Below, in pieces: positions 1-64,000 of a DNA stretch of 64,000 nucleotides. A program made the translations under genes and the position numbers. This DNA is from Bacteroidota bacterium (lineage in GTDB: Bacteria > Bacteroidota > Ignavibacteria > Ignavibacteriales > Ignavibacteriaceae): NCBI GenBank assembly GCA_021815405.1, contig JAKAGV010000008.1, positions 1-64,000 of the forward strand. The letters run 5' to 3'. The notes under the pieces were generated by a model. That model did no database searches. It was given only the letters and a program-made list of their open reading frames with translations, and had not been told where the DNA came from. Position 1 is the first letter of the stretch. Every line of letters begins with the position of its first letter.

Positions 1-496
1 ACTAGCATTATTCCTTTTGAACACTCACCCTCATCCCATATGAGTCGCTTCAAGGTCGCTTTAATTGAAGATTTGAAGCGATTAAGTAGCGACTCATATT
101 TGGTTTGAATAGTTCCATTGTGTGTTTATTGCTTATAACATAATTATGACATCCGGAAGCTGCCTCTTAGTGGCTACCGATTTATTTTTTCATCGGTCAG
201 TAGTGTAATTTTTTATTTTCCTTCGCTTACCTTTTATTATGACCCAACACGATCACAAAAAAAGTCAATTGACAAAATATTAGTTTGCTTTTTCAAAATT
301 AGTTTATTACGTTGTTGCCGGATTAATTAACGACATTCATCTTACATAAAAACCTATTGAACCCGCTGCATCTTGCTACCTCTTGGTTCTCTAGTTCTGA
401 TTTTTCCCTGGTTAAAATTGATTCTTGAAAAAAGTCATTATTGATTTATCAGCAAATTTTTAGGTTTCATTATTTTAATAAATTATAGGAAAAAGA
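1..496. other. Non-coding region with nested hairpins
   Basis: No convincing gene was seen in this 496-base stretch. It holds the nested inverted repeat at 38-99 (listed separately) and a weaker hairpin at 176-197, where ACCGAT pairs with ATCGGT around a T-rich loop. The rest is AT-rich and presumably contains the promoter of the response regulator that starts at 497, but no clear -35/-10 pair could be picked out. The left end of the window may also hold the 3' end region of a gene outside it. Confidence 0.5.
38..99. repeat. Nested inverted repeat (hairpin)
   Basis: Bases 38-49 (ATATGAGTCGCT) are the exact reverse complement of 88-99. Inside them, 46-53 (CGCTTCAA) pairs with 73-80 (TTGAAGCG). 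The two stems share bases 46-49, so they would compete rather than coexist fully. No run of T follows on either strand, so a simple intrinsic terminator is not obvious. Confidence 0.6.
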
Positions 497-928
497 ATGG
501 ATAACAGCAAACTAAAATTTCTCATTGCCGAAGATGACTTTATTGCTGCGTTAGAAATCAAGCAGATTCTGGAAGACCTCGGCTTTGAAGTTGTATCAAT
601 GGTAAGCACTGCTCTCGAAACTATTACAAGAGCGGTTTTTGACAAGCCTAATATTATTTTGATGGATGTTCTATTAAGCGGTTCACTTGACGGTATAGAG
701 GCTGCTAAAATAATTTCATATAAAAATAACATGCCTGTAATTTTCCTTTCTGATGATTCTAGCCGAGAATTACTTGCAAAGAAAAAGCCGGAAGTCCCTT
801 TTACGATTGTTCATAAACCTGTTACTCGCGGATCACTTTCTGAAGCGATAAATAATGTTAGAATGTTGGTTAATTTTCAAGAAACAGGTTCAACTAATAT
901 TCCAAATTCACGCCCGTATACTTTTTAA
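497..928 (+). CDS. Single-domain response regulator (CheY-like receiver)
   Basis: A 143-aa protein that is essentially one receiver domain. The acidic pocket is E12-D13-D14, the phospho-acceptor is D57 in the segment LMDVLL, and the conserved lysine is K107 in HKPVT; S85 sits at the switch Ser/Thr position. No output domain follows; the last ~20 residues are a short polar tail. It would take phosphate from a histidine kinase and act by protein-protein contact. The ATG is preceded by AGGAAAAAG, a fair ribosome binding site. No kinase is adjacent, so its partner is unknown; the hybrid kinases elsewhere in the window are only possible candidates. Confidence 0.9.
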   Translation: MDNSKLKFLIAEDDFIAALEIKQILEDLGFEVVSMVSTALETITRAVFDKPNIILMDVLLSGSLDGIEAAKIISYKNNMPVIFLSDDSSRELLAKKKPEVPFTIVHKPVTRGSLSEAINNVRMLVNFQETGSTNIPNSRPYTF

Positions 929-1101
929 TTTCTTCAAAGAAAGAAATTACTAATTCTTGACGCCTTTCATCGGTTAAATGTGCTTATTCGGCGAATAATA
1001 AAATCTGTAATCTGTATTCTGTTTACATCTTATCTTTTAAAAATTAAATTGTCGTTACTTAAAAGTAGTTAATATAACATCTATTTTCTCAGAGATTACA
1101 A

Positions 1102-1221
1102 ATGGCGTTATCCGATCTGGTGGTTACAGCAGTTACGATAGTATTCAGTGTTTTGTTTCTGATTATTGGTGTTTCATATCTGGTTTACAAAGTCAAAAAT
1201 AGATCCAAGTATAACATTTAA
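1102..1221 (+). CDS. Small single-pass membrane protein (39 aa), copy 1
   Basis: A 39-residue reading frame with a short polar N-terminus, a hydrophobic segment of about 23 residues (roughly 7-29) and a basic tail (YKVKNRSK). The ending GVSYLVYKVKNRSK resembles GISYFIYRIRKK in the next small frame, so the two look like a tandem pair. Upstream there is AGAGATTACAA, a weak ribosome binding site. The frame is short, but the classic membrane-anchor layout (hydrophobic helix then positive cytoplasmic tail) and the paired neighbour argue that it is real. No function can be assigned. The neighbours are a response regulator upstream and, convergently, a mannoside locus. Confidence 0.5.
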   Translation: MALSDLVVTAVTIVFSVLFLIIGVSYLVYKVKNRSKYNI

Positions 1222-1248
1222 TCTTTTTACTCTATTGCTATAGCCAAA

Positions 1249-1359
1249 ATGAATATTTATAAAATACTCCTGCCATTTTTAGGAGTGATAATTATTATCT
1301 CCCTTCTGATTGCAGGTATTTCTTATTTTATTTATAGGATAAGAAAAAAGACTATGTAA
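1249..1359 (+). CDS. Small single-pass membrane protein (36 aa), copy 2
   Basis: A 36-residue frame starting 27 bases after the stop of the previous small frame. It has a hydrophobic segment from about residue 6 to 29 and a basic end (YRIRKKT). The sequence around the end of the helix, GISYFIYRIRKK, parallels GVSYLVYKVKNR in copy 1. No strong Shine-Dalgarno is seen (AGCCAAA before the ATG). It could be a regulatory micro-membrane protein or part of a small-protein pair; nothing in the sequence tells which. The stop lies 17 bases from the convergent end of the glycosidase-like lipoprotein gene. Confidence 0.45.
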   Translation: MNIYKILLPFLGVIIIISLLIAGISYFIYRIRKKTM

Positions 1360-1376
1360 TTGGTCTTAACCTGAAA

Positions 1377-3956
1377 TTAGAAAACTATTTCTATTTCAGT
1401 GTTCTGTCTCTCTTGAACAAACTTTATAGACAACTGGTAAAATTCGTCTTCTTTCTTTAGCGCCCAATTAGATTTTAATTCTTTCCCATTTATAAATATT
1501 TTTCTAGGAAGCAAAGGTGTGGTAATCTTTGTCATATCAATATGCCCCGAAAAACCAGTAAGTGAGGCTTTCAATATCTTATTACCTGAATCATAAGAAC
1601 AATCTTTTAGAATTGAGTTAGTTGAAGAAATGTAAGGACTCGTTCCGCTTCCAAGCGTTAGTATAATCTCTCTACCAGTATAATCTTCAGGAACTACTAA
1701 TGATGGAATTCCCTTACCATCATATTTAATTGAAGTAACAAATTTTCCTTTTCCACTGATATTTACTTTGATTTTCTTACCATTGATTTCCTCAGTAAAA
1801 GTACAGTTACTCAGACTGCTGCTTAGGTAGGGACTCAAAATTATATTCCATGAGCTTTCATCAATACCGAATAGATGGTATAAATCATAAATATACCAGC
1901 CAGCCGCCCATAAAAATTCCGGTTTATCAATCTTTCCATAAACTGCAGGATCAGCATAATCTCCAATTCTATATTCATACATTGCAGGCTGACCGTTAGG
2001 ACTGTTAATAATACCGTCTAGCGTCATTGTCTTTTTAATAAAATTAAGTGCTTCATCTCTCTTCTTATCAGCAATTAATGCAAGTGCAAACCAGGCATTT
2101 GCATTTGCCCAAATACCTCCGTTCGCATAATAAAACGGATTGCCGGCTTCATTATCCTTAAGCTTAAGAAAATCTTTCAGCTTACCGAGATCCATCGGGT
2201 AGATGCTGTAAATTCCAATCTTAGGATCGAATAAGCGGTAGAATGTCGAACCAACTAGCGCATCGGTTCTTTCCTCATCCAATAATTTGAAATGCGGGGC
2301 AATCAGTGCACCGGTATAATAATGATCATCCAGCTTACCATCTGCGTAATAATTAATTAAATACCTGAGTTTATCGCTCCATAATTTATCATTCAAAGCT
2401 TTCTTCATTTCTTCAGCAATGTTTTCATATTTTATTAATTCATCATTACCTTTACCAAGAATTGTAGAAATGTAAACGTACTCTTTAATGGCTTTCACAG
2501 CCATCGAAGTCATATATGCTCTTGGTCCATAACTGTCACCAAGATCGGAATCGTCTAGATGAGCCTCCCACATTAAATTATCTTGTTTTTTATTTGTCAA
2601 GGTCTGAGAAACACACTTAGACAAATATGGATAAAGCCTTCTTAGAAACTCAACATCACCTGAGTGTTTAAGATAGCTTCCTGCAACTATGATAAACCAG
2701 AAATTATTCCAATTGTCGGATGTTGCATATTCTGTTGTGTATGTACTATCCTTCCAGTAATATGCATGAGGAATAATATAATCTTTATTAGCATGATTGA
2801 TTATAAAAGTAAAATCATCTTTTACTCTTTTAAGGTCAAAATTTACAGCAGCATAATCAGTGACCAAAATATCATGCGTAAAATAAAAATTATATTCTGC
2901 CGGGCAAGGCATCGGCTCAATGCTGCCGTCAATATAGTGTCTGTTTACAGTTAGAATTGCCTTTGCCCATTTATAAGATTTATCAAGAACTGAATCTCCG
3001 GTTACAAATTCACTTTCATTCACTTTATCAATGACACTTTTTTCATAGCTCTCAATTTCACGTTCATAATTTTCTTCAAGATATGAAACGATTTTTCTCC
3101 CCTCTCCCTGCTTAGACGAACCGATTATCTGGATCACCTTCATAGATCTTCCGGGAGACAATTCTTTCTTGTAAAGAAATTCGGCTGCGGGAATACCTGG
3201 ATTATTTTCTTTAAGCATTAATTCTGGAAGTGACGAATAATTTCTATACCACCAGTCTTGATCATTAGGATAATTTTTCAAAGTACCGGTCGTATTATAA
3301 CTGTCGGGAGTTAATCCTGCATTAGCCACAAATACCTGAGCATGTTGTGTCTCGCTGTCATCAAAATTAGTATAGATAGTTGACGAGCTGCTATCGTATT
3401 CAGTCCATGCCCTATCCTTCAACGCATAAGTATGGCATGTTTTCAATGAAGTTTCAAGATGGGTATAAAATTCAAACGGCAATGTTTCTGTTCCGTTGTT
3501 TGTTATTTCGTATGTTAAAACCATTGCCGGCTTATCTTTGCAGAATCGATAAGAAATTTTTATGCCTTTTGATTTATCCTCTTTAAAATACATAACTCCA
3601 TATGGCGTTAAATTAAATTCAAAAGGAGTTATCCCAATCCATTCTTTTGGTCCATACCCGACACGAACGCCGGCAGTCATAACTAATGTTGAACCTCTTT
3701 TCCAATAATCTGTGCTTAGATCAATACTGTTAGCGACAGGATAATAAAAGCTTATTCTTTGCGGCATCGGTGAACTATGATGGAATTCTACTCCAACGTA
3801 AGGTCCGCCTACTTCAACTTGAGCATTACCATTAAAAGTAACTTCAAGAGATTTATCCAGCTTCAATTCATCTTTTTTTTGGCAAGATGAAAATGAAAAC
3901 AACACTATTAAAGCGAACAATAATAAGGAATATTTGTTCCGATATTTAACATTCAT
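1377..3956 (-). CDS. Lipoprotein, (alpha/alpha)6-barrel glycoside hydrolase-like
   Basis: An 859-aa predicted lipoprotein, with a hydrophobic signal and lipobox SFSSC (Cys25). The N-terminal ~300 residues look like a beta-sandwich. Residues ~310-690 hold repeated helices with barrel-type aromatic/acidic patches (FYFTHDI, DNWNNFW, NGGIWANANAW). The C-terminal part is beta-rich, as in amylo-alpha-1,6-glucosidase, GH94 and GH65-like enzymes. Sequence alone does not fix the family or linkage. It is the last gene of the mannoside locus, 22 bases after the GH2 gene, so a periplasmic or surface exo-acting glycosidase on mannose-containing glycans is inferred. The start is the ATG at 3956, which has GGGGAA just upstream, not the in-frame TTG at 3971. 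Confidence 0.65.
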   Translation of the reverse strand: MNVKYRNKYSLLLFALIVLFSFSSCQKKDELKLDKSLEVTFNGNAQVEVGGPYVGVEFHHSSPMPQRISFYYPVANSIDLSTDYWKRGSTLVMTAGVRVGYGPKEWIGITPFEFNLTPYGVMYFKEDKSKGIKISYRFCKDKPAMVLTYEITNNGTETLPFEFYTHLETSLKTCHTYALKDRAWTEYDSSSSTIYTNFDDSETQHAQVFVANAGLTPDSYNTTGTLKNYPNDQDWWYRNYSSLPELMLKENNPGIPAAEFLYKKELSPGRSMKVIQIIGSSKQGEGRKIVSYLEENYEREIESYEKSVIDKVNESEFVTGDSVLDKSYKWAKAILTVNRHYIDGSIEPMPCPAEYNFYFTHDILVTDYAAVNFDLKRVKDDFTFIINHANKDYIIPHAYYWKDSTYTTEYATSDNWNNFWFIIVAGSYLKHSGDVEFLRRLYPYLSKCVSQTLTNKKQDNLMWEAHLDDSDLGDSYGPRAYMTSMAVKAIKEYVYISTILGKGNDELIKYENIAEEMKKALNDKLWSDKLRYLINYYADGKLDDHYYTGALIAPHFKLLDEERTDALVGSTFYRLFDPKIGIYSIYPMDLGKLKDFLKLKDNEAGNPFYYANGGIWANANAWFALALIADKKRDEALNFIKKTMTLDGIINSPNGQPAMYEYRIGDYADPAVYGKIDKPEFLWAAGWYIYDLYHLFGIDESSWNIILSPYLSSSLSNCTFTEEINGKKIKVNISGKGKFVTSIKYDGKGIPSLVVPEDYTGREIILTLGSGTSPYISSTNSILKDCSYDSGNKILKASLTGFSGHIDMTKITTPLLPRKIFINGKELKSNWALKKEDEFYQLSIKFVQERQNTEIEIVF

Positions 3957-3978
3957 GTAGTTCCCCAGCAACTATAAT

Positions 3979-6435
3979 TTAGAAATAATTATTTAAGGCA
4001 TGAACAGTTATCATATTTCCCGGACTTTTTACTTTTTCTGTTTCTTTGTAACCGGTCGTAATCTTTTCTCCAGGAAGAATAATAAAGCCATTGTCTTCGA
4101 ATATTTTTCCATTCGAGCTTAGATTGACAAAAAGTGCAAGCTTGTCGGAAGAAACTGTTACTATGCTGTTCTTTTTGTTTTCTTTCACTTCAATTTTAGC
4201 TTTTTGAAGTTTAAGATATTTAAATTCTAATCCCGCCAAGAAATTTCTATGAACTATCTTTTTATTTTTATCCATAAGAGTAACTATGACAATGCTCTGT
4301 CCACTTTTTATCTTTTCAATATTATCAATCAAATTCACTATCACCTGTGAGACCGCCTCTACTTTTACTTTTTTCTCTTTGCTTTGTTCTACCTTCCCTT
4401 TTAATAAAGATATAAAATCAACTTTAAAGCTTCCGTTAAATTGATTATAGGTGTCATTCTGAACTACGATTTTTACTGAATCTTCATTTTCAATGAACCC
4501 GGCAAAAATGTTCTTAAAAGAATTCTTTACCAGATAAAATGGAAGCTTTGGTATTAATCCCGAATCGATTAAAGACCAGCTAGTGACTTGCCAGCAGTCA
4601 TTTAACTGCCAGATGATTGCACCGTTTGTTATAGGAAATCTTAAGCGCCAATGCTGCAAACATTCTCTTAAGGCAAGCCCATGATTTAGCTGCGACAGAT
4701 AAATAAAATCATTCAGTTCAGTTCTAACTGGAAGATGACCAGATAGAAATTTAAATATTCTCTCAGGTCCTTCTACTTGTTTATTATGAAATTCAAAAAT
4801 TTTGCTTTGACTATTTTTTTGATCCTCCGGCAATACTTCGATTATTGTTTGCAGGTTTGCCGGACTCTGAAAGCCGAATTCCGTAACAAACAAACTTTCA
4901 TCATCTTTAACTTTTTTGTAATCAGTCCATGCGCTCCACATATCCCATTGATGCCGATTACCTGACGCTTGAGAATTTGGATCTTCATTAACTCCAAATG
5001 GAGTTGATTCCCAGTAAGGTCTTGTTCGGTCCAAATTCTTTATTATTCCTGGAAGCAGATCATGATAGATTCTATATCCAGGCATATTTGTGAATGAGTC
5101 GTTTTGTTCTTTATACCAGATCCATTCGTTCTCATTGTTGCCGCACCATATGCCGATACAAGGATGATACTGAAGGCGTAAAACATTCTGAGCAGCTTCT
5201 TCGGCAACATTTTCCAAAAACTCTTCATGTTCCGGGTAAGCTGCACATGCAAACATAAAATCCTGCCAGACCAGCAGCCCAAGCTCGTCGCAGATTTTAT
5301 AAAAGATATCACTTTCATATGTTCCGCCACCCCAAACTCGAATGACATTCATACCCGCATTTTTAGCGGCTGTTAGGAGCGCCCGGTATTTTTCTTCACT
5401 TACTCTTGGAAGAAAAGAATCTGCTGGAATCCAATTGACTCCTTTTAAAAATACTTGTTTATTATTTATAATAAATTTGAATGTATACTTGTCATCCTCA
5501 AATAACTTTAGGTAAACAGTTCTAATGCCAACTTTTTCTTTTAACTCGTCAAGGACGATTCCATTTTTTTTAATTTTAATATCCAATTCATAAAGATGAG
5601 GCTCCCCAAGTTCGTTCAACTGCCAAAGAATTGGATTTTTTATTTCAATTTCCTTATCCAGTTCACTCAATCCGGATTGAAGTTTTTCTTCATACTTTAT
5701 TTCCTGCTTTCCATCGGTTAGAGTAATCTGGACATAAAAAGTCGGGTCAACATTTCCGGCAAAGTTGACTTTTAGTTTAGCTAAAGCTTTTCCCTTCACA
5801 ATGGATAATGTTTCAAAAGTAAAATCTTCAATTGCTGCTTCATCCTGCTGCAGCAAATACACCGGTCTCCATATTCCTGCTGTTATAAAGGTTGGTCCCC
5901 AATCCCATCCGAATGAATATTGAGCCTTTCTTATATATATCCTTTCGGATCTCAAAGCGACTGGCAATTTACCGTATTTAGCTTCCTGTACTTTCCCGTA
6001 TTTTACCGCGGAAGTAAAAATTATTTCGAGTGAATTGCTTCTCTCTTTTATTATTCCGGTTACGTCAAACTTGTACCGCCGGAACATATTCTTTGTATCA
6101 CCAATCTTTTGATCATTTAAGATAATTTCAGCAATGGTATCCAGACCCTCAAATACCAGAAAAGTTTTTTTATCTTTTGAAAATTTTTTAGGTAAGTTAA
6201 AAGTTGTTCTGTATTTCCAGTCAACATCACCAATCCATTGAAGCCGAGTTTCATTATCTGAATAAAAAGGCTCGGAGATTAATTCCGCTTTTAACAAATC
6301 TGTGTGAATTGTCCCCGGAACTACTGCCCGGTACAAACTACCGGGCTTAAATATTCCTTTAGGAACTTTATCAAAATCATTTTTATTATATAAGGAAAAT
6401 TTCCAATCATCATGCAAAAAGAATTTCTGTTTCAA
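3979..6435 (-). CDS. Beta-mannosidase, glycoside hydrolase family 2
   Basis: An 818-aa GH2 enzyme that removes terminal beta-mannose residues. The layout is a jelly-roll sugar-binding domain (~1-190), an Ig-like sandwich (~190-300), a TIM barrel (~300-620) and a C-terminal beta domain. The signature RVWGGGTYE lies near residue 365. The acid/base glutamate is in CGNNENEW (~residue 432), and the nucleophile is in FVTEFGF (~residue 520), the usual beta-mannosidase form. No signal peptide is visible, so it is probably cytoplasmic and acts on imported oligosaccharides. The start is TTG, with AAAGGAG seven bases upstream and no better ATG nearby. It follows the 1,084-aa secreted protein by 22 bases. 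Confidence 0.92.
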   Translation of the reverse strand: MKQKFFLHDDWKFSLYNKNDFDKVPKGIFKPGSLYRAVVPGTIHTDLLKAELISEPFYSDNETRLQWIGDVDWKYRTTFNLPKKFSKDKKTFLVFEGLDTIAEIILNDQKIGDTKNMFRRYKFDVTGIIKERSNSLEIIFTSAVKYGKVQEAKYGKLPVALRSERIYIRKAQYSFGWDWGPTFITAGIWRPVYLLQQDEAAIEDFTFETLSIVKGKALAKLKVNFAGNVDPTFYVQITLTDGKQEIKYEEKLQSGLSELDKEIEIKNPILWQLNELGEPHLYELDIKIKKNGIVLDELKEKVGIRTVYLKLFEDDKYTFKFIINNKQVFLKGVNWIPADSFLPRVSEEKYRALLTAAKNAGMNVIRVWGGGTYESDIFYKICDELGLLVWQDFMFACAAYPEHEEFLENVAEEAAQNVLRLQYHPCIGIWCGNNENEWIWYKEQNDSFTNMPGYRIYHDLLPGIIKNLDRTRPYWESTPFGVNEDPNSQASGNRHQWDMWSAWTDYKKVKDDESLFVTEFGFQSPANLQTIIEVLPEDQKNSQSKIFEFHNKQVEGPERIFKFLSGHLPVRTELNDFIYLSQLNHGLALRECLQHWRLRFPITNGAIIWQLNDCWQVTSWSLIDSGLIPKLPFYLVKNSFKNIFAGFIENEDSVKIVVQNDTYNQFNGSFKVDFISLLKGKVEQSKEKKVKVEAVSQVIVNLIDNIEKIKSGQSIVIVTLMDKNKKIVHRNFLAGLEFKYLKLQKAKIEVKENKKNSIVTVSSDKLALFVNLSSNGKIFEDNGFIILPGEKITTGYKETEKVKSPGNMITVHALNNYF

Positions 6436-6457
6436 TTTATTCTCCTTTAACTACTCT

Positions 6458-9400
6458 TTACTTTAATAAAACCATTTTACGATATTCAATTTTCGAATCC
6501 GTTTTCAATTCGTAAAAATAAATTCCGCTGGCAAAGCTATCAGCATTCCAAACAACATCATGCCTACCAGCTCTTAGGTTATTATCTATCAGCTTAGTTA
6601 TAACTTGTCCGAGCGAATTAAATATTTCCAAAGTAACATGCGAATTATTCTTTAAATAGAATGAAATGTTTGTGCTTGGATTGAATGGATTAGGATAATT
6701 CTGCATCAACATATCGTCTTTTGGAATGAAAGCAGAATTATCATTTTTAATGTCCGTAGTAAATTCTCCAAGTTTTTCAATCTCTGAAAGCGGAAGTGCA
6801 TAGTTGTAAATCCTAATATCATCCAGAATCCCTCTGTAATTATAGCTTGAATTATTCGGAAGCATTTCACCGAACATTAAAGGAATAGTTGTAGTTAACA
6901 AAGTTCCTGAGTAATAATCAAATGAATCAAGGTTACCGTTAATGTATATTTCAATGTCAGAGCCATTGTAATCCACAGTAACGTTGTAAAGACTGTCCTG
7001 CACAAGCTTTGTTTCGGAATCTAAATCTTTAATGCCTGTTGTAGTTTTTATCGTCCATCTTAATTTATTCTCCGGTTGAATAATAGAAATCTTTAACCGG
7101 TTATCATAACTTCCCTGCGAAATAACATATTCTTCTTGCCCAGTAGATGTTCCGGGCTTCATCCAAAAATTAATTGTAATTGAATTTTGGAAATTCAAAC
7201 TCGAACTGCTTGGGATCTGTACATAACTTGAAGTACCATCAAACGAATATGCACCATTCGGATTTCCGAATCTATCAGGTACCGGAGTTGTATTAAATGC
7301 GATTCCGTTGTTGTTATTACCGCTCAGATCGTTTGCATTTCCATCAAACGGATAATACGCAACAAGTTGTCCTGTTTGATTCACCGACAAATCTCTTACT
7401 TCCAGATCTATACTGTCGTTTACAGTCCCGCCATTTCCATCATCTGCTGTACATTTTACATAATAATTTCCGGCAGTATTCGGAGCGGTCCAGGTAATGC
7501 TTGAATCACTTCCTGATATTATTCCAAAAGCTGCACTCCAATTATATTTCAATGTATCGCCGTCTGAATCATAAATCATAAAAGTAATAGTTGAAGAAGA
7601 ACCTAAATTAATTTTTCTCGGCTGCGCAGTCATTCCGATTATTACTGGGACTTGATTTATTCGCTTAACAGTTCTTACTGTATCGGTAAATTGTGTTTGT
7701 GCACCAGCACTGTCACTAACAATACAGGTAATTTCAAAAAGTCCTTCTGAATCCGGAGATATCCAAGTAACTTGACTTCCACTGCCTAAAATTATTCCTC
7801 CGGAGGAAGTCCATTTATATGAAAGCTGATCATTGTCTTCATCTACCGCTGTACAATAAACCTGTATAGAATCTTTCATAGTTACGACTGAATCTGTCGA
7901 AGACAGACTTTTTATTCTAGGCAGATAATTAGCAACGCTTCTGCCTGAATGATAATCAACAATAACACCGTTTATTAAAAACTTATCGAGAACATAATTT
8001 TGCGTACCACCGGAAGGTGTAATTACAGCTAATATTGAGGAGTTAGCCGGAATTGTAATAGATGTAATGCCAGAAGAAGCCCGTATCAAAAATGTTTTTG
8101 AAACGACATCATAAACATCATGAGTTCCTATACCAAGATCGATCTGAACTGACTGTGCTGTATTGTAAGGATTATAATAAAGATAAGTCGGATAAGCAGT
8201 ATCATGAAAATAATCTGTCTTTAAAACATTGAGTTGAAGAATACCCGGAATATTTGTCGTATCGATTATTCCCGCAAGAATTCCAACATGCGAAGCTCCA
8301 TACAAAGCGAGATTGGTATTTCCCCAGCCTCCGCTTTCAGCATCGCCCATAGCATACGGACTTACTGCAAAGTTCGAAGGATTGTATTGATGCATAGACT
8401 CATGTGCTATGTATGAGTTTGTATCATATTGGCTAGCCCATTGCCAGCTTGGCTGATCTTGGTTTGCAGCAGGTAAATACTTTGGATAAAAAAGTCTTGA
8501 TGCATTTGCAAGATTTAGAACCCACTTTCCAATCGCCGTCGCAAACCTAGAATCATATCTTACCATTGGAACAAGATCACCCGCTAATTCAAATCCGTTC
8601 ATTGCAAAAGGATAATTATTTGTTCCATTGACTTCGCCGATTAATCCATCACAGTCTAAGCCTCCCCAGTTTGCGTTTGCCATTGCTCCCCAGTTTCTAA
8701 TATTATCAGTATTAAAACACCAATTAAGCATTTTATTTACATCGTAATTTGTTCCTAACTCGGCATTCATTCGTGCAGCAATATAAACTCCATATCCAAG
8801 CTGAAGTTCATAAGCCGGATTTGAAGTCAAGCTGTTTAAATATTCCATTGAAAGCTCTGCACCGATTCTGTATTTTGGATTTCCTGTAACCTTGTATGCA
8901 TTATAAAGCAGCCAGGCAATTGCGCCTGCAGCTTCCGGTTCATCATGCTGATGTAATGGAGAAGGCTGCATTGTAGAAAAATCCCATCCTTGATATTTCA
9001 TGTATGGAACCTTCCATGGAGTAGTACTTCCGCCCATTACATAAACTGCTTTAAGCCATTGATCAGCAACGCTTATAAATTGATCATGAAAATCTCCGGT
9101 ATTTGGATAGAGCGAATACAACTGGTAGAAAAAAACATTTGGCATAACTTCATACCACCAGTCATCAGTTGTGGTAATATCATCCGGATGGTTCATATAA
9201 ACCATAGCTCCATTTTGTTTATTGAACCATTCCTGACACATCGAAACCCAGTTGTATTCATTTTGATTGCTTTTATCGATGCCGGCAAGCGTAGCACCAA
9301 CAACTGCAGGTATACAATTTATCGCTTCATTTGTTTTTGAGTCTGGCGTTCCAACCACAGTCGATAAGCCAAACCTTGGACCGGAATAATTTATTGAAGC

Positions 9401-9712
9401 ATTATCTACCCACACCAAAGGCAGGTACTCACCTTTTGCATTTAAATCGAATACCAATGAATCATAACCAAAGGCAACTTTTTTCCAATCTCTCATTAAA
9501 TAAGGAGATGGCATATTAGGCATTGAATCGATTCTGGGAATACTTATTTGCTGCTGTGAAAATGATTTAGATGACATAATCAGAACCATTACAATTAGAA
9601 TACTTACTTCACTTAGATTAAACTTATGTAGTTTTGGAATGATAGAGTAATGCCTGCAAAACAAATCCGAATTTTGATTGAATCCTGATGAATGTAAATC
9701 TACTGAATCCAT
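6458..9712 (-). CDS. Large secreted T9SS cargo: helical N-domain, two Ig/PKD-like domains, LamG
   Basis: A 1,084-aa secreted protein. A hydrophobic signal lies at ~35-53, followed by SFSQ. Residues ~60-520 form a Trp-rich, helix-rich domain with acidic patches (TTDDWWYE, QHDEPEAAG) suggesting an (alpha/alpha)-barrel of unrecognised family. Two PKD/Ig-like repeats sit at ~605-690 and ~695-780, each with a D-x-D-x-D-x-L-x-Y-x-W motif (DEDNDQLSYKW, DSDGDTLKYNW). A LamG-like concanavalin fold covers ~800-955. The end is a type A T9SS sorting domain (NYPNPFNP ... GIYFYEL ... MVLLK). The ATG overlaps the upstream stop as TAATG, so the genes are translationally coupled, although this leaves an unusually long N-region. 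Probably a surface enzyme or binder for mannan; activity unknown. Confidence 0.75.
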   Translation of the reverse strand: MDSVDLHSSGFNQNSDLFCRHYSIIPKLHKFNLSEVSILIVMVLIMSSKSFSQQQISIPRIDSMPNMPSPYLMRDWKKVAFGYDSLVFDLNAKGEYLPLVWVDNASINYSGPRFGLSTVVGTPDSKTNEAINCIPAVVGATLAGIDKSNQNEYNWVSMCQEWFNKQNGAMVYMNHPDDITTTDDWWYEVMPNVFFYQLYSLYPNTGDFHDQFISVADQWLKAVYVMGGSTTPWKVPYMKYQGWDFSTMQPSPLHQHDEPEAAGAIAWLLYNAYKVTGNPKYRIGAELSMEYLNSLTSNPAYELQLGYGVYIAARMNAELGTNYDVNKMLNWCFNTDNIRNWGAMANANWGGLDCDGLIGEVNGTNNYPFAMNGFELAGDLVPMVRYDSRFATAIGKWVLNLANASRLFYPKYLPAANQDQPSWQWASQYDTNSYIAHESMHQYNPSNFAVSPYAMGDAESGGWGNTNLALYGASHVGILAGIIDTTNIPGILQLNVLKTDYFHDTAYPTYLYYNPYNTAQSVQIDLGIGTHDVYDVVSKTFLIRASSGITSITIPANSSILAVITPSGGTQNYVLDKFLINGVIVDYHSGRSVANYLPRIKSLSSTDSVVTMKDSIQVYCTAVDEDNDQLSYKWTSSGGIILGSGSQVTWISPDSEGLFEITCIVSDSAGAQTQFTDTVRTVKRINQVPVIIGMTAQPRKINLGSSSTITFMIYDSDGDTLKYNWSAAFGIISGSDSSITWTAPNTAGNYYVKCTADDGNGGTVNDSIDLEVRDLSVNQTGQLVAYYPFDGNANDLSGNNNNGIAFNTTPVPDRFGNPNGAYSFDGTSSYVQIPSSSSLNFQNSITINFWMKPGTSTGQEEYVISQGSYDNRLKISIIQPENKLRWTIKTTTGIKDLDSETKLVQDSLYNVTVDYNGSDIEIYINGNLDSFDYYSGTLLTTTIPLMFGEMLPNNSSYNYRGILDDIRIYNYALPLSEIEKLGEFTTDIKNDNSAFIPKDDMLMQNYPNPFNPSTNISFYLKNNSHVTLEIFNSLGQVITKLIDNNLRAGRHDVVWNADSFASGIYFYELKTDSKIEYRKMVLLK

Positions 9713-11046
9713 TACTCTACTGCTCCATTGTTGCGGGGAACCGAATAGAGATTATGATAGTGTATCAGTTCCGACTTTGCAAACTGATTTTGTTCTACAG
9801 CTAGAAGCGTAAGCAATGCTTCTATCGTTGACTCAGCACCTGAGTTTTTATTTAGCGATACTGCGTTTTCAATTCCATCAAAACAAACACCGGTATTTGG
9901 ATTGTACATTGGTTTGCCAATTATATTTTTCCCCAAAAGCCATGCAGCAATTTTGCCTGCTAACCTAGCAGTTTTAATATCATGATCCGCAGAATATGCC
10001 CTTATACATGCATATACCATTGGTCTTATGCCGTATGCAATTTGAGAATACCTAGAGCTGTCCTTTATTGAAATACTACCAGATTTTTTTTCAACAACAA
10101 AAGTGTTAAGATAATTCATCTTCATAAGAGTGGGATAAAAGTTATGAATTTCTTTTAATGCACAATTGATATATTCTGATTTATGCAGCAGTTGTCCTGC
10201 TTCAATCAATGCATCGGACTGGCTGTTCCCCCACATATGCCATGTATTTTGCCAGCTTAAGAATGCGTAATTAGGAAAATTATTTCCATCACCTGCCTGC
10301 ATCTTCATTATACCTCGACAAAGATTTTCAATTTCTTTTTTAACTTCCGGATTTTTATTTAATTGATAATAAATTGAAAAACCTTTTACTAGAATTGCAG
10401 CTTGATCTGCTGCTGTCTCGTAAGGAAGCCAATCTGGTAAAATAAAACCTCCGTAGTTCGAGGTCGAATCATCCTCAAATTTTTTCAACCAATGCTGGGT
10501 AACACTTACAGCTCTATCTAGCTGAGGTTTTATTGTTTGAGAAAATTTCTTATCTTTTTTTAGAAAAAATCTTTGCGATTCTGAAAGTGCCCAGATTGCA
10601 CGCCAAGTCCACCAGTTAGGCTCTGCAACACTTGTTCGGAATGTTGTGTCTCTCGAATAATCTTTCCAGATAAAATTGTAAAAGAAACCGTTATCTGCCT
10701 GCATGTAAAGCAAGAAATTGGTCAACATTCTGATTTTATCAAGTTCCGCTTTTCCCTTAGTTACTCCATAATACTTGATATAAAAGACCAGAGCTCTTGC
10801 AGCATCATCAACACAAGCAATTCCTTCACCTTTAGCTTCAACATATTTGTAATCCGGATAATCAGCATAAATATGAATTATTCCGAATTCTTTCCCATTA
10901 ACTTTTACTTTTTGATAAAGATAATCCAGATGCGAGGTATTGATGAAAGAGAACTCTTTTGTTGTTTGAGCCTGAGTTTTATTATGCGGAATAAAAACAA
11001 AAGCAATGAAGACAATAAACAATATTTTATAGGAAAGGTTAGTCAT
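9712..11046 (-). CDS. Secreted six-hairpin-type protein of unknown family
   Basis: A 444-aa protein with a signal peptide (hydrophobic stretch ~8-20, then NKTQAQ). The rest is helical with evenly spaced helices and many aromatic residues (AEPNWWTWRA, WHMWGNSQSD, ACVDDAARAL), like (alpha/alpha)6 toroid glycosidases and lyases. The paired DD in CVDDAAR is typical of such active sites, but no known family could be named. The end lacks a T9SS sorting domain, so it is probably periplasmic. It overlaps the next gene by one base (TAATG) and is preceded by GH130 genes, so a role in trimming mannose-containing chains is inferred. Confidence 0.6.
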   Translation of the reverse strand: MTNLSYKILFIVFIAFVFIPHNKTQAQTTKEFSFINTSHLDYLYQKVKVNGKEFGIIHIYADYPDYKYVEAKGEGIACVDDAARALVFYIKYYGVTKGKAELDKIRMLTNFLLYMQADNGFFYNFIWKDYSRDTTFRTSVAEPNWWTWRAIWALSESQRFFLKKDKKFSQTIKPQLDRAVSVTQHWLKKFEDDSTSNYGGFILPDWLPYETAADQAAILVKGFSIYYQLNKNPEVKKEIENLCRGIMKMQAGDGNNFPNYAFLSWQNTWHMWGNSQSDALIEAGQLLHKSEYINCALKEIHNFYPTLMKMNYLNTFVVEKKSGSISIKDSSRYSQIAYGIRPMVYACIRAYSADHDIKTARLAGKIAAWLLGKNIIGKPMYNPNTGVCFDGIENAVSLNKNSGAESTIEALLTLLAVEQNQFAKSELIHYHNLYSVPRNNGAVE

Positions 11047-11152
11047 AAAAGTACTTTAAATAATTATTATGATTTTAATAGAATGATGAAATAATGTATT
11101 AAATTTATTTCCATCATTTTAAAATTCTATTTTATCTTTAGCTTTATAAAAA

Positions 11153-12058
11153 CTATTTGCAAATTGACAGTAGATAATCGACAGTAGTTGTAGCAAGGCA
11201 AATATTGGTATCAGCGCCTGAATAATAAATTTTCACATCCCCATTATTCTCAATTATCCATCCGTTGCAGAAAACTACATTTCCAACATCGCCTATTCTT
11301 TCATAATCAAGTTCTGGTGCAAGTATTGGCTCTGCACTTCTTCCAATAATTTTCAAAGGATTGTGCAGATCAAGTAGCATTACACCTAACTTATAAAGTG
11401 AACTGCTAACTCCATATCCTCTGACACCATGATAAAGTACAAGCCAGCCTTCCTTTGTTTTAAACGGTTGCGTTGAAATGCCGATTTTATCTGCTTCCCA
11501 TGTTCCTGCTACAGGCTCAGTTAAAAATTCAAAACTGCCCCAATGAATAAGATCAGGACTTTTTGAGATCCATATATCATGTCTGCTACCTGCAGATGGT
11601 CTATCAATCTTCCAATAATAACCATTAATCTGCTCAGGAAACAAAGAACAATCTTTATTCAATGGCTCGCTAATCGGACCAAGCACATTAAACTTCTCAA
11701 AGTCTTCAGTTTCAGTTAAAACTACAAGAGGTTGATGTTTTGAATATCCGGTGTAAGTCAAATAATATTTGGCTCCGATTTTTGTTACACGTGCATCTTC
11801 GATTCCCCATTCCGTATATTTGTTAAATACACCATGATCAGACGGAGTTAAACACAGCTCATCATCAGCTTTAAAATTAATACCGTCTTTACTTCTTGCA
11901 ATCAAAAAGGATGATCTTCCGGTCGGCATTTCTACACGGCAGACGAGCAGATATTCATTTTTAAATTTTACAGCGCCTGCATTGAATACGCTGTTAACTT
12001 TAAATGAAATGCTCTCTTTAGTCAGAATTGGATTTTGGTTAAATCTGGTTATACCCAT
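11153..12058 (-). CDS. GH130 family enzyme (beta-mannoside phosphorylase/hydrolase), short form
   Basis: A 301-aa five-bladed beta-propeller protein of family GH130, whose members cleave beta-1,4- or beta-1,2-linked mannosides, usually with phosphate. The catalytic acid is expected to be the Asp in GIEDARV (~residue 90). Other family features include the propeller phrases YLTYTGY and VLYHGVRGYG. No signal peptide is present, so it is cytoplasmic. At ~300 residues it is the short form. It is the sibling of the GH130 gene just upstream. Whether it is a phosphorylase or hydrolase depends on phosphate-binding Arg/His residues, which need alignment to decide. The ATG is preceded by a GGGGG run. 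Confidence 0.88.
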   Translation of the reverse strand: MGITRFNQNPILTKESISFKVNSVFNAGAVKFKNEYLLVCRVEMPTGRSSFLIARSKDGINFKADDELCLTPSDHGVFNKYTEWGIEDARVTKIGAKYYLTYTGYSKHQPLVVLTETEDFEKFNVLGPISEPLNKDCSLFPEQINGYYWKIDRPSAGSRHDIWISKSPDLIHWGSFEFLTEPVAGTWEADKIGISTQPFKTKEGWLVLYHGVRGYGVSSSLYKLGVMLLDLHNPLKIIGRSAEPILAPELDYERIGDVGNVVFCNGWIIENNGDVKIYYSGADTNICLATTTVDYLLSICK

Positions 12059-12113
12059 TAATGAACCCCCATAAAATGGTTATTAAAATAATTTAAGTTG
12101 ATTAATTTCATTT

Positions 12114-13553
12114 TTATTTTCCTTCGAGTAATTTTGATAATAAACCTGTAAGCGAAACCTTAGCGAAACCACAGTAAGCATCTGACATTGCATATGGAAT
12201 AAATAGCTCATTATTATGAACCATAGAGCCGCAAGAATAAACTACATTCGGAACATATCCATCTCTTTCATCTTCAATAGGTTCAATCAACGGAGTTTTC
12301 AACTTACTTATCACCTTAGAAGGATTTTCAAGGTCCAGCAACATAGCACCCATACTGTACCTTCTGAAATATCCAACTGCATGTGTTATTAAGAGCCAGC
12401 CGTATTTAGTTTCAATTGGAGAACCACAGTTACCTAGTTGAACAAACTCCCATGGCTCAACCGGTATTTGAAGCTGTTCAAACTTCTCCCAATTGAACAG
12501 ATCATCTGAAAACATTATTTGTAAATTTTCGCCGCCTTGCCTTGATGTAATAACATATTTCCCTTTTATCTTACGTGGAAACAGAGCCATGCCTTTGTCC
12601 TGAACGGCACTTCCCCGCATAGTATGAATCTTGAATTTTAAAAAATCTTTTGTCTCAATCAGTTGAGTTCCAAAATTTCTGCCGTTGTATGCAGTATAAG
12701 TTGCGTAATAATTACTTGTCCCGTCATCTTCAGTAAATTTTACAAAGCGAGCATCTTCCATACCATTAGATTCATTTACTGAATTTGGAAAAATAATTCT
12801 CTCTGATAACGAAGTTGACTCATTAAATTCAATTACATAATTGGAGTCAACATAGCTGTAAATCTTATCGAAGATTTTTATTGAATTATCCGGTAATTCC
12901 TTATTGAAAATGATATCTCTTTCCTTTTTTAAATTCTCACTTGAAAATGCTTCCGGTAAAGATTGTAAAATATTTTGCTCTTCATTGCTTTCAAGTTTAA
13001 GAATTTCAGCAACATACTTCCTTTCAAAATTTCTTTTAGAATCTTTAATAGGCAATTCACAAAACCTGGAGGTTTCATCAAAGTAAATTTCACCATTCTC
13101 GTCAATTATGCCGCTTCTAAATTCAATTGATGAAATGTGACCCTCACCTGTAGCTCTAAGACTTAAAATAAATCTAACTAATCCCGGTTTCAAAAAACTC
13201 TGATCAGGATGCATGACTAAAGAAGGATTAAATAACGCTGCTGCTTCGATTGAATATTCTTTTGAAAAATACGCACCTAATAGAAGTTTACGTTCTTTGC
13301 TAAGTTTGTTTGCGGTCGGAATGTAATTTTCTATCTGACTGTAATTCTTCATCAACTTGTGTTTAAAACTCAAGTGCCGTGAAGAAAAATCGTGTGTAAT
13401 TTTTTCAAGCTGTCGAACAACCTCAATTTCTGACAGAGACATTATTCGCTCAATTACATTTAAAATCCGATTAGTACCGCCCGGATTGAATAATTGAAGA
13501 ATCACCCGTTCGGGATTTGAATTAAGCTTTTTCGTTAATCGTGTCGCAAACAT
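12114..13553 (-). CDS. GH130 family enzyme, long form
   Basis: A 479-aa GH130 protein. The N-terminal ~165 residues are a family-specific extension, followed by the beta-propeller. Diagnostic parts are GMEDARF (catalytic Asp region, ~residue 265), TYTAYNGRN, ITHAVGYFRRYSMG and DGYVPNVVYSCG near the end. The longer form with the RRYSMGAMLLDL segment is typical of mannoside phosphorylases that act on longer chains or beta-1,2-mannosides, but the exact linkage cannot be read from sequence. Cytoplasmic. It lies 11 bases after the ABC permease and 55 bases before the short GH130, so two complementary GH130 activities are probably made together from one transcript. Confidence 0.88.
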   Translation of the reverse strand: MFATRLTKKLNSNPERVILQLFNPGGTNRILNVIERIMSLSEIEVVRQLEKITHDFSSRHLSFKHKLMKNYSQIENYIPTANKLSKERKLLLGAYFSKEYSIEAAALFNPSLVMHPDQSFLKPGLVRFILSLRATGEGHISSIEFRSGIIDENGEIYFDETSRFCELPIKDSKRNFERKYVAEILKLESNEEQNILQSLPEAFSSENLKKERDIIFNKELPDNSIKIFDKIYSYVDSNYVIEFNESTSLSERIIFPNSVNESNGMEDARFVKFTEDDGTSNYYATYTAYNGRNFGTQLIETKDFLKFKIHTMRGSAVQDKGMALFPRKIKGKYVITSRQGGENLQIMFSDDLFNWEKFEQLQIPVEPWEFVQLGNCGSPIETKYGWLLITHAVGYFRRYSMGAMLLDLENPSKVISKLKTPLIEPIEDERDGYVPNVVYSCGSMVHNNELFIPYAMSDAYCGFAKVSLTGLLSKLLEGK

Positions 13554-13564
13554 AATTTCTCTTT

Positions 13565-14374
13565 CTATTCTTTTATTCCAGTTGAAGCCATGCTTTCAAT
13601 AAAATACTTTTGGAAGAACAAATACGCCAGAACAATAGGCAGTGCAAGCATTGTTGCTGCTGCAAGTTTTACTCCGAGCTGCGATTCCGCTGCTCCTCCA
13701 ACAGCAAACAGTGTTACTAGCTGAGGCATCGTCATAAGATGATCATTTCTAATTACAATTAAAGGCCAGAGGACTTCGTTCCATGAAGCCATGAAAGTTA
13801 TAATTCCTATGGTTACCAATGCGGGAACAGAGTTCGGCCAGAGAATCTTAAAAATAATTTTTAATTCACCGCAGCCGTCAAGTCTTGCCGCATCAAGTAA
13901 ATCTTGAGGTATACTTTTAAAATATTGCCTAAACATTATTATGCCAAGCGCATTCATCAGGTAAGGAACAATTAGAGCCCAGTAAGTATCAACCCAACCA
14001 AACTTAACCATAAGAATATACTGCGGAATTAATGTAATCTGGAAAGGTAAAGTCATCGTAAATATTATAATATAAAAAATAAGATCACGACCTTTGAACT
14101 CTAACCTCGATAAAGCGTAACCCACCATTGAGCCGAACACCAGCACTCCAAACGTAATTACTGATGAAACAAATAAGCTATTAAAAAATGCTCTACCTAT
14201 CGGAATTTTGCTTAACATCTGTTTGTAGCTGCTTAATGTAAGAGCAGTCGGCAAGAAGGTAAGATTGCCTATTTGGTTCTCAGGTGAGATTGAAGCAATA
14301 ATCATCCAGAGAAATGGGTAAAGAAAAATCAAAGCTCCTAATGTCAGCAATATGTAGAATAAAATTCTTTTCAT
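13565..14374 (-). CDS. Sugar ABC transporter permease (MalG/UgpE type)
   Basis: A 269-aa inner-membrane protein with six predicted helices, beginning with a helix at ~7-28 and ending near YLFFQKYFIES. The EAA-type loop that contacts the ATPase is visible as DAARLDGCGELKIIFKILWPNSVPAL. This is the carbohydrate uptake family 1 (CUT1) MalG-like subunit. It pairs with the MalF-like permease, whose stop lies 6 bases upstream, and with the binding lipoprotein. No ATPase gene is present in the locus, so a shared MsmX/MalK-type ATPase from elsewhere is inferred. The likely substrate is manno-oligosaccharide, judged from the flanking GH130 and GH2 genes. Confidence 0.9.
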   Translation of the reverse strand: MKRILFYILLTLGALIFLYPFLWMIIASISPENQIGNLTFLPTALTLSSYKQMLSKIPIGRAFFNSLFVSSVITFGVLVFGSMVGYALSRLEFKGRDLIFYIIIFTMTLPFQITLIPQYILMVKFGWVDTYWALIVPYLMNALGIIMFRQYFKSIPQDLLDAARLDGCGELKIIFKILWPNSVPALVTIGIITFMASWNEVLWPLIVIRNDHLMTMPQLVTLFAVGGAAESQLGVKLAAATMLALPIVLAYLFFQKYFIESMASTGIKE

Positions 14375-14380
14375 CGAAAA

Positions 14381-15244
14381 TTATTTCTCTTTCTCGATAA
14401 ACTTTTTTTGGATTGCTACGACTGATAATATCAAAAGAGCAAAGAATAACCCAAGTGTTGCTGAATAACCCATGTGGTAGTAGAAAAATCCTTGCTTATA
14501 AATGTAAAGCACAGCAGACAATGTACTGTTTAACGGACCTCCGCCGGTCATAATGTACGGTTCAATAAATAAAGAGAAACCGCCAATTGTTGAGAGAACA
14601 ACTACCATAAAGATCGTCGGATTTATCATAGGCAAAGTTATATTCTTAAACTTCTGCCAGTGGTTTGCGCCTTCAAGGTCCGCAGCTTCATAATAATGTT
14701 TTGGAACCGTTTGAAGCCCGACGAGAAACAAAATTATATAGAGTCCGACATTTTTCCATGTAGCCATTATAGCAATTGAAGGCATTGCCCAAGACGGATC
14801 CACAAGCCAGCCAATTCTTCCTAAGCCTAAAAAGATCAATACTCGATTCAGCAAACCGGTCTCAAATCCATAAAGCTGCTGCCAGAGAATGGTAACAACA
14901 ACACCGGAGACAATTACCGGAAGAAAAAATGCCGCTCTAAAAAAACCGCGGAACTTAATCTTTTGATTTAATATTTCGGCTAAGAAAAGCGCAACTATTA
15001 TTTGCAGCGGAATATGTATAACCAGGAAAATTAATGTGTTGGTAATTGATTTAAAGAAAAATACATCTTTAAAAAGATGGCGGTAATTTGTAAGTCCGAT
15101 AAATTTCATCGGAGAAATTATGTTCCACTTATTAAAAGTTAGAATAACCGAGAAGACTACTGGATATGCCACAAACAGCAAGAAGTACAGAATGTACGGA
15201 GACACTAAAAGATACGGAATATACTTTTTTGTTTTCATTCTCAC
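14381..15244 (-). CDS. Sugar ABC transporter permease (MalF/UgpA type)
   Basis: A 287-aa inner-membrane permease of the CUT1 sugar family with six predicted helices. The ATPase-contact loop reads EAADLEGANHWQKFKNITLPMINPT. The GTG at 15244 overlaps the stop of the binding-protein gene by four bases (GTGA); an ATG two codons later (15238) is an alternative start. It forms the translocation pore with the MalG-like subunit downstream. Tight coupling with the binding protein upstream fits stoichiometric expression of one importer. Confidence 0.9.
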   Translation of the reverse strand: MRMKTKKYIPYLLVSPYILYFLLFVAYPVVFSVILTFNKWNIISPMKFIGLTNYRHLFKDVFFFKSITNTLIFLVIHIPLQIIVALFLAEILNQKIKFRGFFRAAFFLPVIVSGVVVTILWQQLYGFETGLLNRVLIFLGLGRIGWLVDPSWAMPSIAIMATWKNVGLYIILFLVGLQTVPKHYYEAADLEGANHWQKFKNITLPMINPTIFMVVVLSTIGGFSLFIEPYIMTGGGPLNSTLSAVLYIYKQGFFYYHMGYSATLGLFFALLILSVVAIQKKFIEKEK

Positions 15245-16539
15245 TTCATGTAAAGTAGATTGACTTGCTTCGCAGCCTCATGAATAGCCTCTGCAGGTGA
15301 CTTCTTTCCGTATATTACACTCGCCTCATACTCCTGAGAAATTATATCGAACACCTCCGTCATATTCGGATATTGATCAATACCACGAACATATTTCGAC
15401 TGCTTTGCAAACTCAATCATCTTTGGCTTTTTCTTAAAATACTCTGCAAACATTGGATCCGTTTCCAGATTTTTTCTTCTCGGAAGCTGATCAGTATATT
15501 CGAGCAGCTTCAAGTCATTCTGTTTCTCAATCATAAAACGGATAAACTGCCAAGCAAGTTCGGGATTCGGACAAGTCTTAAATATTACTATATTCTTAGG
15601 GTCGCAGTAAGTATAAATTGGACCTTTGTGATCATCTGGAACAGGGACATGAGTAAAATTGAATTTGAATCCCGCCGGCTTAAATTTATTAGCATGAGCA
15701 ATTTCCCAGGGACCGGTAAATCTTGTTGCGATTGTACCGGAAAGGAAAACATCCTCTCTTGCAGAAAGTCTTTCCTTCGCAAAATAATTATGAGCATAAA
15801 GATTCCGGAGAAAAGAAAAAACCTCAACTGCGTATTTGTTATCAAATGCAGCCTTGTTATCTTTTACAAGCGGCGCTCCGTTTGAGGCGGCAAGGTATAA
15901 TGGATAAAAATCAAAAAACCTTTGCCACCATGTTACCAGCACTTCTGAATATCCGAACCATTTTGTAACATAACCATGTGGACCAATATTTTCATCTTTA
16001 AACTTTTCAGATGCTGAGTCAAACTCACTATAGTCTGACGGCGGTGCATCTAATCCAAGCTGCTTAATTATATTTTCATTGTACATCAGCATGATAGGAT
16101 TTATCTTCCACGGTATCTGATAAATATGCCCATCCTCGCTTGTTACTTCTTTAACAACCGAACTGTCGCATCTTGAATAAATAAAATCCTTGAAACCTTT
16201 TAAAGTGTCAAGAGCAACTAGAACTCCGGCTTTAGCATAATCTTCCACATCACCCTGCCACATGTTGGAATAAATGTCAGGTGTTGTTTTCCCGACAACA
16301 GCAGCTAAAATAATTTCTTCACTTGACTGTCCTTCCGGTACCGGTTGAAAAGATATTTTTTGACCTGGATGGTTCTGATTCCATTTATCTACTATATATT
16401 TTGCAAAAGATATTTCCTGAGTATTATTGCTCGACCAGTAAATCAAATGGTTTGGGTCCCTATCTCTCCTTGTTGAGCAAGAGAATTGTACAATGGCTAA
16501 TAATAAAAGGAAAAAGTATTTCGGTAAAAATCTTTTCAT
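15241..16539 (-). CDS. Sugar-binding lipoprotein of ABC importer (solute-binding family 1)
   Basis: A 432-aa extracytoplasmic binding protein. The signal peptide ends in a lipobox with Cys21 (VQFSC), so it is anchored to a membrane facing the periplasm. Family-1 hallmarks include the early phrase LIYWSSNN, the hinge region TPDIYSNMWQGDVEDYAKAG and the C-terminal PELAWQFIRFM. Aromatic residues such as the WWQRFF patch probably stack on sugar rings. It starts 131 bases downstream of the parvulin-like gene, the largest gap inside this part of the locus, so a secondary promoter could lie there. The ligand is inferred to be a mannoside from context only. Confidence 0.9.
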   Translation of the reverse strand: MKRFLPKYFFLLLLAIVQFSCSTRRDRDPNHLIYWSSNNTQEISFAKYIVDKWNQNHPGQKISFQPVPEGQSSEEIILAAVVGKTTPDIYSNMWQGDVEDYAKAGVLVALDTLKGFKDFIYSRCDSSVVKEVTSEDGHIYQIPWKINPIMLMYNENIIKQLGLDAPPSDYSEFDSASEKFKDENIGPHGYVTKWFGYSEVLVTWWQRFFDFYPLYLAASNGAPLVKDNKAAFDNKYAVEVFSFLRNLYAHNYFAKERLSAREDVFLSGTIATRFTGPWEIAHANKFKPAGFKFNFTHVPVPDDHKGPIYTYCDPKNIVIFKTCPNPELAWQFIRFMIEKQNDLKLLEYTDQLPRRKNLETDPMFAEYFKKKPKMIEFAKQSKYVRGIDQYPNMTEVFDIISQEYEASVIYGKKSPAEAIHEAAKQVNLLYMK

Positions 16540-16670
16540 GAATAAACTTAATTAACTCAAGTTAGATAACCCATTGATGAAATGGATCACTGGAACGATG
16601 AATCTGATACGATAAAATAGTTCTGTTTATCGGGCTAATGTTTAATTTTGAATTTTTCATTTTTAATTGA

Positions 16671-18227
16671 TCACTCCCAATTCTGCCAGGCATAATCTAT
16701 TGAAGGGAATACCGGATGCGGAAAAGTTCCTCCCTTCCTTACCATATAAACATCGATTGCTCTTGGATCGTTTCTATCCTGGACTTGAATTTCTTTCAGA
16801 ACATTTTCATTTATGTGAATCTTATATTCCTTTTTTAATTGCTGCAATGTTCTGAATATCTTCGTTATCATTTCCTGGTTTTTATCTTCGATATTTTTTG
16901 CTTTAACGGAAGGCGGCAATTCAATGTTTAATCCAACAGATTTTCCGATTTGATCTCTAACAACAGCATAAACAATTTTATCCTGCCACCAGTTTACCTG
17001 CTGTTTAACAATATCAAGATTTTGATAACCTCTCTTGTAGGCTCTCTGTACAAGCAAATGATCTCTTACCATTTGCCAGATCATTTGTTCAAGCGAAGCA
17101 GAAAAAGGATCGAACCCGGTTTCGTTAAACTTTAAATACTCATCTCGCATTTTATACCAATTTATAAAATCGCTTAAAGAAATATCACCACCGGTTAATG
17201 TAACGAGTGTAATATTTTTAAAGTCAGAATTGCCGAGAGAATCATAATGTGCAATTTCGCTGTGCATTCTCTCATCTAGTTTCCAGGCTTTAAATTTATT
17301 TTCCGGTAATACATAGTTCCCCATATAAGAGCGAAGAATATCAAAAGCTCTTGCTTGAATTACAGGATTATGTTCAAGCATCATTGATCTAACATATTTA
17401 TCAGAGAGAGTATCGGCAATATTCATAGTTAGAGCCTGGCGAGCATCATATTTTTCTTTTTCGAATTGTGTCTGAGTTGTAATCATATTTTTCCAGACAT
17501 CGACAAGTTTAATCATATACCAGCCGTCAGGTCCTTCAATTGGTTCTGTAATAGAACCGGCTTTCATATTATCGATATCTTTGAACATTGGAAGGTTGCG
17601 CATTCTAAGCTTAAATTTAGTTTCTTTCAAAGAACGCTGATCAGCAAAAACAGAATCTTTTAATTGCATTTTGAATAATGAATCGAAAGGAACGCCTTTA
17701 CCTAATTCATCAACATAAAAATACATGCTGTCTTTAGTTGGCGTATAAATCCATTTTAACTGATATGTGATTTTACTTTCTTCTATTGCCCTGTTGAGCA
17801 TGATTGTCGGAATTTTTACTTTCTTAAGAATATCGTCTTTGTACATTTCTTTCGAAGCTAAATCGCCTTTTATAGCACCAAGAAGATCCTTTACTCGTGA
17901 GGAATCAGCATAGCCTTTTTTATAACCATCCAACGCTAAAAGCTTCTCATCAATCATGTATTTTAGATACTTTTTTCTGGAGTCTTTATCTCTTTTTACA
18001 AATGCAGGTCCGAATTCATAGCCGCATAAAAACTCTCTTACCGTTATATTTTTATTTCCGATTCTTGCCAGAACGGTATTTCCAAGCGGAGTATTGTATG
18101 CCGTATCGTAATTGATTTTTTCATTTTTAATTTGTTTACCTCCAGCATAACTCTTGTAACCTGCAAGTAAAGCAATTATGAAAAAGCACACTAATAAGTG
18201 TCCTAGTTTATCAAGCCGTTTCATCAT
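16671..18227 (-). CDS. Parvulin/SurA-like secreted protein (PpiC family)
   Basis: A 518-aa exported protein with an N-terminal signal (helix ~9-24). It has the SurA/PpiC N-domain phrase LARIGNKNITVREF (~53-66) and a long helical chaperone-like region (YLKYMIDEKLLALDGYKKGY). A parvulin-type segment, in which GWYMIKLVD matches the end of a PPIase domain, lies at ~225-240, and a C-terminal helical region follows. The catalytic parvulin residues are not clearly conserved, so chaperone activity is more likely than isomerase. It sits 14 bases after the PorV-like barrel gene and shares a transcript with it, so it may help fold or target that barrel or the 1,103-aa partner. A general SurA homologue is the alternative. 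Confidence 0.68.
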   Translation of the reverse strand: MMKRLDKLGHLLVCFFIIALLAGYKSYAGGKQIKNEKINYDTAYNTPLGNTVLARIGNKNITVREFLCGYEFGPAFVKRDKDSRKKYLKYMIDEKLLALDGYKKGYADSSRVKDLLGAIKGDLASKEMYKDDILKKVKIPTIMLNRAIEESKITYQLKWIYTPTKDSMYFYVDELGKGVPFDSLFKMQLKDSVFADQRSLKETKFKLRMRNLPMFKDIDNMKAGSITEPIEGPDGWYMIKLVDVWKNMITTQTQFEKEKYDARQALTMNIADTLSDKYVRSMMLEHNPVIQARAFDILRSYMGNYVLPENKFKAWKLDERMHSEIAHYDSLGNSDFKNITLVTLTGGDISLSDFINWYKMRDEYLKFNETGFDPFSASLEQMIWQMVRDHLLVQRAYKRGYQNLDIVKQQVNWWQDKIVYAVVRDQIGKSVGLNIELPPSVKAKNIEDKNQEMITKIFRTLQQLKKEYKIHINENVLKEIQVQDRNDPRAIDVYMVRKGGTFPHPVFPSIDYAWQNWE

Positions 18228-18241
18228 CTAAAAAATATTAA

Positions 18242-19327
18242 TCAAAATTCAATACCGACGGAAAAATAATTGACTCCATCAAGTACACCAAAGTTTCGAT
18301 AAGCGTAATCAAACCTAACTACATTCGAACTAAAAAGCATTTTAGAATTTACTCCAATACCCAAAGATAATCCGCCTTCACCTGTATAAAGAGGCTGTTT
18401 AAAGAAACTTCTGTCAGCAGTACCAGTGTTTGGATCAACAAAATAAAGAGATTGAAAACCTGCACGCAAGAATAAAAATTCCTTATATGCGAATTCGGTT
18501 CCGACATTGAAAGTTTCGTAATTGTCATTAGGATGTAAAGCATCGAGTGCGACAGTCCAACGGTAATCCTGCGTCTTAATTGCATTAGTTGAAACACCTA
18601 TTCTGAACAGCAGCGGAAGTCCCCATGAATCAAGATCAATGCTGTATGGTATTTGGTCATTTGATCCGTATACCGAAGGATCAACCTGAGCAAAAGTTCG
18701 CGTATCAATTCCAGATAGTTTCATCGGTGTACCGAAGTTAGAAATGGAAGCGCCAATCACCATTCCACCGAACAAGTCTGTCCTAAATAAAGTTCCAATA
18801 TCGAAAGCAAACGCACTACTCGACATATGCCAGATTGTTTCCTGAATATATTTACCTGTGAATCCTATTGAGAATCGATCAGTCAAGTTTCTTGCATAAG
18901 ATACTCCAATTGCAATATCTCCCGCACTAAAATATTCTCCGGTTCCTTCAGGTTGTTGAACTGTTCTAACTTTTTCATCAGGCATCGAAAGCGAGGTAAA
19001 ACTGAAGCCGATATTTCCAAACTCACCGAGTGGAAGTACAAGTCCAGCCCAATCAAGGTTTGTTGCCGCAATCCAGTTTGCATGAACAACTACTGCATCG
19101 TTATTAACAAGCTGCGCAATACCTGCTGGGTTCCAGTAAAGCGATGTTGCATCGGTTGCCCGGCTGACAAAAGCAGCACCCATTCCGTTGGCTTCAGCAC
19201 CAATACCAATTTCCAAGAATGTTGCTGCAGTTGTTCCCGTTTTTGAAACATTTATACTTTGCGCAAATGATGAAGTTAAAAATGTAAATGTTAATAAAAT
19301 GATAATAAGTAAAAATTTGATATTCAT
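18242..19327 (-). CDS. PorV/PorQ-family outer-membrane beta-barrel
   Basis: A 361-aa protein with a signal peptide (helix ~4-20, then SFAQS). The motif FLEIGIGAEANGMGAAF, with DATSLYWNPAGIAQL about 20 residues later, is the hallmark of the PorV/PorQ (UPF0164, FadL-like) family. Alternating aromatic strands continue to the end (FFSVGIEF, final Phe as in Omp85-inserted barrels). Housekeeping PorV carries T9SS cargo to the surface; this copy, placed between a TonB receptor operon and a sugar importer, could be a dedicated shuttle or a channel for the locus. AAGAGGC precedes the ATG. The 36-base gap from the 1,103-aa gene supports cotranscription. Confidence 0.85.
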   Translation of the reverse strand: MNIKFLLIIILLTFTFLTSSFAQSINVSKTGTTAATFLEIGIGAEANGMGAAFVSRATDATSLYWNPAGIAQLVNNDAVVVHANWIAATNLDWAGLVLPLGEFGNIGFSFTSLSMPDEKVRTVQQPEGTGEYFSAGDIAIGVSYARNLTDRFSIGFTGKYIQETIWHMSSSAFAFDIGTLFRTDLFGGMVIGASISNFGTPMKLSGIDTRTFAQVDPSVYGSNDQIPYSIDLDSWGLPLLFRIGVSTNAIKTQDYRWTVALDALHPNDNYETFNVGTEFAYKEFLFLRAGFQSLYFVDPNTGTADRSFFKQPLYTGEGGLSLGIGVNSKMLFSSNVVRFDYAYRNFGVLDGVNYFSVGIEF

Positions 19328-19363
19328 AAAAGCCTCTTATCCAAATTTATCTGCATAATGAGC

Positions 19364-22300
19364 TCACTTAATTACAGCAAATCTGCCGATTTTCTTTCCG
19401 TACTGAGACTCAACCACATAGACATAAACACCAAAAGAAATATCCATTCCATCTTTGGAAACCAGATTCCATGGCTCCTGTCCATTTGCCAAACTACTCT
19501 GATGGTGTAGTGTCTGCACAAGATTTCCACTTATAGTGTAAATTTTAATGGTGCATACGTTAGGAAGATGAATAAAATATACCAGCCTTTCTCCTCTTCC
19601 TACTTGTTGAGTTGCAGGTTCCCAGGAAGCTGCACCTGCATATGGATTAGGTACAACAGCGATATCGCTCATGTCCTGCATTAGTTTTGATTTATCAAAG
19701 TACGATGATTTAGTTGTGAACTGATAGTATTCTCCCGTTCTAAACGGTTTTGTAGTTACAATCTTATAAACATCTCCTGGCTGCGGAGCTATTTGTTTAT
19801 CGGCAGCAATCGATGTATCCTGTATTAAAGAAATTGACCAGCCAACATGACGGTTCGAGTTGCTTGTAACTTTGCCGCCCAATGAATCTCCGGCAATTAT
19901 AAAGATAGCATCACCGGCATCAAATTTCTGATCGTTATTATTATCAAAGAACATGAATTGCATATGAGGTACATTATCAGTAACATCTTTAATAATAACA
20001 TTAGATGGTATAGGTTGAGAGAAAACTCCAGTTGGATATGATGTATCTCCTTGTCCTGGCTGAGTAAAAGTAATCTCAAAATCAGCCGGGAAGTTTACAC
20101 GCTGTCCTGAATAACTATTAGCATATCTGGAATCAAAACCAAGCTGAACTATGTAGTTACTGTTTCCTTTTTCCCATCCTGAATTAGCTTGATCGATTGT
20201 AACACTGGTATCGTTGGTTAATGTCAGACTCATTCCGTCGATTACTGGCGTGGTAACCTGGTTGCCGTTGAATTGAGTAAAGTTAATTAACGTATCATTA
20301 TCAGAGTAATCTATTATTGCATAGAAAGGATTAGGATCGGTATGGAATTGTGAATTATCCTTATACACAACTCGATAAGTATTATAATTTTTAATCGAAT
20401 CAGGATCAAGAATCTGGATGGATTCAGTACCAGTTCCGGGACCGCTGTTAATTACCGAAGAAATTTCAGGAGGCACATATCCTGCAGCCGGTGCAGTTGG
20501 AATTACAACTGCAGTATTAACGTCAGTCTTATAATGTCCTGCTGCATCTTCTTTAATAATACTTGTAGTTTCAGACGGCGGAATTCCTTCCTGCACTCCA
20601 TTTATATTTGTAGTTAAGAATCCTTTATCATAAGCGCACACTGCATAAAAATAAGTTTGTCCGTTTTCAACAGTAGTATCTACAAAAGAATGCTGAAGAC
20701 CTGAATCATCACCGAGATAAAACATAGCGCCGTTTACAGAGATCGGAAACAATCCAGTTACACCATCTTTCAAATCGAATTGAGCGATAGGCTGTCTGAA
20801 AGTTGCCTTACCGTATGCATCAGTAATGATCTGATCTTCCAGGAAGTTAGGATCTGTAGCACGATATATTCTATAGCCTTCAAAATTTACTCTCTGATAA
20901 AATGCATCGAAGGTATGCTCGGCTCTATCGTCCCAATACAAAGTTACTTTATGATCTCCTGCAATAGCTTTAACAATCGGTTTATCAGGGGGCTTAGCAA
21001 AATTGTAAGTAGCATTATATATAGATTGAACAGTGTTTTTTCTTCTAAATAAATCATCGACGTTAATGCCAAATATTAATGCCATTGAGAAACGCTGCGT
21101 GCTGCCTGTTTCTTCTAATTGACCTTGCTGCTGAGAATAAGTATTTCTCCCATCCATATGAAACATATAACTTGAGAAAAAGTTTGCAAGGTTAACTCCA
21201 ACAAGCGTCTGTCCGTGTGGAGATGGCAGAGCTGATAACATGCCCCAGTTTCTTTCATCATTATTTAAATCGTAAGTATGAACAGCAGCTATTAAAAATC
21301 CTGTTAAGCCAAGCTGATCTGATTCATCTTTATCCAAAATTCCGAAATGGGGCTCGCCTTGATCCGGTCTTAAATTTCCTTCAGTTCCGTTTGCATCTGG
21401 TCCTGTATAATTAGGATCATACGGTCCAATACCATCGCTGCCGACATCATCGTATTGTGGATTCCAGTTTCCGTTTTCATCTCCAGGCCACCACAATTTA
21501 TTTTGTATAGCCGGCACATCATCAAGAGATTGGTAATTATAAAATCTCTTAAAAGCTGCAGTGTCATGTGTAGCAATAAATGCAGCCTTAACACCGCCAG
21601 GTGCAACCGGCGGAACACCGTATAATTTTTCCAACTTTGCAGCATACGGTGATGAAGCCTCATAAATGGGACCGTGCAGTTGGGGATATCTCGGCCACGT
21701 TGCAGCAGGATCAGATCTGCTTTCGTCAATCATTCCATCGTGGTCATTATCTATACCATCATCAGATATTCCAGGACTTTCCAGAAATGCATAACCAGCC
21801 ATGCCAACCGGGCTCCAATGTCCAGGGCTTCCAAATGCTACAGTAGACCAAGCATAAGAAATATTTAAAAGCTGATCATAATCTCCCGCATTGTTTGAGG
21901 AGTTATCGTGCCCGCCTATTCCCCAATCAACATATTGAGCGAACAAAGTTTTGGGATAATCTGTCGTTCCCATATTTGTAATTTCATAATACCAAAAGAT
22001 TACATCCTCAGCCAGAACTTGAGACCATTGGAAACCTCTTCCATGAACTTGCATTCCCAATCCGCCTCGTGTGGTGTCATCAGCATCAGGATAAAAACCA
22101 TATTTGTTAATGTAATCGCGGTCTTCATTATCATCGAAAACAAAATATGATTCAAGGTCGGCATTCCTTACTCCCTTTCCAAAGAATCCGTCCCATAGCC
22201 CGTTCCAATCGCTTGGTCTATCGGGCCAGGTTGAAGGCCAGGTAGTTGGATCGTCGCTTCGTGCAACGCTGGATTGATTTGGATTGGCATAACCAGGTAA

Positions 22301-22675
22301 TGGCCACCAGCCATAAGTTACTCCAGTTGCAGGATTGTACCTTGTGTACTCATAATAATTAGTTTCCAATGGATGAAAGGTATTTCCGTTTTTATGCGCT
22401 TCAGCTTGAACTATGATTGCAACACCGTCAACATAAGTATGGTTCGTACCTTTAGGCCACACTCCGCTAATAGTCGGCTGATTCTGCCAATCCGCTATTT
22501 CACCAAAATTATAAAAGCAAGTCTCTACAAGATTGCCATCCATAATCCCCATTTTAGTATAGTTATGATTACCTTTATTCTTATCGACAATCACTTGCGC
22601 AAAAATATTTGCGGAGTATAAAAATAGTAATCCAATTAAAAGAAAATAAAAATTTGACAACCATTTATTTTTCAC
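19364..22675 (-). CDS. 1,103-aa secreted protein with Fn3-like region and divergent T9SS C-domain
   Basis: A signal peptide (~6-26, ending NIFAQ) is followed by a large aromatic, Pro/Gly-rich N-domain (~30-540). This contains acidic loops such as DDGIDNDHDGMIDES, an EF-hand/thrombospondin-type calcium pattern. Fn3-like segments (~560-690) follow; KVTLYWDDRAEHTF and YFYAVCAYDKG are typical. The last ~85 residues match the T9SS sorting fold (NPYAGA ... VCTIKIYTISGNLV ... GVYVYVVE ... FAVIK) but lack the usual NPFNP. No enzyme motif was seen. It lies between a TonB receptor and a PorV-like gene, the position a SusD lipoprotein occupies in classic polysaccharide loci, so a surface binding partner of the receptor is proposed. 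Function unproven. Confidence 0.65.
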   Translation of the reverse strand: MKNKWLSNFYFLLIGLLFLYSANIFAQVIVDKNKGNHNYTKMGIMDGNLVETCFYNFGEIADWQNQPTISGVWPKGTNHTYVDGVAIIVQAEAHKNGNTFHPLETNYYEYTRYNPATGVTYGWWPLPGYANPNQSSVARSDDPTTWPSTWPDRPSDWNGLWDGFFGKGVRNADLESYFVFDDNEDRDYINKYGFYPDADDTTRGGLGMQVHGRGFQWSQVLAEDVIFWYYEITNMGTTDYPKTLFAQYVDWGIGGHDNSSNNAGDYDQLLNISYAWSTVAFGSPGHWSPVGMAGYAFLESPGISDDGIDNDHDGMIDESRSDPAATWPRYPQLHGPIYEASSPYAAKLEKLYGVPPVAPGGVKAAFIATHDTAAFKRFYNYQSLDDVPAIQNKLWWPGDENGNWNPQYDDVGSDGIGPYDPNYTGPDANGTEGNLRPDQGEPHFGILDKDESDQLGLTGFLIAAVHTYDLNNDERNWGMLSALPSPHGQTLVGVNLANFFSSYMFHMDGRNTYSQQQGQLEETGSTQRFSMALIFGINVDDLFRRKNTVQSIYNATYNFAKPPDKPIVKAIAGDHKVTLYWDDRAEHTFDAFYQRVNFEGYRIYRATDPNFLEDQIITDAYGKATFRQPIAQFDLKDGVTGLFPISVNGAMFYLGDDSGLQHSFVDTTVENGQTYFYAVCAYDKGFLTTNINGVQEGIPPSETTSIIKEDAAGHYKTDVNTAVVIPTAPAAGYVPPEISSVINSGPGTGTESIQILDPDSIKNYNTYRVVYKDNSQFHTDPNPFYAIIDYSDNDTLINFTQFNGNQVTTPVIDGMSLTLTNDTSVTIDQANSGWEKGNSNYIVQLGFDSRYANSYSGQRVNFPADFEITFTQPGQGDTSYPTGVFSQPIPSNVIIKDVTDNVPHMQFMFFDNNNDQKFDAGDAIFIIAGDSLGGKVTSNSNRHVGWSISLIQDTSIAADKQIAPQPGDVYKIVTTKPFRTGEYYQFTTKSSYFDKSKLMQDMSDIAVVPNPYAGAASWEPATQQVGRGERLVYFIHLPNVCTIKIYTISGNLVQTLHHQSSLANGQEPWNLVSKDGMDISFGVYVYVVESQYGKKIGRFAVIK

Positions 22676-22699
22676 GGCAGCCTACCTCAAAATTCTAAA

Positions 22700-25390
22700 T
22701 TAAAAATCCATTGACATTCCAAGCAATATTTGTCTTGGAGCTGAATAAAAATCAGGTCTTGTAAAAAATTCTTGAATAGTATTGATACCTCTCGGCGGAG
22801 CCTGCGGTCTGGTCTCATCAAGCGTGTAACCAGCTCTGCCGGTATCCGTAAATACATTAAGCTCATTAGGAGTATCAAATAGGTTATAAATTTTTGCAAA
22901 GATAGAAAAATTCATTCCCATCAGTTTTAAATATTTAGTAATATAAAGATCGACATTAAAGAAGGTCGGTTTATTAGCACTGTTCTCCAAACCTGTTCTT
23001 TGATTCTGATAGGAAGGAGTATAAGGTAAACCTGAACCTAATTGACCTACAGCGCTTGCAATAAAGTCATCCGGGATTCCAGCAGTAAGTGTAAAATTTA
23101 AAGAATGCCTTCTGTCCCAATCAAGCGGTACTAATTGTTTGTTAGCTTCAATAGGTGGTGATGCCTGCGCAAGATTATATACTTCATTAGGATCTGATGC
23201 ATCACCTTTTGCAACCTGGAAAGTATAATCTATACTCGCACCAATGCCATGACTAAATCTTTTATCGAATGAAATTGTAAATCCGCTGACATCGCCATAG
23301 TCTGTATTAATATACTCTGCAAACTTCTTAAAATTATTCTTTACGAAAAGCTCAACACCTAAAAGATTACGAATATCTTTATAATATGCAGTAACATTTA
23401 ATCCAATATCATCTGTTAATGCCTGCTGCAAGCCTATTTCGTACATTACCGTTTCCTGTGGTTTCAAATCTGCATTACCAATCATATTGCCAATCAGATT
23501 CGGATAATTTCCAGTGAGCGGAATCCTAAAGTTCGGATTATCATACAAGTATTGAAATGGTGGAACCTGGAAGAAATGTCCGTATGAAATATGAATTGCT
23601 CCATTACTGCCCATTGGATAGGAAATGCCAAGCCTTGGGCTCCACTGGTATTTTGCACTGGCTCTATGAAAATATTGACTTGGGAAAGGAGGCAGCAATG
23701 TATCAAGTACTGCGATATTATTAGGATCATTAAGTACGTTAGCATCCGGCTGGAAGTAATCAAATCTTAATCCGACGTTTACAATTAAATAATCTAATTC
23801 AATTTTATCTTGTATGTAAGCCGCTAACTGGTATGGATGATTATCATAAATATTATAATCAAAAGCCCCAACCTGTGGAAGTTCCGGTTTATAACCAGTT
23901 GATGCATCGACTAATACTTGAAAGTCCTGATAGTTTAGTGTATTTAAATCAGCTTCAACTCCTGTCTTCAGTTCATGAATATCATTTAACTGATCAGTTA
24001 AATCAGCTTTCAGCGTATATGTTTTAGTATTGTGCATAAAATGCCAATTCTGAGTTCCGCCGACATAAAGTGCATTACCGCTAACCTGACTAAATCTATC
24101 TTGAGTTACATACCGCGGATCATACGGGTTAGCAAATGCATATTGTTTATAATCTGAAGTATAATTCGAAGCTAGTAAATCTAAAAAGGCTGAGCGGCTA
24201 AATACATGCGTGTAACTTATGCTAGCAAGATAACTATATTCATAGTTCTTATAATTTCCATCCGGATCATAAATGAACATATGATCATAGTTTTCATAAT
24301 CATGCTTTTGATATAGACCTTCTAGGACGATTCCTTTTCCCTGCCCAACTTTAAAAACTAATTTACCCTGAAGAGTTAATTGTCTGGAAAAATTCATCGG
24401 CACATCTTTTCCATCTCCTGTAGCACCGATATACCATTGGCTCGGATTGTTTGAAGAAAAGTTAGAAGAATCATCCGGATTAAAAATTCTTTTTCCATAA
24501 AGATAACCATCATCGCTAAGATATCTTGCCGAAGTAAAAAATTTAACAAACTTATTTGTTGCTGGAATCGGTCCGCTTAAGCTACCTTGAATATTATAAG
24601 TTCTTGCAGGATTGAATCCACCCATATATTGAAAGAGATTTGTTCTTGATGTAGCATAATCTCCTGAATATACCGAGAAACTGCCACTGTAATGGTCCTC
24701 CGGTATTTTGGTTATTTGGTTAACAACTCCCGACATTGCCTGACCATATTCAGCATTAAATGTTCCGGTTATTACTTGAAGTTCCTGGATACTGTTTGTT
24801 GAGGCTTCCATAGTCGCATCACCGGAGTAAACATCATTAACGGAAACGCCATCGATTAGATATTTTACTTCGCCTAATCTGCCGCCTCTAAAGTGACCAT
24901 CAACTACGCCAGCTTGTAGATTAACTACAGACTGCACATCCTCCACCGGAAGCATTGAAATGCTGCTGCCTGATATGTTCGATTGAGTTGAAGTTAAATC
25001 TTTTTGAACTAACGGTTTGGATGCTGTAACAACTACAGTTTGAACCTGCACAGCTTCTTCACTTAATTCAAAATTAATCTTAGTAGTTTGGTCTACAGAT
25101 ACACGGACATCTTTTACTTCAACAGATCCATATCCTACTGTAGATGCTTTTAAAGTATAAACTCCGGGAGGGATATTGATAATAAAATAATTTCCGTTCA
25201 CATCTGTTGCAGCGCCCATTGACGTACCAACAATAAGTACATTAACGCCAATCATTGGCTCCTTAGTTTTTGCGTCAATTACTCTGCCGGCTATTTTTCC
25301 AGTTGTTCCGGCAAATAGATCGCAAGATACTAAAACCGCAATTACTAATAATTTAAAAAGATTATTTAAAACTTTGTAAAAATTGTTCAT
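22700..25390 (-). CDS. TonB-dependent receptor with carboxypeptidase-regulatory-like N-domain
   Basis: An 896-aa outer-membrane receptor. A signal peptide (~1-27, ending LFAG) is followed by a CarboxypepD_reg-like sandwich at ~30-115 (GKIAGRVIDAKTKEPMIGVN is its classic start). The plug is at ~125-235 (VTASKPLVQKDLTS, DGVSVNDVYSGDA, NAEYGQAMSGVVNQ), and the barrel runs to the terminal MSMDF. The N-domain resembles that of SusC-type transporters, but no SusD gene is next to it. It would import oligosaccharides with TonB energy. It heads its own transcription segment, because a strong hairpin separates it from the gene upstream. The ATG is preceded by AAGGG. Confidence 0.9.
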   Translation of the reverse strand: MNNFYKVLNNLFKLLVIAVLVSCDLFAGTTGKIAGRVIDAKTKEPMIGVNVLIVGTSMGAATDVNGNYFIINIPPGVYTLKASTVGYGSVEVKDVRVSVDQTTKINFELSEEAVQVQTVVVTASKPLVQKDLTSTQSNISGSSISMLPVEDVQSVVNLQAGVVDGHFRGGRLGEVKYLIDGVSVNDVYSGDATMEASTNSIQELQVITGTFNAEYGQAMSGVVNQITKIPEDHYSGSFSVYSGDYATSRTNLFQYMGGFNPARTYNIQGSLSGPIPATNKFVKFFTSARYLSDDGYLYGKRIFNPDDSSNFSSNNPSQWYIGATGDGKDVPMNFSRQLTLQGKLVFKVGQGKGIVLEGLYQKHDYENYDHMFIYDPDGNYKNYEYSYLASISYTHVFSRSAFLDLLASNYTSDYKQYAFANPYDPRYVTQDRFSQVSGNALYVGGTQNWHFMHNTKTYTLKADLTDQLNDIHELKTGVEADLNTLNYQDFQVLVDASTGYKPELPQVGAFDYNIYDNHPYQLAAYIQDKIELDYLIVNVGLRFDYFQPDANVLNDPNNIAVLDTLLPPFPSQYFHRASAKYQWSPRLGISYPMGSNGAIHISYGHFFQVPPFQYLYDNPNFRIPLTGNYPNLIGNMIGNADLKPQETVMYEIGLQQALTDDIGLNVTAYYKDIRNLLGVELFVKNNFKKFAEYINTDYGDVSGFTISFDKRFSHGIGASIDYTFQVAKGDASDPNEVYNLAQASPPIEANKQLVPLDWDRRHSLNFTLTAGIPDDFIASAVGQLGSGLPYTPSYQNQRTGLENSANKPTFFNVDLYITKYLKLMGMNFSIFAKIYNLFDTPNELNVFTDTGRAGYTLDETRPQAPPRGINTIQEFFTRPDFYSAPRQILLGMSMDF

Positions 25391-25451
25391 GTTTTTTTAC
25401 CCTTGCCGGTTAATTTGTTTTAAGCAAGAGACTCGTCTGCTCAATTAGAAA

Positions 25452-25490
25452 AGTGAGACTCATCCCTATCAAATCAGGATGAGTCTCACT
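25452..25490 (-). terminator. Strong hairpin, terminator-like
   Basis: Bases 25452-25465 (AGTGAGACTCATCC) are the exact reverse complement of 25477-25490, giving a perfect 14-bp stem with an 11-base loop. On the minus strand it is followed by TTTTCTAATT. It starts 8 bases past the stop of the tandem-repeat T9SS gene and 60 bases before the TonB receptor. It could end the regulator/dehydrogenase/surface protein transcript, or partly attenuate read-through into the receptor genes. The short T-run makes full termination uncertain. Confidence 0.65.
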
Positions 25491-25497
25491 AAAGTAG

Positions 25498-28077
25498 TTA
25501 TTTCAAGAATAGCATTTTCTTTACTTGAACATTATCGCCTGCTTTTACTCTATAAATATAGGTACCGCTTGCGACTTGCTGTCCATCATTATTCAATCCA
25601 TTCCATACAATGTTATGCACTCCGCTTTGCTGTTCGCTATTTACAAGCGTTCTAACTTCGCGACCGAGTATATCATAGATTACTATTCTAACCTGTGAAG
25701 GATTCGGCAATGCATAGCTGATTGTTGTTGTTGGGTTAAACGGATTAGGATAATTCTGGAAAACCTGGAACTTTGCCGGGACTAGTTTACCAAGGTCAGT
25801 AACAGCAGTTGTTCCAGATGTTTTTTGAACCGTAAGATCGTCAAAGTAGACTGTTCCGGTAAACAACGAATATATGTGAAGTCTAAATTCTGCACCAGAG
25901 TAATTCTTATCAGTTGGGACCTGGAAATCAACAAAGAATTGTGTCCAATCGAAATTAGTAACTGATGGTAATGTAAATACAGAGTCCGGACCTGTTCCGT
26001 CAAAACCAGAGTTATTCCCAAGTGTAGTAAAGAATTGAGGTGTAATTCCAACGCCCCATTGACCTGGATGTGCTGCGGCAGAGTCAGGTAAAAGGTTGCT
26101 GGCTTTAATCCAGACACCTACTTTTATAAAGTCACCGGGATGAATTGTAGAATCAATTAAACTAAAAGGCATACGATGTGTACTGACAAATCCATCTCTT
26201 GAGTCTCTGCCAAACGGCATATTAAATTCTAAAGAGTAATTTCCACTATGAGCAGTTGAATTTGTTACTAAGGTATTTTCAAAACCGGCATTAAGCTGAC
26301 CATCGTTTCCACCGTTTGGAGGCAGCCAGTAATACCATCCGGTTGGAACGCCTAACTGAGTATTCCAATCCTGCCCAGCCCATGCGCCGCGTCTTCCGGT
26401 AAAGATAAAATTATCAGCCCAAACGGTACCGGTAGCATTTCTACCGCCAACAAAACTGATTATCATCTTATAAGCATCTTTTGGTAATGAGACTTGTCCA
26501 ACTGCGGTAGTATCAGCCATCCATCCTGAGCTTGTTGCCTGCGATTGATCTATTGGAAGTTGAACTGATCCAATTAAATTTCCGGTTGTATCATAAAAAG
26601 TATAAGCAATATACCATCTCTGATCATCTGAAGTTGGATTGGTATTTACTCCTTGAGTCTTTACATAGGCACCGAAAAGAAGATCAACATTAGCCGGAAC
26701 ATTAGGTGACCAAATATCGCACATGTTCTCAGATACCCAAGCAGCGGAATCACTAGTTACCTCTTTTTGAATTTTGAGTGAGTGTCCCATCGACATATAT
26801 TGGTCGGTTGCCCAGCTCATTATGCTTCCGCCGGGGTTATTTCCCATGTACCAGAAAGAGGGTTCATCGCCTTCAAAGCCTGCAATTTGTGCAAGAGTTG
26901 GATTCGAAATTTTCGTAACACTTACGTCATCAAAATAAATTGTACCGACAAAAGTTGAATAAACGTGAAGCCGGATTTCCATTCCTGATGTAGCCGGATT
27001 TGTTGGAACTTGAACATCAACAGAATATTTTGTCCAATTAAATGAAGTTGCATTCGGTAAAGTAAATTGATAGTCATTTCCTGTACCGTCCCAGCCGTCA
27101 TTATTTCCAAGTTTGGTGAAGAATTGAGGAGTAATACCAACAGCCCAGGTAGTTGGATGAGCTGCCGCAGAATCTGGTTGCAAATTGCTTCCTTTAACCC
27201 AAACACTAAGTTGAATTATGTCTCCTGGTTTTATTGTAGGATCAATTGCACTAAAAGGCAGACGATGCGTGCTGATAAAACCATCTCTCGAGTCCCTGCC
27301 TGCGGGCATATTAAATTCCAGAGAGTAATTTCCTGAATGTGAAGTTGTATTTGTTACTAAGGTGTTTTCAAAACCGGCATTAAGCTGACCATCGTTTCCT
27401 CCGTTTGGCGGCATCCAGTAATACCAACCGGTTGGTACTCCTAACTGAGTATCCCAGTCTTGTCCTGCCCAGGCACCGTTTCTTCCGATAAATATAAAAT
27501 TATCAGCCCAAACTGTACCTGTTGCGTTCTTACCGCCTACAAAGCTAATAATCATTTTCCATGCATCTTTGGGAAGTGTAACTTGCCCAACAGCAGTTGT
27601 ATCTGCCATCCAACCGGTGCTTGTTGCTTGGGACTGATCAATAGGAAGTTTAACTGTTCCAATTAAAGCGCCGGCACTATCATAGAAGGTATAAGCAATA
27701 TACCATCTCTGATCATCTGAAGTAGGATTTGTATTTACGCCGGAAGTTTTAATCCAAGCACCAAAGAGAAGATCAACATTTGCAGGAATTGTTGGTGACC
27801 ATAGGTCGCACATGTTATCCGAGATCCATGCAGCAGAATCTGATGTTGCACTCTTTTGAATTTCGATAGAATGTCCCATCGAAATATATTGGTCGGTAGC
27901 CCAGGTTAAAGTGCTGCCTGTAGGTTGGTTGCCTATATTCCAGTATGAAGGTAATGTCCCTTCAAAACCGGCAATTTGATTTAATGTGTAATTTGTTTGA
28001 CCCAAAAGTAACATAGGACTAAACAAAATACCCATCAGTATCATTAGGAACCAATAAGATTGTCTATTTTTTTTCAT
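25498..28077 (-). CDS. T9SS cargo with duplicated carbohydrate-binding-like units
   Basis: An 859-aa surface protein. A signal peptide (~8-27, ending LLG) leads into two ~362-residue repeats at ~34-395 and ~396-757, which start LNQIAGFEG and LAQIAGFEG. Each repeat contains two beta-sandwich modules, ending in TGTVWADNFIF and GT(I/V)YFDD(V/L), the typical close of CBM4/CBM9-like galactose-binding folds. The end is a canonical type A T9SS domain (NYPNPFNPTT ... GREVRTLV ... GTYIYRV ... MLFLK). No catalytic motif is seen, so it probably captures glycan at the cell surface for the mannoside locus. It is cotranscribed with the dehydrogenase (13-base gap) and ends at a strong hairpin. Confidence 0.85.
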   Translation of the reverse strand: MKKNRQSYWFLMILMGILFSPMLLLGQTNYTLNQIAGFEGTLPSYWNIGNQPTGSTLTWATDQYISMGHSIEIQKSATSDSAAWISDNMCDLWSPTIPANVDLLFGAWIKTSGVNTNPTSDDQRWYIAYTFYDSAGALIGTVKLPIDQSQATSTGWMADTTAVGQVTLPKDAWKMIISFVGGKNATGTVWADNFIFIGRNGAWAGQDWDTQLGVPTGWYYWMPPNGGNDGQLNAGFENTLVTNTTSHSGNYSLEFNMPAGRDSRDGFISTHRLPFSAIDPTIKPGDIIQLSVWVKGSNLQPDSAAAHPTTWAVGITPQFFTKLGNNDGWDGTGNDYQFTLPNATSFNWTKYSVDVQVPTNPATSGMEIRLHVYSTFVGTIYFDDVSVTKISNPTLAQIAGFEGDEPSFWYMGNNPGGSIMSWATDQYMSMGHSLKIQKEVTSDSAAWVSENMCDIWSPNVPANVDLLFGAYVKTQGVNTNPTSDDQRWYIAYTFYDTTGNLIGSVQLPIDQSQATSSGWMADTTAVGQVSLPKDAYKMIISFVGGRNATGTVWADNFIFTGRRGAWAGQDWNTQLGVPTGWYYWLPPNGGNDGQLNAGFENTLVTNSTAHSGNYSLEFNMPFGRDSRDGFVSTHRMPFSLIDSTIHPGDFIKVGVWIKASNLLPDSAAAHPGQWGVGITPQFFTTLGNNSGFDGTGPDSVFTLPSVTNFDWTQFFVDFQVPTDKNYSGAEFRLHIYSLFTGTVYFDDLTVQKTSGTTAVTDLGKLVPAKFQVFQNYPNPFNPTTTISYALPNPSQVRIVIYDILGREVRTLVNSEQQSGVHNIVWNGLNNDGQQVASGTYIYRVKAGDNVQVKKMLFLK
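25800..27984 (-). repeat. Tandem duplication of ~1,086 bp within one gene
   Basis: Two direct copies lie head to tail inside the T9SS cargo gene, roughly 26,896-27,984 and 25,800-26,895. The period of about 1,086 bases (362 codons) was judged from matching landmarks such as AACCGGCATTAAGCTGACCA near 26,284 and 27,372. The copies differ mostly at third positions, pointing to an intragenic duplication that has since drifted while the protein was conserved. Confidence 0.8.
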
Positions 28078-28090
28078 ATAGTGCTCCTTT

Positions 28091-29104
28091 TTAATTTGGT
28101 GTTATTTGATATTTTATGACAGATGATTTACGTGGTTCAGATAAAATCTTTTTCAAATCTATAAGCGGCATAATTTCCGGTTGAAGTCTATCCGGTTTAA
28201 CTTTTCCGGTAACCAAGAGTTCTACCGCCCTTGAAAATGTAAATGGATTAAGTAACGATCCTTTAATTGAAAGTTCTTTAAGAAAAAAATCCTGGAGATT
28301 AATATTCAGCATATCCTTTTTTCCAGAAAGACCGAATAAAACAACTCTGCCTCCGCGCTTAGGGAGATTAACAGCTAAATTAGCTGCCGTACTGTTTCCA
28401 GCGCATTCAATAACTACATCCGGTCCGCCTTGAGTTAAATCCGAAATATTTCTTAGCATTTCTGATGAATTAGGATCGGACACAAAATCAGCGCCCAGGC
28501 TTGCGGCTAATTTTCTTTTTTCTTCAACCGGCTCAATCAATATTATTTTACCGGCGCCGCTTAAGTTTACAAGTTGAAGCATTAAAAGTCCGATTGTTCC
28601 TCCGCCGATAATTACAACACTTTCTCCAAGCTTAATCGAAGCATTGTCCATACCGCGAACACAACATGAGAGTGGTTCTGCGAAAGCTGCAGATTTAAAT
28701 GAAAATTCTGTTGGAATTAAATAAGCTTGAGAAACTGGCACAATTGAATATTCGGCAAAGCCTCCGTTTAGACTTACACCCAGAGCTTTAAGATTGGAAC
28801 AAAAATTTATTTTACCTTCTCGGCAGTACTGACATTCACCGCAATAAATATTGGGATCTACTGCTACGTGATCATCAATATTAAAGTTGTAAACACCTTC
28901 ACCTTTATCCACAACAATTCCTGTAAATTCATGTCCAGGAATTACTGGAGGCTTGGAATACGATTCACCGGCATAAATATGAAAGTCAGTACCGCATATT
29001 CCGCATGCTTCAACTTTAATCAGAATTTCTTTACTCTTCAATTTAGGAAGAGAATAATCTTTAATTTCGAGGCTGTAAGGCTTATCGAATATTGCTGCTC
29101 GCAT
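28091..29104 (-). CDS. Zinc-dependent alcohol/polyol dehydrogenase (MDR family)
   Basis: A 337-aa medium-chain dehydrogenase. The catalytic zinc site is CGICGTDFH with GHEFTG (~residues 35-70). A structural zinc site is formed by the four cysteines in CGECQYCREGKINFC (~92-106). The Rossmann fold has the glycine motif GGGTIGLL (~165-172), and IEPVEEKR at the end of the second strand suggests NAD rather than NADP. It resembles sorbitol/threonine dehydrogenases. It lies 20 bases after the LacI regulator in the same transcript, so it probably oxidises or reduces a sugar or polyol from this locus, but the substrate cannot be read from sequence. Confidence 0.88.
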   Translation of the reverse strand: MRAAIFDKPYSLEIKDYSLPKLKSKEILIKVEACGICGTDFHIYAGESYSKPPVIPGHEFTGIVVDKGEGVYNFNIDDHVAVDPNIYCGECQYCREGKINFCSNLKALGVSLNGGFAEYSIVPVSQAYLIPTEFSFKSAAFAEPLSCCVRGMDNASIKLGESVVIIGGGTIGLLMLQLVNLSGAGKIILIEPVEEKRKLAASLGADFVSDPNSSEMLRNISDLTQGGPDVVIECAGNSTAANLAVNLPKRGGRVVLFGLSGKKDMLNINLQDFFLKELSIKGSLLNPFTFSRAVELLVTGKVKPDRLQPEIMPLIDLKKILSEPRKSSVIKYQITPN

Positions 29105-29124
29105 TTTAATTTTCGAAAATAGAC

Positions 29125-30141
29125 TTAAATTTTTTGAGTAGACTGGCGTACTACTAATTCTACAGGCATCATAATTTTTTTAGGATAAAATTCATATTCT
29201 TTTAAGAGAGTAGAAATTAATTTCATAGCTTCCATTCCCATCTCCATAGTCGGTACTCTAACTGTACATAACGGTGGATCTACTGAACTCTCAGATACAA
29301 CATCATCAAAACCCATGACAGATACATCTTGCGGTACTCTTTTACCTTGATCTTTTAAATATTGAATAACTCCTAATGCCATGGCATCATTACATGCAAA
29401 TATTGCCGTGATATTTTTATTTACCGATAATAATTTTCTTGCTGCGTTATATCCGTTTGTTCTTGCCGGATAATTTTCAGACGTTTCGATTAAATCTGGA
29501 GATATCGGAAGATTTGCCGATTCAATTGCTTTCATATATCCAGTCAATCTATCACTAATACTTGGATGTCCTATATCTCCGCCAATGAATGCAATGTTTT
29601 TATGTCCAAGATCAATCAAATGATTAGTAGCTAACCTACCGCCCATTACATTATCAACTAATACAGTAGAATAATTTTTATTTGCTGGTATGAAATCAAT
29701 ATAAACTACCGGAAAGTTGTAATGACTTAATTTTTCCATCAATAATTGAGGTACTTTACCAGCTATTATTACACCATCAATGTTTCTGTCTAAAATAAAC
29801 CTGGGCAGTTGATCTCTTTCATTAAAATCAGAATTTATTGTATTAAGAAGTACATAGAAATCATTCTCTCTAGCTTCTATTTCAGTACCGATAAAAATAT
29901 GAGTGTAAAAAGGTTCTGTTCTTAAGAAGTGATCATTAGTGAGTATAAAACCAATATTGCCCGTGCGTCTTGAAACCAAACCTCTAGCTGAGCGCGAAGG
30001 ACGGTAATTCATCTGTTCTATAATTTCAAGGACTTTAACTTTAGTTTCCTTAGAAATTCGTCTATGGTTATGCATTACTAGCGAAACCGTAGCTATAGAA
30101 ACATTTGCTGCTTTTGCGACATCTTTTATTGTTATTGCCAT
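29125..30141 (-). CDS. LacI/GalR-family transcriptional regulator
   Basis: A 338-aa repressor. The N-terminal helix-turn-helix (~2-45) carries the family signature TIKDVAKAANVSIATVSLVM and the hinge NYRPSRSARGL. A periplasmic-binding-protein-like sugar sensor domain follows (NIGFILTNDH ... TAIFACNDAMALG ... DVSVMGFDDV). It is the first gene of the ~29-kb minus-strand mannoside locus, and its own promoter carries a palindrome of the LacI operator type. It therefore very likely represses itself and the adjoining genes until a mannoside-derived inducer binds. The ATG lies just 4 bases from the palindrome edge. Confidence 0.93.
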   Translation of the reverse strand: MAITIKDVAKAANVSIATVSLVMHNHRRISKETKVKVLEIIEQMNYRPSRSARGLVSRRTGNIGFILTNDHFLRTEPFYTHIFIGTEIEARENDFYVLLNTINSDFNERDQLPRFILDRNIDGVIIAGKVPQLLMEKLSHYNFPVVYIDFIPANKNYSTVLVDNVMGGRLATNHLIDLGHKNIAFIGGDIGHPSISDRLTGYMKAIESANLPISPDLIETSENYPARTNGYNAARKLLSVNKNITAIFACNDAMALGVIQYLKDQGKRVPQDVSVMGFDDVVSESSVDPPLCTVRVPTMEMGMEAMKLISTLLKEYEFYPKKIMMPVELVVRQSTQKI

Positions 30142-30145
30142 TTTA

Positions 30146-30161
30146 AGTTAAACGTTTAACT
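30146..30161. promoter_or_regulatory. LacI-type operator, 16-bp perfect palindrome
   Basis: AGTTAAACGTTTAACT is a perfect palindrome with the central CG typical of LacI/GalR operators. It lies between the -10 box and the start codon of the LacI-family gene, where bound protein would block transcription. Autoregulation by that protein is inferred. No second perfect copy was noticed elsewhere in the locus by eye. Confidence 0.8.
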
Positions 30162-30166
30162 GGTCG

Positions 30167-30197
30167 CAAATATATCCTAACTTTTTATATTTGTCAA
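30167..30197 (-). promoter_or_regulatory. Promoter of the LacI regulator/mannoside locus
   Basis: On the minus strand TTGACA (30197-30192) is separated by 17 bases from TATATT (30174-30169). The latter is also part of TATATTTG, matching the Bacteroidetes TAnnTTTG form. Initiation would fall at the edge of the palindromic operator. This is the clearest promoter seen in the window. Confidence 0.75.
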
Positions 30198-30445
30198 TAG
30201 CAAACGAAAAAAATCTGCAGCGCATAAATTTTTCAGAATTTTAGTTCTATGCTTATCTAGTATCTCCAAAGACGGATTGATCAATAATCCTTACTAATTG
30301 ATCTTAAGAAATAATAATGAATCTTGTCAGAATGATTATATGATTTCGAAATGTGATTTAAGATTTTTTTTACAAATTTTCTATGTTTCTTATAATATTA
30401 ATTTTTAGATTACTGAATCAAATTCATAAATTTATTTTTGCTGAT

Positions 30446-32440
30446 ATGAAAACATCACTCTACTGCTTCTTGATTCTATTTGTGTTTATATGCTTTTCAA
30501 GACAAGATTTCTCCCAAGAAAAATCAAAATACGATCCCAACCAAACATTTGATCCCCTTTTCGATAGCCAGCCAGGAACTTATTACCGTGATGGCAGTGG
30601 TAAGCCCGGTCCAGGCTATTGGCAAAATAGAGCTGATTATAAAATTGATGCTCAACTCGATGACAAAAATAATCTCATTCAGGGCAATGTAAGTATTACA
30701 TATACTAACAATAGTCCTAATACACTTCATTATGTCTGGCTTCAATTAGATCAAAATAGATTTCGCGACAGTTCAAGAAGCGCTCTTACTTCCCCGCCGA
30801 ATTTATCTACCAATCAAAAATTCATCGGCGGCGATGAAATAAAGAGTGTCACCATTGAACTTAATGGTAAAACTTATAAGCCTGATTATTTAATCACCGA
30901 CACAAGGATGCAAATAAGATTGCCGGAAGGGTTAAAATCCAAAGGAGGAGAGTTAATCATCAATATTGAGTATTCATTTAAAGTACCCCCTGAAAACTTG
31001 GGACGATGTGGATGGATGGATACAAAAAATGGAAAGATTTTCGATATTGCTCAGTGGTATCCTAGAATGGAAGTTTATGATGATTTGATTGGATGGAATT
31101 CTTTACCATTTCTAGGCGCAGGAGAATTTTATTGCGACTATGGAAATTATGACTACACCGTTAGCGTTCCTTGGTATATGATTGTTGTTGGTTCTGGTGA
31201 ATTAATCAATCCTCAGCAGACCTTGACTAAAACTGAAACTGAGAGACTTCAGAAAGCACATCAAAGCGATAAAACTGTATTTATCGTAAGTCCCTCAGAG
31301 GTAGCACAAGAATCAAACAGACCGGTTCACAGTGGAACAGTGACATGGCATTTTAAAATGGAAAACACACGTGATGTTTCCTGGGCTGCATCCAAAGCAT
31401 TTATTTGGGATGCTGCTAAAATAAATCTGCCAAGCGGTAAGAAATCTTTAGCAATGTCTGTTTATCCAATAGAAAGTTCAGGAGATAGCGCATGGGGACG
31501 CTCAACTGAATATCTAAAAAGAAGCGTAGAAATATTTTCAAAACATTGGTATGAATATCCGTATCCATATGCGATTAACGTTGGCGGACCGGTTGGAGGA
31601 ATGGAATATCCCGGAATAGTATTTTGCTACTGGAAGGCTAAACGTAAAAATTTGTGGATGGTTACCAATCATGAAATTGGACATAATTGGTTTCCAATGA
31701 TTGTTGGATCAGATGAGCGAGAAAATGCTTGGATGGATGAAGGCTTTAATACTTTCATAGATGTTCTAAGTTATAAGGATTTTAATAATGGAGAATATTA
31801 TCCTAAGCGTGACGGTGAATTTGCACCTAAAGGCGGCGATCCAGCTAGAGAAATTGTAAGCTACCTAACTAATCCAGCTGCCCAGCCAATATTAACATAC
31901 GCCGATAATATACCATGGCAATACACTCATACTTTGGAATATTACAAAACCGCTTTAGGATTGGTTATGCTACGGAATCTTGTTCTTGGTCATAAGAGAT
32001 TTGACTTCGCTTTCCAAACTTATATAAAACGCTGGGCTTACAAACATCCATCTCCAATTGATTTTTTCAGAACAATGAACGACGCCTCCGGTGAAGACTT
32101 AAACTGGTTCTGGAAAGAATGGTTTGTAAAGAAATGGACTTTAGATCAAGCCGTAAAAGATGTGAAATATATTGATGGTGATCCGTCTAAAGGTTCACTG
32201 ATAACGATTACGAATAATGATAAAATGGTCATGCCTGTTGTTGTTGAAGTAAAAGAATCGAATGGACATACTGGTCGCATTCATTTACCTGTTGAGATCT
32301 GGGAGCGATCAGGCAAATGGACATTCAAATATAATTCTACAAGCATAATTGATTCAGTTATAATAGATCCTGATAAAGAACTGCCTGACATAAATCCCGA
32401 AAACAACATTTGGACTTCGGGTACTGCAAAAGGTAAATAA
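30446..32440 (+). CDS. M1-family (aminopeptidase N-like) metallopeptidase, copy 1
   Basis: A 664-aa exported zinc peptidase. The catalytic motif is H409-E410-I-G-H413 with the third ligand E432 (HEXXH-x18-E), preceded by GGMEYPG, the counterpart of the GAMEN substrate-binding loop. A signal peptide ([12 protein letters not shown]) follows the ATG at 30446. An in-frame ATG at 30383 would add 21 residues in front of the signal and is less likely. The protein lacks the large C-terminal ERAP domain of aminopeptidase N and ends with a small beta domain. It is strongly similar to the next gene along its whole length. Probably periplasmic or surface peptide degradation. Confidence 0.87.
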
Positions 32441-32528
32441 TTTCTTGTTGATAGACCAACCGGGATAGCGGATTTCATATCTATTAGTATACTGGTTTGA
32501 ATTTTTTATGAAATGATTCTTCGGAAAG

Positions 32529-32567
32529 AATAATGGGACAAGACTTTTAATTTCTTGTTCCATTATT
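32529..32567 (+). terminator. Hairpin between the two peptidase genes
   Basis: AATAATGGGACAAG (32529-32542) pairs with CTTGTTCCATTATT (32554-32567), a 14-bp stem with one G-T wobble and an 11-base loop, followed by a T-rich stretch (TCATTATTTAAATTTT). It lies about 90 bases after the first peptidase stop and 60 bases before the second gene. This suggests the two peptidases have separate transcripts or attenuated read-through. Confidence 0.65.
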
Positions 32568-32629
32568 TCATTATTTAAATTTTCCCAGCATCAAAAAAAT
32601 TATAGATAAGTTAAAATACAGGAGCCGTC

Positions 32630-34594
32630 ATGAAACTAAAATTTTTCTTTTTTTCATTATTTATTCTTCAACTTAGTGGCATATCTTTCTCCCAACAGCA
32701 AAGTAAATACAATCCATATCAGACCTTTGATCCTAATTTTCTTAGCTCGCCAGGAACAATTTATAGAAGCGGAAGTGGCGCTCCTGGTCCAGCATACTGG
32801 ACAAATGAAGCAGATTATGTAATTCACGCTTCTCTTGATACTGCTAAAAAAGAAATCACCGGTAACGTGATAATCACTTACACAAACAACAGTCCAAATA
32901 GATTGAGTTATCTCTGGCTGCAACTCGATCAAAATATATTTAAAAAGACATCCCGAGGTACCGCAACTACCCCGGTTAACGGATATAGGTTTGGCGGACA
33001 AAGTTATACCGATGGATACATTCTTAAATCTGTAAAATTAATTCAAAACGGAAATACTTCTAACGCTGATTACATTGTAACGGATACAAGAATGCAGATT
33101 AGATTATCGAAGCCTATGGAACCCAAAGGCAGCAAAGTACAAATCAATATTGATTATAGCTATACCATTCCAATGCATGGATCTGACCGAACCGGTTATC
33201 TCCCAACTAAAAACGGAACTATTTATGAGATAGCACAATGGTATCCGAGAATGGAAGTCTACGATGACATTATTGGCTGGAATACTCTGCCCTACTTAGG
33301 TTCAGGAGAATTTTATTTAGATTATGGAAACTTCGATTATTATATTACTGTTCCTGCCGACCAAATAGTAGTTGGTTCAGGTAAGCTGCAAAATCCCGAA
33401 CAAGTTCTAACTTCAGAAGAAATAAAAAGATTGGACAAAGCATCTAAAAGCGATAAGACCGTTTACATCATTAAACCAGTAGAAGTAAATACACCTCAAA
33501 TGAGACCTAAGAGCAGCGGTACTTTAACCTGGCATTTCAAAATGGAAAATTCAAGAGATGTTTCATGGGCAAGCTCAACTGCTTTCGTATGGGACGCTGC
33601 TAGAGTAAATCTTAAAAACAAAGAAGCGCTTGCAATGTCCGTTTATCCTGTCGAAGTTGATTCAGATTCCGCATGGGGAAGATCAACAGAATATACAAAA
33701 GGCACCTTGGAAATAAATTCAAAACTCTGGTATGAATATCCTTATCCTGTAGCCGTTAATGTCGCTGGAATAGTTAATGGTATGGAATATCCGGGAATTG
33801 TTTTTTGCGGTTGGCGTGCTAAAACATCCAGTTTATGGAATGTAACAACACACGAGTTTGGTCATACATGGTTCCCCATGATTGTAGGATCAGATGAACG
33901 TGAATATGCCTGGATGGACGAAGGTTTTAATACTTTTATAAATATATACTCATCAAAATATTTTAATCATGGGGAATACCAATATCCTGAACATCCGGAT
34001 TTTCTTGCAAGAGCAATTGAAAGAAAAAATATGCAGCCGATTATGACTTACCCGGATGATTATCGGGTTAGTAATTGGGGCGTTGAATCTTATTTCAAAC
34101 CTGCTTTTGGGCTCTATTTATTGCGCAATTATATTCTTGATTCTACAAGATTCGATTATGCCTTTCGCACTTATATTAGAAGATGGGCATACAAACATCC
34201 TACTCCAAAAGATTTCTTCAGAACAATGAATGATGCTGCAGGCGAAGATCTGAATTGGTTTTGGAAAGAGTGGTTTTATAAAGATTGGACTTTAGATCAA
34301 GCAGTTAAGGATGTAAAATATATTGCAGACAATCCGAAAGATGGAGCATTAATTACTATCGAGAATTTACAAAAAATGGTAATGCCCGTTACTGTTGAAG
34401 TTAAAGAATCTAATGGTCATACAGGTAGAGTGAAACTTCCAGTAGAAATTTGGCAGCGCTCCGGCGAATGGACATTTAAATATAATTCAACAAGCTTGAT
34501 AGATTCAGTTATAATTGATCCGGATAAATTACTTCCGGATGAGAATCGGAACAATAATATCTGGACTTCAGGAACGACAAGTGCAGCAGAATAA
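32630..34594 (+). CDS. M1-family (aminopeptidase N-like) metallopeptidase, copy 2
   Basis: A 654-aa paralogue of the preceding gene, alike from the first mature residues ([12 protein letters not shown] against [12 protein letters not shown]) to the C-terminus ([20 protein letters not shown]). The zinc site is H408-E-F-G-H412 with E431. NGMEYPG replaces GGMEYPG in the substrate-binding loop. A signal peptide is clear ([17 protein letters not shown]). CAGGAG sits upstream of the ATG. The changes near the active site (HEFGHTW for HEIGHNW) hint at different peptide preference. Probably a tandem duplication followed by divergence. Confidence 0.87.
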
Positions 34595-34616
34595 ATTTCT
34601 TTAAATACTTGGGAAA

Positions 34617-34664
34617 GGAGTAATAGAAAATAGAATCCCAATTTATTCGAAATTTTATTACTCC
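34617..34664 (+). terminator. Hairpin after the second peptidase
   Basis: GGAGTAATA (34617-34625) pairs with TATTACTCC (34656-34664), and the stem extends through ACTT/AAGT across a small bulge. It begins 23 bases after the stop codon. There is no T-run directly after it, so it may act as a transcript-end stabiliser rather than an intrinsic terminator. Confidence 0.45.
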
Positions 34665-34799
34665 AAGTTATCATTGCTTCATACTGTTAAATTTTATCAG
34701 AGAAGAATAATTAAATTTTTCTTTTTCCTTTTTAAATATTTATATTTGTTTTCAAATATATTTTTCAAGTAATTTAGGGTTAAAGCGCTAAGGTATTAG

Positions 34800-37154
34800 A
34801 TGCAAAGTTCTAAAATTGAATTTCTAGCCAAGAATAACGAACTGTTAAAGTTGGCAATTGAAACTTCGCAAAACCTTCCTGATAAAATATGCGAATTGTT
34901 GGTTAGCGAATACGAACTTCAAGCAGTTGCTTTGTTCAAAATAAATGAAAACAACAGTCTTACCTTAATCGGAAAAGCAGGTGAGACAAAAAAAAGCATA
35001 GTTAAAAATTCAACTACAGAATGTAAAGAGTGCAAACTCCTTAAAAGCAATGCAACAACTACGGCACTAAGTATACAGCCCGATTGTGAAATAAAGATAG
35101 CAGAATACCTTGTTTATGAAGGGTGCCTTTTTGTTAAGCTTAATGGAAAAAACAATGCAATGTTTAAGATAGCAAAGAAAACTCCATTTATAAATAGCGA
35201 TAGAGATAATCTTCAAAATATTGGCGATGCTGCAAAAAACTTATTAAACATTTGGATGGGAAATAACAAAAGTACCTCACTTTCCACAAGCCAAATAATT
35301 TCGGAAATTGCCCACGAGCTCAGAACGCCTACAAACAGTATTATGGGTTTTGCTTCCCTACTTAATGAAGACAATCTTACTTCCTCGCAAGCCGAATATG
35401 TTTCAACTTTAAAGGACAGTGCTTTCAATCTGCTTGCCTTAATAAATGATCTTATCGATCTTGCTAAAATTGAATCTGGTGCTACAAAAGAGGCACTTTC
35501 AAATATAAACATTAAAGCTTTTGTTAATGAAGTAATTAAACTTTTTACAGATAAAATAAACCGGAATAAAATTGATTTTATTGTAAATATTGATAAAGAA
35601 ATTCCGGATAATATTAAGCTTGATGTACCTAAGCTTCGTTATATTTTAATTAATATAATCACTACTTCATTACGGCTCACGGACCGAGGAAAAATATCTG
35701 TCTTAGTTTCAGCACCTTTTCCGAATAAATTGATTTTTAAAATCTCTGATTCAAGCAACGGTATTTCATCTTCAAAATTGAATGAGATATTTAAGCCTTT
35801 TGCTTTAGCTGAACTCGGTAATTTTAAGTTTGGCAATTCAACAGGACTTGGATTGATCCTGACTAAAAAATATATCGAACTTCTTAAAGGCAATATCGAA
35901 ATTACTAGCATAGTTGGCAAAGGAACCACTTATAATTTTACAATTGGAGTAGAACAGTTATCCGGAATTGAGTCTCAGATAATGTCTTTGCCGAAGCCGG
36001 GAAAGAAAAATAAAGTTTTGGTGGTTGAAGACGATTATGCAACTTCGAAACTGCTGAGCAATTACTTAAATAAATGGGGATACGAACCGACAATTGTTAA
36101 TTCAGCAGATCAGGCGATGAAAGCAATAGATAAGGAAATCTATCTTGCTATATTGATGGATATTGTATTGCCTGATTCAAATGGTTTTGAGCTTCTCAAA
36201 AGAATTCGTGAACATAAGAATGCTAAGAATTCACCTGTCATAGTTTGTTCGGTTGAAGCTGAGCAGCAGAAAGCCTTCCTAATGGGGGCAGTTGAATACT
36301 TTGTAAAGCCGATAAATTACAAATACCTTGTTGAAGTTTTGACAAGTTACCGGTTGAAGAAAGATTCCAATATTTTAATTGTTGATGATGATCTTCCTAC
36401 CTTAAACTTAGTTAAAGAGGCAATAGAACAAGTCGGATTTAATGCGATTGCCGAATCACATTCGAGCCGAGTTCCGGCAATGATAGATTCACTAAATCTT
36501 GATCTTGCTATCGTTGATCTAGATATGCCCGAACTTAACGGATTTGACTTAATTAAAATAATAAAATCAAAACCGAACTTTGCCAAACTACCTATAATCA
36601 TTTATACCGGTAAGGAAAATTACAAAGAAGACTTAAAGAAAATTGACGGTATGTTTGCTGATCTACTTGAAAAGAGTTCTACAAACATTGAAGAATTATC
36701 CGAGACTATAACTCAAATGATCAACAGGTTCGATGAGCCGCCTCCGGTTGAAGAGGTAGTTTTGCAAAAAGACACAGTAAAGATTCTTCTTGTTGAAGAC
36801 TACAAGCACTCGCAAATAATTGTAACCAGGTTGTTGAAGAAGAATAATTTTGAATCAATTGTTGTCGTTGAAAATGGAGCTGAGGCAGTAGAGGCAGTTA
36901 AGACTCAACATTTCGACTTGATTTTAATGGACATGCAGATGCCTGTTATGAACGGATTTGAAGCGACCGAAAAAATTAGACAGTTTCCTGAATATAAAGA
37001 AACACCGATTATTGCATTAACTGCATTTGCAATGAAAGGTGATAGAGAAAAGTGTCTTGATGCTGGCGCTACAGATTATATTCCGAAACCGATTGACAGC
37101 CAGGAATTTATTGAGAAAGTAAAATACTACACTGACACTAAAATTAAAGTTTAA
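34800..37154 (+). CDS. Hybrid sensor histidine kinase with three receiver domains
   Basis: A 784-aa soluble multidomain signalling protein. Residues ~1-155 look like a GAF-type sensor with cysteines (CKECKL, CEIKI, EGCLF). The dimerisation/phospho-acceptor domain has H172 in IAHELRTPTNS. An ATPase domain covers ~270-395. Receivers begin at ~404 (VVEDD, MDIVLPD), ~523 (IVDDD, VDLDMPE) and ~660 (LVEDY, MDMQMPVMNG). There is no membrane helix, so the signal is cytoplasmic. The ATPase N-box reads INIITTSLRLT, where the Mg-binding Asn of NAxKFT is replaced. The G1 box is DSSNGI instead of DxGxG, and G2 (STGLGL) is intact. Kinase activity may be weak or altered. No cognate output gene is adjacent. 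Confidence 0.9.
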   Translation: MQSSKIEFLAKNNELLKLAIETSQNLPDKICELLVSEYELQAVALFKINENNSLTLIGKAGETKKSIVKNSTTECKECKLLKSNATTTALSIQPDCEIKIAEYLVYEGCLFVKLNGKNNAMFKIAKKTPFINSDRDNLQNIGDAAKNLLNIWMGNNKSTSLSTSQIISEIAHELRTPTNSIMGFASLLNEDNLTSSQAEYVSTLKDSAFNLLALINDLIDLAKIESGATKEALSNINIKAFVNEVIKLFTDKINRNKIDFIVNIDKEIPDNIKLDVPKLRYILINIITTSLRLTDRGKISVLVSAPFPNKLIFKISDSSNGISSSKLNEIFKPFALAELGNFKFGNSTGLGLILTKKYIELLKGNIEITSIVGKGTTYNFTIGVEQLSGIESQIMSLPKPGKKNKVLVVEDDYATSKLLSNYLNKWGYEPTIVNSADQAMKAIDKEIYLAILMDIVLPDSNGFELLKRIREHKNAKNSPVIVCSVEAEQQKAFLMGAVEYFVKPINYKYLVEVLTSYRLKKDSNILIVDDDLPTLNLVKEAIEQVGFNAIAESHSSRVPAMIDSLNLDLAIVDLDMPELNGFDLIKIIKSKPNFAKLPIIIYTGKENYKEDLKKIDGMFADLLEKSSTNIEELSETITQMINRFDEPPPVEEVVLQKDTVKILLVEDYKHSQIIVTRLLKKNNFESIVVVENGAEAVEAVKTQHFDLILMDMQMPVMNGFEATEKIRQFPEYKETPIIALTAFAMKGDREKCLDAGATDYIPKPIDSQEFIEKVKYYTDTKIKV

Positions 37155-37321
37155 TTGTTGACCTGTCTCATTGGAAAAAGATCCCATCTGATAAGTGATT
37201 ATCCAGTTCAACGATTACTCGTCTAGCCATGTTACTAAATCATTTTATTCAACATCAGTATTTCCAATTAACAAACCAATTTATAATTTGCAATCTTTAA
37301 TTTTAATTTTTTAATTGTTAA

Positions 37322-38782
37322 ATGATAAACGAAACACCTAGAGTAAGATTTGCACCAAGCCCGACAGGCTATCTTCATGTTGGCGGTTTAAGGACAGCTT
37401 TATATAATTATCTTTTTGCCCGCCGTAATAAGGGCAAATTCATCCTTCGCATTGAAGACACTGATAGAAAACGTTTTGTGGAAGGGGCAGTTGAGAATTT
37501 AATTACTTCACTAAAATGGTGCGGACTAGAATTTGACGAAGGCCCTGATTCTGGCGGTGAGCTTGGTCCTTATTTGCAATCTCAGCGGCTTCATATTTAT
37601 GATCATCATGTACAAGAACTAATAAAAAGCGGACATGCCTATTATTGCTTCTGCACATCTGAAAGGCTAAATGCTTTGCGTGAAGAGCAACAAAGACAAA
37701 AGCTTCCTCAGGCAAAATATGATAAACACTGTCTTCACTTAAGCAAAGATGAAATAGAAAATAACCTTGCAAGCGGTATTGAAAAAGTAATTCGCCTTAA
37801 TGTTGAATCTAATATGAAAATTATTTTTGACGATATTATACGAGGCAGAGTTGAATTCGATAGCAACAACATTGATGATCAGATTCTAATTAAGAGTGAT
37901 GGCTATCCTACTTATCACCTTGCGAACGTAGTAGATGATCATCTTATGAAAATTACACATGTCATCCGAGGTGAGGAATGGCTTTCATCTACTCCGAAAC
38001 ATGTTCTTCTCTATGATTTTTTCAATTGGGAAAAGCCTCAGTTTGCTCACCTCCCTCTTCTTCTTAATCCTGATAGATCGAAATTAAGCAAACGTCAAGG
38101 TGATGTTGCTGTAGAAGATTATCGCGCAAAAGGATATTTGAAAGAGGCACTTGTTAACTTTGTTGCTTTGCTTGGATGGAACGCTGGAGACGACAAAGAA
38201 TTTTATTACTTGGATGAGTTGATTGAAAAGTTTTCTCTCGAACGCGTTAATAAATCCGGCGCTGTCTTCGATCTTGAAAAGCTCAACTGGCTGAATGCTG
38301 AACATCTCCGCAAAAAATCTGATGAGGAAATCCTTCAATTGCTTAAGGAAGAAGTTCGTCAATCATCATTCGCCGATATCCAATATTCAGATGAGTATTT
38401 ATTAAAGGTTATTTCATCGATGAAAGAACGCGTATCTTTTGTTCACGAGTATTTATCAAAGAGTCCGTATTTCTTTAAAGAGCCAAATGAATATGAACAA
38501 GCAGCAGTAGCAAAAAGCTGGAAACCCGAAACTCCCGATCAATTAAAAAAGTTATGTGAAACTTTTGCTCAATTAGATAATCCAACAAAAGAAGATTTCG
38601 AGCATGCTTTTATAAAAACGGTAGATGAATTGAATATCGGGAAGGGTAAACTAATTCATCCACTTCGCTTAGCTGTTTCAGGTTTAAGCACGGGTCCAGG
38701 AATGTTTGATATTCTTTTTATTCTCGGCAAAGATGAGGTAATTAGAAGAATTAATAAGGCTATTGATACACTTAAGAATTAA
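37322..38782 (+). CDS. gltX: Glutamyl-tRNA synthetase
   Basis: A 486-aa class I aminoacyl-tRNA synthetase that charges tRNA-Glu with glutamate. The HIGH signature lies in PSPTGYLHVGG (residues ~12-22), and the KMSKS counterpart is KLSKRQG near residue 258. The anticodon-binding helical domain occupies the C-terminal third (SPYFFKEPNEYEQ onward), with the phrase LRLAVSGLSTGPGMFDIL close to the end, as in bacterial GltX. Length is normal. It is preceded by 167 bases without a gene, so it probably has its own promoter, and is followed by a 126-bp inverted-repeat element. Confidence 0.96.
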   Translation: MINETPRVRFAPSPTGYLHVGGLRTALYNYLFARRNKGKFILRIEDTDRKRFVEGAVENLITSLKWCGLEFDEGPDSGGELGPYLQSQRLHIYDHHVQELIKSGHAYYCFCTSERLNALREEQQRQKLPQAKYDKHCLHLSKDEIENNLASGIEKVIRLNVESNMKIIFDDIIRGRVEFDSNNIDDQILIKSDGYPTYHLANVVDDHLMKITHVIRGEEWLSSTPKHVLLYDFFNWEKPQFAHLPLLLNPDRSKLSKRQGDVAVEDYRAKGYLKEALVNFVALLGWNAGDDKEFYYLDELIEKFSLERVNKSGAVFDLEKLNWLNAEHLRKKSDEEILQLLKEEVRQSSFADIQYSDEYLLKVISSMKERVSFVHEYLSKSPYFFKEPNEYEQAAVAKSWKPETPDQLKKLCETFAQLDNPTKEDFEHAFIKTVDELNIGKGKLIHPLRLAVSGLSTGPGMFDILFILGKDEVIRRINKAIDTLKN

Positions 38783-38786
38783 TTAT

Positions 38787-38912
38787 TACTCACGTTACGC
38801 ACATGTCATGCTGAACTTGATTCAGCATCCCAAAAATGCTGAAAAATGAGATCCCGAATCAAGTTCGGAATGACAAAGTAAATTAGATCCTTAATTGTGC
38901 GTAACGTAAGTA
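38787..38912. repeat. 126-bp nested inverted-repeat element (MITE/REP-like)
   Basis: The outer arms are TACTCACGTTACGCACA (38787-38803) and its reverse complement with one mismatch (38896-38912). An inner pair follows at once: TGTCATGCTGAACTTGATTC... and ...GAATCAAGTTCGGAATGACA, ending about 38874. The element carries no reading frame and lies five bases after the gltX stop. The inner sequence resembles the TGTCATNCNGAACTTG palindromes scattered through many Bacteroidetes genomes, recalled from general knowledge. It may also end gltX transcription. Confidence 0.75.
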
Positions 38913-38936
38913 TTATTGTTATTGTCTTACTGTTTA

Positions 38937-39218
38937 TTATTTTTCACTGCCAATAACAACCGTCCACGGTCTTACTTCCCACTTAGTTATTAATCCATTT
39001 AAAACGTACGGATCATTTTTTGCAAATTTTTCAGCAACTGATGAATTATCTCCCTTAAAAATCAGGACAGCTTTATCAGCTGGATTATCAAGTGCACCGG
39101 CAAGAATTAGCTCGCCTCTATCGTTGGCTGCTTGTGCATAGGCAAGATGCTTTTCCCGAAAGTGAATTCTTCGTTCCAGATAATTTTCCACAAGTTGATA
39201 AAATAAGATGAAATACAT
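38937..39218 (-). CDS. YciI-like protein
   Basis: A 93-aa protein of the YciI/dimeric alpha-beta-barrel fold. The family pattern is visible in MYFILFYQ at the start, the helix phrase REKHLAYAQAANDRGELILAGAL (conserved His and Gly positions), and DPYVLNGLITKWEVRPW at the end. The ATG at 39218 is preceded by GGAGGAAG; the in-frame TTG at 39230 lies inside that ribosome binding site and is not the start. YciI proteins are small, often of unknown role, some with hydrolase or dehalogenase-like chemistry. It lies 77 bases after the PhnE-like permease on the same strand and could be on its transcript. Confidence 0.85.
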   Translation of the reverse strand: MYFILFYQLVENYLERRIHFREKHLAYAQAANDRGELILAGALDNPADKAVLIFKGDNSSVAEKFAKNDPYVLNGLITKWEVRPWTVVIGSEK

Positions 39219-39295
39219 CTCTTCCTCCAAAATACAAAACTAGAAGTTTTTATCGGTTAAAAATTAAATTTTCTTATCCTGAAATCTTTGACAAA

Positions 39296-40372
39296 TTAAT
39301 ATATCGCTTCTCTAATTTTCGCACTGATGTAATCCATAATCCATACTACAAACGCTATCATTATGACGATTAAACCAACCTCCCGCCATCGAGCAAGTCC
39401 TTGATATTGCATCAGCATTGTACCAATACCGCCGCCTCCAACAAGACCTATTATAGTTGCCATTCTTACGTTTATATCCCAGCGGTAAATTGTAAATGAT
39501 AAAAATGGCAAAACAATCTGAGGTACTACTGCATGCCAAACAACTTGAACCTTATTAGCACCTGTTGCAGAAATAGCTTCAACCGGACCTTGTTCTATGC
39601 TTTCAATTGCTTCAGAATAAAGTTTGGCATTTGAGGCTATCGTATGAACGAGTAAAGCAATCATTCCGGCAAAAGGACCAATACCAACCCAGACTGAAAA
39701 AATTATCGCCCAAATCAGCGGCTCAATGGAACGTACAAAGTTTAGGATTATCCTTAAGACATAATAAATGGCAAAAGTAATTTTGTTTTCTCTCATCAAG
39801 TTTCTTGCCGTAAAAAAGCTAATGATGAGAGTTGGAGGAATTGAAATCAGAGTTGCTACCAATGCAATATATATTGTCTCGATCATTGCGAAAAGCGCGT
39901 CATCAAAAATTCCGAACTGTGGATGAAAGAGTGCACTGAACAACCTGCCGGCGCCATTCAAGCCATCACTACTAAACAAACTAACGATGGAAATCTTAGT
40001 TACAATCCATCCTGCAATAAAAGTAATATCAAAAAGAAACCAGCCGAAAAGTTCTGTTGTCCATTTAGTTGTTTTATTTTCATTAGCAACCCCAAACAGT
40101 TTACAAGAAAGAGAAGTTCTAGTAAGTGCCCAGGAAGTTCCTATAACAATGCTTATAAAAAAGATGATGATAATTTGGGTCCAAGAAAACGGAAGGTCTC
40201 TTAAATCAAGAAAATATTTGTAATAGATTGCCCGTTGGACTACAAGGATACTATAGAAGACGAAAAAAATATCAAGCAGGATTGCTTGAAGAAGCCCATA
40301 CTTGTGTTCTCTTCTCCTGTTTTCTTCGATAAAACTTTTAAGCTGTGCTTCAACTTCTAATTGTTTGCTCAT
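39296..40372 (-). CDS. phnE: Phosphonate/phosphate-type ABC transporter permease (PhnE-like)
   Basis: A 358-aa inner-membrane protein. The C-terminal ~210 residues are the PhnE permease core, with the ATPase-contact loop EAISATGANKVQVVWHAVVPQI and the family phrase ATIIGLVGGGGIGTML. The N-terminal ~130 residues add two or three extra helices (DIFFVFYSILVVQRA, IIIIFFISIVIG), longer than typical single-domain PhnE. The ATG overlaps the ATPase stop by four bases (ATGA). It works with the PhnC-like ATPase and PhnD-like binding protein upstream. No C-P lyase genes are present, so phosphate, phosphite or another oxyanion is as likely as phosphonate. Confidence 0.85.
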   Translation of the reverse strand: MSKQLEVEAQLKSFIEENRRREHKYGLLQAILLDIFFVFYSILVVQRAIYYKYFLDLRDLPFSWTQIIIIFFISIVIGTSWALTRTSLSCKLFGVANENKTTKWTTELFGWFLFDITFIAGWIVTKISIVSLFSSDGLNGAGRLFSALFHPQFGIFDDALFAMIETIYIALVATLISIPPTLIISFFTARNLMRENKITFAIYYVLRIILNFVRSIEPLIWAIIFSVWVGIGPFAGMIALLVHTIASNAKLYSEAIESIEQGPVEAISATGANKVQVVWHAVVPQIVLPFLSFTIYRWDINVRMATIIGLVGGGGIGTMLMQYQGLARWREVGLIVIMIAFVVWIMDYISAKIREAIY

Positions 40373-41130
40373 CTTATTTCCACCTCTTCGGCTTCTTCAC
40401 CGTAAATTGTTTTAAACCAGTTTTCATCAATGTCACGCGGCGAACCTTCGTAAATAATCTCGCCTGCTCTTAATGCAATTACACGTGTGGCATATCTCCT
40501 TACCAGACTTAGAAAATGCAAATTGCATATTACTGTAGTACCTAATTCTTTATTAATCTTTTCAAAATATTGCATAATTGAATTCGAAGTAGCCGGATCA
40601 AGAGATGCCACAGGCTCGTCTGCTAAAAGAAGTTTGGGGTTCTGCATTAGGCTCCGTGCAATTGCTACTCGCTGCTGCTGCCCGCCGCTTAAAGCATCTG
40701 CACGTACTTTGGCTTTATCTGAAATACCGACGGTCTCCAAACATTTGTATGCTTCACTGTAAACTTCATCAGAATATTTTTCAATAATAGATTCGAATGT
40801 CTTTAACGATCCAAGCTTGCCGTTAATTACATTTGATAAAACTGTCTTCCTCTTTATTAGATTGAATTGCTGGAAAACCATACCGATTTGCATTTTTACT
40901 TTGCGGAGTTCCTCACCTTTAATATGTGTAATATCTTTGCCATTGAACTCGACAATACCTGAAGTAGGTTCAATAAGTCTGTTGATGCATCTTAACAAAG
41001 TTGATTTTCCTGAACCACTTAAGCCAATTACAACTAAAAATTCGCCTTCTTCAACTTCGAAACTTACGCCTTTCAATGCATGAGTTCCGGATTTATATAT
41101 TTTATGCAGGTTTTGGACTTTTAATAACAT
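40369..41130 (-). CDS. phnC: ABC transporter ATP-binding protein (PhnC-like)
   Basis: A 253-aa ATPase that powers the adjacent importer. Walker A is GLSGSGKST (~36-44), the Q-loop is in MVFQQFNL, the signature is LSGGQQQRV, Walker B is LLADEPVASLD, and the switch His is in CNLHFL. The segment FQQFNLIKRKTVLSNV is characteristic of the PhnC branch. It overlaps the binding-protein stop by one base (TAATG) and the permease start by four bases, so the three genes form a tight operon. Confidence 0.92.
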   Translation of the reverse strand: MLLKVQNLHKIYKSGTHALKGVSFEVEEGEFLVVIGLSGSGKSTLLRCINRLIEPTSGIVEFNGKDITHIKGEELRKVKMQIGMVFQQFNLIKRKTVLSNVINGKLGSLKTFESIIEKYSDEVYSEAYKCLETVGISDKAKVRADALSGGQQQRVAIARSLMQNPKLLLADEPVASLDPATSNSIMQYFEKINKELGTTVICNLHFLSLVRRYATRVIALRAGEIIYEGSPRDIDENWFKTIYGEEAEEVEIR

Positions 41131-42059
41131 TATTTCTTCATTAAATCTTCAAAGTTAATATGCTGTTTTTCTAATAATTTTCTAAGCTGGTCATAATCAC
41201 TGTCCTTCGTTCGAACAAGCCCGGTTATGTCATAAATATCGAACAATGATTTTTGCCCTTCGGGTGTTTTAACAAAATCCAGTAGAGCGTTTATGATTTT
41301 GTTTTTCATTTTTTTGCTCATATCTTTTCTAAATACCCATGGATCATTTGGAATATCCTGTGTAAAACCGATAATCTTCACTTTCTTAGCAACGTCAGGG
41401 AATTGTTTCAGCACTCTCATTCGCGCATCCATTATTTCTCCTGTCTTTGGATCGGGCGGAGCGTAATAAGTTGCACCAGCATCGGCTTGTCTTTCATAAA
41501 CCATGGTTACAACATTATCGTGCCTCATTGCAAAAACGGTTTCGCTGGGTTTTACGCCTAGACTGTCAAGCATTGCTTTTGGCAAAATATAGCCTGATGT
41601 TGATGAAGGATCAACATAAGCCATAGTTCTTCCGTTTATATCTTTAATTGAATTTATCCCGGAATCATAACGGGTTATAAATTGACCTTTATACGATGTC
41701 TGATTACCTTCCCTAACTACTCTGAGCTTTGCCTCAGCACCGTATTTTGCATGCGCCATCAAATATGAAAAAGTATTTATAGCAGCAACGTCCACCTTAT
41801 CAGAGCCGAAAGCTTCCACAACTGCCACGTAACTTGCTGGAACTGCTGTAGTGTAATAATAACCGGTTTCTTTGTGAAGAAAATCAGTCAAGGATGTTGC
41901 GTTAAACGAAATTCTTTTTGCATCAACAGAAGGAGTGAAATAAATTCTAATCGGGTTGGAATAGGAACCCAGTGAGCCCTCGTTAAGTTGTCTTATCGAA
42001 ATGGCTGCAATAAATATTAGAATTGGTGCGAGATAAAGTAAATATTTTGCAATTTTCAT
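41130..42059 (-). CDS. phnD: PhnD-like substrate-binding protein of ABC transporter
   Basis: A 309-aa exported binding protein with an uncleaved or cleaved N-terminal signal (YLLYLAPILIFIAAI). The family core includes IRIYFTPSVDAKRI near the start, the central VAAINTFSYLMAHAKYG and the phrase YVDPSSTSGYILPKAMLDSLG, which forms the anion pocket (Ser-Thr-Ser) in PhnD/PtxB-type proteins. It ends with the helix LLEKQHINFEDLM. The ATG at 42059 is preferred over the in-frame TTG at 42083. It is the first gene of the transporter operon. The ligand is a phosphorus oxyanion or similar; phosphite and phosphate binders share this fold. Confidence 0.87.
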   Translation of the reverse strand: MKIAKYLLYLAPILIFIAAISIRQLNEGSLGSYSNPIRIYFTPSVDAKRISFNATSLTDFLHKETGYYYTTAVPASYVAVVEAFGSDKVDVAAINTFSYLMAHAKYGAEAKLRVVREGNQTSYKGQFITRYDSGINSIKDINGRTMAYVDPSSTSGYILPKAMLDSLGVKPSETVFAMRHDNVVTMVYERQADAGATYYAPPDPKTGEIMDARMRVLKQFPDVAKKVKIIGFTQDIPNDPWVFRKDMSKKMKNKIINALLDFVKTPEGQKSLFDIYDITGLVRTKDSDYDQLRKLLEKQHINFEDLMKK

Positions 42060-42083
42060 AAAGCGATAAATTAATACCGGCAA

Positions 42084-42455
42084 ATATGCGAATTACAGAT
42101 AAATCATTCAAACATAATCAATGTTAAATTAATATTAATTTTACATTAAAATGATGACCACAAATATTCCTTAGTAATTTCAATTCGCAAAATACCCGAT
42201 TGATTGATATAAGATGTGAAATGGTCAAAAATTATCCTCCTTATAAGGTTTCATGAAAATTGTGCTAACTATCATTTCTTTTATTATTTGGTTCATCTAA
42301 ATTTTAATCGAGTCTTTAATCAATAATAATATGAAGGAGCAAATAATTTAATAAGGAAAAAATGATACCGTCACGGAAAATTTAAGAACATTAAAATTTG
42401 TGATTCCGTAAAGAATTTTAATAATTAACCAGCTACGCTCAGAAAGGAAATCATT
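42084..42455. other. AT-rich intergenic region between divergent genes
   Basis: A 372-base region separating the phosphorus-type ABC operon (minus) from the DUF2383-like gene (plus), so it should hold both promoters. A 15-codon frame at 42253-42300, rich in Ile and Phe and preceded by AAGG, was noticed but is too short to support. A weak stem pairs CACGGAA with TTCCGT around 42374-42412. No riboswitch or known motif was recognised. Confidence 0.5.
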
Positions 42456-42914
42456 ATGGAAAACACAAGAGAATTCACGATTGCAGTTTTAAGAGAGTTA
42501 ATCCAAAGCTGCGAAGAAGAAGAATCTTTATTTAATAGGGCATCAAAAAGAATTACGGATCCGAAGTTAATTCAGATGTTAAAAAATTATTCAAGGGAAA
42601 AGGCGGAATATATTCACAAACTTGAATCTGAAATTAAAAGGCTAGGCGGAAAATTAGATGACTGCAATAGCGATTTGATCTCCACTGAAAAAACTTATGA
42701 TACCACAACCGATTATGACAACAACAAGATTTTATTAGAGTGTGTTAATCAAGATGTTATGACATTAAACCGTTATTCAAGTGCAATAAAGGAAGAAATT
42801 TTGTGGGAAGTAATACCACTGGTGGCAAAACAATATTTTGAATCTCAAAACATGCATGAAAAATTGATGCATTCGTTCGGTAAGTACCAGCAAACTCAAT
42901 ACCACATTGCATAA
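42456..42914 (+). CDS. Four-helix-bundle protein, DUF2383/PA2169 type
   Basis: A 152-aa all-helical protein. The first helix pair has the ferritin-like repeated acidic pattern (SCEEEESLFNRASKRI ... YSREKAEYIHKLESEIKRLGGK), and LGGKLDD followed by a second helix pair matches DUF2383. Similar proteins are made under stress and belong to the ferritin-like superfamily, but the di-iron ligands are not clearly complete here, so metal binding is uncertain. AGAAAGGAAATC precedes the ATG, a good ribosome binding site. It is monocistronic, flanked by convergent ruvB and a divergent ABC operon. Confidence 0.8.
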   Translation: MENTREFTIAVLRELIQSCEEEESLFNRASKRITDPKLIQMLKNYSREKAEYIHKLESEIKRLGGKLDDCNSDLISTEKTYDTTTDYDNNKILLECVNQDVMTLNRYSSAIKEEILWEVIPLVAKQYFESQNMHEKLMHSFGKYQQTQYHIA

Positions 42915-43030
42915 GCTATGATGTATAAATATGTCTAATTGCTAAATTGTTTTAATATTTTAAATCCGTTTAGCAATTAGACAGTTTAACAATCTTTCAG
43001 TTGTAATTTTTTAAACTACAATCAAGATGA

Positions 43031-44059
43031 CTAACTAAAGAGAGAAACATCATTATCGAGTTCAAATTTAGTTTTACCAAACCGCTTATAAGCTAAGTCA
43101 GTTGCTTCCCTGCCGCGTGGAGTGCGATGGATAAAACCCTGCTGTATTAGAAAAGGCTCGTAAACTTCTTCAATTGTTCCGGGATCTTCATTGACGGCAA
43201 CTGCTAAAGTTCCCAAACCGACTGGTCCCCCTTTATATTTATCTATAATGGTAAGAATAATTTCTTTATCCATTTCATCGAGACCGTATTCATCAACTTC
43301 GAGTGCTGATAAAGCTTTTTTGGAAACAGCAATATCAATTGATTTTTTATCCTCATAATCTGCAAAGTCGCGTGTACGTCTTAAAAGTCTGTTTGCAATT
43401 CTCGGAGTTCCTCTTGAACGTTTTGCAATTTCTAAAGCTGCGTCGCTGTTAATTTTTAAATTCAAAATCATTGCAGAACGAGATACAATTTTATGAAGGA
43501 CTTCAGAATCATAATAATCCAGCCTGAACTTGATTCCAAACCTATCACGCAAAGGCGAAGTAAGCATGCCAGCTCTCGTAGTTGCACCAATTAAAGTATA
43601 TTTAGGCAAACTTATTTGAACAGATCTCGCATTCGGTCCACTGTCAATCATAATATCAAGTTTGTAATCTTCCATCGCTGAATATAAATATTCTTCTACC
43701 ACTGGGCTTAAACGGTGAATCTCATCAATAAATAAAACCGATTTTTCTTCCAATGTGGTTAAAAGTCCTGCAAGGTCTCCGGGCTTTTCAAGTACAGGTC
43801 CTGATGTTATTTTTAACTTAACTCCCATTTCCTGAGCAATTATATATGCTAGGGTAGTTTTACCTAATCCTGGAGGTCCTGTAAGCAGTACATGGTCAAG
43901 TGCATCTCCGCGTTTTAAAGCAGCAGAGATAAAAACATTTAAGTTTTCTGTAATTCTTAATTGACCGAGAAAGTCCGAGATTCTTAACGGACGAAGCGAT
44001 TGTTCATACTGCTTCTCTTCTTCTGTAACTTCTGAAGTTGTAGATGCCGATTTTCTCAT
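43031..44059 (-). CDS. ruvB: Holliday junction branch-migration helicase RuvB
   Basis: A 342-aa AAA+ motor that drives branch migration with RuvA and RuvC. Landmarks are [12 protein letters not shown] (N-terminal), Walker [10 protein letters not shown] (~61-69), Walker [14 protein letters not shown] (~110), sensor 1 [10 protein letters not shown] (~160), the arginine-finger region in SPLRDRFG, and the C-terminal winged helix with [12 protein letters not shown] and [13 protein letters not shown]. Length is normal. No ruvA or ruvC is adjacent. The N-terminus begins [19 protein letters not shown], a typical acidic lead. Confidence 0.97.
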
Positions 44060-44185
44060 TTAATCAAAAACTGTTTTTAAATATTCCTAAAACTAAATTA
44101 CTCTAAATAATATTAAGAAACATAACTCCGGTGAAAGTAATTTTTCTTTGCATCAAATCTCCGGATTAGAATATGGAACATCAGG

Positions 44186-45280
44186 CTATGCTTCAACTTG
44201 CTTAAATCTTAGCTTGAATTTGTGAATAATAATAACCATGAGTGTCATTGCAGTAATCATTGCTAATGCCATGCTAATTGTTGGAAAAACACTTAGACTT
44301 CTATCCAAAATTGTAATTAGCCCTGGATTCCAAGCGCTGCCGTACAGAATAGTAAGATGTACCACATAAATCAAAAGCGTATTTCTTCCAAGAAGAATAA
44401 ATATTCTTGGTATAGATTGAATTTTCAAAGCAATAATAGAAACTGCGGAGTTTAACATTAGAACTATTCCTAGTCTGAACAAGATCAGGTTTGGGCTTGT
44501 AGTCCAAAAATTTGATTTACCATATAATATCAAGTCAATTTCATTACCGGCAACTGAAAGTAGGATAAAGAAAATTCCTGCACCGGCAAGCCAATAACTA
44601 AACTTAATTGATTTAAAAACATTGGGATGCTTCGCAAGATAACTTCCTAAAACACCGCCGGCAATTACATAGCCTGCCCATGGGAATAATGGAAAGTTGG
44701 ATCCGCTTCCGTTATAAAAATATCCGGCTAAAAATTCCGGAACAATCTTAGTCCAATTAATTACCGAGAATGGCTGATACAAACCGAAGAAAATCAGTGC
44801 TGTAATAGAAAAGACTTGGTAGTCGCTTAGTTTAAACTTTTCGGCAATGTAAGCAGAAATCATTAAGAAAAGAATTCCGAAGCCGATTAAATGAAGAACA
44901 TCTACAGCATAAAACGTCTTCCATTCTTCAGGTGTTACATTAGAAAAGTTTATTAGGGTAGGAGTCGGATAACGGAGAAGATAGCCCAGAAATACAAGCA
45001 ATAAAAATCTTTTAATTCCTTTTTTCACTCTTGGATTAGTTTCGAAAGGTTCGTTAACAAGTCGTAAAAGATAAGTAAACACTGTACCTGCTGTAAATAG
45101 GAAAATCGGCGCTGTCATGCCTCTCATGAAAAACCAGAAATTAAAAATCGGGGAATCCATGTTCCTGTAATTATTAGATAAAAGAACGTCAACCGTATGC
45201 CCCTGAACCATTTGGAGAACCGCAAAAGCACGCATCAAATCAATAAATATGATTCTATTCTTTTTAGGACTTTGTGTCAT
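44186..45280 (-). CDS. DUF1624/heparan-glucosaminide acetyltransferase-like membrane protein
   Basis: A 364-aa integral membrane protein with about 10 predicted helices. The start IIFIDLMRAFAVLQMVQGHTVD has the conserved Asp, Arg and His of the HGSNAT/DUF1624 branch of membrane acyltransferases, followed by FMRGMTAPIFLFTAGTVF. These proteins are thought to move acetyl groups across the membrane onto sugars or other acceptors. The substrate here is unknown. It is divergent from the NatA-like operon and convergent with nothing; ruvB lies 126 bases downstream on the same strand. Confidence 0.8.
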   Translation of the reverse strand: MTQSPKKNRIIFIDLMRAFAVLQMVQGHTVDVLLSNNYRNMDSPIFNFWFFMRGMTAPIFLFTAGTVFTYLLRLVNEPFETNPRVKKGIKRFLLLVFLGYLLRYPTPTLINFSNVTPEEWKTFYAVDVLHLIGFGILFLMISAYIAEKFKLSDYQVFSITALIFFGLYQPFSVINWTKIVPEFLAGYFYNGSGSNFPLFPWAGYVIAGGVLGSYLAKHPNVFKSIKFSYWLAGAGIFFILLSVAGNEIDLILYGKSNFWTTSPNLILFRLGIVLMLNSAVSIIALKIQSIPRIFILLGRNTLLIYVVHLTILYGSAWNPGLITILDRSLSVFPTISMALAMITAMTLMVIIIHKFKLRFKQVEA

Positions 45281-45615
45281 TACCTCAATCTATTCAAAAA
45301 TAATTTTTTCCGGCGCTAAAAATAATTAAATCTGAAATAAAAATTACTATTTTTTTGTTTCCTGAATTTTAATTGATTTTGTACGAAATAAAAAGTGCAA
45401 ATAAGTACCTTACCGATTTAACTTCGAAAACACTCCGTTATTTAGATTAGAAAATTGTCTTTCACGCAGATATAATCCAGGTTGTTAGTTCCGAAAAGAA
45501 TAATGTTCAAATCATGTCAAAAGTTGATGTAAACAATTTTAATTTTGTTCTTCCAGAAATTGAATTTCAATTCTTATATTAGAGTAGATAATTGTTAAAC
45601 TTATTTTCGCAGGAA
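45281..45615. other. Divergent intergenic region
   Basis: A 335-base AT-rich region between the DUF1624-like gene (minus) and the ABC exporter operon (plus). It must hold both promoters, but no convincing -35/-10 pair was identified. A short symmetric ATTGAATTTCAAT lies near 45559-45571. No small gene, repeat or RNA motif was recognised. Confidence 0.5.
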
Positions 45616-46512
45616 ATGCTCGAAGTAAAAAATCTAACAAAGATCTTTAAGGATACTGTAGCAGTAGATAATATATCCTTTAAGATTGAACCAGGGAAAA
45701 TTTTCGGGTTGTTAGGACCTAATGGTGCCGGTAAAACAACAACAATCCGAACCGTGCTGAATATAATTAAGCCATCCTTCGGGAAGATTTTGTTTGATAG
45801 CAAGCCGACAGCAAAAACGTTTTTTAACCTTACCGGATATCTTCCGGAAGAACGAGGTTTATATAAAAAGGGTAAGGTAATCGATACCATTATGTACTTT
45901 GCGCAGTTAAAAAATATGGAAAGAAAAACTGCCTATGCAGAAGCACATAAATGGTTCAAGAAAATGGAGATTGAAAAATATGAGGATAAAAAAATCGAAG
46001 AGCTTTCCAAAGGCAACCAGCAGAAAGTGCAGTTCATTTCTGCTGTAATTCATAATCCGAAACTTCTTATCCTTGATGAACCATTCAGCGGCTTCGACCC
46101 GATAAATCAACAGCTAATTAAGGAAGTGCTTCTTTCTTTTGTAATTTCTGGAAAAATCATAATGCTCTCTACTCATCAAATGGATACAGCCGAAAAACTA
46201 TGTTCTGATATTCTATTGATAAACAACGGCAAAGAAGTTTGCAGCGGAAACCTATCGCAAATAAAAAAAAGTTACGGCACCAACTTTGTTAAAATAGAAT
46301 TTGACGGTGACTCTTCAATTATTAGCTCTCATCCTTCAATTTTGCATATTGATAATTACAGCAATTATGCGGAGATCCAGTTAAAAGAGGATGCGCTGCC
46401 TTACGAGTTCCTGAGAGATATAGCATCAAAGATAAATGTAACTCACTTTTCAATTGTTGAGCCCACATTGAATAAAATATTTATTGATTCGATTAAACAA
46501 AGTTCAAATTAG
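45616..46512 (+). CDS. ABC exporter ATP-binding protein (NatA-like)
   Basis: A 298-aa ATPase of the ABC-2 exporter class. Walker A is GPNGAGKTT (~36-44), the signature is ELSKGNQQKV, Walker B is LLILDEPFSGFDP, the switch is STHQMD, and a C-terminal domain of ~80 residues follows, as in NatA/CcmA types. The start is the ATG at 45616 (MLEVKNLTKIF) just after GCAGGAA. An in-frame TTG at 45592 would add eight residues with no family counterpart. The permease begins three bases after its stop, so the two form one exporter. The substrate (sodium, drug or lipid) is not indicated. Confidence 0.9.
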   Translation: MLEVKNLTKIFKDTVAVDNISFKIEPGKIFGLLGPNGAGKTTTIRTVLNIIKPSFGKILFDSKPTAKTFFNLTGYLPEERGLYKKGKVIDTIMYFAQLKNMERKTAYAEAHKWFKKMEIEKYEDKKIEELSKGNQQKVQFISAVIHNPKLLILDEPFSGFDPINQQLIKEVLLSFVISGKIIMLSTHQMDTAEKLCSDILLINNGKEVCSGNLSQIKKSYGTNFVKIEFDGDSSIISSHPSILHIDNYSNYAEIQLKEDALPYEFLRDIASKINVTHFSIVEPTLNKIFIDSIKQSSN

Positions 46513-46515
46513 TAA

Positions 46516-47760
46516 ATGAAAAAAGCATTGATAATAGCTCGCTGGGAATTCTGGGAGAAGGTAAAAACTAAAACTTTCTTAATTTCCCTTATTGTTACGC
46601 CGATTATAATAATTGGATTTGCAATGGCTCCAACTATGCTTTCTTCACAAGAAGACAATACAACAAAAGCGATTGGAGTAATCGATACTTCTAATATATA
46701 TTTCAATGCTTTAAGAAGAAGTTCGGAAAAGATAAAGCTGCCTAATGGACAACCTAATTTTATACTTGTTAATTTAAACAGTAAAGATGAAAGTCTTTCT
46801 ACTGTAAAACGAACAGCAGATGATTATTCACTTTCAGGTAAAATTGAAGGATATTTATATATTATTAACGGCGGAACAGATTCTGTTAAAGTTGAATACC
46901 GCAGTAAAAATTCCGGAAATTTTAATGATGTTAACAGACTTGAAGAAGCGTTTAATAATGCAAGGATAGAAATAAAATTACTGCATGAGAACATCAACCC
47001 TTCTATAATGAAATATATCTCCAGCAATGTACCGGTTACTCCTATAAAAATTCTGGAAGGCGGCGGAGCTGAGAAATCGGATTTCCTTTTCTTATTCTTC
47101 ACTTCATTCATCTTTATTCTTTTATTAATGATGATGATACTTTCTTCCGGCGGTATGCTGATAAGAAGTCTTGTAGAAGAAAAATCAAACAGGCTCATTG
47201 AGATTCTCGTTTCAAGTTGTACTCCGGACGAATTGCTAGCTGGTAAAGTTTTAGGCTTAAGTTTGTTGGGCTTGGCTCAGGTATTTATTTGGCTTTTAAT
47301 CGGGGCTGCATTAGTAGGAACATCAGCAGTGCCGGTATATGCATTCAACAACATTGTTCCGGTAATGTTCTACTTTGCACTGGGATTTATATTTTATACT
47401 TCAATATTTGTCGGTGTAGGTTCAATAGTGACTACCGAACAGGAAGCTCAGCAAATTACCAGCTACTTAAGTATGATTATAATTTTACCGATAGTAATAG
47501 CAGTGCCGGCAATTGAAAATCCGGATTCGATTCTTGTTCATGCATTTTCTTATATACCATTCACAATACCGGCAATAATGATTTTGAGGTTTAACATTGG
47601 ACCGGTTCCTTTATGGGAAGTTATTGTTTCAACCGCATTGATGATTGCATCAATTTATTTATCTGTTTCTATAGCGGCAAAAATTTTTAAGATTGGAATT
47701 TTATCTTACGGAAAGAGACCTTCAATTAAAGAATTGATTGAATGGATTAGTGAAAAATGA
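46516..47760 (+). CDS. ABC-2 type permease (NatB-like)
   Basis: A 414-aa membrane subunit. One helix at ~22-38 is followed by a large extracytoplasmic domain (~45-185) and five or six helices from ~190 to ~395. The ABC-2 signature lies in RSLVEEKSNRLIEILVSSCTPDELLAGKVLG, the coupling region of NatB/YhaP proteins, and QEAQQITSYLSM follows later. It pairs with the ATPase gene three bases upstream. In known NatAB systems the exporter moves Na+, but related pairs export other compounds, so the substrate stays open. Confidence 0.9.
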   Translation: MKKALIIARWEFWEKVKTKTFLISLIVTPIIIIGFAMAPTMLSSQEDNTTKAIGVIDTSNIYFNALRRSSEKIKLPNGQPNFILVNLNSKDESLSTVKRTADDYSLSGKIEGYLYIINGGTDSVKVEYRSKNSGNFNDVNRLEEAFNNARIEIKLLHENINPSIMKYISSNVPVTPIKILEGGGAEKSDFLFLFFTSFIFILLLMMMILSSGGMLIRSLVEEKSNRLIEILVSSCTPDELLAGKVLGLSLLGLAQVFIWLLIGAALVGTSAVPVYAFNNIVPVMFYFALGFIFYTSIFVGVGSIVTTEQEAQQITSYLSMIIILPIVIAVPAIENPDSILVHAFSYIPFTIPAIMILRFNIGPVPLWEVIVSTALMIASIYLSVSIAAKIFKIGILSYGKRPSIKELIEWISEK

Positions 47761-47868
47761 ATTCGATAATTAATAAAATAATTATACAGCGGTTATCTTT
47801 AATTTTGTGTGCATTAAGATAGGTTTAGATTGATCATTAAATTCCAGATACAATTTCTAAAATAATAG

Positions 47869-48822
47869 ATGATTTATTTCGCGTCGGCAGCTGCAGCAAT
47901 TTTACCGATGCTTATCTATCTAATTTTGATTTGGAGATTTGATAGATATGACAGAGAACCGTTTGGTCTGGTGCTTCTTAATTATTTGTGGGGAGCGCTT
48001 GGGGCAATATTCTTTGCAATAATCGGAAGCGGAATTATAGGAGCTGTTCTGTCGTATTTCATTTCAAGCCAATTGCAGCTCGAACATACTGAAACTATTC
48101 TTATCGCACCTTTGGTTGAGGAAACTACTAAAGGAATTTTCCTATTACTTACTTACATGAATAAAAAGTTTGACAACATGACCGATGGAATTGTGTACGG
48201 TGGTGCAATCGGTCTTGGTTTTGGAATGACTGAAAACTTTCTATACTTCATAGCATTCGGAAATACTTTTAATGAATGGATGACAATTGTAATTATTCGG
48301 ACTTTATTTTCAGGGATAATGCATTGTGTTTCAACCGCTACTTTCGGTGCATTACTTGGTTATTCAAAATTTAAGAGCATCGGGTACAAGATTTTACTAC
48401 CTATCATTGGATGGATAGCAGCGATGTTCATACACTTTGCATGGAATTTTACTGTAAGCTTCGAGTCTACAACCTTAATCGGATTCATTTTTATGTTCTT
48501 CACGGTCATAATTTTTATTACCGTTTTTTCAATCGCAGTATTAAGCGAACGAAGGATTATTTATCATGAACTTCTGGAGGAGGTTTTAAACGGAGTAATT
48601 CCGGTTGAGCATTTAGAAATATTGAACTCATCAAAGAGAAATAAATTCGGCTGGGTTGATGAAAGTATTAGGAAGTTATATATTAGGGCAGCAACAACTT
48701 TAGCTTTTAGGAAAATGGAACTTAGAAATTCATTTGGTTCAAGCAGAACTTTTTATGAGAACGATGTTGAGTATTACCGGTCATTTATCCAAAATTTGCT
48801 TGCTCAGAGACAAACAAATTAA
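47869..48822 (+). CDS. PrsW-family intramembrane metalloprotease-like protein
   Basis: A 317-aa membrane protein with about eight helices and a soluble C-terminal tail (~235-317). The PrsW/CAAX-type glutamate motif is PLVEETTKG (~85-93). The putative metal-binding histidines appear in GIMHCVSTATFG (~145) and FIHFAWN (~190), matching the family order E-E-x-x-K/H/H. PrsW cleaves anti-sigma factors in Bacillus; targets here are unknown, and no anti-sigma gene is adjacent. The C-tail, including GWVDESIRKLYIRAATTLAFRK, is extra to the core. It ends three bases before the next gene, so translation is probably coupled. Confidence 0.85.
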   Translation: MIYFASAAAAILPMLIYLILIWRFDRYDREPFGLVLLNYLWGALGAIFFAIIGSGIIGAVLSYFISSQLQLEHTETILIAPLVEETTKGIFLLLTYMNKKFDNMTDGIVYGGAIGLGFGMTENFLYFIAFGNTFNEWMTIVIIRTLFSGIMHCVSTATFGALLGYSKFKSIGYKILLPIIGWIAAMFIHFAWNFTVSFESTTLIGFIFMFFTVIIFITVFSIAVLSERRIIYHELLEEVLNGVIPVEHLEILNSSKRNKFGWVDESIRKLYIRAATTLAFRKMELRNSFGSSRTFYENDVEYYRSFIQNLLAQRQTN

Positions 48823-48825
48823 CCT

Positions 48826-49521
48826 ATGAAATCAAATTCTACTGTTTTTTTATTAGCAGTATCATCTTTATTTAACAAGGAAGAATTATTAAAGTTTGAA
48901 GACTTTGATACCGATAATTCATATTTACTTTATTCATCGCTTTTAATGAATCACAAAGAAATATTAGAGCAGACAAGTAATACAAACTTGGTTTTCTGCT
49001 TTGACGAGAAAGATAAGAATTTACTTCCTGAAGAAATATTAAAAGGCAGCGCTGAAATAATGTTTGGGAATACCGGCAGCAAACCGGAATTTCTAAAAAT
49101 TATTTCCGATAAATATTTTGAAAAGAGTGCAAATAATCTTTTGGTCTTTTCAAATTCAATAGGCTACACAAAAAATGATATTCAAAAGGCATTTGATCTT
49201 CTTGCAATTGAAGATGAAGCAATCGTTATAGGCAAAGCAGGCAGCCATAATATCGCGTTCATAGGATTCAATTCGTTTAATCATGATTTGTTTGTTGATA
49301 TTGCCTGGGAGGGATTAAATTACGATCATCTGTTATCCAAAGTAAGTAAACATGAAAACTACCTGCACGTAATGGAAAATTTTATGTCGATAAAAAAAGT
49401 AGAAGATTTTAAAAATCTTTATGTTGAGCTATCTAAAAAAGAAAGTCTTTCTTATTGCAGTCAGTCAGTTCATGAAAGATTTACTAACTTGTTTATAGAA
49501 TACAAGGAGCTTCTAAAATGA
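48826..49521 (+). CDS. Degenerate DUF2064 (GT-A-like) protein
   Basis: A 231-aa protein with a nucleotide-diphospho-sugar transferase-like (DUF2064/TIGR04282) outline: an early core strand, the later LLVFSNSIGYTKNDIQKAFDLL where the family has an Asp-Ser-P segment, and EAIVIGKAGSHNIAFIGFN where the family has IGPxxDGGYYLIG. The usual acidic residues are missing (SNS, KAGSHN), so metal-dependent catalysis is doubtful. The family assignment rests on fold-level similarity seen by eye. It overlaps nadD by four bases (ATGA), which ties the two translationally. Confidence 0.55.
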   Translation: MKSNSTVFLLAVSSLFNKEELLKFEDFDTDNSYLLYSSLLMNHKEILEQTSNTNLVFCFDEKDKNLLPEEILKGSAEIMFGNTGSKPEFLKIISDKYFEKSANNLLVFSNSIGYTKNDIQKAFDLLAIEDEAIVIGKAGSHNIAFIGFNSFNHDLFVDIAWEGLNYDHLLSKVSKHENYLHVMENFMSIKKVEDFKNLYVELSKKESLSYCSQSVHERFTNLFIEYKELLK

Positions 49522-50105
49522 AACCGGTCGGAATCTTCGGGGGTACTTTCGACCCGATACATTTAGGGCATTTAATAACGGCTCAAGCTGTTTTGGAATT
49601 AAGAGGACTAGAGAAAATTATTTTTATACCAGCTTTCATTTCACCGCACAAAATTGAAATCAGAAATCTGGAAGCTGAACATCGTCTGAATATGGTAAAA
49701 AATGCAATCAGTGGAATCTCATACTTTGAATTTTCAGATATCGAAGTAAAGAGAGAATCTGTTTCTTACACAATTGATACTCTTCGCCAATTGAAAAAAG
49801 AATACCAAGAATTAGAATTGATAATAGGTTATGATAATATCTTTGACTTTAGCACATGGAAAGATCCGGATGAAATTCTAAAGTTGGCAAAATTAATTGT
49901 ATTAAGAAGAAGAACTTCAATTGAGCCGGCTCAGAAAGATAAGTATTTTAAGTCGGCAATTTTTGTAGATACGCCAACTATCGAAATAAGTTCAAGCGAA
50001 ATTCGACAGCGCATTTTGAATGATCTGCCCATAGATTTTCTTGTTCCGACTACAGTAAAAGATTATATTTTTAAATTCAATTTATATAAGGAGAAAAATA
50101 GGTGA
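49518..50105 (+). CDS. nadD: Nicotinate-nucleotide adenylyltransferase
   Basis: A 195-aa enzyme that joins nicotinate mononucleotide and ATP to make deamido-NAD, a late step of NAD synthesis. The nucleotidyltransferase signature is GGTFDPIHLGH (residues 8-18), with the second motif SSSEIRQRI (~155-163). The phrase YTIDTLRQLKKEY and the helix IIGYDNIFDFSTWKDP are typical of NadD. Length is normal. It overlaps the gene before by four bases and the epimerase after it by four bases. Confidence 0.95.
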   Translation: MKPVGIFGGTFDPIHLGHLITAQAVLELRGLEKIIFIPAFISPHKIEIRNLEAEHRLNMVKNAISGISYFEFSDIEVKRESVSYTIDTLRQLKKEYQELELIIGYDNIFDFSTWKDPDEILKLAKLIVLRRRTSIEPAQKDKYFKSAIFVDTPTIEISSSEIRQRILNDLPIDFLVPTTVKDYIFKFNLYKEKNR

Positions 50106-51022
50106 AAATATTAGTAACCGGTGGTGCCGGATTTATAGCATCTCAAGTCGCTGACGCTTTTATAAATGAAGGACACGAAGTATTTATACTTGATAACCTT
50201 GCTACTGGATTTGAAAAGAACATTAATCCTAAAGCAAAGTTTATTAAGGATGATATTACCAATAAACAGTTAGCTTCCCTTTTTGAAAAAGAAAAATTTG
50301 ATGTTGTAAACCATCATGCTGCACAAATGGATGTGCGGCGTTCTGTTGTTGACCCTGCGTTCGACGCTAATACAAATATTATCGGCACCATTAACCTTTT
50401 ACAGAACTGCATTAAAACCGGTGTGAAAAAATTTATGTTTGCCTCTACCGGCGGAGCTGTTTACGGCGAGCAGAGTTATTTTCCTGCTGACGAAAATCAT
50501 CCAACTTCCCCGCTCTCTCCTTACGGAATTTCGAAACTGGCAGTTGAGAAATATTTATACTTTTATCATGTTCAATATAAATTGAATTATACCATACTTC
50601 GTTACGCAAATATTTATGGTCCAAGACAGAATCCGTTTGGCGAAGCCGGAGTTGTCGCCATCTTTTCAAGCAAACTTTTAAAAGGTGAACAGCCCGTAAT
50701 AAACGGCAGCGGATTGCAGACCAGAGATTATGTCTTTGTCGGTGATGTTGTTAAAGCCAATCTTACAGCTTTGAAAGATGAGCATAGCGACGTTTATAAT
50801 ATCGGTACCGGTAAAGAAACAAATGTAAATGATCTTTATGGTATTTTAAATAATTTAGTCGGAAAAGGTCAAATTGAAAAGCATGGACCGGCTGCACCCG
50901 GCGAACAAATGAGAAGCGTTATTACTTCCGATAAATTCTATAAGAAATTCGGATGGAGACCATCAACTACTCTTGAAGAAGGTCTGAAAAAAACAGTGGA
51001 ATATTTTAAGGCGCAAGTTTGA
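50102..51022 (+). CDS. NAD-dependent sugar-nucleotide epimerase/dehydratase
   Basis: A 306-aa extended short-chain dehydrogenase. The NAD motif is GGAGFIA (~7-13), NHHAAQMDVRRSV is the substrate-proximal segment, the catalytic Ser/Thr lies in STGGAVYGE, and the catalytic pair is YGISK (~140). RYANIYGPRQNP is typical of UDP-glucose 4-epimerase-like proteins. It probably makes UDP-galactose or a related sugar for surface polysaccharide. The start is GTG at 50102, overlapping the nadD stop by four bases (GTGA). The MeaB gene then overlaps its stop, so nadD, this gene and meaB form one transcript. Confidence 0.88.
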   Translation: MKILVTGGAGFIASQVADAFINEGHEVFILDNLATGFEKNINPKAKFIKDDITNKQLASLFEKEKFDVVNHHAAQMDVRRSVVDPAFDANTNIIGTINLLQNCIKTGVKKFMFASTGGAVYGEQSYFPADENHPTSPLSPYGISKLAVEKYLYFYHVQYKLNYTILRYANIYGPRQNPFGEAGVVAIFSSKLLKGEQPVINGSGLQTRDYVFVGDVVKANLTALKDEHSDVYNIGTGKETNVNDLYGILNNLVGKGQIEKHGPAAPGEQMRSVITSDKFYKKFGWRPSTTLEEGLKKTVEYFKAQV

Positions 51023-51984
51023 AAGAAAATCAAATTAATAATTCATTCCTGGAAAATTTAATTAACAACAACCGCAGAACTGTTGCCAGATCAATTTCAA
51101 TTGTTGAATCAGACAATTCCAGTTCTTCGGAACTTCTTAAAAACGTATATGCAAAAGTTGGGAATGCATACCGCATTGGAATAACCGGACCTCCAGGCGC
51201 AGGTAAAAGTACAATAACAAATCAACTGACAAAATATTTTAGAAAACAAAATAAAAAGGTCGGTATAATTGCTGTTGATCCGACGAGCCCGTTTACCGGC
51301 GGCGCATTACTTGGAGACAGAATCAGAATGTCTGAAGTTGGTCAGGATGCCGGAGTGTTTATTCGAAGTATGGCTACGCGAGGAAGTCTTGGCGGGCTAA
51401 GTAAAAAGGCAAACGATGCTGCAGATATACTCGATGCTGCCGGTTATGATTATATAATTTTGGAAACGGTCGGCGTTGGTCAATCGGAATTAGATATTGT
51501 CGAAGCCGCTGATACAACCATTGTTGTTCTTGTTCCCGAATCTGGAGATGCGGTACAGGCAATGAAAGCAGGCTTGATGGAGATTGCCGATTTCTTTGTA
51601 GTTAATAAAAGCGACCGACCAGGTTCGCAGCAGGCAATATCCGCGCTTAAAACAATTTTGATGATGAAAGATCATGATATCAATTCATGGATGCCCAGCA
51701 TTATTTCTTCAGTTGCAAGTGAGAATAAAGGAATTTCCGAAATAGCCGATGAAATTGAGCGTCATCGTAATTATCTAATTAGTACAAAGAAATTTTTAGA
51801 GCGACGAGAACACCGGACAAAAATCAGAATAAAAGAAATTGTTGAAGATAAAATCAGAGACTTACTTTGGAATGAATCCGGGAAAAATTCATTAAATTCA
51901 TCTTTAGAAAAGGTTGTTCTTGGAAATTTGTCTCCCTATCACATTGCAGAAGAAATCATAGATAATTTCAAGAATCAATTTTAA
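51019..51984 (+). CDS. meaB: Methylmalonyl-CoA mutase chaperone GTPase MeaB
   Basis: A 321-aa G3E-family GTPase that protects and reloads B12-dependent methylmalonyl-CoA mutase. Walker A is GPPGAGKST, DPTSPFTGGALLGDRIRM is the switch I region, ETVGVGQSE the switch II, and NKSD the guanine-recognition motif. LINNNRRTVARSISIVE is the usual N-terminal helix. The start is TTG overlapping the epimerase stop (TTGA); no in-frame ATG exists before the conserved region. No mutase gene is in the window. The following acyl-CoA dehydrogenase and carboxyltransferase genes fit propionyl/branched-chain acyl-CoA metabolism. Confidence 0.93.
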   Translation: MKENQINNSFLENLINNNRRTVARSISIVESDNSSSSELLKNVYAKVGNAYRIGITGPPGAGKSTITNQLTKYFRKQNKKVGIIAVDPTSPFTGGALLGDRIRMSEVGQDAGVFIRSMATRGSLGGLSKKANDAADILDAAGYDYIILETVGVGQSELDIVEAADTTIVVLVPESGDAVQAMKAGLMEIADFFVVNKSDRPGSQQAISALKTILMMKDHDINSWMPSIISSVASENKGISEIADEIERHRNYLISTKKFLERREHRTKIRIKEIVEDKIRDLLWNESGKNSLNSSLEKVVLGNLSPYHIAEEIIDNFKNQF

Positions 51985-52089
51985 TTTCCGATTGAGAATA
52001 TTACAAGATAAAAATCCAAAAGATTTTTTTATCGATTGAGTTATATAAGTTACAAACTAAATATAAACCTTAGCTGAAAGGAAACTCCA

Positions 52090-53253
52090 ATGGAAGAAGT
52101 AGTTAATGCTTACCTAATGGAACTGAGTGAAAACCAAATCATTATCCGTGATACTGTCCGAGACTTTGCGGATAAAAACATTCGCCCGCATATAATGGAA
52201 TTCGATGAGTCCCAAAATTTTCCAATGGAAATAATGAAGAAGCTCGGCGAGCTTGGTTTTCTTGGAGTTGTAATTCCGGAAGAATATGGAGGTGCCGGAT
52301 TAGGCTACGTAGAGTTTGTAATGATTATCGAGGAACTGGCAAAAGTAGATCCATCAATTGCACTTTCGGTAGCTGCTCATAACGGACTTTGTACCAATCA
52401 TATTTACCGCTTCGGAAATGAAAGCCAGCGGAAAAAATATCTTCCCGATTTAACTTCCGGCAAAAAAATTGGCGCTTGGGGACTAACCGAATCTGCATCA
52501 GGCAGCGATGCAGCGGGTCTCAAATCCATTGCTGAGAAAAAGAACGGCTATTATATTCTAAACGGCAGTAAAACTTTTACAACTCACGGAACTGTCGGTG
52601 AAACTGCAGTAATTATGGCAATAACAGATAAGAATAAAGGCAAGAAAGGAATCTCGGCATTTATTCTGGAAAAAGGATGGGAAGGATTTATTGCGGGCAA
52701 GAAGGAAAATAAACTTGGAATGCGTGCAAGCGATACCACACAATTAACTTTTGAAAATGTAAAAATTCCGGAAGAAAATTTAATCGGCAATGAAGGTGAA
52801 GGCTTTATTCAAGCAATGCAAATTCTGGAAGGCGGAAGAATTTCTATTGCGGCACTCAGTATCGGATTAGCTCAAGGAGCCTTTGCAGCAGCATCAAAAT
52901 ACAGTAAAGAAAGGAAACAATTTGGTCAGCCATTAGCAGATTTCGAGGCAATTCAATTTAAGCTGGCTGACATGCATACCAATATTGAAGCTGCAAGATT
53001 ATTAACTTACCGCGCAGCTTTTTTGAAAGACAAAGGTTTGCCGAATAAAAAAGAAGCTGCCATCGCAAAGCTTTTCTCCAGCGAGACTGCTGAAAAAGCC
53101 GCTAATGATGCAGTTCAAATATTCGGCGGATATGGATTCATAAAAGACTTCCCTGTTGAAAAGTTTTACCGCGATGTAAAATTGCTAACTATCGGCGAAG
53201 GAACATCGGAAATCCAAAGAATTGTAATTGCAAGAGAATTACTGAAGGATTAA
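52090..53253 (+). CDS. Acyl-CoA dehydrogenase
   Basis: A 387-aa flavoenzyme that introduces a trans-2 double bond into an acyl-CoA and passes electrons to ETF. The helical N-domain (~10-125) is followed by the beta domain with GAWGLTESASGSDAAG (FAD/substrate loop), and a C-terminal helical domain with QIFGGYGFIKDFPVEKFYRD. The catalytic base is expected to be the Glu in TIGEGTSEIQR near residue 373. Close relatives are short/branched-chain dehydrogenases. It lies between meaB and a carboxyltransferase, so branched-chain amino acid breakdown is inferred. AAAGGAAACTCC precedes the ATG. Confidence 0.92.
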   Translation: MEEVVNAYLMELSENQIIIRDTVRDFADKNIRPHIMEFDESQNFPMEIMKKLGELGFLGVVIPEEYGGAGLGYVEFVMIIEELAKVDPSIALSVAAHNGLCTNHIYRFGNESQRKKYLPDLTSGKKIGAWGLTESASGSDAAGLKSIAEKKNGYYILNGSKTFTTHGTVGETAVIMAITDKNKGKKGISAFILEKGWEGFIAGKKENKLGMRASDTTQLTFENVKIPEENLIGNEGEGFIQAMQILEGGRISIAALSIGLAQGAFAAASKYSKERKQFGQPLADFEAIQFKLADMHTNIEAARLLTYRAAFLKDKGLPNKKEAAIAKLFSSETAEKAANDAVQIFGGYGFIKDFPVEKFYRDVKLLTIGEGTSEIQRIVIARELLKD

Positions 53254-53388
53254 AATAATCTGAAAACAATACATTCTTACTCGAAATCTTGCTTTCAATC
53301 TTTGTCAGATTTAATTCGAGAAGGATTACGATACGAATAAGAGCCCGAATAAATAATTTATTTATCATTTAAAGCTGTAAAAATATTT

Positions 53389-55056
53389 ATGTCAAAAATT
53401 GGTACTTCAATTAAGAAAGATGAAACTTTTTTGCGGAAAGAGGATTATTACAAAAATTTAATTCGAAAACTTGAAGCTGAAAAAGAAAAAGTAAAGTTAG
53501 GCGGCGGCAAAAAGTCAATTGAGAAGCATAAAGCTAAAGGAAAACTAACTGCTCGAGAAAGAATTAAGAAGCTATTGGATAACGAAAAAGATTTTTTTGA
53601 ACTAAGTACGTTTGCAGCTTTCGACATGTACAAAGAATACGGCGGCGCCCCATCTTCCGGAACTATTTATGGAATCGGGAAAATAAATGGCAAATACCAT
53701 ATCATCGTAGCTAATGACGCAACTGTAAAAGCAGGCGCGTGGTTCCCTATTACTGCAAAGAAAAATCTTAGAGCGCAGGAAATTGCGATGGAGAATAATC
53801 TGCCCATAATTTACCTTGTGGATAGTGCTGGAGTTTTCCTTCCTCTTCAAGATGAAATATTTCCTGACAAGGAACATTTTGGAAGAGTGTTCAGAAATAA
53901 CGCTGTCATGTCGGCGAAAGGAATTCCACAGATAGCAGCAATTATGGGTCCTTGCGTTGCCGGCGGTGCCTACCTTCCAATCATGAGTGACGAGGCTTTA
54001 ATAGTTGAAGGAGAAGGCTCGGTATTTCTCGCAGGCTCTCATCTTGTTAGGGCAGCAATAGGAGAAGTTATTGATAATGAAAGTCTCGGCGGTGCAAAAG
54101 TTCAATCAAATATTTCCGGAGTTACTGATTATGTAATGAAGAATGACGAAGAATGTCTTCTGCAAATTAGAAAGCTTACTGAAAAAATTGGAGAACAGCT
54201 CAAAGCCGGATTTAACAGAACTGAAAGTAAACCGCCGTTTTATTCACCAAAAGAAATTTATGGCATTCTGCCGGAAGACCAAATTAAGCCTTATGATATG
54301 TATGAGTTGATTGCAAGAATTGTTGATAATTCAGAGATTGATGAATATAAAGCGGGCTATGGCAAAACTTTGATTACAGCATATGCAAGGATTGATGGCT
54401 GGGCTGTAGGAATAATAGCAAATCAAAGGAGTGTAGTAAAAACCGATTCCGGCGAAATGCAAGTAGGCGGAGTAATCTATTCGGATAGCGCGGATAAAGC
54501 GACAAGATTTATTATGAACTGCAACCAGAGAAAAATTCCTCTTATGTTTTTACAGGATGTTACTGGCTTTATGGTTGGTAGCCGTGCTGAACATGGCGGC
54601 ATTATAAAAGACGGCGCAAAGATGGTTAATGCAGTTGCTAATTCGGTTGTTCCCAAAATTACTATAATTGTCGGCAATAGTTTTGGTGCCGGTAATTATG
54701 CTATGTGCGGAAAAGCTTACGACCCGAGATTTATTTTTGCATATCCGAATGCAAAGATTGCAGTAATGGGCGGAGCGCAGGCAAGCAGTGTTTTATTGGA
54801 TATAAAAATAAAACAATCCGCTAACGGTGAAGGAAACAGCGGCAAAGAATTCTCCGAAGAAGAAAAGAAAAAGCTTTTGAATGAAATAATTAAATCCTAT
54901 GATGAAAGCAGTACACCGTTATATGCCGCAGCACGGTTGTGGATAGATGAAATAATTGATCCGGCGCTTACTCGTGAGTATGTTTCAATGGCAATTGAAG
55001 TTGCAAATAATAATCCGGAGATTCCTAAATTTAATGTAGGGGTTATTCAGACTTAA
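53389..55056 (+). CDS. Acyl-CoA carboxylase carboxyltransferase (beta) subunit
   Basis: A 555-aa protein with two crotonase-fold halves that carry CO2 from biotin to an acyl-CoA. The phrases VDSAGVFLPLQDEIFPDKEHFGR and GPCVAGGAYLPIMSDEA are typical of methylcrotonyl-CoA carboxylase beta subunits. GFMVGSRAEHGGIIKDGAKM (~390) and NSFGAGNYAMCGKAYDP mark the second oxyanion site. At 555 residues it fits the MCC-type rather than propionyl-CoA carboxylase (~510-520), but a propionyl-CoA role cannot be ruled out. No biotin carboxylase or biotin carrier gene is nearby. It lies 135 bases after the acyl-CoA dehydrogenase and may share its transcript. Confidence 0.9.
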   Translation: MSKIGTSIKKDETFLRKEDYYKNLIRKLEAEKEKVKLGGGKKSIEKHKAKGKLTARERIKKLLDNEKDFFELSTFAAFDMYKEYGGAPSSGTIYGIGKINGKYHIIVANDATVKAGAWFPITAKKNLRAQEIAMENNLPIIYLVDSAGVFLPLQDEIFPDKEHFGRVFRNNAVMSAKGIPQIAAIMGPCVAGGAYLPIMSDEALIVEGEGSVFLAGSHLVRAAIGEVIDNESLGGAKVQSNISGVTDYVMKNDEECLLQIRKLTEKIGEQLKAGFNRTESKPPFYSPKEIYGILPEDQIKPYDMYELIARIVDNSEIDEYKAGYGKTLITAYARIDGWAVGIIANQRSVVKTDSGEMQVGGVIYSDSADKATRFIMNCNQRKIPLMFLQDVTGFMVGSRAEHGGIIKDGAKMVNAVANSVVPKITIIVGNSFGAGNYAMCGKAYDPRFIFAYPNAKIAVMGGAQASSVLLDIKIKQSANGEGNSGKEFSEEEKKKLLNEIIKSYDESSTPLYAAARLWIDEIIDPALTREYVSMAIEVANNNPEIPKFNVGVIQT

Positions 55057-55139
55057 ATAAGTTGTACGTTAAGCGATAGGTATTTCTAATCGATTCCGAT
55101 TTCCAATGTTCAAATTTCAATATCTAAAAGATCTTTCAT

Positions 55140-57011
55140 CTAATAATTGAACTTTACTCCTAGAAAAAGAGTTCTTCCGGGCATGGGATAACCATCATCA
55201 ATTTGGTAGTCTTTATCCAATAAATTTTTACCGATTAAAAATAAACCAAACAGATTCGTCAATTTATAATTTATCGTTCCGTCAATTATAAAATAATTTT
55301 GCTGAAGAGATTTTGTTATACTTGAATATAAACCCGAGACTTCTTCAAAATTAAGATTGATATCCAATGGATTATCGCTGTAGTTAAACTGAAGATCTAA
55401 TTTATGTTTAGGCGCATATAATACCGGCTGGCTGCAATCGAGATAAGAATAATTTACCGAGATATTTAAATTTTCATTCAACAAATATTTTCCGGTAAAC
55501 TCAATTCCTTTGTGAATGAAACTTCCAGAGTTTTCATTTATCATAAAAGGCGGAACTGAAACTGTCTGAATTAAATTATCTCCCTGATCATAATAAGCGG
55601 TCAATTCTAATTCAAGTAGATTGTTTAACAAGAGCTTGTCATAACTAAATTCATAATCCCACACATGCTCAGGCTTTAAATTAGAATTTGCAACCGGGAA
55701 TAGAAAAAGCTCGGCTATTGTTGGGCTGCGAAATGCTTTGCTTACCGATCCTTTTAAATTTGAATTTGACGATAAGGAATATGTAAAACCAAAGTCAGGA
55801 GTGGCATCATTTCCAAATAAAGAATTTTTAGTAAATCGCAATCCGGCTTCCAAATTCAACTTAGTGAGAAGTAAATAATTTAATAATCCGTAAACCGCAG
55901 TTTCGTCGCTTGAATGATAAACACCTAATCCTTTTGCAGCAAATGGAGGCAAACCAGGCTGATTTCCTGTGCCGCCATAATTTTTATAATCTACTCCGAT
56001 GGTAAACTCATTATTGCCCAAGTACTTTATGTTTTGGTAAAAAGTAATCCCCTTCATTTCATCAAATGAATCCCATCCGTCAAAGAAATTATGCTTGCCG
56101 GAACTGTAATAAAATTTTATTGCTCCTTGAACATCATCAAAATTATTTTCAATTGACAAAGCACCTCTTGAGCGAAGATAGTTGTAATAGTTGTTTCTTC
56201 TAATATCATAAGTCGGACCCGGATCATAAAATTTTGATTTTGAAATATCGCCGTCAAGACTAAATTTAAATGAACCTAACGGTGTTAAAGATAATTTCAA
56301 ATAGCCGGCGTTTGTATTAAAGCCGTCCTGCGTTTCAGTTCTATTGCCGTCGGTATTTATATTATTGAAAGAAGCATAAATTCCATACAGATTATTTTTA
56401 TATCCTGCAGACCCTGTAAAGTTTAAAGTTTTATAACTTCCATAAAAAGTTCTCGCATTAAATTGAAAACGGTCATTCTGCAGCTCTTTGGTAATTATAT
56501 TTACAGCTCCACCCATCGCATTGGATCCGTAAAGAATGGAACTTGCGCCGCGTATAATTTCAACTCTTTGAATATCCGAAGTGTTTAGAGCATCCACAAT
56601 CGGATGACCGAAAATTCCCATAAATTGAGGCTGACCATCAATTAAAATCAAAACATCCGAATTGGGATTGCTTCCTATTCCCCTCATATTTATCATTCCG
56701 GATGCATCAGGACCAACGCCATAGCCCGCCACATTTCTATTATCTATAAAAAGTCCGGGTACATTTGAATTTAAAACATCCAGGATGTTTGGCTGGTTAC
56801 TTTGAGAAATTTCTCCATTATTAATTATAGAAATACTCGCCGGTATTTTTCTAATTTCACTTTTGATTCTTGTTCCGGTTATTACAATTTCTTTTAAATT
56901 GAATGACCTTAAAGAATCCTGTTTGGTACCTTTGGCAAAAGCTGAAGAAATAAAAAAGATTAATAGACAACTAATCTTGATTGCAAGTCTGTAATTTTTA
57001 GAGTAGTACAA
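55140..57011 (-). CDS. TonB-dependent receptor (BtuB/CirA-like, no SusC-type N-domain)
   Basis: A receptor of about 623 aa. The signal peptide is AIKISCLLIFFISSAFAK, followed by a linker and plug beginning FNLKEIVITGTRIKSEIRKIP (~50). The plug includes LLDGQ-type phrases (ILIDGQPQFMG) and GASSILYGSNAMGGAVNI; the barrel ends in VKFNY. The frame is open back to a TTG at 57074, inside the upstream gene. The TTG at 57011 gives a cleaner signal peptide and follows that gene's stop, so it is preferred. Its neighbours upstream are a phosphoribosyltransferase and an S-component-like membrane protein, suggesting a vitamin or nucleobase ligand rather than a siderophore. No riboswitch was seen. Confidence 0.85.
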   Translation of the reverse strand: MYYSKNYRLAIKISCLLIFFISSAFAKGTKQDSLRSFNLKEIVITGTRIKSEIRKIPASISIINNGEISQSNQPNILDVLNSNVPGLFIDNRNVAGYGVGPDASGMINMRGIGSNPNSDVLILIDGQPQFMGIFGHPIVDALNTSDIQRVEIIRGASSILYGSNAMGGAVNIITKELQNDRFQFNARTFYGSYKTLNFTGSAGYKNNLYGIYASFNNINTDGNRTETQDGFNTNAGYLKLSLTPLGSFKFSLDGDISKSKFYDPGPTYDIRRNNYYNYLRSRGALSIENNFDDVQGAIKFYYSSGKHNFFDGWDSFDEMKGITFYQNIKYLGNNEFTIGVDYKNYGGTGNQPGLPPFAAKGLGVYHSSDETAVYGLLNYLLLTKLNLEAGLRFTKNSLFGNDATPDFGFTYSLSSNSNLKGSVSKAFRSPTIAELFLFPVANSNLKPEHVWDYEFSYDKLLLNNLLELELTAYYDQGDNLIQTVSVPPFMINENSGSFIHKGIEFTGKYLLNENLNISVNYSYLDCSQPVLYAPKHKLDLQFNYSDNPLDINLNFEEVSGLYSSITKSLQQNYFIIDGTINYKLTNLFGLFLIGKNLLDKDYQIDDGYPMPGRTLFLGVKFNY

Positions 57012-57055
57012 AATATTCCGCTGTATTTTATCTGAAAGTTTAGAAAGTATTAGGC

Positions 57056-57454
57056 TTAAATTTTCCAGGGCCAATTTACACAGGATGCAATTTCCGGAAA
57101 AAGAACAATATCCGCCTTGCCTTTCAACACCAGAGTTGTAATATCATTCCCATGGAAAATATTTTTTGCCGAATCAAGAGTTTTTCCAGAAACAGAAACA
57201 TCATCGACAATTAAAATTTTTTTGCCTGAGATTTTAATTGATTTGTCATCTAGTAATTTTGGATTTTCATACCGGGGATGATTTTCATCATCCCGGTAAT
57301 TTATTTTGATTGTATTAAGTTCAACTCCAAGTTTGTATGCAATTAGACTTGCCGGAACTATTCCGCCAGTTGCAATACCAATTACAAAATCAAATTTTGG
57401 AATAATTATTTTATTTATTCTATCTCCAATTTCAATGAAGGATAAATCTACCAT
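57056..57454 (-). CDS. Phosphoribosyltransferase (type I fold)
   Basis: A 132-aa type I phosphoribosyltransferase. The PRPP loop is ILIVDDVSVSGKTL (~78-92), preceded by IGIATGGIVPASLIAYKLG with the flexible phosphate loop. The hood is small, giving a compact protein like COG2236 members. These join a base-like compound to ribose-5-phosphate from PRPP. Hypoxanthine/guanine-type activity is possible, but no base-recognition motif is decisive. It lies between a TonB receptor and an S-component-like transporter gene, so salvage of an imported base-containing compound is inferred. The ATG at 57454 leaves 12 bases after the preceding stop. Confidence 0.85.
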   Translation of the reverse strand: MVDLSFIEIGDRINKIIIPKFDFVIGIATGGIVPASLIAYKLGVELNTIKINYRDDENHPRYENPKLLDDKSIKISGKKILIVDDVSVSGKTLDSAKNIFHGNDITTLVLKGKADIVLFPEIASCVNWPWKI

Positions 57455-57466
57455 AACAAATTCGAT

Positions 57467-58006
57467 TTAATCCTTTTGGAATTTTTTAATTGTAAAATCG
57501 ACTGCAATCAGTAAAGCAACTCCTGGAAGTGCATTCAATAAAGATGTTAATAAGAATAATCCTGGCAGTGTGCCTGGAAGAATTGATGGTACAACCAGCA
57601 AGAGGACGAATGATACCGCGATACAAAAGATATAAGCAATTAAAGAGCTAACCGGAAGAGTGCTTTTAAATTTACCAAGTAGATTTAATCCGGCTACAAA
57701 GACAACTAACTGGATAATCATAATCGGGAGAAGAATTGCTTTTGGATTTCCGGTTATCGAAAAGTTGATTAACGGAGAAAAAAATGCTATAAGCAATCCG
57801 ACATGCAATTTATAAAATCTTACTGCAATCAACGGTGCAAAGAACATCGCTAATAATATTGCACCCATAGGTATTCCTTTTAATTCGGGAAGAAGATGAA
57901 CTAGAAACGGAAGCAGCACAGATAAGCTTAAAAGTAAAAGTGTTTCCTTAACCTGAAGTCTGGAAAAAATCTTCTCTTCAACAAGTATTGAATTTGAAAC
58001 CGACAT
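57467..58006 (-). CDS. Membrane protein, ECF S-component-like
   Basis: A 179-aa protein with five or six hydrophobic helices after an N-terminal polar ~30 residues. PELKGIPMGAILLAMFFAPLIAVRFYKL and NPKAILLPIMIIQLVVFVAGL have the pattern typical of S-components of energy-coupling-factor vitamin transporters, but the family call is from pattern only. The ATG at 58006 follows GGAGATTAT, so it is chosen over the start at 58054 that would add 16 residues. No ECF T-component or ATPases are in the window; S-components often share them from elsewhere. With the phosphoribosyltransferase and TonB receptor it may form an uptake-and-salvage route. Confidence 0.6.
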   Translation of the reverse strand: MSVSNSILVEEKIFSRLQVKETLLLLSLSVLLPFLVHLLPELKGIPMGAILLAMFFAPLIAVRFYKLHVGLLIAFFSPLINFSITGNPKAILLPIMIIQLVVFVAGLNLLGKFKSTLPVSSLIAYIFCIAVSFVLLLVVPSILPGTLPGLFLLTSLLNALPGVALLIAVDFTIKKFQKD

Positions 58007-58188
58007 ATAATCTCCATTTGGTTTAATAACAAAAATCAGAAATTTCAATTTCAAAAGTGAGGAGTAGAGATGAGAAAGTCAATTCATTTTAAAAAATAAT
58101 TATTATTTCCCATCCCGAGCTAAAACGTTGTATTACTACTTTCTTACAAAATAATTATCTTTCACGCGATGATTTCAATTAAAAATAA

Positions 58189-58860
58189 ATGACCAACAAC
58201 AGCACTAAAGTATTTCTATCCTTTGTAATAAGTCTGTTTTTCTTAAATAGTTGCAATGTCTTCTGCCAGAGATCAAAACTTGGAATTGAGGTTGATAAAT
58301 TAACCTGTTACATAGCCTCCAAACATTTTGCCGAGCTAAAATTTAAGATGGATGATCCTGCTCGAACGGATTCGATTTTTAAGGAAGCATTGATTATAAC
58401 TCATAATAATAATACCGAAGCACTTTTTGCTTTAATTTTTGCCGTACTACCATACAACAAAGTACCGATAAAGATACCGCTGCTGCCCATTGTTCTTAAA
58501 TATCCGCTTATATCGGCAGGCGATTCATTATACAATTTAAAAAATAAAAATCTGCCTAAGTATCTTTTCTTTACTTCACCGAAGGATAATTTTGGAGATA
58601 AGGACAAGCTCGCGCATTTCTTCGGTGCTGCGTTTTTATCTTACTCAGGAAATATTTTTGATTTATCTGATCTTATTGGTTATTTTGTGGAAGTTTTTGA
58701 GCAAGATTTTGTAGTTCAGTCTTCAATCGATCCGAGAGATTTACATGCAGATACTCTCGGAGATATCTTTGGAAGACTTCTAAAAAAGAACAAAGAGGTT
58801 TTACCTTCTCAAGTAATGCTGATGAAGACTTTATTTTATTGCAGATACAATCTCCCGTAG
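58189..58860 (+). CDS. Hypothetical lipoprotein or exported protein
   Basis: A 223-aa protein with an N-terminal hydrophobic stretch ending FFLNSCNVF, a plausible lipobox (Cys22). The C-terminal half carries DKLAHFFGAAFLSY and YFVEVFEQDF, then DLHADTLGDIFGRLL. This spacing of His, Glu and Asp recalls YfiM/VanZ-like membrane-associated proteins, but no family can be named with confidence. A hydrophobic middle (FALIFAVLPYNKVPIKIPLLPIVL) may touch membrane. It ends 8 bases before the sigma-54 response regulator, so the two are probably cotranscribed. Confidence 0.6.
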   Translation: MTNNSTKVFLSFVISLFFLNSCNVFCQRSKLGIEVDKLTCYIASKHFAELKFKMDDPARTDSIFKEALIITHNNNTEALFALIFAVLPYNKVPIKIPLLPIVLKYPLISAGDSLYNLKNKNLPKYLFFTSPKDNFGDKDKLAHFFGAAFLSYSGNIFDLSDLIGYFVEVFEQDFVVQSSIDPRDLHADTLGDIFGRLLKKNKEVLPSQVMLMKTLFYCRYNLP

Positions 58861-58868
58861 GATTTAGC

Positions 58869-60224
58869 ATGAACTCAATTTTAATTATAGACGACGAAAA
58901 AGAAATTTGTGAAAGTATAAAGATGATCCTCGAATATGAGGATTATCCGGTCGAATATTCAAACAGTTCCAAAGAAGGATTAGAAAAATTTTTCGAGGAT
59001 GAATTTGCCTGTCTTCTTCTTGATATCCAAATGCCGGAGATGAACGGTTTTGAAGTTCTTAAAAGAATAAAAGAAAGCAGCTCAAACTCTCCGGTAATTA
59101 TTATCTCTGCTCACGGAAGCATTGAGAACGCAATTAAAGCTACAAAACTCGGTGCTTTTGATTTCATCGAAAAGCCGATCGACCGAGATAAGCTTTTGAT
59201 CAGCGTAAGAAATGCAGTTGACCAATTCAAACTTCTTTCCGAAAATAAAGAAATAAAAAAAACTTTTCAGTCCGATGGTGAAATTCTCGGTTCTAGTAAA
59301 TCAATAAAAAATATTTTGGAAATAATAGACCGTGTTGCACCAATAGATACACGCGTACTGATCACCGGTGAAAACGGAACCGGTAAAGAACTAGTCGCAA
59401 GAGCAATTCACAATAAAAGTCTGCGTAAGGATAAGCCTTTCATCGAAGTAAATTGCGCCGCAATTCCGAACGAATTGATTGAATCGGAATTGTTCGGACA
59501 TGAGAAAGGTTCTTTTACCGGGGCAATCCAGCAAAGGATCGGAAAGTTTGAGCTTGCAAATAAAGGAACAATTTTTTTGGATGAAGTCGGCGACATGAGC
59601 CTTCAAGCCCAGGCAAAAGTTTTACGCGCAATTGAAGACGGGAAAATTGAACGGGTCGGCGGTACTAAAAAGATTGAAGTGGATGTAAGAATAATTTCTG
59701 CAACGAATAAAAATCTTAAAGAAGAAATTGAAAAGGGCAACTTTAGGGAAGATCTTTTCCACCGGCTTAATGTTATCCCGATTCAGATTCCGCCACTGCG
59801 GGAAAGAATTGAAGACATCCAGATTCTTATTAGCCATTTTGCAAATGACATTACTTCCCGGCATAAGAAGACAACCGTAAAGTTTTCGGAAGATGCAGTA
59901 AAGTTCTTGCAGTCATTCCCTTGGACCGGCAACGTTAGAGAGCTTCGCAATGCGATTGAAAGAATAATTATTTTAATTGATAAAAAAGAAATTGCAAAAA
60001 AAGATATTGAGTTCTTATTTACTTCAGGAAAAACTTCAATCGGTGACATTATCGATACAAGCAATTCATTCCAGGAGTTTAAAGACAAAGCCGAAAAAGC
60101 TTTTATCATCAAGCAGCTAAAGGCAAACGACTGGAACATCAGCAAGACGGCTGAGGTACTTGATATTCAGCGCAGCCATTTATATAATAAGATGAAGAAA
60201 TTCGGAATAGAGAAGGAAGATTAA
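58869..60224 (+). CDS. Sigma-54-dependent NtrC-family response regulator
   Basis: A 451-aa activator. The receiver domain has the D8-D9 pocket, D52 phospho-acceptor (LDIQMPEMNG) and K102 (EKPID). The AAA+ domain has Walker A GENGTGKE (167-174), the sigma-54-contact loop GSFTGA (214-219, where most relatives have GAFTGA), Walker B GTIFLDE (~233-239) and the phrase NVRELRN. A Fis-type helix-turn-helix closes it (WNISKTAEVLDIQRSHLYNKM). The ATG at 58869 follows GTAGGATTTAGC; the in-frame TTG at 58839 is unlikely. It requires sigma-54 and a cognate histidine kinase; neither is adjacent. It stops two bases before the HIT gene. Confidence 0.94.
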   Translation: MNSILIIDDEKEICESIKMILEYEDYPVEYSNSSKEGLEKFFEDEFACLLLDIQMPEMNGFEVLKRIKESSSNSPVIIISAHGSIENAIKATKLGAFDFIEKPIDRDKLLISVRNAVDQFKLLSENKEIKKTFQSDGEILGSSKSIKNILEIIDRVAPIDTRVLITGENGTGKELVARAIHNKSLRKDKPFIEVNCAAIPNELIESELFGHEKGSFTGAIQQRIGKFELANKGTIFLDEVGDMSLQAQAKVLRAIEDGKIERVGGTKKIEVDVRIISATNKNLKEEIEKGNFREDLFHRLNVIPIQIPPLRERIEDIQILISHFANDITSRHKKTTVKFSEDAVKFLQSFPWTGNVRELRNAIERIIILIDKKEIAKKDIEFLFTSGKTSIGDIIDTSNSFQEFKDKAEKAFIIKQLKANDWNISKTAEVLDIQRSHLYNKMKKFGIEKED

Positions 60225-60226
60225 TT

Positions 60227-60574
60227 ATGGCAGATACAATCTTTTCCAAAATAATTAAGCGCGAAATTCCCGCGGACATTGTTTACGAGAATGACAGCGT
60301 TCTCGCCTTTAGAGATATCAACCCGCAGGCGCCTGTACATATTCTAATTATTCCAAAAGTTGAAATCCCTAAAGTAACCGAAATTGAAGGCAAGAAGCAC
60401 GCACAGCTTCTCGGCGAATTATTTGATGCCGCAAACAAACTTGCCAAAGAAATGAAGATAGACAAAGACGGCTTTAGATTGGTCTTCAATTGCGGAGATA
60501 ACGCCGGACAGGAAGTTTACCATCTCCACATGCATTTGCTTGGCGGAAGGAAGATGACCTGGCCTCCGGGATGA
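60227..60574 (+). CDS. HIT-family nucleotide hydrolase (HinT-like)
   Basis: A 115-aa histidine-triad protein that hydrolyses AMP-lysine or AMP-phosphoramidate type bonds. TIFSKIIKREIPADIVYE is the typical start, PQAPVHILIIPK the core strand, and the histidine triad is H-L-H-M-H (HLHMHLLGG, ~100-108). The end, RKMTWPPG, is the usual HinT C-terminus and contacts the nucleotide site in relatives. The start is an ATG at 60227, two bases after the regulator stop, so it is on the same transcript. Confidence 0.95.
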   Translation: MADTIFSKIIKREIPADIVYENDSVLAFRDINPQAPVHILIIPKVEIPKVTEIEGKKHAQLLGELFDAANKLAKEMKIDKDGFRLVFNCGDNAGQEVYHLHMHLLGGRKMTWPPG

Positions 60575-60969
60575 GGTTGCTCATAATTTATTATTAATGC
60601 ATTATTATCATCTGTCGAATACTAATCGTATTCTTTTGCTCGAATGAATATCCGATTTGGAGTAAGAGCAAGGTTAAGATTACGATAAAGGGCAAAAATT
60701 GACAGCTTAACATGAGTAAGTGAAAAATAATCTCTGACAACAGAAAGTCTCATTACATTAAAGATAAAAAATTTTCATTTGAGAAAAGTGCTTTTATAAA
60801 TGAACATTCCTAATTTGTCATTTTTCAAAATGCTTTTGTTATTCATAAAAGCGGTATTTTAAATTGAAATAGTAGTATTTCAATTTGAAAAAGTGGAATT
60901 TTGAATGAAAAGTGATAATATTAAAATTCCAATACCAATAACGAATTATTCACATTCCAGCTAAAGATA
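60575..60969. other. Intergenic region with inverted repeat and possible repeat remnant
   Basis: A 395-base region with no convincing gene, between the HIT gene (plus) and the TonB receptor that ends at 60970 (minus). It holds a perfect hairpin at 60861-60886 (listed separately). It also has imperfect inverted sequences TAATCGTATTCTTTTGCTCGAA (60624-60645) and GAGTAAGAGCAAGG followed by TTAAGATTACGAT (60661-60687). The gene ends converge here, so terminators are expected. Confidence 0.5.
60861..60886. terminator. AT-rich hairpin, terminator-like
   Basis: AAATTGAAAT (60861-60870) is the exact reverse complement of ATTTCAATTT (60877-60886), with a six-base loop AGTAGT. It lies between converging gene ends, so it could act as a bidirectional terminator. 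The low GC of the stem makes it weak. Confidence 0.4.
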
Positions 60970-62841
60970 TTATTCACCAATATTAAGTCTTATCCCCGCA
61001 GTTATCCATCTTCCCGGTAGAGGTACGCCGCTGACTTCATAATAAGATTTGTTTAAAAGATTTGTCGCTTTCAAAAATATTTTCCATCCATTAAAGCTCC
61101 GGAAAAGCTGTGTATCGACAAGAAAATTATCTTCGGCATTAACGCGGCTTTCATAGCGCAGTTCCCAGTTTTGCTGTATACCTGCCCACCAGTTATTTTC
61201 AATATTTATAATTAACTGATGACGGAGATATTGAAGCAGATACTGAGATTGAAATTCATTTGCAACTCTGCTGGAATTTAAATAAGTGTAATCTATACCA
61301 ACTCGATAAACCGGGAAATTATTTATCAAATCCGACGGATTTATTTCAAAGTCTAATTCCAAACCGGCAGTATTTATATTAGTAATGTTTTGCGCAGTCC
61401 ACGGCTGGGAATCATTTGATCTTACCCAATCAATCAAGTTCTTCCCCTGCTTATAAAATACGCTTGCTCTTGCAGTGTATGAATGATGCAATGAATTAAT
61501 TCCAAGTTCGTAATCCACAGTTTCTTCTGTCCGTAAATTTGGATTTCCAACACTCGCCGGAGAAGAATAATATAGTTCTGTATATGTTGGGATCCGGAAT
61601 GCTTCACCTACTGAGCCGAATAGCCTAACATTCTTTGCAATGTTGTATCCAAGATTTATACCCGGCCAAATCTTCCAGCCGATGTCGGAATAATCATAGG
61701 CATAGGCATCTGCAATGACGGTAAAATTATCAATCGGAGAAATTTTCTGCTCGGCGAAAATTCCTTTTTTAACTCTCGAATGATTTCCGAGATTGTTGCT
61801 TACAATCTTATCTGTGTTATATTCACCTCCAAAAGAAGTAATGCCGATTTCGGTTGCAACGGAAGCCTGAACTTCAGCACCGTAAACATCTGTGTGGTGA
61901 TTGTTTTCGTAAAACGAAGGATCAGTGTAATCGAGGATATAATTATCGTCGTTATGGCGCCAATATAACTTTGGAGAAATCTGAAAGGATTGGGTTCCAA
62001 AATTGCCATTTAAATCAAAAAGTTTTGTAGTTGTATGTTCCCATTGATTAGGGAAAAATGTTGAGTAAAAACTATTTGCACCAAACTTTTTATCGTTATA
62101 ACCGAACAGCAAATTTATATTGCTGTTGCTGCTGGTAATGGATGCACCGTATGTGAAATCGGTTATGTCAAATTCAGTGTTGTGCATGTAACCATCAGAC
62201 TTCTGCCTTAAAAAAGAAATATGATTACTAAATATGCCAATCGGCATTGAAGCATGAATTAAACCGTCATAATATCCATTCTGTCCCCCGCTTGCTTCAA
62301 GAGAAAGTGACTTGGTACTACCCTTCTTTGTAATGATATTTATAATTCCACTGAATGCATTTGCACCATAAACACTTGAACCGGGACTTTTTAGGATTTC
62401 TATTCTCTGTATGTCATCCAAAGTTACAGGTAAATTTAAATTATGATGACCTGTCTGAGGATCACTCATGGGAACGCCATCAATCATAATTAAAGTTTCT
62501 TCGAAAGTGCCGCCTCTGATACTTACATCCCCTTGAACGCCGTCAACTCCGCGCTGTTCGAAATCAACTCCCCCAGTATATTGAAGCAAACCCTGAACGC
62601 TGTTTACCGGCGCATCTTTAATTTCTTGCGGACCAATTACAATAACATCACTTGTTAAGTCAGACAAAGTCATTGGAGTTCTGCTTGCCGTGACTATTAC
62701 ATCGTTCAACTGATATTCCGGCAAGACTTGTGCTTTAGTAAAAGCATTCGAATAAAAAAGTATAAGGATAAATAAATAAAAGAATTTTATCTTGAAAGAA
62801 TTAGAATTGAGAAAAGACTTTTTAGGTAACCGACTAATCAT
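60970..62841 (-). CDS. TonB-dependent receptor (BtuB/CirA-like)
   Basis: A receptor of 623 aa. The signal peptide is FFYLFILILFYSNAFTKA. The plug begins QLNDVIVTASRTPMTLSD (~48) and includes MIDGVPMSDPQTGHHN and GSSVYGANAFSGIINI. The barrel ends in a C-terminal strand (WITAGIRLNIGE). Start at the ATG 62841; the in-frame TTG at 62877 would add a polar extension before the signal. There is no SusD partner or transporter gene alongside and no riboswitch motif in the ~150 bases upstream, so the ligand stays open (vitamin, siderophore or small glycan). Confidence 0.87.
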   Translation of the reverse strand: MISRLPKKSFLNSNSFKIKFFYLFILILFYSNAFTKAQVLPEYQLNDVIVTASRTPMTLSDLTSDVIVIGPQEIKDAPVNSVQGLLQYTGGVDFEQRGVDGVQGDVSIRGGTFEETLIMIDGVPMSDPQTGHHNLNLPVTLDDIQRIEILKSPGSSVYGANAFSGIINIITKKGSTKSLSLEASGGQNGYYDGLIHASMPIGIFSNHISFLRQKSDGYMHNTEFDITDFTYGASITSSNSNINLLFGYNDKKFGANSFYSTFFPNQWEHTTTKLFDLNGNFGTQSFQISPKLYWRHNDDNYILDYTDPSFYENNHHTDVYGAEVQASVATEIGITSFGGEYNTDKIVSNNLGNHSRVKKGIFAEQKISPIDNFTVIADAYAYDYSDIGWKIWPGINLGYNIAKNVRLFGSVGEAFRIPTYTELYYSSPASVGNPNLRTEETVDYELGINSLHHSYTARASVFYKQGKNLIDWVRSNDSQPWTAQNITNINTAGLELDFEINPSDLINNFPVYRVGIDYTYLNSSRVANEFQSQYLLQYLRHQLIINIENNWWAGIQQNWELRYESRVNAEDNFLVDTQLFRSFNGWKIFLKATNLLNKSYYEVSGVPLPGRWITAGIRLNIGE

Positions 62842-62994
62842 ATTGTTAGTAATCTTTGTTGAATAGATTCCCAACAATAAACATAACTTTTTATCGGTTA
62901 TGCGATCTGGCTAACAAAATTTTAAATATAATATTACTGTAAGCTAAGATTTGTAAATGTATCTAACTTAAGGAATAAAAATACATAAGATTAA

Positions 62995-64000
62995 TTACAT
63001 TTGAAGAGTAAATATCCTATCCAAAGAATCCATCATCTTCTCACGGAATATCGGTTTCGAAATAAAATCCGTGAAGCCGGTGGCGATAAACTTTTCTTTA
63101 TCTCCAGGAAGCACATAAGCCGTTACAGCAATGATAGGAATGTTTTCATAATTCGGCATTTTGTGAATTATCTTAAGCGCATCAAGACCGTTGTATTCTC
63201 CCTGAAGATTTATGTCCATGACGATAAAATCAAAATGATCACTATCAAGTAATGGTAAGGCTTCTTCAAAACTGACTGCAAACTTAATTTCCTTAAGCTC
63301 TTTCATCTGAACTTTAAAAAGAATTTGAGAATCAACTTGGTCTTCAATATATAGGCAGGATAATGATGAAATGTTTAATCGTTCATTTGTTGAAGCAGTC
63401 AACTTAACATTTACAGGCGGCTGAGTATCTTCTAAATTATTTGATTCCTTTTCTTCAAAATTTAAAGGTGCAGACTCTTCAGTTATTTTTGCTTCTATTG
63501 GTTCGAAATCATCTTTCAGATCCTCCATACTATTTTCTTTGACTTGCTCAAAGTCCATAGTATTTAATTTGGTTTCTTCCGGAATTACTTCTTCAGGCTC
63601 TTCTTCCTTTACTAATGAAGTGATGTCTATGGGGAAAAGGAAACCATAATCCATTTTTTCGTTTGATTGAATAAAAACCTGGAACTTACCTTTTAAAATA
63701 GACAGCAGGTTTCTTATTAAGCGTAAGGTCAGTTTGGAAATTCCGTAATTTTTTGAAACAGCATCATTTTCTTGTTCAAATATTGCTTTCAAACTATCAA
63801 GCAAATATTTAGAAACACCAGAATAATTATCTTTGCAGGAAATGATAAAAGTTCCGTCATCATTTTGATAGGCAGAAAAATAAATTTTCTTCTCTTTATT
63901 TAATTGAATAACCGTCCTCATTACCAGAGAAACCAGATTCTGGAATTTCTGTTTATCGGAATTAAATTTAAGTGATGATGAGATTTTCCCATAAGCGAAC
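62995..64000 (-). CDS. Hybrid histidine kinase, partial (C-terminal part)
   Basis: The gene runs off the right edge: the frame stays open through 64000 (reading GKISSSLKFNSDKQKFQN upstream of the internal ATG at 63921, which is not the start). The visible part has an ATPase-like segment with DNYSGVSKYLLDSL where the G1 box belongs and NYGISKLTLRLI where G2 should be. An acidic linker rich in Glu follows. The receiver domain has the acidic pocket in IEDQVD, the phospho-acceptor in MDINLQG, and the Lys in FISKPI. Both ATP boxes are degenerate, so kinase activity is doubtful. The N-terminal sensor is outside the window. Confidence 0.8.
   Translation of the reverse strand, partial: FAYGKISSSLKFNSDKQKFQNLVSLVMRTVIQLNKEKKIYFSAYQNDDGTFIISCKDNYSGVSKYLLDSLKAIFEQENDAVSKNYGISKLTLRLIRNLLSILKGKFQVFIQSNEKMDYGFLFPIDITSLVKEEEPEEVIPEETKLNTMDFEQVKENSMEDLKDDFEPIEAKITEESAPLNFEEKESNNLEDTQPPVNVKLTASTNERLNISSLSCLYIEDQVDSQILFKVQMKELKEIKFAVSFEEALPLLDSDHFDFIVMDINLQGEYNGLDALKIIHKMPNYENIPIIAVTAYVLPGDKEKFIATGFTDFISKPIFREKMMDSLDRIFTLQM

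Follow-up and report, generated by a model that had tools for sequence, protein, structure and literature searches.

A gene for a TonB-dependent receptor (TBDR), a gene for a large secreted protein that we named MID and a gene for a PorV-family outer-membrane barrel form a conserved triad. We lean, by a small margin of confidence, towards reading it as an outer-membrane module for glycan uptake in Ignavibacteria and their relatives within the FCB group, in which MID would be the glycan-binding partner of the receptor, exported by the type IX secretion system (T9SS), and the PorV-family protein its private shuttle or anchor. A literature search found no description of such a TBDR-MID-PorV triad. 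The copy studied here, with a MID of 1,103 aa, lies in a stretch of 64,000 nucleotides (the window) from an Ignavibacteriaceae genome.

Gene organization of the locus

The genes of the locus, from the operon head onward, were arranged as follows:

28091..30141, minus strand: zinc-type alcohol dehydrogenase and LacI-family regulator, operon head
25498..28077, minus strand: T9SS cargo of 859 aa with a C-terminal domain of the canonical type A class and a pair of 363-aa repeats (FlgD_ig, Por_Secre_tail, TIGR04183)
25452..25490, minus strand: intercistronic hairpin between cargo gene and receptor gene (stem of 15 bp, loop of 9 nt; -25.5 kcal/mol)
22700..25390, minus strand: TBDR, 896 aa, CarboxypepD_reg domain, plug and barrel (Pfam)
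19364..22675, minus strand: MID, 1,103-aa secreted protein (AF2 model, fold matches, C-domain class test)
18242..19327, minus strand: outer-membrane barrel of the PorV/PorQ family (NF033709), 361 aa, proposed as the private shuttle or anchor of MID
16671..18227, minus strand: SurA/parvulin-like protein, 518 aa, PPIase domain at best degenerate (PF13145 below cut-off)
13565..16539, minus strand: sugar ABC importer, solute-binding protein and two permeases (SBP_bac_8 1e-33; BPD_transp_1 in both permeases)
11153..13553, minus strand: pair of genes of family GH130, encoding 301 and 479 aa (PF04041 1.2e-57 at 11153-12058 and 2e-33 at 12114-13553)

The five ORFs from the 859-aa cargo to the parvulin-like protein lay where the original prediction had placed them, on the minus strand throughout, and the short gaps it described measured 107 bp (cargo to TBDR), 24 bp (TBDR to MID), 36 bp (MID to PorV) and 14 bp (PorV to parvulin-like). 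The cargo ended in a typical T9SS C-domain (FlgD_ig 4.8e-13 and Por_Secre_tail 4.3e-08 in Pfam; TIGR04183 43.2 bits, cut-off 23), and the four CBM-like modules ascribed to it turned out to be two tandem repeats of 363 aa, 76% identical to each other. In Pfam at E <= 0.1 it matched no CBM model, with C-domain families alone above cut-off, and outside the C-domain it had no PDB sequence match, leaving the CBM label unproven. As for the predicted parvulin, the window copy fell under the PF13145 threshold (17.9 vs 27 bits), as did three of five close homologues (22.5, 23.3 and 24.2), whereas the other two (L062 with 33.0 and L105 with 50.7) and three more distant homologues were above it.

Much of this neighborhood recurred in related loci. 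Where at least 9 kb was available downstream of MID, ABC genes were present in 49 of 51 loci and a parvulin-like homologue in 40 of 51; of 18 loci that extended 9 kb or more upstream of MID, 15 had a LacI homologue. Of 70 gaps of 40-600 bp preceding the receptor gene, 45 contained a stem of at least 10 bp, as compared with 2.8 expected in mononucleotide shuffles; elsewhere in the same loci, 16 of 163 gaps did. The hairpin that precedes the receptor gene would keep the cargo in excess over the receptor.

Conservation and co-divergence of the triad

The order TBDR, MID, PorV was present in 169 of 172 loci that were examined and had enough flanking sequence on either side (110/113 loci plus 59/59 further loci) and is therefore more than a chance arrangement: it is conserved and real, and the adjacency that the original prediction had suggested searching for was found. 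The three exceptions (L093, L097 and L113) were second MID copies without a receptor and PorV gene of their own, on contigs also carrying a triad; MID genes apart from receptors, whose prevalence had been named as evidence against the module, were confined in the examined loci to such second copies. The genome of the window held five full MIDs, the window copy and four paralogues with other neighbors, each in a triad, and 10 of its 14 PorV-family genes over the cut-off were receptor-linked. Searches with an N-domain motif and tblastn (E <= 1e-3) placed MID at 502 positions in one genome collection, and 115 of 296 sampled genomes had a MID match.

Trees of the three proteins from 105 triads were congruent (Mantel r of 0.95 for TBDR-MID, 0.94 for TBDR-PorV and 0.90 for MID-PorV; shuffle maximum 0.16). 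The three are co-encoded and co-diverging, a congruence that is also explained by shared descent without contact. Covariation between the beta-supersandwich of MID (see below) and the plug and barrel of the receptor was enriched and remained unchanged when partners were shuffled within clades; it thus reflects subfamilies and not contacts, and a second covariation method gave the contrary block order. We infer that MID would dock on the receptor, where it might physically take the place of SusD. The covariation, with its lack of a contact signal beyond clade level, and the second copies without an adjacent receptor are also consistent with MID being a stand-alone, SGBP-like surface glycan-binding protein that concentrates substrate without forming a lid on the receptor. 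We consider this unlikely, though deserving attention, because near-strict 1:1:1 ordered adjacency and congruent trees are a tighter link than a loose accessory would lead one to expect.

Fold and C-terminal domain of MID

MID comprised an N-terminal signal (by inspection), a beta-supersandwich (residues ~31-560), Ig/Fn3-like domains and a T9SS-type C-domain (~1005-1103). Its AlphaFold (AF2) model, made with 105 homologues, had a pLDDT of 89.5 and a pTM of 0.80, and predicts an N-terminal beta-supersandwich of the kind present in sugar-acting enzymes: the N-terminal half aligned with the beta-supersandwiches of such enzymes and of galactose mutarotase at Z 13-20 (VIA-align), over 213-273 residues with rmsd of 2.7-4.2. 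The best matches were to GH15, GH94 and GH116 enzymes and to cyclic glucan synthases, in each case to an N-terminal part, a domain not known to be catalytic. MID shares the fold of these domains and differs from the enzymes in that a T9SS-type protein carries it N-terminally, with no match to their catalytic barrels. The predicted Fn3 segments were seen in the model and the fold matches alone, with no Fn3 family of Pfam matched at E <= 0.1, while the predicted DxDxDG loops, putative calcium sites, were present, the motif DxxDNDxDGxxDE occurring in 114 of 162 homologues.

The same fold is also found in catalytic proteins, and further matches were a GH174 fucanase (Z 14.8), a PL26 lyase (Z 13.8) and GalM (Z 13.4). 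Together with acidic residues invariant in 105 MID sequences (e.g., E175, D311, D410, E441, D448 and E451), they could point to an enzyme on the cell surface, be it a hydrolase, a lyase or an epimerase, that supplies the receptor with its product for import. We judge such a function improbable, since the best matches are to N-domains whose catalytic barrels are unmatched, and the acids are invariant across subfamilies with different sugar gene sets, a pattern more in keeping with a structural or metal-binding role than with a single catalytic site.

The C-domain, described in the original prediction as a divergent T9SS domain, is a distinct T9SS-like class and a remote relative of type A. MID scored 15.8 bits against TIGR04183, below the cut-off of 23, none of the five full MIDs was among the 132 TIGR04183 matches (E <= 1e-5) in the genome of the window, and MID had no match to the type B model (TIGR04131). 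A C-domain class test separated 116 MIDs from other cargo (0 of 135 others), and the MID class aligned with the type A class with an hhalign probability of 94.4 (E 9.4e-08, 50 columns). The C-domain was all-beta in the model, and Foldseek matches included PorU and PorZ, with a profile match to PorU of E 0.13 only. SprA was present in the genome of the window (1007 bits) and in all 115 sampled genomes with a MID match; a MID match was found in 0 of 68 SprA-less genomes.

The PorV-family barrel

The barrel was correctly assigned to the PorV/PorQ family (NF033709, 188.6 bits vs a cut-off of 90), and six further receptor-linked PorV proteins all passed the same model with 174.8-233.8 bits. It remained under the equivalog cut-offs for PorV (NF033710, 70.4/250), PorQ (NF033711, 78.2/220) and PorV2 (NF052325, 86.8/325). 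Its sole PDB sequence match was PorV (6h3i, E 6e-06), and no PorP/SprF model was matched.

According to PMC12618676, the genes of type B T9SS cargo in F. johnsoniae are directly followed by that of a private PorP/SprF barrel shuttle, and type A C-domains are all recognized by a single PorV shuttle. The triads resemble the type B pairs in that, in the 169 conserved loci, the cargo gene is immediately followed by one for a barrel, and differ from them in that the barrel is of the PorV family, the C-domain is type A-related and a TonB receptor belongs to the set. With the PorV and type A system they share the barrel family and a remotely related C-domain; instead of one common PorV, there is a PorV-family gene for every MID in a triad, and the C-domain forms a separate class. 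Since type A cargo share one PorV in that account, a private PorV is an extrapolation.

The barrel might instead be a second, FadL-like channel through which the sugar or one of its breakdown products would pass, rather than a shuttle: it lies below the equivalog cut-offs, PorV is homologous to FadL (PMC12578637), and proteins of the FadL type act as transporters (PMC12611786). The latter source also gives the substrates of canonical FadL channels as hydrophobic, and the gene directly follows the cargo gene, like SprF, so that we give the channel little credence. The PorV-family protein co-diverges with MID and the receptor alike, which does not discriminate between channel and shuttle. The private shuttle or anchor seems the likelier function, by gene-order analogy with the SprF/type B pairs (PMC12618676).

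Proposed mechanism and sugar gene neighbors

In the proposed glycan uptake module, MID would reach the periplasm by Sec and be exported through SprA, its special C-terminal domain being taken over by the adjacent PorV-family protein, which would retain it on the surface and bypass the common PorV/PorU route. The beta-supersandwich may then capture an oligosaccharide and deliver it to the TonB receptor next door, as SusD does for SusC. The ABC importer would carry the sugar over the inner membrane, the GH130/GH2 enzymes would split it, and the parvulin-like protein may assist the folding of the outer-membrane parts.

As the original prediction had anticipated, triads recurred beside different sugar gene sets: in the genome of the window and in G188 (presumed Melioribacter roseus) their neighbors were GH130/GH2, GH3 with a sodium-solute symporter, GH13, or GH35/GH53. 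Sugar importers and glycosidases adjoin many triads, which makes it very improbable that the triad is an export or assembly unit in which receptor and PorV help to display MID as an adhesin or matrix protein, with uptake not its purpose. This is so even if adhesion is a frequent role of large, secreted, Fn3-like surface proteins and a BLAST comparison with the proteins of the window recognized no sugar gene in the stretch covered around two distant triads (L052).

Comparison with SusC/SusD

SusC/SusD is the textbook model of glycan uptake in Bacteroidota. The triad is similar in that a TonB receptor is followed by a large secreted partner in glycan-utilization operons, with a capture-and-hand-over role proposed for it. 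The receptor, however, is far under the SusC cut-off: it matched PF00593 (1.5e-29) and PF13715 (6.5e-22), with Plug at 20.5 bits under a cut-off of 23.9, and scored 66.2 bits against the SusC/RagA model TIGR04056 (cut-off 368.25), so that by the curated model its designation as SusC-type was wrong. The genome of the window had no receptor over the TIGR04056 cut-off and no SusD match (PF14322, PF07980) that could travel with this receptor; as a positive control, the SusD of G188 scored 124 bits.

The partner differs as well. MID had no match to a SusD-family domain or to any other Pfam family at E <= 0.1, and among the listed fold matches of its model none was SusD. Its lipobox-like pattern appears not to be above background (a crude pattern within residues 6-50 was found in 5/162 MID, 6/162 TBDR and 5/162 PorV sequences). 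It has the predicted beta-supersandwich and the T9SS-type C-domain, with a PorV-family gene next to it. Xanthomonas CUT loci reportedly encode SusD-independent carbohydrate receptors that take up glycans via TonB receptors and resemble the triad in this respect; we know of no MID or PorV partner in them.

A more tentative proposal, about which we are somewhat doubtful, is that the triad represents a third design of glycan importer, consisting of a TonB receptor and a T9SS-exported, non-lipoprotein beta-supersandwich delivered and held by its own PorV paralogue via a private C-terminal signal. In FCB lineages that lack SusD it would stand in for SusCD and tie nutrient uptake directly to type IX secretion. 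SusD was patchy in the class of this genome, 44 of 61 searched genomes being without a PF07980 match (E <= 0.001), and the triad could explain oligosaccharide uptake in Ignavibacteria without SusD. If true, many unannotated genes would receive names, and the type IX system would seem able to install the surface partner of a transporter.

G188 contains both systems at different loci, having a genuine SusC/SusD pair elsewhere than its triad loci; this SusC scored 731.9 bits (cut-off 368.25), and the single G188 triad receptor scored, with 87.3 bits, was below the cut-off.

Gene organization of the triad locus

All five ORFs named in the original prediction of a SusD-independent glycan uptake module were found in place, every one in the minus strand. 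In the order of transcription they encode an 859-aa T9SS cargo, an 896-aa TonB-dependent receptor (TBDR), a 1,103-aa secreted protein (hereafter MID), a 361-aa PorV/PorQ-family barrel (PorV) and a 518-aa parvulin-like protein. The TBDR, MID and PorV genes, named here the triad, are separated by intergenic gaps of 24 and 36 bp. Downstream of the parvulin-like gene lie a sugar ABC importer, then two GH130 genes and, farther on, a GH2 gene. The features referred to below are:

25498-28077, minus strand, gene of the 859-aa T9SS cargo
25452-25490, minus strand, hairpin with a 15-bp stem and a 9-nt loop, between the cargo and receptor genes
22700-25390, minus strand, TBDR gene
19364-22675, minus strand, MID gene
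18242-19327, minus strand, PorV gene

Some of the labels proposed for these parts stood only in half. The cargo had been described as a protein with tandem CBM modules; the duplication is present, as two 363-aa tandem repeats identical at 277 of 363 residues (76%), but no CBM model matched it. The parvulin label was borderline: the window copy scored 17.9 against a threshold of 27, two of five close homologues passed and the other three fell short, and three distant homologues exceeded it clearly. At two of the paralogous loci in the same genome this slot is taken by a cargo of similar length (849 and 854 aa), whose likeness to the 859-aa protein is confined to the C-domain.

Recurrence of the triad

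A search with MID of its own genome (4.97 Mb, 99.98% complete) revealed four full-length paralogues besides the window copy; each has a receptor on one side and a PorV-family gene on the other, with gene order and strand as in the window. More distant Fn3/C-domain proteins at three other loci of this genome (L051, L052 and L053) likewise have a receptor and a PorV-family gene nearby; in L053 the gene order differs from that of the triad and other genes intervene. Fourteen PorV-family genes of the genome scored above the cut-off and 10 of them were receptor-linked: for eight the receptor was read in the sequence, and for the other two (C25:59196 and C10:51046) it was placed just beyond the stretch that was read. 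The top-scoring PorV-family gene of the genome (G000:C8:57026-58060, 313 bits) may be the housekeeping PorV.

Outside this genome, one genome collection yielded 502 MID relatives. We took the best 80 of them and added, hand-picked, 40 divergent and 60 further loci. When adjacency was assessed by tblastn at loci with room on both sides, the triad was present in 70 of 73, 40 of 40 and 59 of 59 loci, respectively, seven of the 80 and one of the 60 being excluded for too little room. The three exceptions (L093, L097 and L113) are second MID copies, at about 9970-13230 in each, without adjoining receptor or PorV, and share contigs with the triad loci L060, L071 and L075. The 162 full triads have MID sequences that are all distinct, from loci that are related and hence non-independent. 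Taxa in the record titles of the relatives, mostly MAGs, were Ignavibacteria, KSB1, Calditrichota, Marinimicrobia, Kryptonium, Balneolales, Rhodothermia and WOR-3. The triad module is real and widespread; it agrees in part with the original prediction, with its parts relabelled. No title or opening of an abstract described it in a literature search thin on subscription papers and exclusive of bioRxiv preprints.

L247 (8758-12039), L248 (5351-7456) and L249 (6585-8897) encode further remote middle proteins with a receptor and a PorV-family gene close by; these and the proteins of L051-L053, about 700-1,300 aa long, have little in common with MID beyond the Fn3/C-domain.

Gene neighbourhoods

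The best 80 loci mostly belong to the operon type of the window. Among the 51 whose sequence reaches 9 kb or more downstream of MID, an ABC importer gene was present in 49, a parvulin-like gene in 40 and a homologue of either GH130 gene in 32; among the 18 that reach as far upstream, LacI was found in 15 and the 859-aa cargo in 14. Triads also recur, a pattern named as supportive in the original prediction, beside sugar gene sets different from the GH130/GH2 set of the window: GH3 together with a sodium-solute symporter (L047), GH13 with CBM48-like domains (L050) and a rhamnosidase-type glycosidase (L049), all in the same genome, and GH35, GH53 and a clear parvulin in a relative (L166, genome G188, presumably Melioribacter roseus). 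Of 44 loci, comprising the 40 divergent ones and the four paralogues, 40 could be judged for the gene directly upstream of the receptor, and in 28 of these it carried a canonical T9SS C-domain.

The window also encodes a 444-aa protein (9712-11046, minus strand) that matches no Pfam family at E <= 0.01 but has a strong sequence match to PDB 7tem, a solved 'putative exported protein' (E 7.3e-105); a homologue was present in 38 of the 51 loci that reach 9 kb or more downstream of MID.

Predicted fold of MID and its C-terminal domain

No Pfam family matched MID at E <= 0.1. An AlphaFold2 model built with 105 homologues reached a pLDDT of 89.5 and a pTM of 0.80, and superseded for the fold search an earlier model from 12 sequences that was too weak (pLDDT 62.9). 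By VIA-align on Foldseek candidates, the N-terminal half (about 31-560, longer in some rows) aligned to the beta-supersandwich of GH15, GH94, GH116, GH149 and GH161 enzymes, a PL26 lyase and galactose mutarotase; the 50 rows shown gave Z values of 13-20 over 213-273 aligned residues, at an rmsd of 2.7-4.2. 'Beta-supersandwich' and 'non-catalytic N-domain' are labels applied here to the matched domains. The assignment rests on VIA-align, the Foldseek list being headed by Fn3 chains with low TM-scores. The model predicts a beta-supersandwich fold for this half; sharing a fold does not by itself imply function. The C-terminal half resembles Fn3/Ig chains, and the Foldseek matches include the T9SS proteins PorU and PorZ.

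Two C-domain profiles, one from 105 MID C-domains and the other from 12 cargo of the same genome, were used to scan the proteins encoded in 120 related loci (L054-L173). C-terminal matches preferred the MID profile in 116 MIDs and in none of 135 other proteins; for about 100 of the tested MIDs, which are also in the profile, this preference holds by construction. The canonical cargo profile was matched by only two of 118 MIDs. The informative part is that other cargo never prefer the MID profile and MIDs hardly match the canonical one. None of the five full MIDs was among the 132 canonical type A matches in their genome (E <= 1e-5), and hhalign linked both classes with a probability of 94.4. 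The divergent T9SS C-domain ascribed to MID was borne out, as a separate class related to the canonical one. SprA is present in this genome; across 296 genomes of the phylum, a MID match at E <= 1e-10 (weak and partial in some) occurred in 115, each of which has SprA, and in none of the 68 SprA-less genomes. Since the genomes are related, the Fisher value for this co-occurrence is no true probability.

Comparison with SusC/SusD

The SusC-type label of the window receptor did not hold, as it scored 66.2 bits with the curated SusC model against a cut-off of 368.25. No receptor of the genome was above this cut-off, and neither PF14322 nor PF07980 of SusD was found in it; across the class, 17 of the 61 genomes searched carried PF07980. 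No SusD fold was among the matches listed for the MID model by VIA-align or Foldseek, listings unable to prove absence. G188 has a genuine SusC (731.9 bits) and SusD (124 bits) pair at about 876-889 kb, in a locus with GH13 genes, separate from L166, its one full triad, and from three remote ones, so both systems can coexist and be distinguished. The M. roseus genes Mros0761-0759 appear as 'SusC, SusD, SusE' in PMC3534657; that these were a misnamed triad was rejected, given that the G188 locus of that gene content has true SusD and SusC. The triad is not a SusCD member; we infer that it would work like one.

Co-divergence and covariation

Distance matrices of 105 full triads correlated at 0.949 (TBDR-MID), 0.935 (TBDR-PorV) and 0.898 (MID-PorV), with a maximum of 0.159 among 500 shuffles each. 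The trees had 78, 62 and 62 of 102 splits in common for the same pairs, and the five paralogues of the window's genome nested identically in all three. This supports inheritance of the three genes as a unit, a result that shared descent without contact gives as well.

In MI-APC of 162 triads, pairs between the MID beta-supersandwich and the receptor plug were 3.0-4.6 times expectation, those with the receptor periplasmic domain were 0.2-0.3 of it, and the MID N-domain was also enriched with the barrel; the pattern was similar in 105 triads. Shuffling of partners within clades left the enrichment as before (real 49, shuffled means 51.5 and 50.8), which indicates that it reflects subfamily differences only, and covariation was rejected as evidence of docking. 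Averaged over the 300 highest scores, the real pairing came out slightly above every one of 16 shuffles (0.2601 vs at most 0.2568), a weak residual. Gaussian DCA gave a block order unlike that of MI-APC and performed more poorly on the within-protein sanity check.

Proposed mechanism

According to PMC12618676, known type A cargo share one PorV, and the genes of type B cargo are often followed directly by that of a private PorP/SprF shuttle. In the triad, the C-domain is type-A-like but separate, and a PorV paralogue comes directly after. On the simplest reading, this paralogue would serve MID as its private shuttle and anchor: MID would be secreted, anchored by the adjoining PorV paralogue and docked on the receptor, and would so keep a sugar-recognising domain at the receptor mouth.

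Hairpin upstream of the receptor gene

Scans for promoter and terminator consensus sequences gave no excess over shuffles and missed the hairpin at 25452-25490 because of its 9-nt loop. Among the 120 related loci, a stem of at least 10 bp was present in 45 of 70 usable gaps upstream of the receptor (2.8 expected from mononucleotide shuffles) and was far rarer in the other gaps (16 of 163). At least five T within 8 bases follow in 24 of the 45 hairpins. The hairpin may act as a partial terminator or an RNA-stability element and so determine the cargo-to-receptor ratio.
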